The notes beneath the pieces are model-generated. The model searched no databases. It saw only the letters and a list, made by a program, of their open reading frames with translations, and was not told the origin of the DNA. This document shows, piece by piece, positions 1 to 25,431 of a DNA stretch of 25,431 nucleotides. The stretch comes from a virus: the IMG/VR virus record IMGVR_UViG_3300032288_000156, positions 1 to 25,431 of that record; one strand, written 5' to 3'. Numbering within the stretch: position 1 is the stretch's first letter; each line of letters begins with the position of its first letter. A program made the translations under genes and the position numbers.

Positions 1-928
1 CGAAGGACGGATTCAATCAATGGAAAGCACCATTGGATTCTTGTTGCACGGATACAAGAACTTATCGTTCTGTCCTGCTGTGATTCTGAACGATGAGGTA
101 ATCAGCGACAACCCTGAGGGTGGTACTGGAAAGGGATTGTTGATGAACGCCCTGAGCAAGATGAAGAAACTGGTGGTGATTGACGGCAAGTCCTTTGCAT
201 TCGAACGGAGTTTCGCTTATCAGTTGGTGTCAGCAGACACACAGATACTTTGCTTCGATGACGTTCGAAAGCACTTTGACTTCGAGCGATTGTTCTCAGT
301 AGTGACTGAGGGTCTGACGCTAGAGAAGAAGAATAAGGATGCTATCAAGATTCCTTTTGCTAAGTCACCTAAGATTGCCATTACAACAAACTACGCTATC
401 AAGGGTGCGGGTAATTCATTCGCAAGACGTAAGTGGGAATTGGAGTTGCATCAGTACTACACCAAAGAATACACGCCACTGGATGAGTTTGGTAAGTTGA
501 TGTTTGGGGACTGGAACGATGACGACTGGTGCGAGTTTGACAACTACATGATTAGTTGCTTGACCAACTACCTGAAGACAGGACTTGTCAAGTCTAAGTT
601 TGTGAACCTAAAGATTCGACAGTTGTCTGCAGAAACCTGCCATGAATTTATCGAGTGGTGTGGGCTAGTGGACAGCGCAGAGCGAAACGTAATGTTACAG
701 ACTGACACGAGATTATACAAGAACGAGTTATATTCAAACTTCGTGGATGAGTATCCTGACTACGGCCCTCGAGGTAGGATGAGCATCAGTAGAACCAAGT
801 TCTACAAGTGGCTTATCTCCTATGCGATGTACAAGGAAGGCACGATGCCTGAGGAGGACAGAGACCAGCAAGGTAGATGGATAATTATCAAGAGCAAGAA
901 AGCAGTAAGTGATGACCCACCATTTTAA
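1..928 (+). CDS. D5-like primase-helicase, SF3 helicase part (5' end outside window)
   Basis: This is the C-terminal 308 codons of a phage replicative primase-helicase; the frame is open to the left edge, so the N-terminal (probably primase) part lies outside. Counting from the first in-window Met (base 20), there is a Walker A motif PEGGTGKG at about 32-39, a Walker B motif ILCFDD at 76-81, a sensor-1/motif C strand ITTNYAIKG at 121-129, and a conserved basic patch NSFARRKWEL near 132-141 in the arginine-finger position. This arrangement is typical of the SF3/D5 AAA+ family, which unwinds DNA at phage and plasmid replication forks as a ring. The remaining 160 residues are probably a winged-helix tail. 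It heads the plus-strand module with two more nucleic-acid enzymes downstream, which fits replication. The helicase assignment is firm; the attached primase domain is inferred from family architecture. Confidence 0.85.
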   Translation, partial: EGRIQSMESTIGFLLHGYKNLSFCPAVILNDEVISDNPEGGTGKGLLMNALSKMKKLVVIDGKSFAFERSFAYQLVSADTQILCFDDVRKHFDFERLFSVVTEGLTLEKKNKDAIKIPFAKSPKIAITTNYAIKGAGNSFARRKWELELHQYYTKEYTPLDEFGKLMFGDWNDDDWCEFDNYMISCLTNYLKTGLVKSKFVNLKIRQLSAETCHEFIEWCGLVDSAERNVMLQTDTRLYKNELYSNFVDEYPDYGPRGRMSISRTKFYKWLISYAMYKEGTMPEEDRDQQGRWIIIKSKKAVSDDPPF

Positions 929-938
929 ATTTAGATAG

Positions 939-1109
939 ATGAAAGAGAGTTTGATTATATGGAACTACGTGTTCCATTGGAACGAGTACACAGGAAAGTG
1001 GTACGCCATACATAGAGACAAGTACCTTGAGTACTGGAATGTTGAGAAAGATGTTTTCGCAAGTCACGAAGACTTGGATGAGTTAATCAAAAAAATAAAA
1101 GACAGATGA
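939..1109 (+). CDS. Small aromatic-rich protein of unknown function
   Basis: A 56-codon frame starts with ATG 11 bases after the helicase stop and ends TGA at 1107-1109. It overlaps the next ATG by four bases (ATGA), the coupling seen throughout this module. The product is rich in Trp and Tyr (WNYVFHWNEYTGKWYAIHRD is its core) and ends in an acidic-to-basic helix (DLDELIKKIKDR). The WN.YTGKWYAI pattern suggests a small beta-sheet fold. I recognise no family with a known role. Length, spacing and the start/stop overlap support it as a real gene. Confidence 0.65.
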   Translation: MKESLIIWNYVFHWNEYTGKWYAIHRDKYLEYWNVEKDVFASHEDLDELIKKIKDR

Positions 1110-1357
1110 TAGTCTATCTAGGAGACCAAGCAAAGAGATTGTATTTCTCAAGGGACATTCCCTTGAATACAATAGGGGTGTTCCAGTCTATAAAAGGTGA
1201 GTGGCTGTACTGGTACTGCACCGACTGGACATTTGACACAGGGTTCGCTGACACTGAGGCGGAAGCATTGCAAGTAGCAAAGAAAAATTTCATTCCATTA
1301 AACTATATACCACTTGAAGATGACACAAGAACAGATGATTCACATAGGGATGATTAA
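1106..1357 (+). CDS. Small hypothetical phage protein
   Basis: An 83-codon gene whose ATG overlaps the preceding stop. The product has a Trp-rich centre (GEWLYWYCTDWTFDTGF) followed by a helix ADTEAEALQVAKKNF, and an acidic, Asp-rich C-terminus. The combination of an aromatic strand pair and a trailing helix resembles the preceding 56-aa protein in general character, so the two may be distant paralogues; I cannot show this by alignment. No function is assigned. Confidence 0.65.
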   Translation: MIVYLGDQAKRLYFSRDIPLNTIGVFQSIKGEWLYWYCTDWTFDTGFADTEAEALQVAKKNFIPLNYIPLEDDTRTDDSHRDD

Positions 1358-1655
1358 CTCATTCAACATTATCACGGGTCGCAATACCCTAGATGAGATT
1401 ATTAAATCAGACGTCAACATATTCTCACACGCACCTGACGAAGACCCGCCTTTTGAGTTGGTTCAATTAATGATTGAGTACTTCTCCTCATTTGAGATGT
1501 TTGAGAAATGCATTGAACTAACACTGTACTTGGAAGACAACTTCAATCAAGAAGGTTTACCAAAGGAGGAGAGATGTGAATGCATACTACCTATTATTCA
1601 AGAGTACAGCAGGAAGATGTATTGTGGTCACTGCAGCAAGAGGTTAAGTAAATGA
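1320..1655 (+). CDS. Hypothetical acidic protein with Cys pairs near the C-terminus
   Basis: An approximately 111-codon gene. The frame can begin at TTG 1314, ATG 1320, ATG 1332 or ATG 1350. I prefer ATG 1320, but ATG 1350, which overlaps the previous stop by only eight bases and follows AGGG, is a real alternative. The product is acidic and largely helical. Near its C-terminus it has CEC, about 23 residues before the end of a CGHC motif (CGHCSKRLSK), so a small metal-binding knuckle is possible. It overlaps the following helicase start by ATGA. The function is unknown. Confidence 0.6.
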   Translation: MTQEQMIHIGMINSFNIITGRNTLDEIIKSDVNIFSHAPDEDPPFELVQLMIEYFSSFEMFEKCIELTLYLEDNFNQEGLPKEERCECILPIIQEYSRKMYCGHCSKRLSK

Positions 1656-3121
1656 CAGACATAGTACCACGCATCCCCGGGTACAGCAACGAGTCAATGT
1701 GGAGGCACTGTGAAACTTTGAAGTCCGTAGTAATTGAGACCAAAGAAGTCAAGATTGGTAGAGGAAGAAGGGTGGAGATACTCAAGGTACCAAAGCATGG
1801 CGTAGACAAGGAGATTGTAGATAGAATCATCAGGAGTTGTGAGCATTACAAAGAATTAAATCAAATGGAAAAACAAGGAGGAGTAACCTTCAGAAGTTAT
1901 CAGACAGACATAATAGATAAGGGCTCCCGTATTTTAAACGAACATGGGTTCTTATATCTAGCAATGGAGGTAAGGACTGGAAAGACTCTCACAAGTCTTG
2001 GCATTGCAGAGCAGTTAAAGTCTTGGAAAGTATTATTCATTACAAAGAAGAAAGCAATCAGCACGATTGAGGCTGACTATAAACTATTGAATCCTGCATA
2101 CTTCCTAACCGTTATTAACTACGAGAGCCTTCACTTGGTGATGGACAATGAGGAGTGGGACTTGATAGTATGCGATGAGGCGCACAGCATGGGGGCATTC
2201 CCTAAGCCTAGCAATAGGGCAGAGTTGGTGGCTTATGTGATTGGAAAGTATAGACCTAAGGTGATACTGCTATCAGGGACACCAACCCCTGAGAGTTATT
2301 CTCAGATGTACCATCAGGTATATGCCATACCAAATAATCCATTCGCTGAGTTCAGAAACTTTTACAGATTCTGTGACAAGTTCGTCAACGTAACACAAAA
2401 GAAAATCAACGGCCTATTTGTCAAAGACTACAGCGGTGGATTGGATACCATCATCAAATCGATGGAGCCATATACAATTAATTACACGCAAGCAGAGGCT
2501 GGATTCAAAGCAGAGACTATGGAGGAGGTGCTGGAGGTTGAGATGAGCGACAGGACTTATTCGATGATTAAGAAACTCAAGCGGGACTTGGTGATTGAAG
2601 GCAAGGAGGAAACCATATTGGCCGACACGCCTGTCAAGTTGATGATGAAGGTTCACCAGTTGTGCAGTGGCACGATAAAGTTTGAGAGTGGAAACAGCAT
2701 GGTGCTTGACACCACGAAGGCACAGTTCATTTATGACAACTTCTGCACACACAAGATTGGAATCTTCTACAAGTTCAAGGAAGAGTTGAACGCGCTCAAG
2801 CAAGTGTTCGGTGATACCCTGACTACGGAACTGAGTGTCTTTGAAGACACTGACAAAAGCATAGCCCTGCAGATTGTATCAGGAAGAGAAGGCATATCCC
2901 TGCGTGACGCTGACTTCTTGGTCTACTACAACATTGATTTCAGTGCTACCAGTTATTGGCAGAGCAAGGACAGAATGACCACCAAAGATAGGCTCGAGAA
3001 TAAGGTGTTCTGGGTCTTCGCTAAGGACGGGATTGAACAAGAGATTTACAAGGCAGTAACAAAAAAGAAAGATTATACATCAACCATTTTAAGAAAGACT
3101 TTTATTTATGAAATACTCTAG
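1652..3121 (+). CDS. SNF2-like superfamily 2 DNA helicase/ATPase
   Basis: A 489-aa protein with the two RecA-like lobes of SF2 enzymes. Visible motifs are a Q-motif region FRSYQTDI (80-87), a variant Walker A MEVRTGKT (105-112), a DEAH box (175-178) within LIVCDEAHS, and motif III LLSGTPTPE (206-214). In lobe 2, SGREGISLRDADFLVYYN is motif V-like and YWQSKDRMTTKDR (435-447) is motif VI-like, equivalent to the QxxxRxxR arrangement of SNF2 proteins. Phage members of this family remodel or unwind DNA in replication and recombination. ATG 1652 overlaps the previous stop by four bases, and the 3' end overlaps the downstream nuclease gene by 14 bases. The first 75 residues are specific to this protein. 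An 18-base palindrome found elsewhere in the window lies inside it at 2834-2851. Confidence 0.88.
   Translation: MTDIVPRIPGYSNESMWRHCETLKSVVIETKEVKIGRGRRVEILKVPKHGVDKEIVDRIIRSCEHYKELNQMEKQGGVTFRSYQTDIIDKGSRILNEHGFLYLAMEVRTGKTLTSLGIAEQLKSWKVLFITKKKAISTIEADYKLLNPAYFLTVINYESLHLVMDNEEWDLIVCDEAHSMGAFPKPSNRAELVAYVIGKYRPKVILLSGTPTPESYSQMYHQVYAIPNNPFAEFRNFYRFCDKFVNVTQKKINGLFVKDYSGGLDTIIKSMEPYTINYTQAEAGFKAETMEEVLEVEMSDRTYSMIKKLKRDLVIEGKEETILADTPVKLMMKVHQLCSGTIKFESGNSMVLDTTKAQFIYDNFCTHKIGIFYKFKEELNALKQVFGDTLTTELSVFEDTDKSIALQIVSGREGISLRDADFLVYYNIDFSATSYWQSKDRMTTKDRLENKVFWVFAKDGIEQEIYKAVTKKKDYTSTILRKTFIYEIL
2834..2851. repeat. Palindromic hairpin repeat, copy 1 (inside helicase gene)
   Basis: AGTGTCTTTGAAGACACT, an inverted repeat with a 7-bp stem and TTGA loop. 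With the preceding G it is identical over 19 bases (2833-2851) to the terminator stem at 24900-24918. Here it is inside the SF2 helicase gene and encodes SVFEDT, with no downstream T-run. Confidence 0.7.
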
Positions 3122-3470
3122 CAGTTTTGATTATGACATGAAGATTGGACAAGAGGCCGAGGACTGGGCAAAAAAATTATTCAATGGTGAATACAAAGTG
3201 GAGGTTAAGTCAGACTACATAGCGCATAGGACTGGCAACGTATTCATTGAGTTCTCATCAAGAGGAAAGCCGTCAGGAATATCTACAACTGAAGCAGACT
3301 ACTGGCTCTACAGGATTGATAAGATTAATTGCTGTGCGCTATGGGACGTCAATCATTTGAAAGAGAAGTTGAGGGCTTACTACAAAAGCAATATGTATAT
3401 CAAAAGAGGTGGTGACAAAAACACATCACTTGGGTTCCTAATACCAATAAGTGAACTATTCAAAAGATAA
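3108..3470 (+). CDS. PD-(D/E)XK-like phage endonuclease
   Basis: A 120-aa protein. Its conserved block runs VEVKSD (31-36), TGNVFIEFSSRGKPSGI (42-58), then STTEADYW (59-66). I recognise this pattern from small phage nuclease-like proteins: a beta-strand carrying an acidic residue and ExK-type motif, followed by a second strand with Glu48 and the SRGKPSGI loop. Which of Glu32, Asp36 and Glu48 hold the metal cannot be decided by eye. Its position directly after the SF2 helicase (14-base overlap) suggests the two act together in recombination or fork processing, for example as a resolvase- or exonuclease-type activity; that role is inference. Confidence 0.7.
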   Translation: MKYSSSFDYDMKIGQEAEDWAKKLFNGEYKVEVKSDYIAHRTGNVFIEFSSRGKPSGISTTEADYWLYRIDKINCCALWDVNHLKEKLRAYYKSNMYIKRGGDKNTSLGFLIPISELFKR

Positions 3471-3471
3471 G

Positions 3472-3723
3472 ATGACCGAACAGCAGATACAAAGCAGATT
3501 GATTAAGGAACTGGAGGGTAAGGGGTACTACGTAATCAAGTTGATTAACACTAACAAGAACGGTATCCCTGACCTAATAGCCATACCCAAAGATTCTGAC
3601 GTTGAGTTCTACGAAGTCAAGAGACCAAGAGGGAAGACATCAAAACTACAAGAGTACAGACTAAAAGAATTAGCAGCCCACGGGCTTAAAGTTGAAATCT
3701 ACAAAGGACATGAAGAAAAGTAA
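3472..3723 (+). CDS. VRR-NUC domain nuclease
   Basis: An 83-aa stand-alone VRR-NUC domain, a compact PD-(D/E)XK nuclease. From ATG 3472 the catalytic signature is clear: GIPDL with Asp34, FYEVKRP with Glu48 and Lys50, then GKTSKLQ with Gln60. The frame also extends upstream to GTG 3451, but ATG 3472, one base after the preceding stop, is the natural start and leaves a full domain. Stand-alone VRR-NUC proteins are common in phages and are known or proposed to cut branched or flap structures. The neighbours are another nuclease and a helicase. Confidence 0.85.
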   Translation: MTEQQIQSRLIKELEGKGYYVIKLINTNKNGIPDLIAIPKDSDVEFYEVKRPRGKTSKLQEYRLKELAAHGLKVEIYKGHEEK

Positions 3724-4240
3724 TACGAACAGTCAATACGAGATGGACATTCTCAGGACGATTATTAAGGACGTAATAGGGGTGGAGATAGTTAAGCGAA
3801 CCAACAAGAGAGAGGCTGTGGATGCCCGCAGGATATTCTCAAAGATACTTAGTGACAGAGGATACACGAGGTCTGAGGTTGCTAAGTACCTAAAGAAAGA
3901 CCACACGAGCATCGTGCATTATATGTCTGACGTTGAGGACATGATTAGATACGTACCAAATTTTGCAGACCAATACATGGCGTGTAAGAATTATTTCATT
4001 AATTCAATAGACAAGACCTCTGATGAAGAAAATAAGTTCATTCTTAGTCTAAAACTTAGGATTGATGAACTACTTTTGGATAAAGAGGAGATGGCAGAAA
4101 GGATTCACAGGCACAATCGACTCCGAGAGATTATTGATTTATTGGACTTTGAGGTACCAAAAGGAAAAGAGTTTTTTATCTTAAAGAAAATAAGATTAAT
4201 GTTTAATGAAATGGAAGACTATGGAGAACAACTCGAATAA
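3710..4240 (+). CDS. DnaA domain IV-like DNA-binding protein
   Basis: A 176-aa protein from ATG 3710, which follows AAAGGA (a plausible ribosome site) and overlaps the previous gene by 14 bases; a TTG at 3692 is a less likely start. Residues 30-80 match the C-terminal DNA-binding domain of DnaA: basic helix KREAVDARR (33-41), helix-turn-helix YTRSEVAKYL (52-61), and KKDHTSIVH (62-70), corresponding to the DnaA signature GxxDHTTVxHA. No Walker motifs or AAA+ domain are present. The C-terminal half is a long charged helix (about 95-176) with Leu/Ile spacing suggesting a coiled coil. The probable role is sequence-specific double-stranded DNA binding, perhaps at the phage origin; the target is unknown. 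Confidence 0.75.
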   Translation: MKKSNTNSQYEMDILRTIIKDVIGVEIVKRTNKREAVDARRIFSKILSDRGYTRSEVAKYLKKDHTSIVHYMSDVEDMIRYVPNFADQYMACKNYFINSIDKTSDEENKFILSLKLRIDELLLDKEEMAERIHRHNRLREIIDLLDFEVPKGKEFFILKKIRLMFNEMEDYGEQLE

Positions 4241-4415
4241 AGAGAACGCTCGTGCTGAGCGTATCGCTTTTAGAATCAACCAGCATCATTTGTTGCTGGC
4301 AAATATCTACGAGAACTTGGTAGATAGGGAATTTAAACCAGCCGAGCAAGACCTGAGGGACTTGATTATAGACCTACGACTTATCATAAAATCACTAGAG
4401 GACGATGACTTTTGA
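4221..4415 (+). CDS. Small helical protein of unknown function
   Basis: A 64-codon gene from ATG 4221, which follows GGAAG three bases upstream; an in-frame ATG at 4206 would add five residues. It overlaps the preceding stop and the following ATG. The product is almost wholly helical, with FRINQHHLLLANIYENLVDR followed by DLRDLIIDLRLIIKSLEDDD, a repeated hydrophobic pattern suggesting a two-helix hairpin or dimer. No family is recognised. Confidence 0.6.
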   Translation: MENNSNKENARAERIAFRINQHHLLLANIYENLVDREFKPAEQDLRDLIIDLRLIIKSLEDDDF

Positions 4416-4803
4416 AACTGAAGCAGACCTGCAAAGAGAAAAGAAAGCAATAGAATTATTTGTCAGCATTTTTAGTGGGTCATATCTAAAGTTAGACCCA
4501 AACGACATAGACTACAAGGTGTTTGATAAGGACAAGAACCTTATCGCTTACGCTGAAGTAAGAGGCAGGATTAGGTCAATAAGAGACGCATACCCGCTTC
4601 CAATCGCCGCTCGTAAATTGGTCAAACTAATTGACAAACGAATCGTTCCAATCCTGATATGGGCTTGTGATGATGGAATCATTTACGCCAAAGCAAATCA
4701 ACTCAAGGGAGAGATTAAGTGGGGAGGAAACCCTCCCCGTGATTCTGAGTTGATGGTGTATTACGATAAGCAGAAGACCATGAGGTACGTGAGGTATGTT
4801 TAA
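4405..4803 (+). CDS. Possible PD-(D/E)XK-fold protein, last gene of the plus-strand module
   Basis: A 132-aa protein, starting within the last codons of the previous gene. The segment NDIDYKVFDKDKNLIAYAEV (33-52), then RGR, has the layout of a PD-(D/E)XK core: Asp36 on one strand, a hairpin, then Glu51-Val-Arg53 in place of Glu-x-Lys. This is followed by a helix (IAARKLVKLIDKRI) and a central strand (VPILIWACDDGIIYAKA). The Lys-to-Arg change leaves activity uncertain, so it may be an inactive or atypical nuclease. Its stop (TAA 4801-4803) overlaps the stop of the convergent giant gene. A perfect 7-bp hairpin lies in its last quarter. Confidence 0.6.
   Translation: MTFETEADLQREKKAIELFVSIFSGSYLKLDPNDIDYKVFDKDKNLIAYAEVRGRIRSIRDAYPLPIAARKLVKLIDKRIVPILIWACDDGIIYAKANQLKGEIKWGGNPPRDSELMVYYDKQKTMRYVRYV
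4721..4738. other. Perfect GC-rich hairpin near the convergent gene ends
   Basis: GGGGAGG (4721-4727), a four-base loop, and CCTCCCC (4732-4738) form a perfect 7-bp stem. It lies inside the last plus-strand gene and 62-79 bases past the stop of the minus-strand giant gene. There is no T-run on either side, so it is not a classical intrinsic terminator. It could slow polymerase or protect the 3' end of the structural transcript; that is inference. Confidence 0.4.
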
Positions 4804-7800
4804 TCCTCCCCAAACTTTTTCCCACCGAATCCTCCACCGCTTTTCCTTTGTCTCTTCTTAGTGCCTTCGCCAAATCCTGAAGAACCAAAGCCATCCTCTT
4901 TAGGAGTGTAGTTGTACATCCTGTCCTTATTTGCTCTTTCCTCCTTAGCCTCTTTTTCCTTGGCTTCACGCTCTTCTTTGGTTGACTGGTACCATTCTGA
5001 CCCCTCACCAAAGTTCTTCTCATACAGGGCACGATTATAGCGCTTCAGGTCTTCCTTATTCTCGTATCCTCCAAGCAAGTCCACTTCTTTCTGTTTGCTT
5101 CTTGCAGCGGCCTTCTCGGCCTCTTTGATGCTGGAGTAGATTGAGTTGTTCACAGCTTTACGCACATCCTTGTAGAAAGGAATAAATCCTAAGTGACCAA
5201 GCACCTCCAATGGGATTCTCTCCTTCACTGTACGCTCTTCTCTTTTGATTGCATCCAGTTCTTTCTTGGTGGTCTTGCCTGTTATGATACGAGTTCTGTT
5301 TTTGTAAATCAAATCAGCCGTATTTAATGCAGGGCCAAGTGAACCTGACATACTCATAAGAAGATTAGGCAAGTTGTCGTTAGGCCGGTCTTCTCTAGGG
5401 ATTAGGGAGTAGGCAATGCCATCCTTGTAAGGGTCATACTCTCCCTCTCTCAAGAAGTCAAGATACTTTTCATTAATCTCCTCAAGACCATAGTTGATTG
5501 CAAGTTTGGTAGCATTACCGAAGTCTCTTCCAAAAAGAAGTGAAGAGAATGTACCTACAAGTGACTGGCCAATTTTTTGCATCAATGACTTCTCAGTTTC
5601 ATCCTCCTCATCGTCAAACCCAAGCAATCCCATGATTCCACTAGCCAACATTGAAGACAGCAAAGTGTACACCGTCATACGTGTAAACACAGCACCAAGC
5701 ATTGCGGCTCCTTGTTTCTTGGATAGTGAACCGTCTCCAACCAACGCATAGATAGCGGTACGTGCAGTCATGTATTCAAATATCAAGAAACGTGTCATGT
5801 AATTGTTGAAGTTGTTGAACGCCTTTGCCCATCCACTTTGATTAGGCTTCAGCGTTCCCTTCAGAATACCCATGAACGCATTGTCGGTAGCACCAGTCAT
5901 TACTGACCTTTCATCTGCCAGTTTCTTTGACTGCTCGATTGCATCCTTGTTGGCCTCCATGTAGGCTTCATTATTTTCGGCAATCTTTTTGAAGTCTACG
6001 TCATTTCCTGTAATGCTTTTGAACTCATTAGCAAATGAGCCAAACCATAAAGGTCTCATCACAATTTTATCTGGCGTAGAGATTATAGTATCTGCAGTCA
6101 GCTCAATAACATTCTTAGGCTTCTTGATTGTAAGGTTGTATATCTGTTGCATCTTGTTGAACACTGGGTTCTTCGAGCTGCTGCTTTGAATACCTGCGGC
6201 TTGATTTAGAATAGAAGTATCAACAAGTCTTCCAGACAAGGTATCTGCAGGGAAGATTCTATTTGTTTGCTTACTGTTTACATTCTCCAATATCAAAGGA
6301 GCATCGGTAGACATAATGATGTCTCGATACTTGGTACCAGTAGTAAATGCCTTAGGGTCTGCCAACAATGCAAACGATACGTTTGAGGCTAATTCAGCAG
6401 CAAACCTTCCTGTTCCAGCAAGCACAGCACGGTATCCCTGCTTACCAATGAAGTCAATTACCTCATCAGCAAATGTGTTCTGCAGGATTGAGTTGGTAAG
6501 TAGATTGGTTACAGACTCTTCAAACGCACCTTCAATTGCATTCTTGATTTCTCTTTGCTCCTTAGGTAGTCTTCCTTCTTTCTCCAAATCTGCAGTTGCT
6601 TGGTTGATTGTTCTGCGTGCAGTACGGATAGGCTCAGTCAGGTTGTAGTCTAGCAACACAAACTTGGCGCCACGCTGAGCGGATGCAAAGACATCGAAGT
6701 TCAAAGGCTTAGCACCCTTGGTTCTTGTTATCAAAGACTTCGCTCTTGTGGACGGTCTACGTGAGTTGTTGGCCTGATTAAGGAAGTCAGTAGCAGCACT
6801 CATATCAAGCGGCTCAGTGTCGTGCAACACGTTCAGGTGAACGTAGTTGTTCAACGGGTCGATTGCATCGCCACGGATGATTGCTGCAGTGTATTGCGCC
6901 TTATCTTTTAGTGACTCATTGATACCACGAATATCCTTGATGGCGTCCTTCTCCGCTTGGTTGAAAGAGTTGTATAACTTTTCAATATCAATCTGACCAT
7001 TCGTTGTGTACTGGTCAAGAATATCCTGTAGCATATTTCCATCACGCTCTCCGAATCTTGACTTGCCTTCGTCAATATGCTTGATGGTTGCTTTCAAGTA
7101 GTCGGCAGCAGGATTTACTTGCTGGCTACCCTTGTTTGATTCATACTCAAGTTGAATCATGTAGGTCATCATCTTGAACTTGGACATCAATGTTTTGTCC
7201 GGGTTAAGTTTGAATGACTTGGCAACCTTTGACTCAGCGTTCTCCAAAATGTTTTGAACCTTCTTGAGCTCAGCCTTAAAGTTTGCCTCGCCTTCAGCAG
7301 CTTTCTCAAACAACGCATTAAATATGTCCTTAGTCTTGAAGTTACCAAACACTTGGTCAATGTAGAACAATGGGTTTCTTCTTACCAATTCAGAGATACC
7401 ACCTTTCTGACTTCTGATAATAGCAGCCTTTAACTTGGAATAAAGCGCAGAGAATGATAATGGCTTGGCCGTTTTAATTGCGCCGGCAATCACCTTACCA
7501 TTATTGATAGCATTCAGTTTCTCAACCATTACCTGAGCGTAGTGAGGTAAGTAGTTATTATTGATATTGCTTGTAACCTTGAGTAGATTTTTTAAGTCTG
7601 TAAGGTTGAGCTTCATCAAGTTTTCTGGAGAAGTTTCTTTAATCAACTTAGCCAATCTCTTAGCCAAGTTTCTTTCATCCTGAGATGGAAGCCCTTCAGC
7701 ATTTACCTTTTGCTTTTGTAGGACGGAGATACTTTCATTTTTCTTTTTAGCAATCTCCTCATCAGACAATGGAGTTGGCTCAACCTGAGGAATAATGTCC

Positions 7801-10800
7801 TGCTTATACTTACGCATAAGGTCAGCATCGTCCTCAGTTATCTCACCTTCCCTAACCATGTTCTTCAAACTAGCAGCGTAGTCCAAATCACCGTCATCAA
7901 ACACTTGGTTATCTGACTTGCTGAACAACTCAGCCAATTCATCAGCCCTTGACTGCTCATTGTTGATTTCATCTAGTATGGCATCCACGTCTTTCTTAAC
8001 CACCGACTTCTCCTCAAGAGTAAGTACTGCCTCACTTGCTGAGAACATATCTAGCAACTCAAGGTAACGCTCAAGAGAGTTATCAGGGATAAGGTTTGGA
8101 TTAACTGCGAATAGTTTCTGCAATGGCAACATCAGGCCATCAGCGATACCAATCTTGGTCACAATGTTCTTGCGTGCTTTCGCTACCCTGCTGTTTGCCT
8201 TAGCAATCTTGCTGTCGTACTCAGCGTCAGCAAAAACTTTAGCCATGTAATCCACAAAGTTGGACACAGACACCTCATTAAGGAGGTTGACATTGCCAAA
8301 CTTAGCGATAATGTTTGCCGCTTGGATGGCAGTTATCTTGCCTTCCTTAGCCAGACCACGTATCTCTTCAGCCAAGTCTTTGGATACATCTCTTGACAGC
8401 TCACGAATCCTTCCTATAATTTGCAGCTTCTCCTTTCGTGATACGTTTGTAATGTCTTTTAACACGCCTATAACACGTCCAATTGATGCTGCCTTACGTG
8501 GACCAACACCCATCTTAATTCGTGCCTCACGCTCCATTATTTTGCGCTGTGCGTCAGTTGCATTTTTATATACCTCTGAGTTGCGAATCATTGTATCTAG
8601 GTTGGATACAATCTTCTTATCGGTAATTCCTCTTGATTTTTGACGAGCGATTAAAGCATCAGCCTTAGTCATCAATGCATCATACTCCTTTTGAATAGGT
8701 ACGATTTGACTTACTGCGTTGATGCCATTTACTACTTGCTTAACGGTTACACCATTGTCTTTTGCTACCTGCTTGATAGCATCAGCCAATACCATACCTG
8801 CCTCTACCAATGTCCGAATACCTTTCAGTATGTTCTTCATTATAGGCAAAGCAATGTTCACACCAAGCGTTCCTTTCTCTAGGTTCTCAATGTCTTTGAT
8901 AAGACCATCAATACCATCAAGAATCTTTTGGCCGGTGCCTTTTGATTTAGGGTCAAGTTCAAGAAGTTCATCCATCTTTCCAGCCACTTCCTCTACAACT
9001 TCCTCCTCAGTCTTTGGCTTTTGTCTGGCCTTCTCACGAGCCTTAGCCTTTTCTGCTTTAACCTCAACAGTCTTAGTTTCTTTGGCTGTTTGCTGCTGTT
9101 GCTTTTCAGCTGCTTTCTGACGCTGCTTATTTACTTGCTCAGCAAGTGCAACCTTAGCATCTCTTTCAGTATTAAACTCCTTGCCTTTATTTAACTTACG
9201 TCCATTTGAATCTTCGACAGTAAATGACAACCTGTTCTCGCCATCAGATAGTTTAGTTATTGTTCCAATAGGATTTCCATTGGCATCAGTAGCCTCAACA
9301 GTTATTGACGAAAGGAATTTGAATTTTCTACCAGCAATATCTTCTCTTGTCCCTTCCTCAAACTCAATAGCATTCTCCTTAACGTATGGCTTAGTCTTGA
9401 CATCATTTGCCGTGATAGGAGCAAGCACCTCCACTGGGGCCACTTCCTCTTGTGTCTTTGAAGACACTTGATTAATGTACTCAGTCAATGGGGCTGGCGT
9501 TCTGCCTTCGTTACCCTTGTCCCAGTTTGTTTTGTCTGCAGTATCTACCTTCTTCTTGAATGCAATTACATCATCCATGAAAGACTCAGTGAGAGTCGAC
9601 TCAGGATTTGTAAATGCGTCATAATATAGGTTGCTCAACTTCAGGGCATCTGCTCTCAGGTTGTCATCGACATTCACGTCTCTGTGAATCTCATAAAAGT
9701 AATGACCAAGACCATCTGGGATTTCCCATCCAAGTCTCTTTCTAATTTTTTCTAATCCCTTTTTAGCTGAGTTCTTCTGCTTCTGGTCCCCGGTAAACCC
9801 GGCTACACCATCTTTGGCCAAGTATCCATCGGTAGTGATTACTTGAATCTCGGCAATGATACCATTAGGAGTTCTGAGTTCAATGAGTCGCTTTGGATAA
9901 CCAAGGTTGGTATCTTCTTTTACCCTTCTCAAATCCTTGTCACCCTGAGCGACAGGATACTTTTGGTCTATTGAATTAAAGACCTTGTCTGCGTCTGCAT
10001 CGTTTTGAACAACAATGTTTACCCGAGCGCCATCTCCTAGTCTCTCAGTAAATGAGTTGTACCATCTGATAGTTTTAACAGACGCTCTCTCAGGACGCTT
10101 GATTGGGAATGGAGACAAGGAAGCATTGAGGTTCTTGATAGCATCTGCCGCTATCTTCTCCACCTCAGTCTTGGCTTCTTCATAAAGAGCCTTGTTAACT
10201 TCAAAAGTTCTCTGAACAGTAGGCTGAACATCTCTGTTCAATTCATCAAACCTGTCCTGCTCTTCTCTTGATAGTTGCTTACCTTCTTTTTGTAATTGGA
10301 TTTGTTTCTTACGTAGGTTAGCAAGCTCAGTGCTTCTAACTTCTACGTTAGTTATTGCTTCTTTGAACGATTCAAGAACGTTACTTCTATCGTACTCTCT
10401 TGTCTGCTCTTCGGTTCCTTCATTTCTGGCTCCTTGGTAAGAAGATTTTTTGATTCTAACCTCTGGCGTAAACGAGACATTAGGTCCGAGTACATCAACG
10501 GCTGACTTTTCTGTGGCGTCTGATTTTGCATCGAGGTCTCGCTTTCGTTCTTCATTTTGTTCGTCTTCATTTAGTGGTGAATCTTCAGGAAAAAATTTAA
10601 TTACAGATACTTTGATTTCATTATTGTTAATACTAAAAGCATCAACACCATTATTTTGTAGGTTAACTGACAGGTCTGCAACCTGTTCGTCAGTTATTGG
10701 TTCAGCAAATGTATAAATAATTTGCGGATAATGCATCAAGCCATTCTCATCAAACTCAGTAAGAGGGGTTCCTCGTCTTCCTTCAACGACATCTCTCTCA

Positions 10801-13418
10801 TAATTTGACTCTGACTCAAGGATAAATGCATCTTGAGAATACTTCTCAGCAAAGTCAAATAGCATCTTGCTCACAGACTCAGTGTCTGCTTGCTGGCTTA
10901 TTGACAATACCATGTTCAAGGATGGTTCAAACTTACCGTCCCATAATCCTCTCTTATCGGCACCAAATGCCACCGCTACTCCTTTTACCTTTGATACATC
11001 GTCAATTATTTCTTGCTTAGCATCGTTGAGTATCTGGGCTTCAGTTTCCTTTATCTTGTCAAGAGTCTCCTTGCTTTTCTTTTTACTGAAGTCTTTAACC
11101 AACTTGTCATATTTAAGTGACAGAGTTTTTATTCTCTTTGTTAGAGGTGATGCAGCACGAACAGTGGCAGGAGTAATCAATACAGATACATCCCTTACCA
11201 ACTTAGGTGCAGGCTCTACATCTTGACTCACTAATTCCTCCACCTCTTGAGGTGCTAGAGGAGAAACTACAGGCTCTACTTGAGGTTGAATAAACTCATA
11301 TACATTTGTAGTTTTTACTTCCTCAACCCCTGTCTCTCTATTATATACTTTGTTTTCTTTCTGACCTATTACTCTTGCGTATCCAAGGTCAGTAAGTTTT
11401 TCCCAAACTCTTAAAGCCTGAGGAGATATACCTGATGTATGCTTATCCCACTGAGTACTTTCTAAAGAATACCCTAATTCTTTTAGCTTATTACCAATTT
11501 CTATATACGCATCAAGTCCATACCCCTTTCCTCTTGGAGCGTTTTCGTCAAATCCTATTTGTACATCTGCGATATATGCTGTTCCGTCAGGAAGCACATT
11601 AGCATTAAAGTATCCGCTTTCACCTGTCGGTGTAGTTATGCTGCCTCTAAGTGATGGTCTATCTTCAGTTGGTAAAGCCTCTATATTTATTTGAGTTACT
11701 TTTGCTTCTTCTTGGACAGCTTCTTGGGGAGCGACTTGAGGTTCTGCTTGGGGTTCTCCTTGCGCCACTTCTTGGCTAACTCCGGCTGTTGGCTGAATAG
11801 GTACTTGACCTGCTGCTTGCTCTTGAATGGCATCTTCTTGTATGGGTTTAGTTTCTATTTCGTTTGCGACTATCTTGTACTTTGTTGGCTTGTATGGGTC
11901 TGGTGATTGAACTTCTTCTATTGTAAACTGAAGTCCCTTGTATGCTTTTGAAAGCATATCAGACATAGACATGGCCTGTTCCTCATTGTCTAACTCTTTA
12001 GTCATCTCCATCCTGCCAGACTCATCTCTAATAAATCCAAACTTGGAGTCTCCGTAATCAAGAATAACAGGTTGAACTATTTCCTCAGGGACATCTTTTT
12101 TAGACCCAATTAATAAACTTGGAGCCTGAACACCTGCAGCGCCAAACATACCAGCCGCGTATGCATCTAATGCTTGAGTTAAGGTTGGAGCTCTTAATTC
12201 GCCTTTAACCCCAAGTCCTTTAGCTGCACTAGACACAACTTCTTGTGCGACTTCAGTTGCTCCCTCAACCTGACTATTTACTAGTATGGTTAAAGCTCTT
12301 CTTCTTAAATCTCTTTTAATGTTGTCTAATCCAAATGCATCTAAAATCTTTTTCGCACCAAAAAGGTCTAGTGCCCCAGATATAGCGCCGCCTATTTCTG
12401 CTAACGCAACTTGGTCCTTGCCTTGTTGAATAACTTGTACAGGGGTTATACCTTCTTTCTCTGCTATTTCTTTTACGGTTTCAAGATAAATGTTTCCTGA
12501 TTCCATTGCATAACTCATACCACCACCAGTAGCTATTGCTAATGGAACTTGAGCAGCTGTTTGACCAACAGACGAACTTATGAAGTTAAGCAGGTCATAC
12601 CCATCGTTCACCTGAGTTAATGAAGATATTACATCGCTATTACTTAAATCCTTATTAAGTTTTAATGCCAACTCTATTGAGGCTTGAGTCGCTTTATTGC
12701 CTCTTGCTATTTTTTCAGCCAGTTGTTTTTTGTAATCTCCAGCCTTGTAAGTTGTTGTCCTTCCACCTCTTGGGTCGGTAAGGCTAGGCATCTCAATTAA
12801 TTCATCATCTGGAACATCGGATATTGATTTCAATCTCCTCATGTCAGATTCTACAAATTGACTTTGTTTTTGAGCTCCCTTAGCTTCCATAGCAGAAGGT
12901 ATTTGCTGGGATAAAGTTTCCCAAAACTTCTTACCAAAGCTTATGATTGGATTGGTCTCTAACTCAACTTGCTTTTGCTCAGGCTTAACAGATGATATTT
13001 GTTCTGGCAATGGCTTTCCTACCTGATAACCAAACTTAGCCATCTCAGGCTGCTTCTGCTTAGGTATGGTTACATCAGGTTCTTTCTGAGTAAATGATGG
13101 GGTCTCTTGTACAATCTGACCAGTACGTGGCTCAAACTTTGTAAGCTCCGAACCACCATCCACAAATGGTGAAACCGTATCTTTTTTTTTTACTTCTTGT
13201 GGTGCTGGTGCCTGAGCATCAAAACTAGCAGCGCCTACTCCGACCAATGTCTTGTAATCATCTAATGATTTAGCATAACCATTATTTAAAGCCAAGTTAT
13301 AGGAAGCATTAAGCGCATCTGGATTAGTAGATAGCAATTGCTTGAAGTCATCAACTGACTTCTTGTATCCATTTTGTACCGCCAGATTGTAAGATGCTAA
13401 AAGAGCCTGTTCGTTCAT
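4800..13418 (-). CDS. Giant multidomain (polyvalent-type) virion-associated protein, T7 gp16-like by position
   Basis: A 2872-aa protein. Residues 8-29 and 38-59 are two copies of an ASYNLA..NGY.KS.DD.K.L repeat. Hydrophobic stretches occur near 280-302, 416-436 and 2578-2601 (YTLLSSMLASGIMGLLGF). Residues about 590-708 look like a GNAT fold with RGKGYG at 629-634. Residues about 800-945 form a globular unit resembling the large-polyvalent-protein-associated class. Residues about 1095-1250 resemble a RelA/SpoT synthetase fold. A K/Q/E-rich coiled coil spans about 1426-1470, and the tail is Gly/Lys-rich. As the last gene of an operon after 13-, 14- and 15-like genes, it sits where T7 encodes gp16, the largest ejected core protein. 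I see no lytic transglycosylase motif. Injection with the DNA, membrane insertion and effector activity are inferences. A run of ten A (coding strand) at codons 76-79 is a possible slippage site. Confidence 0.8.
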   Translation of the reverse strand: MNEQALLASYNLAVQNGYKKSVDDFKQLLSTNPDALNASYNLALNNGYAKSLDDYKTLVGVGAASFDAQAPAPQEVKKKDTVSPFVDGGSELTKFEPRTGQIVQETPSFTQKEPDVTIPKQKQPEMAKFGYQVGKPLPEQISSVKPEQKQVELETNPIISFGKKFWETLSQQIPSAMEAKGAQKQSQFVESDMRRLKSISDVPDDELIEMPSLTDPRGGRTTTYKAGDYKKQLAEKIARGNKATQASIELALKLNKDLSNSDVISSLTQVNDGYDLLNFISSSVGQTAAQVPLAIATGGGMSYAMESGNIYLETVKEIAEKEGITPVQVIQQGKDQVALAEIGGAISGALDLFGAKKILDAFGLDNIKRDLRRRALTILVNSQVEGATEVAQEVVSSAAKGLGVKGELRAPTLTQALDAYAAGMFGAAGVQAPSLLIGSKKDVPEEIVQPVILDYGDSKFGFIRDESGRMEMTKELDNEEQAMSMSDMLSKAYKGLQFTIEEVQSPDPYKPTKYKIVANEIETKPIQEDAIQEQAAGQVPIQPTAGVSQEVAQGEPQAEPQVAPQEAVQEEAKVTQINIEALPTEDRPSLRGSITTPTGESGYFNANVLPDGTAYIADVQIGFDENAPRGKGYGLDAYIEIGNKLKELGYSLESTQWDKHTSGISPQALRVWEKLTDLGYARVIGQKENKVYNRETGVEEVKTTNVYEFIQPQVEPVVSPLAPQEVEELVSQDVEPAPKLVRDVSVLITPATVRAASPLTKRIKTLSLKYDKLVKDFSKKKSKETLDKIKETEAQILNDAKQEIIDDVSKVKGVAVAFGADKRGLWDGKFEPSLNMVLSISQQADTESVSKMLFDFAEKYSQDAFILESESNYERDVVEGRRGTPLTEFDENGLMHYPQIIYTFAEPITDEQVADLSVNLQNNGVDAFSINNNEIKVSVIKFFPEDSPLNEDEQNEERKRDLDAKSDATEKSAVDVLGPNVSFTPEVRIKKSSYQGARNEGTEEQTREYDRSNVLESFKEAITNVEVRSTELANLRKKQIQLQKEGKQLSREEQDRFDELNRDVQPTVQRTFEVNKALYEEAKTEVEKIAADAIKNLNASLSPFPIKRPERASVKTIRWYNSFTERLGDGARVNIVVQNDADADKVFNSIDQKYPVAQGDKDLRRVKEDTNLGYPKRLIELRTPNGIIAEIQVITTDGYLAKDGVAGFTGDQKQKNSAKKGLEKIRKRLGWEIPDGLGHYFYEIHRDVNVDDNLRADALKLSNLYYDAFTNPESTLTESFMDDVIAFKKKVDTADKTNWDKGNEGRTPAPLTEYINQVSSKTQEEVAPVEVLAPITANDVKTKPYVKENAIEFEEGTREDIAGRKFKFLSSITVEATDANGNPIGTITKLSDGENRLSFTVEDSNGRKLNKGKEFNTERDAKVALAEQVNKQRQKAAEKQQQQTAKETKTVEVKAEKAKAREKARQKPKTEEEVVEEVAGKMDELLELDPKSKGTGQKILDGIDGLIKDIENLEKGTLGVNIALPIMKNILKGIRTLVEAGMVLADAIKQVAKDNGVTVKQVVNGINAVSQIVPIQKEYDALMTKADALIARQKSRGITDKKIVSNLDTMIRNSEVYKNATDAQRKIMEREARIKMGVGPRKAASIGRVIGVLKDITNVSRKEKLQIIGRIRELSRDVSKDLAEEIRGLAKEGKITAIQAANIIAKFGNVNLLNEVSVSNFVDYMAKVFADAEYDSKIAKANSRVAKARKNIVTKIGIADGLMLPLQKLFAVNPNLIPDNSLERYLELLDMFSASEAVLTLEEKSVVKKDVDAILDEINNEQSRADELAELFSKSDNQVFDDGDLDYAASLKNMVREGEITEDDADLMRKYKQDIIPQVEPTPLSDEEIAKKKNESISVLQKQKVNAEGLPSQDERNLAKRLAKLIKETSPENLMKLNLTDLKNLLKVTSNINNNYLPHYAQVMVEKLNAINNGKVIAGAIKTAKPLSFSALYSKLKAAIIRSQKGGISELVRRNPLFYIDQVFGNFKTKDIFNALFEKAAEGEANFKAELKKVQNILENAESKVAKSFKLNPDKTLMSKFKMMTYMIQLEYESNKGSQQVNPAADYLKATIKHIDEGKSRFGERDGNMLQDILDQYTTNGQIDIEKLYNSFNQAEKDAIKDIRGINESLKDKAQYTAAIIRGDAIDPLNNYVHLNVLHDTEPLDMSAATDFLNQANNSRRPSTRAKSLITRTKGAKPLNFDVFASAQRGAKFVLLDYNLTEPIRTARRTINQATADLEKEGRLPKEQREIKNAIEGAFEESVTNLLTNSILQNTFADEVIDFIGKQGYRAVLAGTGRFAAELASNVSFALLADPKAFTTGTKYRDIIMSTDAPLILENVNSKQTNRIFPADTLSGRLVDTSILNQAAGIQSSSSKNPVFNKMQQIYNLTIKKPKNVIELTADTIISTPDKIVMRPLWFGSFANEFKSITGNDVDFKKIAENNEAYMEANKDAIEQSKKLADERSVMTGATDNAFMGILKGTLKPNQSGWAKAFNNFNNYMTRFLIFEYMTARTAIYALVGDGSLSKKQGAAMLGAVFTRMTVYTLLSSMLASGIMGLLGFDDEEDETEKSLMQKIGQSLVGTFSSLLFGRDFGNATKLAINYGLEEINEKYLDFLREGEYDPYKDGIAYSLIPREDRPNDNLPNLLMSMSGSLGPALNTADLIYKNRTRIITGKTTKKELDAIKREERTVKERIPLEVLGHLGFIPFYKDVRKAVNNSIYSSIKEAEKAAARSKQKEVDLLGGYENKEDLKRYNRALYEKNFGEGSEWYQSTKEEREAKEKEAKEERANKDRMYNYTPKEDGFGSSGFGEGTKKRQRKSGGGFGGKKFGED
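9452..9467. repeat. Palindromic hairpin repeat, copy 2 (inside giant gene)
   Basis: GTGTCTTTGAAGACAC, identical to the core of the copies at 2835-2850 and 24902-24917. The stem is GTGTCT/AGACAC with a TTGA loop, and the flanking bases match 17 of 18 positions of the longer copies. On the minus strand it is read as coding sequence (VSSKTQ), unrelated to its reading in the helicase gene (VFEDT). Confidence 0.7.
13182..13191 (-). other. A10 homopolymer in the giant gene (possible slippage site)
   Basis: On the coding strand, ten consecutive A follow GT, giving GTA AAA AAA AAA GAT (V76-K77-K78-K79-D80). Adding one A would place a TGA after about 16 further codons. Losing one would open a frame of a few dozen codons. 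Either would yield a short product holding mainly the two N-terminal repeats. Slippage is possible at such runs but unproven here. Confidence 0.4.
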
Positions 13419-13430
13419 GTTCTATGTTAA

Positions 13431-15239
13431 TCAATTAAATTGAGAAAAAACTCCCTCGCCAGCAGTACTGTTTGCTTTAATAAAATTCTGAAGACCTTCT
13501 TTTGCAGTTGGTATTTCAGCTGGACTAAGGTTTGCGTTATATGTAAATGTCTCACCAGTTGGCGCAGTAACAACAACGTCATTACTTGCTCCAAAGAACC
13601 CTGTATTTTCTTCAACCTTAAACCCTGCAGGCAATAATGACTTCAAATTTTGAGAAGATTGCTCAGACTTAATTGTAAAGATACTATCAGGTACGTTAAC
13701 AATTACAGGTGCAGCAGCGGGTCCTTGTCTGGTTGATTTAACATTTACCAACTCTTCAGCAGCAACATTACCGAATCCTTCCCCTCCACCACCAGCTCTA
13801 AAGGCTTGGTCTCTATCAACAATACCATGCAACTCAACACCAAGCCCTGAGAACTCTCTCAAAGGTATTGGATTTTGATTAGCATCAAGATAATCAATTG
13901 TTCTATTTTTAACAGGGTTATCATATTGTAAAGTAATCTTACCGTTCTGACTCATGTCAATACCCAAAAGACCTTGTTGCTGTGCCATTGGAGTTCCTAA
14001 TAGAATATCAGCGGCCGCCTTCTTCTCTGCCACAGTCTTACCTGTGTACAACTGATTCCAGTATCCTGCTACATCTCTAGCGCTTCTAGCTTCCGATGCG
14101 GCTTTTCTCACATATTCAGGAGTATATTGAACTTGTTCCTTTTGAATTGGAACAATCTCTCTCTTAGCATCTAGTTTGCCTAAGATTATTTTCTTTACAT
14201 AATCTCTTGCCTCTTGTTCTTGCTCTTTGTAATTAGGAGCACTTTCATCTAAGGTTGGCAACCCAGTCAATGGGTCCATCTTCAACAATAATTTTCCCTT
14301 ATCTTTTGCAGCCTCCTCTTTACTCCAAGTGTATGACTCAGCACTGTAGTTCCCTGTGTTCTCAGTCAATACTGACGATATGTGATATGGGTTTGAAAAA
14401 TACCCATTGATAGTTTGCTCAATAGCATCGTTGAACTTCTTTACTGGAGCTCCAAGTTCAGGATACAATGGATTACCATTCTTATCCTTCTTATCATACT
14501 CACCTGCTATCGCACCATATCCTATTAGCTTTGTGATTGAACCAGCACCCATAGTGGTTGCTGCCTTATATATGAACTCACTATCAACACCTAATGAATC
14601 AACCGCTTTGGTTACATTTTCGTCCAACTTAAATGCTGGTATATTTTGAAGCAATTGCCCTTTCAATACATTTACAGGAGAAGTCTTTTTTAATACTCTA
14701 ACCTGTTCCCCATTTATCATTTTTGTCTCATATATGGACATATTGATATTAGGGTTATACGGGTCAATATCTATTTTGGCATTAGCAAAATCAGTATAGG
14801 ATTCTACCTCAGCCATATTTGCTATGTTAAGGGCTTGAATCTCTCCTTTTTGATACAGGTCTATTGTTGCTGCCTTTTTTTCCTGAAGTATTTTTTGTAA
14901 TTCAAATACAGTATTGGTACCTGTTTTATAGTTCTCTCTTCTTAATGTGTAATCTCTTTCGCTCATAATACCATTCTTCAGTAGTCGATAGTCGATTAAC
15001 TGCTGAGCCATCATATCGTGAGCAAAATTATTTACAGTAGCATTACCATCTTGCCAAGTACCTTGGGGAGCATTAACAAGTCCTTTTACATCTATCTGAT
15101 ATGCTTCATCAATCGCTGCCTTTTTTTCTTCACGCAATCTTGCTTGCTCAGTAAGCATATCAGATAAACCCTTGCCAACCTCTGCCCAGTTTACCTGACT
15201 CTCAGCGTTACGTTCTGCGTATTTATAGTATGTTGCCAT
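13431..15239 (-). CDS. Internal virion protein candidate, T7 gp15-like by position
   Basis: A 602-aa protein, soluble and largely helical in its first 400 residues. It begins with a charged helical region (NWAEVGKGLSDMLTEQARLR, about 17-36) that includes the KKAAIDEAY block, and ends in a beta-rich segment (about 480-602). A Gly-rich loop, FRAGGGGEGFGN, separates the two near 480-490. No enzymatic motif is seen. It sits between the 296-aa hydrophobic-headed protein and the giant protein, the position and rough size of T7 gp15 (747 aa), which forms the tube of the ejection apparatus. Start: ATG 15239, with only 11 bases after the upstream gene's stop. The role is inferred from order, not from sequence identity. 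Confidence 0.6.
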   Translation of the reverse strand: MATYYKYAERNAESQVNWAEVGKGLSDMLTEQARLREEKKAAIDEAYQIDVKGLVNAPQGTWQDGNATVNNFAHDMMAQQLIDYRLLKNGIMSERDYTLRRENYKTGTNTVFELQKILQEKKAATIDLYQKGEIQALNIANMAEVESYTDFANAKIDIDPYNPNINMSIYETKMINGEQVRVLKKTSPVNVLKGQLLQNIPAFKLDENVTKAVDSLGVDSEFIYKAATTMGAGSITKLIGYGAIAGEYDKKDKNGNPLYPELGAPVKKFNDAIEQTINGYFSNPYHISSVLTENTGNYSAESYTWSKEEAAKDKGKLLLKMDPLTGLPTLDESAPNYKEQEQEARDYVKKIILGKLDAKREIVPIQKEQVQYTPEYVRKAASEARSARDVAGYWNQLYTGKTVAEKKAAADILLGTPMAQQQGLLGIDMSQNGKITLQYDNPVKNRTIDYLDANQNPIPLREFSGLGVELHGIVDRDQAFRAGGGGEGFGNVAAEELVNVKSTRQGPAAAPVIVNVPDSIFTIKSEQSSQNLKSLLPAGFKVEENTGFFGASNDVVVTAPTGETFTYNANLSPAEIPTAKEGLQNFIKANSTAGEGVFSQFN

Positions 15240-15250
15240 TAATGTTTATT

Positions 15251-16141
15251 TTATTTCCCCATACTGGTTACAGCAAAAGGATTGTACCCTTGCTTGAGCG
15301 ATTCTAAAAAATTATCTTTTTGAGTCTGAAGCCCACCTACTGTTTGCTGCCTTAATTTTTTTAGTGTATTAGCAGGGACGGTAGTTAGAAATGCTTGAAA
15401 TTCATCTGGCTTCATGGTCCCTACTTTACTAAAGTCAACGCCATCAACAACACCCTTACTAGCTAATGTTTGCTGTATGCCAGCTTGATTCATTCCAAAG
15501 TCTTTAGTCAAGGTATCTGATAGTTTTTGAGTCTGTCTTCCTACAGCAGTCTTTTCAAATGTAGGAGCTTGGTCAGCCAACTGAGTTCCTAAACTAGTTA
15601 CTCCTTCCATGCCTTGTTGTAAGGCTTGTGCCTGCAACTCTTGAGCATTTGCAGCAGCAAGTTGAGCACCTGCAACTTCTTCAAGGTCCAACTGAACTCC
15701 AATGTCTCTAAGCCTTCCTTCCTCTTGTGCGCTAAGCATTTCAAGTTGCTGTAATTCTTGACCCATTGCACTTCTAATTCCTGCCTGTCCTTCTTGCTGG
15801 GCCATCTGAATACGACCTGCGGTAGCCGCTGCCCCTCTTTCACTTTCAACTCCGGCCTGAATAGCCTGAGCACCCTGAGAAAGTAGAGCCTCTCTTTGTA
15901 ATTCAAAAGGTTCTTTCTGAATAGATAGCTTGTCAAATACATTAACCTCTAGTTTTTTACGAGCCTCCTGCATAGCCTCATCAGCATCTTTCTGTGCTTG
16001 CTGCATAGCCTTCTTTTGCTTGCCAGCTTGAGCAAATGACAGACCTGCTGTTGCGGCTGTAGTAGCCACGCCAACCCCTGCGGCAATTGTTGATGCTGTT
16101 ATTGCGGTTCCTGCGATTGCAGCTGATGTTATTACTGCCAT
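15251..16141 (-). CDS. Internal virion protein candidate, T7 gp14-like
   Basis: A 296-aa protein. The first 35 residues are hydrophobic and Ala/Thr/Gly-rich (ITSAAIAGTAITASTIAAGV, about 4-23), a likely membrane-active segment, followed by a basic turn GKQKKAMQQAQK and about 150 residues of Ala/Gln/Glu-rich helix with coiled-coil character. The C-terminal 90 residues are more ordered (AGIQQTLASKGVVDGVDF and on). A short hydrophobic head plus a long A/Q-rich helix is typical of T7 gp14-class proteins, which are ejected first and form a channel in the outer membrane. It lies one base from the GNAT-like gene upstream, and its position before the 602-aa and giant genes supports the call. Confidence 0.65.
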   Translation of the reverse strand: MAVITSAAIAGTAITASTIAAGVGVATTAATAGLSFAQAGKQKKAMQQAQKDADEAMQEARKKLEVNVFDKLSIQKEPFELQREALLSQGAQAIQAGVESERGAAATAGRIQMAQQEGQAGIRSAMGQELQQLEMLSAQEEGRLRDIGVQLDLEEVAGAQLAAANAQELQAQALQQGMEGVTSLGTQLADQAPTFEKTAVGRQTQKLSDTLTKDFGMNQAGIQQTLASKGVVDGVDFSKVGTMKPDEFQAFLTTVPANTLKKLRQQTVGGLQTQKDNFLESLKQGYNPFAVTSMGK

Positions 16142-16142
16142 A

Positions 16143-16553
16143 TTATAGAAGTTTTATCATTTCATTTGTGTATGAATCACCTTTAATGTAGCCAAGTTCC
16201 TCGTAGGTTCCTATAAGGTTTTGGCTTTTTATTAGAGCGTAGACATACTTACTGCCAGTATTCTTGCATATCTCAGTCAACGCTGACACCAGTAACTTAA
16301 TGGCGTTTTTTCTTTGTGGCTTCTTGTTGTATTCCTTGCTGGATATTATCCAGTCAACCCAAGCCACTTTGGAATTAGTAAGGTACATATACCCTGCACA
16401 AACTGGTGTCTCACCGTCATAAACTATGATTCCACCTTTGCCATTGTTAGGAAGGAAGTCCTTTTGTGGAGGCTCCCATCCCCACTGCTTCCACCAACCA
16501 ACAAGAATGTCCTCGTAGTCCGTGTCCTGCAGTTCTCGTATATATAGTCCCAT
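16143..16553 (-). CDS. GNAT-like acyltransferase fold protein, T7 gp13-like
   Basis: A 136-aa protein with a single GNAT-like fold: an N-terminal strand-helix LYIRELQDTDYEDILVGWWK, a central beta pair GGIIVYDGETPVCAGYMYL (about 40-58), strand VAWVDWIISS (63-72), basic loop KEYNKKPQRKNAI (73-85) where a GNAT has its CoA-binding loop, helix LLVSALTEICKNTG, and the classic GNAT ending YVYALIKSQNLIGTYEELGY. The CoA loop lacks a clean R/QxxGxG/A, so activity is doubtful. T7 gp13 is also about 138 aa, GNAT-like as I recall it, and sits just before gp14. The match in size, fold and position makes it a probable virion morphogenesis protein rather than a metabolic enzyme. Confidence 0.75.
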   Translation of the reverse strand: MGLYIRELQDTDYEDILVGWWKQWGWEPPQKDFLPNNGKGGIIVYDGETPVCAGYMYLTNSKVAWVDWIISSKEYNKKPQRKNAIKLLVSALTEICKNTGSKYVYALIKSQNLIGTYEELGYIKGDSYTNEMIKLL

Positions 16554-16560
16554 GCTCTAA

Positions 16561-16568
16561 CAAAGATA
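16561..16568 (-). promoter_or_regulatory. Possible Bacteroidetes -7 box
   Basis: On the minus strand TATCTTTG matches TAnnTTTG, the Bacteroidetes -7 consensus, in the 21-base gap before the GNAT-like gene. No convincing TTG at the -33 position is visible (nearest is GTTA), and the start codon would be only about seven bases downstream, so this may be chance. Confidence 0.25.
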
Positions 16569-16574
16569 TTAAAT

Positions 16575-17378
16575 TTAAGGGTAACTTTTCATCACGTCAG
16601 ACTGAACAGCAAATAGCTCAACCTTAGCGTTTGAAGTGTTCTGTATATTGAATGTACAATAGTGGCCTAATACTCCATGAGATTCAGCTACAGAGTTCTT
16701 GATGTACAAGAAGAATGCATTTTGAATAGGAATTGGAGTAGTGCCCGGTATGGTGGTATCAATCGTTAATTGATTCGTTCCTGCAGGAAGATTTACCGTA
16801 ATGGCTGTAACTTTACCAGCAAGAACCGGAGCAGTATATGGGGGCAATGCAAAGTATAGCAAGTCACCAATACTGATGATGCTGCCAATTTGAACTGTAG
16901 TTGCAAACTTTACCACGTTACCTCCAGTGACCTCATTACTCTGACCAATACCATTGACACTACGTAGCGCAAGTTCACCAACTGTATTGTTTCTAATGAA
17001 CGCAAAGAATGATGCTTCCTTTTTCTCAAACCAGTTAGCATCAATGAATCCTGAGAACTGCAAGTCAGTAGTCAACTGTGCTGCCCACTTGGCATCACCC
17101 TCTAGGTTAATGGTCTTGAATAACTTGTTCTCAAGGGCACTTGTATTAAACACACTCTGAATTGAGGTGTTTGTAAATGCTCCTGAAGGATTGCTTATTC
17201 TTACAAACCAAGGGCCATAGAATGTGTTTCTGTCATCATTTACGTTATGACGATAGAGGTTCCCGCCCTTGAAGGTGTAGAAATAGTTGTTCATCCCAAT
17301 CATGTAATCAGGATAAAAGGAGTAGAACGATGGCCACCCCTGACTTGCTTCGCTATATGTTAGTGTATAGTTTGCCAT
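16575..17378 (-). CDS. Conserved tail/structural protein
   Basis: A 267-aa beta-rich protein. The N-terminal block SEASQGWPSFYSFYPDYMIG and the segments NNYFYTFKGGNLYRHNVNDD and FYGPW are strongly patterned. I recall a very similar block in structural proteins of crAss-like and other Bacteroidetes phages, where exact roles are mostly unassigned. The C-terminal half consists of beta-strands separated by Pro/Thr/Gly turns, as in tail hub accessory or fibre-base proteins. It is flanked by another small tail protein and the gp13-like gene, so it is placed at the tail end of the particle. Start: ATG 17378, three bases after the upstream gene. Confidence 0.6.
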   Translation of the reverse strand: MANYTLTYSEASQGWPSFYSFYPDYMIGMNNYFYTFKGGNLYRHNVNDDRNTFYGPWFVRISNPSGAFTNTSIQSVFNTSALENKLFKTINLEGDAKWAAQLTTDLQFSGFIDANWFEKKEASFFAFIRNNTVGELALRSVNGIGQSNEVTGGNVVKFATTVQIGSIISIGDLLYFALPPYTAPVLAGKVTAITVNLPAGTNQLTIDTTIPGTTPIPIQNAFFLYIKNSVAESHGVLGHYCTFNIQNTSNAKVELFAVQSDVMKSYP

Positions 17379-17381
17379 AGT

Positions 17382-17873
17382 TTAACAAGGTCCTCCCCAT
17401 AATTCTGTTTCACCTATTGCGCTTACCCGAAAAGTTTGTCCACTATTTTGCGCAGAAACTGTCTTATACCAAGTAGATGGAGTACCACCATTTAGTGGAG
17501 TAGTAGTAGCCGCTGGGTCTGTATATAAAACTTTTCCTTGAGTAACAACGGCATCATACAGGTCGGTAGCCGTACCATTGATATATACCGGCAAAGGAGT
17601 CCCACTTCCTGCACAAGCTCCTGATTGGGTATCCCATCCTAAAGGAATAGGAGGCGTTGTGGTTACGTCAAAGTATATGGTAAAAGACTGAGTAGTTGCA
17701 CAAGATGGGCAAGAAGCCTGAGGTAACAATACCCCACCATCTTGTTCTCTTACAATTGTTCCGTCCGAATAGAATCCATCAGATGCAACAGCTGTTAATG
17801 TTGGATTTGAGTAGACTATTGTTGCCGTGCCAAGTGAAGGTGCGTCTAAGTAAAATGTTGCTGATGTTGCCAT
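17382..17873 (-). CDS. Small beta-rich tail protein with CPSC motif
   Basis: A 163-aa protein, Thr/Ser/Gly/Pro-rich, with predicted beta-strands throughout and no long helix. N-terminal block ATFYLDAPSLGTATIVYSN is followed by SDGFYSDGTIVREQDGG. Cys55 and Cys58 (CPSC) precede TQSFT (61-65), a local match to CVACGVSQSFT in the 1493-aa protein encoded just upstream. The C-terminus is WGGPC. These features suit a tail fibre or hub-decorating module; the Cys pairs may form disulfides or bind metal. The start ATG is one base after the stop of the 1493-aa gene. Confidence 0.6.
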   Translation of the reverse strand: MATSATFYLDAPSLGTATIVYSNPTLTAVASDGFYSDGTIVREQDGGVLLPQASCPSCATTQSFTIYFDVTTTPPIPLGWDTQSGACAGSGTPLPVYINGTATDLYDAVVTQGKVLYTDPAATTTPLNGGTPSTWYKTVSAQNSGQTFRVSAIGETELWGGPC

Positions 17874-17874
17874 A

Positions 17875-20800
17875 TTAAGTTGGTTCTTCGCAGCCGCAAC
17901 AAGCGTCTAGGCTGCTGGTTGGTGAATAACATAGTACTACTGATGGTGCCGGCTCAGGGTCGCACTCACAGCAAGCATCCAGCGCACTGACGTCTGAGTA
18001 GCACAATTCGATTGGTAATGAATTTCTGTAATCCCAAATCAGATAAAGGTAATTACCAGTATTAGGAACTACAAATGAACCTGAGTAAACTCCAGCGCTT
18101 CCGGTTATAGGTGATACCACTGTAGATGCTGCAAGCAATGACGATATACCAACAGAAGTGTTTGGATATAATGTATTACTACGAACATATCTGAACTTAT
18201 CTTGCTCCAATACAAAATTAAATGTATCAGGATTAATTTTATTCGATATAATCTGTAATGTAGAACCATTTATTGGAATACCTCCAAATCCCTGAGGACC
18301 TGATATGGTATCATACTGGGATACCACAGGGCTTGAATCATCAAAAGCAAATATAACAGCATTAGATTGCAATGGTGAAACAAATGCTCCAGCGGTGTAT
18401 CTGTACTGATTATGAATTGATTGCCCTGAATCAACAACGCTAGTCAATGTTACCTTGACAATAGTCAATGTCTGTGGAACTGGACAGTTAGGGAATACAG
18501 TCAATTCAAGCGGGTCACTAGCAACTATCGTTACAGTCGCCGTATCTACATTATTCTTGTCCTTATTGAATTGCAAAGTTCCTGATGTAGTCACAAGACC
18601 AGAAGTCACAGTGTCTCCATCGTAAGTTACTGATATAGTAAAGTCAGCGGAAGAGCCAGCAGGTACGGTATAGTTGAAGTTTGTTATTCCAATTGGCTGC
18701 CCTAAGTCAACGCAATAAGTAACAGTGTTACCAGTAGGCACAGTGAATGACTGAGATACCCCACAAGCAACACATCTTAAAGGTATAGGCAACTTCTCAT
18801 CGTTTGTTGACAAAACGTATTCATTTAGATACGGGTCGTAACCACCAAGCTTCTGAGTATCGAATGACTGAATAAATTCATCACGGAACCAAGTACGCAT
18901 ACCTAGTTCAGATATAACAATCAATTGGTCTCCCTTTAGATTAAGCACCGCTCCACGCTTCACGTCAGTAAAGAACCTGTCAGGTCCCCACTGCACGTAA
19001 CTCTCAGGGTTAGCGCTAATACCATACTTCTCAAGTCTAGCAATCTGATTGCCCAACACCTCAGGTACAGAAGCAATAACGCCTCCACCAGTAGAGTCTG
19101 AGATAAGGTTCTTGCTTGCAAGCACGTAAGAGATTTTGTCCTCCTGTAGAACAAGGATGTCAGTCTGTCTTCCATCCATGATATAGATGTCTCCAAAGGA
19201 TGGCTCCAACACTTTAAAGTTGATTAATCCTAAGTTGAACTCATTGAGCTTATTTACATTTGACTCAGCGCTATAGACACCACTGTACGTAATGTCAGCA
19301 AATCTATCTGCAGCCTTGTAGTCCTGAGCAGACACGCTAGTAACTCTGTTACCAAAATTGAAGGAAGCCCCTACAATTGAATCACGAATCTTGTAACTTT
19401 CTGCTCCATTACCGAATGAGAAACAGTTAAAGAACTTAGTGTCAACAATAGCAGGAGTACCAGCACCTACGTTTTGATTTTGGATATTCCCCTGATGGTT
19501 TCCGTTTACGATAGCGAAAGACATTTCATTCTCAAAGAACACGTCAGGCAAAGCGTCTGATGGAAGCGTCTCAAAGATAATGCTATTGTCTGCACGGAAT
19601 ACAGTAATGCTAACCTGAATGTTTGAGTCTCTATTACGTGGTTTAAACCCAAATCCTGTGCAGGACTCGGTGCCGGTAACCAAGAAGAAAAGCTCATTGG
19701 TAGTGGTATTTCTGTAGAACTTGTAATAGTTTGTGCAAACAGCTGTACTTATGGTTGGAGGAGTAACATCTGTAAAGCCTTCAAATACGTTATTAATCTC
19801 ACAAGCATTATCGCTAACAACCTTAATGCTATCGTTTAAGTATTGCTCAATATCTTCTCCAACAAACCACTGGTACATATTGGGATATGAGTTTGCTGAT
19901 ATGAATGTTTTCTCAAACGTATTTCTTCTCTCCTCACAATCACTTTCTGCTCCTGCTCTGAATTGCTTTATTGACATAACAATCCTACTTCCTGAAGGCA
20001 CATCATAATCTAAATGCGTCCAAGTAGAAGGGTTACCAGCTTCAGTGCCGGGTATATTCATTGGGTATCTCAAGATAGGATAATCTCCTCCTTGTCTTTC
20101 CTTAACCGTAATTACTCCCGGGGCAATAATTGCATTTTCTTCCTGAACAATGTTGAAACTATTAGGATTAATCTTGGCATATACCCCAGCCGGCACAGGA
20201 ATAAATTCAGTAGGGTCATCCTCTCTTGGTATTTCAAGAAATCCTGAAGGCTGTGAAGACTTCTCAAGAATAGTAGCATACACGAAATTTTGTGTTGGAC
20301 CTTCTGAGTCAGCCTTTACAATAAGACGGTCACCGGTCTCAACTTTTCTTGCGTTCTCGCCTTCAAGTAAGAAATAAGCACTATTGCTGTTCGGGTCCTC
20401 AAAAAACAAGTTGCAATAAATCGTCTCGTAATTCTCTTCATCAGGCTTGATAACAAACTTGTATCTTGTTGCCCATACTGGAGGCTTCTGTGTAGCAGGT
20501 ATTGTGACCTGTATAGAGTTCTTCTTAGAAGACAAACCGCAAGGGATATGTTCTGTATTGTTTAGACTAACTAAAGCCGTTGTAGCCCTATTAAAATCAT
20601 CCATATAGACAATACCAATCTCGTAGTCTCTATTGCTATGGAGACTTTGAGTATTACCTATCTCTTGAAACGTAGCCTCAGAGAATGATACACTATAGTA
20701 CTCGTAAGCAATTTGAGTAGGCGATGAAGGATTGTCTACATATCTCATTGCTGGAATCTGAAGACCAATCTCATCACTTGACGGTGAAGTCACAATACCA

Positions 20801-22356
20801 ATAGGTTGGTTTATACCACTGATTCCACTAGCTGTTTTATCTAACGCTCCTAAGTTAGTAGGTAGAGCACAGTTAAATTGGTCAGTAAAAGTAATCCCAT
20901 TACAAGAGTTTGCTACAGTCTGGATATTAAATACTGTTCCGACAGCATCTTGAAACTCTGTACTAGTAGCCAGTTGATATACTGATATGTAATCCTTTGA
21001 TAAGAAAAACGCAAAATTTAATCTAATGTTCTCACTAACCTGAGTAGGAAACGGCGTGTCTCCAGACCACTGGTCGTGAGTTAGTGTCAAGCTCAAATTA
21101 AATGCAGAGCCCTCAACTAAATCTTTACCAGTTAAATCAATATACACAATTGAATCTGGAACCGTTACTGCTCCATCAATAGAGTAAGAACCTGACTCAA
21201 GAGTTGTTGTTGTAGTAGTAAGACCAATCTCAGTAGACACTAATGAAGTGCTATACTCAAACTTTATAGGTTGACCTTGTGAGTCAATTAGGTCATATCC
21301 TTCAACGTAGTTACCATACATTAATCGGTTGCCCATAATCGTTTGGGCCTTAGCAAAACGTGGCACGTTATCGTATAGCCTCAACAATTCTGACTCTGAA
21401 AGAACAGTAAATATCTTGCTATTTGTAAATGTGTATTGCTCCTCAGTATTGTCAGTCAATCCTAAGATTTGCTTATCCAACTTCTCAATTACACGGATGA
21501 TGTTTCCATCAGCCTTTTTAAATAAAAGGTCAATACCAACTACAAGCGGTCCGCCTGTGTTATAGGTGATGATTGCTGAGTTAAAGAAGTTGGTCATTCC
21601 CTCATTGAGGAAACTGTCAATGCTAAAGTTAAATGCCTTTGGTGCAAACGCAGGAGCAGACCACTGTGAGGTGGCACTGTACTCTCCGTCAGCATATTTG
21701 TATCTGTAAGCAAAGCAAATAAAGCGAGTCTCCAAGTAGTTCTCTTGACCATTGTTGACTATTGGCTGTACTGCCGGTGCCTCCACCGGTGGCTTCTTAA
21801 TTACCAACAAAGACTCAGCGCTTACTGCATCAATGTTAGAAACAGGATTTGGATAGCTCTTAGTGACGTTAATTACTCTTGGAGGATTATAGTCATCGGT
21901 AAAGAACAAAAGCTTGTTATCCAATATGTCTACCCCTGTGATGAGGTATTTCGGATTGAAGTTCAACGTGGTGTTGATACCACCCCCATCATTAATAGAT
22001 ACAACGTGATACGTAAGAATGTTTGTATTTACGTTAAAAGAAACTATCATGTCCAATTTACCAGTAGCACCTACAGGGAAATTGGGGTCGTGAATAAACC
22101 AATAAACAGACTCAGTAGCGCTGTTCTGAATAGCACCTATACATCTAGCGGAAGTACTAAGAAGTGTTCCGTTAATATATGCTAAAGAGGTCAGAGGCAA
22201 GTTCCCCTTGGTGTTTTCAATAACGCCTATTTCGGACTGTTCAGTTGAACCCATCCTTACGTTCATAGCGTCAATATATTCACCTTCAGGAAGCAGTCGT
22301 TCATCAACGACTTTATTCATCCTACCCGCTACAAAGTTTCTTGTAAGTTTTGTCAT
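17875..22356 (-). CDS. Large tail hub / muzzle-like protein
   Basis: A 1493-aa protein. The N-terminus NFVAGRMNKVVDERLLPEGE (6-25), then YIDAMNVRMGSTEQSEIGVI, is a block I recall from large podovirus tail proteins in Bacteroidetes phages, described as stabilisation or muzzle proteins and comparable to P22 gp10 and T7 gp12. Repeated beta-strand units run through about 1100 residues, and the segment around 1070-1165 (EDKISYVLASKN, WGPDRFFTD, RTWFRDEF) looks like propeller blades. After about 1190 come Ig-like modules with C1195-C1198 (CVACG). The protein ends in two CYSxxSxLDACCxC repeats (1452-1465 and 1476-1489). It would form the distal tail hub contacting the ring proteins encoded just upstream. 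Exact homology cannot be shown by eye. Confidence 0.7.
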   Translation of the reverse strand: MTKLTRNFVAGRMNKVVDERLLPEGEYIDAMNVRMGSTEQSEIGVIENTKGNLPLTSLAYINGTLLSTSARCIGAIQNSATESVYWFIHDPNFPVGATGKLDMIVSFNVNTNILTYHVVSINDGGGINTTLNFNPKYLITGVDILDNKLLFFTDDYNPPRVINVTKSYPNPVSNIDAVSAESLLVIKKPPVEAPAVQPIVNNGQENYLETRFICFAYRYKYADGEYSATSQWSAPAFAPKAFNFSIDSFLNEGMTNFFNSAIITYNTGGPLVVGIDLLFKKADGNIIRVIEKLDKQILGLTDNTEEQYTFTNSKIFTVLSESELLRLYDNVPRFAKAQTIMGNRLMYGNYVEGYDLIDSQGQPIKFEYSTSLVSTEIGLTTTTTTLESGSYSIDGAVTVPDSIVYIDLTGKDLVEGSAFNLSLTLTHDQWSGDTPFPTQVSENIRLNFAFFLSKDYISVYQLATSTEFQDAVGTVFNIQTVANSCNGITFTDQFNCALPTNLGALDKTASGISGINQPIGIVTSPSSDEIGLQIPAMRYVDNPSSPTQIAYEYYSVSFSEATFQEIGNTQSLHSNRDYEIGIVYMDDFNRATTALVSLNNTEHIPCGLSSKKNSIQVTIPATQKPPVWATRYKFVIKPDEENYETIYCNLFFEDPNSNSAYFLLEGENARKVETGDRLIVKADSEGPTQNFVYATILEKSSQPSGFLEIPREDDPTEFIPVPAGVYAKINPNSFNIVQEENAIIAPGVITVKERQGGDYPILRYPMNIPGTEAGNPSTWTHLDYDVPSGSRIVMSIKQFRAGAESDCEERRNTFEKTFISANSYPNMYQWFVGEDIEQYLNDSIKVVSDNACEINNVFEGFTDVTPPTISTAVCTNYYKFYRNTTTNELFFLVTGTESCTGFGFKPRNRDSNIQVSITVFRADNSIIFETLPSDALPDVFFENEMSFAIVNGNHQGNIQNQNVGAGTPAIVDTKFFNCFSFGNGAESYKIRDSIVGASFNFGNRVTSVSAQDYKAADRFADITYSGVYSAESNVNKLNEFNLGLINFKVLEPSFGDIYIMDGRQTDILVLQEDKISYVLASKNLISDSTGGGVIASVPEVLGNQIARLEKYGISANPESYVQWGPDRFFTDVKRGAVLNLKGDQLIVISELGMRTWFRDEFIQSFDTQKLGGYDPYLNEYVLSTNDEKLPIPLRCVACGVSQSFTVPTGNTVTYCVDLGQPIGITNFNYTVPAGSSADFTISVTYDGDTVTSGLVTTSGTLQFNKDKNNVDTATVTIVASDPLELTVFPNCPVPQTLTIVKVTLTSVVDSGQSIHNQYRYTAGAFVSPLQSNAVIFAFDDSSPVVSQYDTISGPQGFGGIPINGSTLQIISNKINPDTFNFVLEQDKFRYVRSNTLYPNTSVGISSLLAASTVVSPITGSAGVYSGSFVVPNTGNYLYLIWDYRNSLPIELCYSDVSALDACCECDPEPAPSVVLCYSPTSSLDACCGCEEPT

Positions 22357-22357
22357 C

Positions 22358-23281
22358 TTATTTGATTTGCTTATCCAATCCTCTCAAGTTCATCAAGAGT
22401 CTTCCGGGATGAATGTTGCTAATTCTAATCTTTGCGTTTCTCAATAGCGCAGACTTTTCCTTACGGGCACGAGCGACAATATATTCTTGTACACCCAGCT
22501 TGCTATTCAGAATTTCATACTGAATGTAAGCATAAATGTACTTCTCAAACAATTTGTTTACGGTAATTTTAGAATTGTCTCCTTGCTCCATACCATCAGA
22601 TACGTACTCAAGGATACACTGCTGACCAGTCATGGGTGAATCAAAGTTGATTACTCCAGCCTTGCGGTCAATGTTAAACGTAGGATTGAAGTTGGCGGTC
22701 TCAGTATCTAAGCCATAAGCGGCTCCAATGTACCCTTCGAAATACCACATCCCATCGTAGTTCCATCCCTCATTACCATCAAACTGATTGTCCTGATTAA
22801 GGTAGATGCTCTTCTTGATATGGTTTAATCTATCGAAGTCAATGTCAGAATACTCAGGTGACAAGGCGTTACCATTTTGGTCAAACAATATCCTGCCCTG
22901 CTGGTCCTGTAAATATGCCTTAGATGAAAGCGTCTGAATGTTCTCAGACAATGGACGAAGCCATCCATCCTTGTACAAGGAGATTCGAACCCAGTTAACG
23001 TAATCAGATGGTAGAATATATCTCAACGTGTCAGGAACTGTAAGCTCCAACACTTTGATTTCTTTGAATGCATCGTAGTTTAATTCTTGAATGGCACGCT
23101 TCGCATGAAACAAAATCTTATACCGCTCCTCATTATTAACCAATGAATGGTTGCCAGCATACATCAACAAGAAATTAGTTACAATATCCTGCAAGCTGAC
23201 GTATTGATAGGACCCCCAATTGTTGTCCTCAGGAGTGGTTCCCCCGTTCTCATAATACTGATACTGCGATATATATGCCAT
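22358..23281 (-). CDS. Head-tail ring / tail tube protein candidate (T7 gp11-like position)
   Basis: A 307-aa protein with a helical N-terminal half (ISLYKDGW and before) and beta-containing middle (RILFDQNGNALSPEY; AGVINFDSPMTGQQCILEYV), followed by a helical C-terminus (KLFEKYIYAYIQYEILNSKL, then a basic helix RARKEKSALLRNAKIR). The pattern of Pro-Ser-Asp-Tyr (LPSDYVNWVRI) in strand-turn form is common in podovirus tail adaptor/tube proteins. It precedes the large hub gene, matching T7 gp11 before gp12 and the ring proteins of crAss-like phages. The function is inferred from order and architecture. Confidence 0.6.
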   Translation of the reverse strand: MAYISQYQYYENGGTTPEDNNWGSYQYVSLQDIVTNFLLMYAGNHSLVNNEERYKILFHAKRAIQELNYDAFKEIKVLELTVPDTLRYILPSDYVNWVRISLYKDGWLRPLSENIQTLSSKAYLQDQQGRILFDQNGNALSPEYSDIDFDRLNHIKKSIYLNQDNQFDGNEGWNYDGMWYFEGYIGAAYGLDTETANFNPTFNIDRKAGVINFDSPMTGQQCILEYVSDGMEQGDNSKITVNKLFEKYIYAYIQYEILNSKLGVQEYIVARARKEKSALLRNAKIRISNIHPGRLLMNLRGLDKQIK

Positions 23282-23293
23282 AAACTATAATTT

Positions 23294-24037
23294 TTATTGG
23301 TTTTGTTCAATCTGCTCTTGAGTCATGGCAAATTGAGTAACCTCTGTTTCACGAATAGATACACCACAATACTGGAGAATCTTAGTTACCAACTTGTACT
23401 CGTCTTCTGCAGGCACCTCAAAGTCTTGATAGTCTGGTTGAGACTGATTGAATACTGGCTCTCCATTAGCAAGGGTTACGTAAGTCCACTTAGGCTCCTT
23501 AGGATACCTAAAGTAGTTTGCCTCAACCTCATTTGCTAAGTTAAACGTAGAGGGGTAAACAGTTAGTACTGTGCCTTCCTGAGTGTATGCTGGATACATC
23601 TCAGTAGGTGCAGTAAGGTTTGAGCTGTTTAATAAGGTGATTCTTGTATGAGGTACTTTCTCTGCTTCTCCCTTGAGTACTCTAGGGCTTACTGAAGCAT
23701 CGTAGCAAAGAATTTTGTTGATAAGGAAGTAATCAAATCCGGTTGTAATTACTGATGGTAAGAAGAACCGATTTGTAGCAGGAGCAACCTGAGTCAATGT
23801 GGAGGTAACAGAAAACAATTCCATCGCCTCTTCAATTGGTTTTCTCAAGTCAGCGTACTCAGTTCCTGATTGACGAGAATTTTCCAAGTTGATTAACTTG
23901 TTGTACTCAGAAAAGTATTCCTCAAATATCTCAAGCTGCGCCTGAAGAGCAAACAAGTTGAAGTCAGATGGAGATATGTACCCGTAGTTATTCTTGTTTA
24001 GAATAGACAGCACGGTATTTCTTACTGAGTTTATCAT
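23294..24037 (-). CDS. Head-tail connector / ring protein candidate
   Basis: A 247-aa protein from ATG 24037, which has a strong ribosome site (AAAAAGGAAATA) and lies just downstream of the promoter at 24052-24081. An upstream in-frame GTG at 24079 would begin inside the terminator and is rejected. The N-terminus INSVRNTVLSILNKNNYGYI (2-21) and ALQAQLEIFEEYFSEYNKLI are helices; the middle is beta-rich (TNRFFLPSVITTGFDYFLI), with YPAYTQEGTVLTVYPSTF further on. An alpha-then-beta plan of about 250 residues suits the adaptor rings between portal and tail. Its neighbour downstream is the second ring candidate. The role is inferred. Confidence 0.6.
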   Translation of the reverse strand: MINSVRNTVLSILNKNNYGYISPSDFNLFALQAQLEIFEEYFSEYNKLINLENSRQSGTEYADLRKPIEEAMELFSVTSTLTQVAPATNRFFLPSVITTGFDYFLINKILCYDASVSPRVLKGEAEKVPHTRITLLNSSNLTAPTEMYPAYTQEGTVLTVYPSTFNLANEVEANYFRYPKEPKWTYVTLANGEPVFNQSQPDYQDFEVPAEDEYKLVTKILQYCGVSIRETEVTQFAMTQEQIEQNQ

Positions 24038-24051
24038 TATTTCCTTTTTTA

Positions 24052-24081
24052 CAAATATACAGAAAAAAAAAGAGGGCACAA
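24052..24081 (-). promoter_or_regulatory. Bacteroidetes-type promoter for the long structural operon
   Basis: On the minus strand a TTG at 24081-24079 is followed after 19 bases by TATATTTG at 24059-24052. This fits the Bacteroidetes consensus TTG-N(17-23)-TAnnTTTG. The start codon of the 247-aa ring gene is 14 bases beyond. The -33 element lies in the loop of the terminator hairpin at 24072-24090, so the promoter and terminator overlap. It is the best promoter match in the window. Confidence 0.65.
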
Positions 24082-24090
24082 GATGCCCTC
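24063..24090 (-). terminator. Intrinsic terminator after the 247-aa conserved gene
   Basis: On the minus strand GAGGGCA (24090-24084), loop TCTTG, TGCCCTC (24078-24072), then nine T (24071-24063). The perfect 7-bp GC-rich stem and long T-run make a strong Rho-independent terminator, 26 bases after the end of the gene at 24116. It abuts the promoter of the next operon. Confidence 0.8.
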
Positions 24091-24115
24091 CTTTCTACTC
24101 AATCTATCAATCAAT

Positions 24116-24859
24116 CTATGCTAAAACGGCTTCTAACATCTTCAGTGAGTCAATTCCCTCGTCTGTCTGTAAGAAGTGTCCTACCATTTCGTATGGGTCT
24201 TCGCCATAAGGAACCGATAGCATTTTCTTCTTATTGGTCGGGGTATTGTACCACACCTCTTTGTCTCCATTTCTCAAGATTAATAGCTTGTTCTCAAAGA
24301 ACAAACGTATTTTAGCTTGGTACTTCAATTCGGGGTCATTCAATATATTCAAGAACTCCTTAGGGTCTGTCTTGGCAAATACCAAAATGTCACGTCTTAA
24401 TTCAGCGGTAGACACTGTTGATGGGTCCTTGCCAAACATTACTCTTGTAAGAGTCTCAATCTGGTCAATACTTAATTGACGGGCTTCTATTAATGCCTCA
24501 ACCTCCAAGTTCAAGTCATCAACTTCTTCTGCTGCTTCTTTCTCTTTGTCAACCTCTACGAAGATGATTCCATTCAAAGGATGGTAGTGAAGGAACTGCT
24601 GCAGAACTGGATTTTGTTTTGGCACTCTTAGAAATCCATCTTCAAAGATAATCGGCTCAATGATAGCGTTACCATCTTGCTCATCCTCAAAAGGAGACTT
24701 CTGATTGGAAGCGTATCTAAGCGCACGATTGACATTGTTCTTCTCGTCAAACCACATAAGAGGGAATCTCGGGTGGTTTCTTGAAGCCAATGTATATGAT
24801 AGGGGATTCCCTAATTTTAATTTGTAGACTTTGTCTACAGGGGTATGAATCTTTGCCAT
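24116..24859 (-). CDS. Conserved phage protein of unknown function, head module
   Basis: A 247-aa protein. The conserved-looking N-terminal segment MAKIHTPVDKVYKLKLGNPL leads into RFPLMWFDE (32-40), QKSPFEDEQDGNAIIEPIIF and FLRVPKQNPVLQQFLHYHPL, a mixed alpha/beta block. A highly charged acidic helix follows (EVDKEKEAAEEVDDLNLEVE, about 104-123), then a helical C-terminal half rich in Leu/Lys with DPYEMVGHFLQTDEG near the end. The N-terminal half reads like a small nucleic-acid-binding or zinc-ribbon-free beta unit. I remember similar proteins near capsid genes in uncultured and Bacteroidetes phages, without a function. It is bracketed by terminators, so its dosage is set separately from the tail genes. 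Confidence 0.6.
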   Translation of the reverse strand: MAKIHTPVDKVYKLKLGNPLSYTLASRNHPRFPLMWFDEKNNVNRALRYASNQKSPFEDEQDGNAIIEPIIFEDGFLRVPKQNPVLQQFLHYHPLNGIIFVEVDKEKEAAEEVDDLNLEVEALIEARQLSIDQIETLTRVMFGKDPSTVSTAELRRDILVFAKTDPKEFLNILNDPELKYQAKIRLFFENKLLILRNGDKEVWYNTPTNKKKMLSVPYGEDPYEMVGHFLQTDEGIDSLKMLEAVLA

Positions 24860-24869
24860 TTGTTATTGG

Positions 24870-24886
24870 ATTAAATTTGATTTAAT
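24870..24886. repeat. AT-rich perfect inverted repeat
   Basis: ATTAAAT TTG ATTTAAT: 7-base arms around three bases, lying between the terminator at 24900 and the start codon at 24859. It has the size and symmetry of an operator but could also be a simple consequence of high A+T; in RNA it would be a weak hairpin in the leader of the 247-aa gene. Confidence 0.35.
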
Positions 24887-24890
24887 TTTT

Positions 24891-24920
24891 TAAAAAGGAG
24901 AGTGTCTTTGAAGACACTCC
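24891..24920 (-). terminator. Intrinsic terminator after the 74-aa basic protein gene (repeat copy 3)
   Basis: On the minus strand GAGTGTCT (24919-24912), loop, AGACACTC (24907-24900), then CC and TTTTTAA. The 8-bp stem and short T-run form a Rho-independent terminator 12 bases after the stop at 24932. The plus-strand sequence 24900-24918 is identical over 19 bases to 2833-2851. Confidence 0.75.
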
Positions 24921-24931
24921 CCAATTAACTA

Positions 24932-25156
24932 TTACTTCTTCTTAGTAACAGTTTTTTTACTTGTGATTTTCATTGCACTTCCAACTTTATCTCCCACTCT
25001 TCCTTTTCCATACATAGAAGGATAATACTTTTCTGGATTGATTGCTGGATTTTTACTGCCGCCCTGAACTAGAGTTTGATTAAACAACCCTTGCTTTTGT
25101 GCTTTAGTTAATTCTTGTTTTTTCTTTGGACCGGGTCCCATTACTTTCTTTGCCAT
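24932..25156 (-). CDS. Small basic protein, head module
   Basis: A 74-aa protein, strongly basic, with Lys clusters at both ends (AKKVMGPGPKKKQELTKAQK; ITSKKTVTKKK) and a neutral Gly/Asn/Tyr middle (NPEKYYPSMYGKGRVGDK). No membrane segment or Cys. It is encoded immediately after the major capsid gene, with its own terminator downstream. Candidates are a DNA-binding packaging partner, a capsid-decorating or a minor head protein; the sequence alone does not distinguish these. The start ATG 25156 lies 25 bases after a terminator-like hairpin. Confidence 0.6.
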   Translation of the reverse strand: MAKKVMGPGPKKKQELTKAQKQGLFNQTLVQGGSKNPAINPEKYYPSMYGKGRVGDKVGSAMKITSKKTVTKKK

Positions 25157-25180
25157 TGCTTTGTTTATTTAAAGGTTAAA

Positions 25181-25202
25181 GGAGGGACCAATCGGCCCCT
25201 CC
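25181..25202 (-). terminator. Probable terminator after the major capsid gene
   Basis: On the plus strand GGAGGG (25181-25186) pairs with CCCTCC (25197-25202), extended past one mismatch by CC/GG around an AATC loop. On the minus strand the stem is followed by TTTAACCTTTAAAT, a broken T-run, so efficiency is probably partial and read-through into the next gene is expected. It lies 13 bases beyond the capsid stop. Confidence 0.6.
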
Positions 25203-25214
25203 GTTATTTATTTA

Positions 25215-25431
25215 TCAACCAAATCTGAACAAGATGAAGTTGTTAGCACCCAAGGTACATACACAACGCTCAGATAGGAAGTTAACCTCCATTGCATCAA
25301 GGTCGCTAGTAGCAGCACCACCGGCAGAACCAGTAATCCAAGTCTTGTAACGTCTGTCTTCAGCTTCAGAAGCTCTGTAACGTACGTGCAAGAATGGACG
25401 CTTAGCGTTCTTACCCATGATTTGGTCATAC
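25215..25431 (-). CDS. Major capsid protein, C-terminal end only
   Basis: The last 71 codons of a gene whose start is beyond the right edge. Readable residues include KRPFLHVRYRASEAEDRRYK, TWITGSAGG, LDAMEVNFLSERCVCTLGAN and the terminal FILFRFG. A run ending in F/Y-hydrophobic residues with a conserved NF.SERC.C.LGANNF.LF pattern resembles the C-terminal beta-strands of HK97-fold capsid proteins in podoviruses, and its place ahead of the connector, tube and hub genes is the usual capsid position. The second open frame over the same bases (25208-25429) is a shadow. The call is probable, since only the tail of the protein is visible. Confidence 0.6.
   Translation of the reverse strand, partial: YDQIMGKNAKRPFLHVRYRASEAEDRRYKTWITGSAGGAATSDLDAMEVNFLSERCVCTLGANNFILFRFG

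What the first reader, a model, noticed from the sequence alone, without database searches (positions are those of the whole stretch)
9690..10135. RelA/SpoT-like synthetase segment inside a giant ejection-type protein
Residues about 1095-1250 of the 2872-aa protein follow the order of a (p)ppGpp synthetase fold. A basic/aromatic helix (RASVKTIRWYNSF) precedes GDGARVNIVV with Asp1129 where RelA/SpoT has DxxGxR. Next come a GY motif (Tyr1174, NLGYPKRLIEL), EIQVIT with Glu1190 and Gln1192 (the EIQ strand), and GHYFYEIHR near 1239-1246. If real, the phage may carry an alarmone-synthetase-like or toxSAS-like enzyme into the cell with its DNA, which would be unusual. The fold match is by eye; activity could be lost.
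Basis: partly seen in the sequence, partly recalled or inferred. Interest (0 to 1): 0.7.

Follow-up and report, generated by a model that had tools for sequence, protein, structure and literature searches.

The report
Alarmone-synthetase domain in giant phage protein
A giant protein of a crAss-like Bacteroidota phage, probably packaged in the virion, carries a well-preserved enzyme domain closest to the bacterial toxin Tas1, which makes growth-stopping alarmone nucleotides, and related phages swap this domain for other cargo in the same protein.

Summary
Residues about 1066-1280 of the 2872-aa protein (window about 9579-10223, minus strand) form a RelA/SpoT-superfamily synthetase domain. A 36-row profile finds Tas1, the type VI (p)ppApp synthetase, at E=4.4e-42 and classical GTP pyrophosphokinases at 1e-6 to 1e-2. 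An AlphaFold2 model (pLDDT 94) has Tas1 as its best PDB match. Lys1107, Lys1115, Asp1129, Arg1132, Tyr1174, Glu1190 and Gln1192 are invariant in all 36 rows and align with the catalytic residues. dN/dS is 0.05-0.15 for close pairs.

The protein ends an operon containing a crAss-type muzzle gene. It is a mosaic: the C-terminal half is constant, the middle is exchanged. A 600-aa cassette (721-1320) ending in the synthetase occurs in 11 of 36 non-redundant relatives; some others carry ADP-ribosyltransferase or metalloprotease domains. No alarmone hydrolase or integrase was found in relatives' records.

Alarmone synthetases in phage polyvalent and MuF proteins are already described. New here are the Bacteroidota crAss-like setting, the cassette swapping, the missing immunity gene, and an acceptor-site motif (GYPKRLIE) matching neither the ATP nor the GTP signature. 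Activity, product and delivery are inferred, not shown.

The parts
4800..13418 (-). 2872-aa giant polyvalent protein, last gene of the minus-strand structural operon
   Evidence: Single open frame. C-terminal part matches phrog_32588 E=2.4e-89. Follows the muzzle and internal-virion-type genes. Distant Elemovirus counterpart annotated 'structural protein'.
9579..10223 (-). Tas1/Apk-like alarmone synthetase (SYNTH) domain, residues about 1066-1280
   Evidence: Profile match to Tas1 E=4.4e-42. AlphaFold2 pLDDT 94.1. Foldseek top hit 6ox6_A E=1.1e-8.
10065..10103 (-). syn1: IKRPERASVKTIR (1106-1118), donor-ATP phosphate-binding Lys1107, Lys1115, Arg1118
   Evidence: Lys1107 and Lys1115 invariant in 36 rows. 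K/+8 K/+3 R spacing as in FaRel2 K66, K74, R77 (PMC11782079).
10023..10034 (-). syn2: D1129-G-A-R1132, Mg-binding Asp and Apk-type Arg at D+3
   Evidence: Invariant D and R in 36 rows. Aligned with Tas1 D306 and R309.
9879..9905 (-). syn3 (acceptor loop): LGYPKRLIE, residues 1172-1180
   Evidence: GYPKRLIE invariant in 17 members of the window's clade. Neither GxN (Apk) nor SxH (RSH).
9834..9854 (-). syn4: A-E1190-I-Q1192-V-I-T, catalytic Glu/Gln strand
   Evidence: Glu and Gln invariant in 36 rows. Aligned with Tas1 E361 and Q363.
9681..9707 (-). GHxxYExxR motif (1238-1246), shared with Tas1 GHKYYEDWR
   Evidence: Gly1238 and Tyr1242 invariant, His1239, Glu1243 and Arg1246 nearly so. Present in Tas1.
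9459..11258 (-). Exchangeable cassette, residues 721-1320: companion domain of unknown fold (about 739-1009) plus the synthetase
   Evidence: Conserved at 38-100% per 60-aa block in 11 synthetase-bearing relatives, with sharp edges at about 720 and 1320. The companion domain is always found with the synthetase in this phage group.
4803..9221 (-). Constant C-terminal half, residues about 1400-2872
   Evidence: Mostly 46-80% identical in relatives that share little or nothing of the middle.
13149..13418 (-). N-terminal repeat motif, residues about 1-90
   Evidence: Shared with relatives whose residues 100-700 are unrelated.
17875..22356 (-). crAss-type muzzle (tail tip) protein, 1493 aa: context
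   Evidence: Pfam crAss_MUZ E=1.4e-10. phrog_14478 virion structural protein E=3.3e-234.
15251..16141 (-). 296-aa virion structural protein: context, T7 gp14-like position
   Evidence: phrog_13764, head and packaging, E=1.1e-12. T7 comparison is by gene order only.
13431..15239 (-). 602-aa protein between the 296-aa protein and the giant: context, T7 gp15-like position
   Evidence: phrog_35506 E=2.4e-18, function unknown. Role by gene order only.

Best explanation
The segment is a real, probably active pyrophosphokinase of the Tas1/Apk branch of the RelA/SpoT superfamily, carried as one exchangeable cargo domain in a giant ejection-type polyvalent protein of apparently virulent crAss-like Bacteroidota podoviruses. 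The giant protein is probably packaged with the smaller internal proteins, pushed through the muzzle ahead of the DNA, and refolds in the cytoplasm. There the domain would transfer pyrophosphate from ATP to the 3'-OH of an acceptor, most likely a purine nucleotide, possibly a tRNA end, and so depress host metabolism early in infection. Shown: homology, fold, intact and selected catalytic residues, cassette swapping. Inferred: activity, acceptor, packaging, delivery, host effect.
For: Fold and family. Catalytic residues invariant in 36 rows; mapped to Tas1 and to FaRel2. Purifying selection, dN/dS 0.05-0.15 in close pairs. Cassette edges and exchange, with ADP-ribosyltransferase, LPD23 and metalloprotease domains in relatives' variable regions. 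Position after muzzle and internal-virion-type genes. Elemovirus counterpart called a structural protein. crAss001 stores and is thought to eject large cargo proteins: PMC10172136.
Against: No biochemical test and no virion proteomics for this phage group. The acceptor-loop motif GYPKRLIE departs from both known signatures, so the product could be something else. No alarmone hydrolase was found to protect the producing cell, which is puzzling if the domain is active when made. The 'structural protein' label on the Elemovirus record may rest on similarity; no paper with proteomics was found.
Confidence: 0.65

Rival explanations
1. The domain keeps the synthetase fold but is catalytically dead, serving as a structural or nucleotide-binding module of the giant protein.
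For: The acceptor loop is atypical. Low dN/dS would also follow from a structural role.
Against: The donor-site lysines and catalytic residues are invariant across 36 rows down to 22% identity. The domain is dispensable to the protein: absent from 25 of 36 non-redundant relatives.
Confidence: 0.15
2. It is an antibacterial or inter-phage competition toxin like MuF-Apk2, protecting an infected or lysogenic cell's territory, with immunity encoded elsewhere.
For: Nearest characterised relatives, Tas1 and Apk2, are antibacterial toxins. The swapped alternatives include an ADP-ribosyltransferase.
Against: No HD_4 alarmone hydrolase in 12 relatives' records and no small immunity-like ORF pair beside the gene, whereas the MuF-type phage PHB04 has a hydrolase next to it. 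No tyrosine integrase in 11 relatives' records, so lysogens are unlikely.
Confidence: 0.12
3. The domain acts in the producing cell late in infection, or antagonises a host alarmone-based or toxSAS defence, rather than being delivered by the virion.
For: The gene lies in the structural operon and delivery itself was not shown. Host defences such as CapRel use the same chemistry.
Against: It is embedded in a protein whose constant part and gene position look like a virion ejection protein.
Confidence: 0.1

Closest known systems
Tas1/Apk1 (Pseudomonas aeruginosa type VI effector, PDB 6ox6)
   Same: Best sequence and fold match (E=4.4e-42; target TM 0.77). Same order of syn1, DxAR, GY, EIQ and GHxxYExxR.
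   Different: Acceptor loop GYPKRL instead of GYSGVN. About 23% identity. Carried in a phage giant protein, not a secretion-system effector; no immunity gene seen.
Apk2 MuF (p)ppApp toxins of temperate phages
   Same: Phage structural-protein fusion to the same kind of domain (PMC12226406, PMC11699363).
   Different: Apk2 is a C-terminal domain on MuF beside immunity genes iapK and aph1, in prophages. Here it lies mid-protein in an ejection-type giant, with no hydrolase or integrase found in relatives.
RelA/SpoT domains in phage polyvalent proteins (Iyer et al. 2017, PMC5512222)
   Same: Same concept: alarmone synthetase module in a multidomain phage protein family that also uses ART, metalloprotease and LPD modules.
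   Different: The passages found name spirochaete and epsilonproteobacterial (pro)phages. The Bacteroidota crAss-like group and its cassette swapping were not seen there.
FaRel2 / CapRel tRNA pyrophosphokinases (toxSAS)
   Same: Same catalytic fold and donor-site residues.
   Different: Weaker fold match than Tas1. No YXXY/pZFD antitoxin domain was recognised in the window protein.

Membership tests
RelA/SpoT-superfamily synthetase (SYNTH) fold | Significant profile and fold similarity to solved synthetases | tested here: met
RelA/SpoT-superfamily synthetase (SYNTH) fold | Donor-site basic residues, Mg-binding Asp, acceptor-loop Tyr, catalytic Glu/Gln | tested here: met
   K1107, K1115, D1129, Y1174, E1190, Q1192 invariant in 36 rows.
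RelA/SpoT-superfamily synthetase (SYNTH) fold | Passes the Pfam PF04607 gathering score (a curation threshold, not a biological feature) | tested here: not met
   13.5 bits against a cut-off of 27. 20 of 36 rows match at E<=1, best 1.6e-6.
Tas1/Apk adenosine 3'-pyrophosphokinases | Arg at D+3 in syn2, no Arg after EIQ in syn4, GHxxYExxR | tested here: met
   DGAR, EIQVIT, GHYFYEIHR.
Tas1/Apk adenosine 3'-pyrophosphokinases | syn3 GxN signature | tested here: not met
   KRL in GYPKRLIE, invariant in the 17-member clade.
Tas1/Apk adenosine 3'-pyrophosphokinases | Makes (p)ppApp | not testable with these tools
   Needs an enzyme assay.
Canonical RSH (p)ppGpp synthetases | syn3 SxH and Arg after EIQ | tested here: not met
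   KRL and VIT instead.
MuF polymorphic toxins (Apk2) | Adjacent immunity genes including an HD-type alarmone hydrolase | tested here: not met
   None in 12 relatives' records; PHB04 positive at 1.2e-22. Some records are fragments, so absence is not proved.
Phage polyvalent proteins | Large multidomain protein with exchangeable enzymatic modules known from other polyvalent proteins | tested here: met
   ART-PolyVal, LPD23 and SprT-like in relatives; mosaic alignment.
Phage polyvalent proteins | Delivered into the host with the DNA | not testable with these tools
   Gene position only.

The most novel reading that the evidence does not exclude
Virulent Bacteroidota crAss-like phages inject, within their ejection protein and before any phage gene is expressed, a pyrophosphokinase with a new acceptor specificity, as one of several interchangeable host-takeover enzymes, without encoding immunity to it.
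Probability: 0.25. Interest if true: 0.75.

Novelty: new variant of a known kind. Interest (0 to 1): 0.52.

Why it matters
Alarmone chemistry is best known as a bacterial stress signal, an interbacterial weapon or a defence against phages. A virulent phage that brings its own synthetase in the virion would use the same chemistry for attack at the first moment of infection. The exchangeable slot in a conserved ejection-type protein also gives a way to find other injected phage enzymes, by reading what replaces the synthetase in sister phages. Crassvirus-type virions carry large cargo proteins, so a cargo domain with a testable enzymatic activity is useful.

Tried and rejected
Chance resemblance: rejected by profile and fold searches. 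Relatives in named phage genomes: tblastn of the window domain against 50,697 phage records gave none; only a distant MuF-type hit came through a relative. Hydrolase or antidote in the same phages: PF13328 search negative in 12 relatives' records and no paired small immunity-like ORFs beside the gene. Lysogeny: no tyrosine integrase in 11 relatives' records. Companion domain 725-1060: no Pfam family above cut-off, no PDB sequence relative for that part, and only insignificant ferredoxin/ACT-like fold hits. Proteomics proof that the Elemovirus giant is a virion protein: not found in the papers held.

Full report
Observation. On its own the segment 1060-1290 gives weak database matches, but the top ones point the same way: Pfam RelA_SpoT E=0.093 and Tas1 (6ox6) E=0.014, with the Asp, GY, EIQ and GHxxYE motifs aligned.

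Relatives and fold. The domain was followed in IMG/VR. An 8-row profile finds Tas1 at 1.2e-18. A 36-row profile finds Tas1 at 4.4e-42, then GTP pyrophosphokinases 2be3 (8.6e-7), 3l9d (8.8e-6) and YwaC (0.003), ribosome-bound RelA (0.007) and the exported synthetase SaEAS (8vx3, 0.012). AlphaFold2 on that alignment gives pLDDT 94.1 and pTM 0.88. Foldseek against the PDB ranks Tas1 first (E=1.1e-8, target TM 0.77), followed by CapRel, the B. subtilis small alarmone synthetase 1 and Rel. In the viral library the best matches are a siphovirus protein named Tas1 and several large proteins named RelA/SpoT, ART-PolyVal-like or DdrB-like from uncultured phages. The fold assignment is settled.

Active site. 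Lys1107, Lys1115, Asp1129, Arg1132, Gly1173, Tyr1174, Gly1186, Glu1190, Gln1192, Ala1201, Lys1202, Gly1238, Tyr1242 and Tyr1266 are invariant in 36 rows, with His1239, Glu1243 and Arg1246 nearly so. Against Tas1, the residues Lys1107, Lys1115, Asp1129, Arg1132, Tyr1174, Glu1190, Gln1192, Lys1202, His1239, Tyr1242 and Glu1243 fall on K284, K292, D306, R309, Y345, E361, Q363, K373, H403, Y406 and E407 in chain-sequence numbering. FaRel2 uses K66, K74 and R77 for ATP phosphates, D90 for Mg, Y128 (catalytically important) and E145/Q147 at the adenine (PMC11782079); the order matches and the syn1 spacing is the same. dN/dS is 0.05-0.15 for close pairs. The likeliest reading is a working enzyme.

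Acceptor. Apk enzymes carry GxN after the GY of syn3, and RSH enzymes carry SxH (PMC12226406). The window clade has an invariant GYPKRLIE in 17 members, which is neither, while syn2 and syn4 look Apk-like. The product therefore cannot be read from the sequence. That paper also reports that swapping syn motifs did not change specificity, so the motif is not decisive either way.

Setting. The window holds a crAss-type muzzle gene and several virion structural genes. Named relatives of the muzzle are flavobacterial: Elemovirus, Cellulophaga phi19:3-type phages and others, and the closest is an uncultured podovirus, MW202828. The giant gene comes last in the structural operon, after a 296-aa virion structural protein and a 602-aa protein, an order like the T7 internal core genes (from general knowledge). 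A distant Elemovirus counterpart is labelled structural protein, but no proteomics paper for it was found. In crAss001 large cargo proteins sit in capsid and tail and are thought to be ejected partly unfolded (PMC10172136). Packaging and ejection here are inferred from these facts.

Cargo swapping. The C-terminal part was found in 43 viral loci at 51-99% identity of the best segment, and the middle of the protein is exchanged among them. In synthetase-bearing relatives the block 721-1320 is conserved as a unit with abrupt edges. The closest relative (L066) is 86-100% identical per 60-aa block over 721-2872 but largely unrelated at 121-720. Of 36 non-redundant relatives, 11 have the synthetase and 25 do not; one of the 25 (L067) is a fragment that lacks the region. 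Three synthetase-bearing proteins are 93-95% identical in the C-terminal region to ones without the synthetase (L061/L063, L064/L059, L089/L059), so the domain has been gained or lost by recombination. Other relatives carry ART-PolyVal, LPD23, SprT-like or DUF6782 metalloprotease domains in the variable region, as expected of polyvalent proteins. A companion domain at 739-1009 always accompanies the synthetase in this phage group and has no recognised fold.

Immunity and lifestyle. MuF-Apk2 toxins come with an alarmone hydrolase and a blocking immunity protein. The MuF-type phage PHB04 found here has an HD_4 protein beside its synthetase. None of 12 relatives of the window phage, several with records of 60 kb or more, shows HD_4, none of 11 shows a tyrosine integrase, and no paired small immunity-like ORF adjoins the gene. 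This favours an infection-time effector of a virulent phage over a lysogen's competition toxin, with the caution that some records are fragments and an unknown antidote could be missed.

Known versus new. Iyer and colleagues described RelA/SpoT domains in phage polyvalent proteins and MuF fusions and proposed host shut-off (PMC5512222). Apk2 activity is established for prophage MuF proteins (PMC12226406; PMC11699363), and the Apk1-like family is known with several export modules, MuF among them (PMC12691689). The finding is therefore a new variant of a known kind: a distinct clade of the domain, in a crAss-like Bacteroidota phage group, with natural cassette replacement and no visible immunity.

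Noticed in passing
L045:11083-13348 (Bordetella phage PHB04, MF663786.1): A protein next to the portal gene carries the same synthetase-type domain, and an HD_4 alarmone hydrolase lies two genes downstream (annotated bifunctional (p)ppGpp synthetase/hydrolase): a toxin-immunity layout as in Apk2/Aph1.
   Followed up: partly
L070:3815-8518, L079:2717-8626, L086:3383-7579: Sister giant proteins carry ART-PolyVal (L070, L079), LPD23 and SprT-like/DUF6782 metalloprotease domains in the exchangeable region.
   Followed up: partly
window 10392-11204 (minus), residues 739-1009: Companion domain of unknown fold that always travels with the synthetase in this phage group; it might be an in-cis inhibitor. 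Not tested.
   Followed up: partly
window 11259-13058 (minus), residues 121-720: Largely different in the nearest relative (L066), which is otherwise 86-100% identical per block from 721 on: a second exchange region.
   Followed up: partly
L093:7755-8990 and L094:7497-8510: Chitinophagales and Ignavibacteriales MAG contigs hold the domain in short proteins (411 and 337 aa, the second ending within the domain), with no window structural genes within the fetched 16 kb: possibly decayed prophage remnants.
   Followed up: partly
window 16143-16553 (minus): Weak GNAT acetyltransferase match (E=0.0043) in a small gene placed among virion genes and kept in relatives.
   Followed up: no
L004:9545-10765: The synthetase-bearing frame is interrupted by a stop inside the domain in this contig; sequencing error or real decay not distinguished.
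   Followed up: no

Follow-up and report, generated by a model that had tools for sequence, protein, structure and literature searches.

Two adjacent minus-strand genes in the window (the whole 25,431-nucleotide stretch of viral DNA analysed here) share a cysteine motif, and the first of them ends in a cysteine-rich tail. What do these cysteines do, and do they join the two proteins? The positions given in the initial annotation all stand: C1195 and C1198 within CVACGVSQSFT and the tail doublet in P0001, and C55 and C58 within CPSCATTQSFT in P0002 (Table 1). Its remark that the cysteine density is unusual agrees with the counts, P0001 holding 23 Cys in 1493 aa (1.54%) and P0002 4 in 163 (2.45%), more than in most of the structural proteins that this virus encodes. 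Among the other minus-strand proteins, P0003, P0004, P0005 and P0010 have no cysteine, P0007 and P0008 have one each (in 267 and 307 aa), P0006 has 2 in 136 aa (1.47%) and P0009 has 3 in 261 (1.15%). The plus-strand, non-structural proteins P0011 (6 in 489 aa, 1.23%) and P0012 (6 in 308 aa, 1.95%) have a cysteine content similar to or above that of P0001 and P0002. For comparison, there are 10 Cys in the 1371 aa of the crAss001 muzzle gp44 and 6 in the 1493 aa of an elemovirus muzzle.

P0001 had been called a hub protein, a name that should be replaced by muzzle. It matches PF25731 (crAss_MUZ; 1.4e-10, 40.4 bits against a cut-off of 27) over residues 6-233 only and phrog_14478 at 3.3e-234, and its relatives are found in Elemovirus, Baltivirus and MW202828. 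P0007 matches PF25729 (crAss_MUZ_C; 1e-10, 42.3 bits against a cut-off of 27) and phrog_38031 (2.4e-72). The start of P0007 (aa 2-37) aligns with PF25731 positions 1187-1222 at 14 bits, below the cut-off, and in the alignment its equivalent in gp44 directly continues, with no break, the strand that corresponds to P0001 EYVLSTNDEKLP. While gp44 is one chain, here two separate ORFs, P0001 and P0007, flank P0002. Read from these profile matches and alignments, a crassvirus-type muzzle is encoded in two halves, P0001 and P0007, split inside what is a single chain in gp44, and the break point probably falls at a hairpin of the propeller. A PDB sequence search with P0001 and P0007 gave no match; a Foldseek search with a muzzle fragment placed only two PDB entries below 0.001, their TM-scores being 0.08-0.15, and in a viral library the top hit, at E 1e-33 and 37% identity, was a protein without a name. 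A host search in the genome collection returned two weak Flammeovirga matches.

Table 1. Features of the split muzzle and the gene between its halves (positions in the window).
Feature	Positions	Strand	Basis or details
P0001, main part of the muzzle (tail-tip protein), including its N-terminus	17875..22356	minus	1493 aa; PF25731, phrog_14478
Inserted beta-sandwich, P0001 aa ~1191-1296, with C1195, C1198, C1215, C1291	18469..18786	minus	L019 model
Second inserted beta domain, P0001 aa ~1297-1445, ends YLYLIWDYR	18022..18468	minus	AF2 model of L019, alignments
Motif A copy 1, CYSDVSALDACCEC, P0001 aa 1452-1465	17962..18003	minus	
Motif A copy 2, CYSPTSSLDACCGC, P0001 aa 1476-1489	17890..17931	minus	
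P0002, putative tip-cassette protein: module B and its own C-terminal part	17382..17873	minus	163 aa
Module B, P0002 aa 2-58, ends C55-x-x-C58	17700..17870	minus	HMM i-E 1.3e-28; covariation; model
Variable part, P0002 aa 59-163, with C87, C163	17385..17699	minus	Matches in relatives
P0007, muzzle C-terminal part as a separate gene	16575..17378	minus	267 aa; PF25729, phrog_38031
P0007 start, aa 2-37	17268..17375	minus	PF25731 positions 1187-1222; alignment with gp44 and elemovirus
MUZ_C domain, P0007 aa 69-131	16986..17174	minus	PF25729 match

The order muzzle, B gene, MUZ_C recurs among relatives. Two of the collection searches kept 80 of 249 and 80 of 212 matches. Gene order was scored in the 92 loci that have a single muzzle ORF and a single MUZ_C ORF, the other 30 of 122 not being scorable. 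One separate B gene lies between the two in 71 of the 92; a further 12 have a separate B gene plus a second B inside the muzzle ORF, and 6 have two B genes between muzzle and MUZ_C. Two loci were scored as having no B gene (L143 actually has one, L091 none), and one, L092, is a single fused ORF. In the window the P0001/P0002 junction reads TAA, one base, ATG. Fusion of the two proteins by frameshift or read-through was considered; since the junction spacing varies among relatives, ordinary translation of neighbouring genes is preferred.

Before the break, P0001 carries two inserted beta domains. The first is missing at this point in crAss001 gp44 and in the elemovirus muzzle, and in the AF2 model of the relative L019 it is predicted with high confidence (pLDDT 92-97 in blocks 31-130). 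When this insert was checked for an Ig-like fold it proved to be a predicted beta-sandwich, and the matches listed were led by SIDT1, TKSP, GOLD, PPC and collagen-binding domains; with the L019 model, Z reached 12.0 for SIDT1 and 9.3-10.9 for the GOLD, PPC and collagen-binding sandwiches. The second domain is conserved across relatives and has confident strands in the L019 model, with few fold comparisons. Within the first domain, C1195 and C1215 are both present in 34 of 37 alignment rows, both absent in 3 and never present singly (counts uncorrected for kinship; one further row is gapped here), and all 38 rows keep C1198 and C1291. Since C1195 and C1215 are lost together and the other two never vary, C1195 and C1198 appear to have different partners; C1195-C1215 and C1198-C1291 would be ordinary stabilising disulfides inside one domain.

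The CxxC of P0002 belongs to a different unit. Module B, 57 residues at the start of the gene, was found at 104 of 122 loci, with a muzzle present in all 104, and in 177 of the 183 pairs examined its first residue falls at codon 2-15 of the open frame. At L018, L019, L021, L026, L033, L043, L059, L082 and others it lies inside the muzzle ORF, after motif A. The P0002 model has a mean pLDDT of 55.2; the blocks of residues 1-50, in module B, score 69-92, and the part after C58 is of low confidence. Comparison of module B with the choline- or glucan-binding hairpin repeats of CROP, CbpJ, LytC and DSR-E gave Z of 2.4-3.3 over 39-45 residues. A second, optional cysteine pair occurs in module B, with both cysteines in 38 of 109 sequences, neither in 71 and one alone in none; the window has V29 and G47 at these positions. 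Mapping onto a tree built from 96 muzzles calls for 12 changes at both positions, and in the 6 independent pairs on supported branches the two differ together (sign test 0.031). This pair, too, would be an ordinary stabilising disulfide within one domain. P0002 matches no Pfam family (E up to 0.05) and no PHROG (E up to 0.01), and neither motif A nor module B gave a family match in the Pfam and PHROGs scans. Full-length matches to P0002 are confined to L002-L008 (66-93% identity), and seven further loci match residues 1-154 at 31-32% identity.

The initial annotation had proposed that CxxC-xxx-QSFT, present in the two genes, marks an Ig-like or metal-binding module that was duplicated, a reading to which we now attach almost no probability. 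CxxC-xxx-QSFT is indeed the best 11-residue match between P0001 and P0002, and QSFT or QTFT is kept in five aligned P0002 relatives (L002, L003, L005, L006, L007); against this, shuffled P0002 sequences gave an equal or better match in 9 of 500 trials. Profile-profile comparison with hhalign found no similarity, with E 0.055 over 4 columns between the muzzle insert and the P0002 tail and E 0.37 between the insert and the whole of P0002, and the end of module B aligned with the start of the insert over 11 columns; the probability was <1% in all three comparisons. The P0002 CxxC is the end of module B, which occurs with many other continuations, while the muzzle CxxC opens a beta-sandwich and, with C1195 lost in 3 rows and C1198 in none, is not conserved as a unit. 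The duplicated module was rejected on these grounds.

The tail doublet of P0001, in contrast, is clearly not a chance feature, since its two copies are identical at only 25 of 42 DNA positions yet keep every cysteine, and since motif A follows a conserved strand in 76 of the 79 distinct anchors recognised (15 muzzle ORFs lack a recognised anchor). Absence of the tail motif from relatives had been named beforehand as part of what would refute the initial annotation; it is present, in the muzzle ORF, at 111 of the 119 loci of a DNA-pattern scan in which muzzle ORFs were called by a profile without motif A (a profile containing motif A gave 113 of 119). A short-gap pattern, which covers the short form only, identified 24 loci: 14 muzzle ORFs, 3 other short ORFs and 7 with no ORF of at least 45 aa. 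Of the 79 distinct short muzzle tails, 75 have an intact final motif A; the remaining four belong to L149, L159, L170 and L296. In the L019 muzzle-fragment model motif A is poorly predicted, copy 1 scoring about 58-64 and two other copies under 50, and no A-B contact was obtained in that model.

The same four genomes provide the link between the two genes. When the first motif A downstream of the conserved strand was scored against the end of module B (one inner copy, in L088, has lost a cysteine), both sides were complete in 177 of 182 genomes, both had lost one cysteine in 4, and the single exception, L328, has a complete motif A and a module B that reads CPSY, with a CC a little downstream; the reverse exception did not occur. 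The table began with 183 rows, ten of them off the main pattern; L378 was dropped because its contig ends in B, and L372 and L364 (longer spacing) as well as L234 and L271 (anchor misassigned), read by eye, are complete on both sides. Co-loss was first noticed in L149 and L159; L170 and L296 were then found by muzzle-side searches as having lost the A cysteine, and both proved to have lost the B cysteine, as predicted. The SCFNC form occurs in four stretches, the L159 and L149 contigs, L170 and L173, with no ORF carrying it found in L173, and a search for the L296 form returned its own contig only. By parsimony the co-loss represents about 2 events, and a tree-aware sign test, with too few pairs, gave p 0.5 and 1.

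Two other readings of this pattern have to be weighed. Motif A and module B adjoin in the DNA, 16 bases separating motif A copy 2 from the P0002 start codon in the window, and one recombination could carry both changes. A and B might thus never touch, each having disulfides of its own within a family of tip proteins, and co-loss would be hitch-hiking of adjoining DNA. The small number of events and the exception L328 speak for this reading, which we hold to be a real contender but unlikely: the lone loss on each side leaves odd numbers of cysteines, three in A and one at the B end, B follows A in the fused forms, and both sides are kept in nearly all pairs. Alternatively, motif A and the B CxxC might form one shared metal site in trans, for example with zinc, in place of disulfides. 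The cytoplasm favours metal over disulfide, four cysteines from A and two from B would supply six ligands, and the paired loss, which leaves three and one, would turn a six-Cys into a four-Cys site. We consider this improbable, in that the other cysteine pairs of the same proteins vary two by two, as disulfides do, no metal-binding Pfam family matches P0001 or P0002, and the solved crAss001 tail uses disulfides (PMC10172136).

Past module B, P0002 continues into a stretch that varies between viruses. Among pairs with 70-80% identity in the muzzle body (first 1150 aa), the part after B showed homology over half its length in 150 of 358 and not in the other 208, and the median identities of MUZ_C and B were 74.6% and 73.7%. 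An example is the pair L016 and L133, with identities of 91 (body), 92 (MUZ_C) and 77 (B), whose tails, 360 and 159 aa long, do not match each other. The part after B was kept in 380 of 938 pairs at 50-60% and in 431 of 1121 at 40-50% muzzle identity; this lack of a steady fall with divergence counts against a cassette-exchange reading. Motif A is followed by known domains of adhesin type in some relatives, Laminin_G_3 in L039 (1.1e-13) and seven Bact_surface_Ig-like stretches in L050; a Pfam scan of five cassette genes of relatives gave no match, and phrog_13374 matches weakly in 2 of 7. Near the C-terminus, some other cassettes show weak B-like matches; in P0002 no B-like repeat was found there by hhalign (E 1). 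From the domain types and the position, the exposed part after B may bind the host surface. That P0002 is instead a free accessory protein, such as an assembly factor, encoded inside the split muzzle and acting outside the virion, seems very improbable: the corresponding gene of the annotated relative is labelled a putative glycosidase and has no PHROGs match, but fused forms have module B within the muzzle chain itself, and the gene's location between the two muzzle parts is conserved.

The initial annotation called the cysteine tail a possible cross-linking or swappable end, and this part of it is supported: the tail bounds the exchanged region, and its cysteine loss is matched by one in the neighbouring gene, though in few events. 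The reading we prefer, with a probability just short of even, is that the three genes at 22356-16575 encode one tail-tip assembly, in which an exchangeable, host-binding cassette would be docked by disulfides in trans. At the break, P0001 adds its two beta domains and ends in motif A twice; module B of P0002 would dock on motif A, and one or more disulfides between the chains would lock the docking. The best candidates for a bond are in each case the later cysteine, that of the 'CC' in A and that of the 'CxxC' in B. Against this reading, the window has two A motifs and one B, so that the eight A cysteines are not balanced by the four of P0002, and, the cytoplasm being reducing, the disulfides would have to form late. 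More tentatively, and with the balance leaning somewhat against it, the arrangement can be pictured as plug and socket: the split muzzle would end in the motif A socket, the tip protein would plug in through module B disulfides, and the part after B, exposed and in contact with the host surface, could be traded among viruses while the muzzle, with both propeller halves, is left unchanged.

If this is true, a common kind of Bacteroidota phage would change its tip through a separate, covalently held protein and not a fibre domain, the muzzle propeller is predicted to be completed by a strand that a second chain supplies, and the two genes offer an easily tested cysteine pair. Motif A and module B would also serve as markers for finding, in many uncultured viruses, the genes of the exposed tip. 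Among the literature matches listed, judged by titles and the starts of abstracts, none described a split muzzle or either of motif A and module B.

In the solved crAss001 virion gp44 is a hexamer at the tail tip, the tail is held by inter-chain disulfides, and muzzles vary in length by insertions, as described in PMC10172136. P0001 and P0007 match the two Pfam families of gp44 in the same order, body and then MUZ_C; unlike in gp44, the chain lies in two genes, and the break has gained two beta domains along with a cysteine motif, and an additional gene lies there. The inserted sandwich shares only a common fold with GOLD, pre-peptidase C-terminal and collagen-binding domains (PDB 7rrm, 5azx, 5sv5, 1nqj), with rmsd of 2.2-2.6 over 89-93 residues and 4-13% sequence identity. 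The Flavobacterium elemovirus muzzle (NC_055853, L092) is 32% identical over 72% of P0001, but it is one chain that includes MUZ_C and lacks the inserted domains, motif A and the B gene. Cellulophaga phage phi19:3 (Pachyviridae, L091) has the same muzzle split and inserted sandwich in its structural proteins gp120 and gp121, without motif A or a B gene. The uncultured podovirus MW202828 from Manatee Spring (L090) shares the order of the three genes and has both motif A and B, and differs from the window in the part after B, annotated as a putative glycosidase.

We identified the large tail-tip protein P0001 as the N-terminal and main part of a muzzle protein: the crassvirus muzzle family PF25731 matches it at 1.4e-10, over residues 6-233 only, and phrog_14478 at 3.3e-234. 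The muzzle C-terminal domain (PF25729, 1e-10) is instead encoded by P0007, the gene next after the small tip-cassette gene P0002, and the first residues of P0007 show a weak, sub-threshold similarity (14 bits) to the end of PF25731. The gp44 protein of crAss001 has both families in a single 1371-residue chain. When P0001 and P0007 were aligned with gp44 and the elemovirus muzzle (L092), the P0001 strand ending NEYVLSTNDEKLP continued unbroken into P0007 ANYTLTYSEASQGW; since both reference chains run through this position without a break, the muzzle of the window is broken here. At the break, P0001 carries approximately 300 additional residues and there is one additional gene, P0002. By analogy with the gp44 domain description in PMC10172136, the break site would correspond to a hairpin of the beta-propeller.

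Coordinates of the muzzle genes and of other genes noted in the window and in a relative
Feature	Coordinates	Strand	Remarks
P0001	17875-22356	-	1493 aa, muzzle, N-terminal and main part
P0002	17382-17873	-	163 aa, tip-cassette gene
P0007	16575-17378	-	267 aa, muzzle C-terminal part
GNAT-like gene	16143-16553		small acetyltransferase-like gene directly after P0007; Acetyltransf_1 at 17.7 bits, below cut-off 20.7; L090 and L092 also have a similar gene behind the muzzle, as judged from annotation or by eye
2872-residue protein	4800-13418		0 cysteines; nothing in Pfam at 0.01; its position would suit an internal virion protein
Helicase-like protein	1652-3121	opposite	ResIII and SNF2-related matches
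P0002 counterpart in MW202828	L090 10665-11216		annotated putative glycosidase; no match in a PHROGs search, and no ground seen for the name

Every cysteine position claimed for P0001 and P0002 in the initial annotation was confirmed in the translated sequence. The 1493 residues of P0001 include 23 cysteines, of which 11 fall within the first 1190 positions, 4 within 1191-1300 and 8 within the last 48, while 1301-1445 has none; those of P0002 are C55, C58, C87 and C163. The window has two copies of motif A (C-x8..10-CC-x-C), at the end of P0001, versus one of module B, which spans P0002 residues 2-58. Of 79 distinct script-recognised anchors, 76 have motif A after the conserved strand YLYLIWDYR, a count that leaves out 15 muzzle ORFs with no recognised anchor. 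A DNA-pattern scan for the common form of the motif yielded at least 120 stretches; among the matches listed, from 119 loci, it lies in a muzzle ORF in 111 (recognised by a muzzle query lacking the motif), in a B gene in 1, in other ORFs in 3 and in no ORF of at least 45 aa in 4. Downstream of it, relatives carry more A copies, module B, a laminin-G-like domain (L039, 1.1e-13), bacterial Ig-like stretches (L050) or other cysteine-rich repeats. By eye, a second cysteine-framed unit, very roughly 70 residues long with a C-x-C end, recurs downstream of motif A in several muzzle C-termini (e.g. L027, L028, L038, L049, L054, L056). In one contig (L009, L096, L180) the muzzle ORF is interrupted just upstream of motif A and in near-identical contigs such as L010 it is intact; the interruption is probably a frameshift or a sequence error.

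Among 122 non-redundant loci, 104 contain a total of 131 B domains, and all 104 have a muzzle ORF, 92 of them with the muzzle C-terminal part (MUZ_C) as well. The separate B gene sits between the muzzle halves, and in 177 of 183 pairs B starts within codons 2-15 of its open frame. Several relatives carry B inside the muzzle ORF, downstream of A; for L082 and L228 the fused form is the only one within the stretch seen. Pairwise comparison of 85 genomes, scoring the part after B as kept if homologous over half its length, revealed that this part changes while B and the flanks remain alike. It was kept in 24/27 pairs with muzzle bodies 90-100% identical, 60/87 at 80-90%, 150/358 at 70-80% and 316/1032 at 60-70%, with no further fall below 60% (380/938, then 431/1121). 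Reshuffling of a limited number of cassette types would produce such a plateau. Structurally, module B is weakly similar (Z 2.4-3.3) to hairpins that bind choline or glucan, which is a lead only. Part of the module also has weak matches in bacterial contigs of Flammeovirga (L093, L094), which could be prophage or surface protein.

Cysteines covary both within B and between the two genes. At the B positions equivalent to V29 and G47, 38 of 109 distinct sequences have both cysteines, 71 neither and none a single one (8, 16 and 0 at 65% redundancy). Each position requires 12 changes on the muzzle tree, built from 96 genomes, and the 6 independent pairs that fall on supported branches differ at both positions at once (sign test, 0.031); either mutation or exchange of B may underlie these switches. 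Between the genes, the first set contained just two anchors one cysteine short (L149 and L159, SCFNC for DACCxC), and these belonged to the sole genomes whose B lacks the second cysteine of CxxC; B of L043 and L059 reads CxC and thus still has two cysteines. A search for further losses of A, conducted on the muzzle side only, found L170 and L296, and the B cysteine was lost in both. Of the final 182 distinct pairs, 177 are complete on both sides, 4 have lost both, 1 has lost B only (L328) and none A only (Fisher 1.1e-7, ignoring kinship); the table scores the first motif A only, and one inner copy deviates. The four genomes with losses on both sides are also the only ones, among 79 distinct short muzzle tails, with an incomplete last motif A. 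By parsimony the co-loss amounts to about 2 events, and the pairs are too few for a tree-aware test.

We examined whether the CxxC-xxx-QSFT resemblance between P0001 and P0002 reflects a duplicated module, as initially suggested, and conclude that it does not. It is the best 11-residue match between the two proteins, and 9 of 500 shuffled P0002 versions equal or exceed it; profiles of the muzzle insert (36 rows) and the P0002 tail (6 rows) showed no similarity. In the muzzle, C1195 and C1215 are lost together (34 both, 3 neither, 0 single, kinship not corrected; a fourth row lacks C1215 and is gapped at C1195), while all 38 of 38 rows retain C1198 and C1291; this pattern points to two separate disulfides, C1195-C1215 and C1198-C1291. 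The CxxC of P0002 is the final part of module B, after which many unrelated sequences continue. The predicted model of the insert from a relative (L019) is a beta-sandwich similar (highest Z 12.0) to SIDT1, GOLD, PPC and collagen-binding domains.

Our best reading, to which we give slightly less than an even chance, is that P0002 is an exchangeable tip cassette. The sequences themselves show the split muzzle, the fixed location of the cassette gene, the exchange and the covariation. In the proposed mechanism, A and B would mediate docking of P0002 to the P0001 end, and putative disulfides between the chains, whose individual cysteine partners we infer, would lock it there; the exchanged part after B would be exposed, presumably at the tip, where it may bind the host. 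The muzzle family is already known. Among the matches listed in a literature search, titles and abstract openings mention no split muzzle, motif A, module B or cross-gene cysteine signal. Unlike the window, with MUZ_C in a separate gene, the elemovirus has it within the muzzle chain. The muzzle of Cellulophaga phage phi19:3 is split as in the window, but without the cysteine motif and the extra gene. In crAss001, tail proteins are known to be linked by disulfides (PMC10172136).
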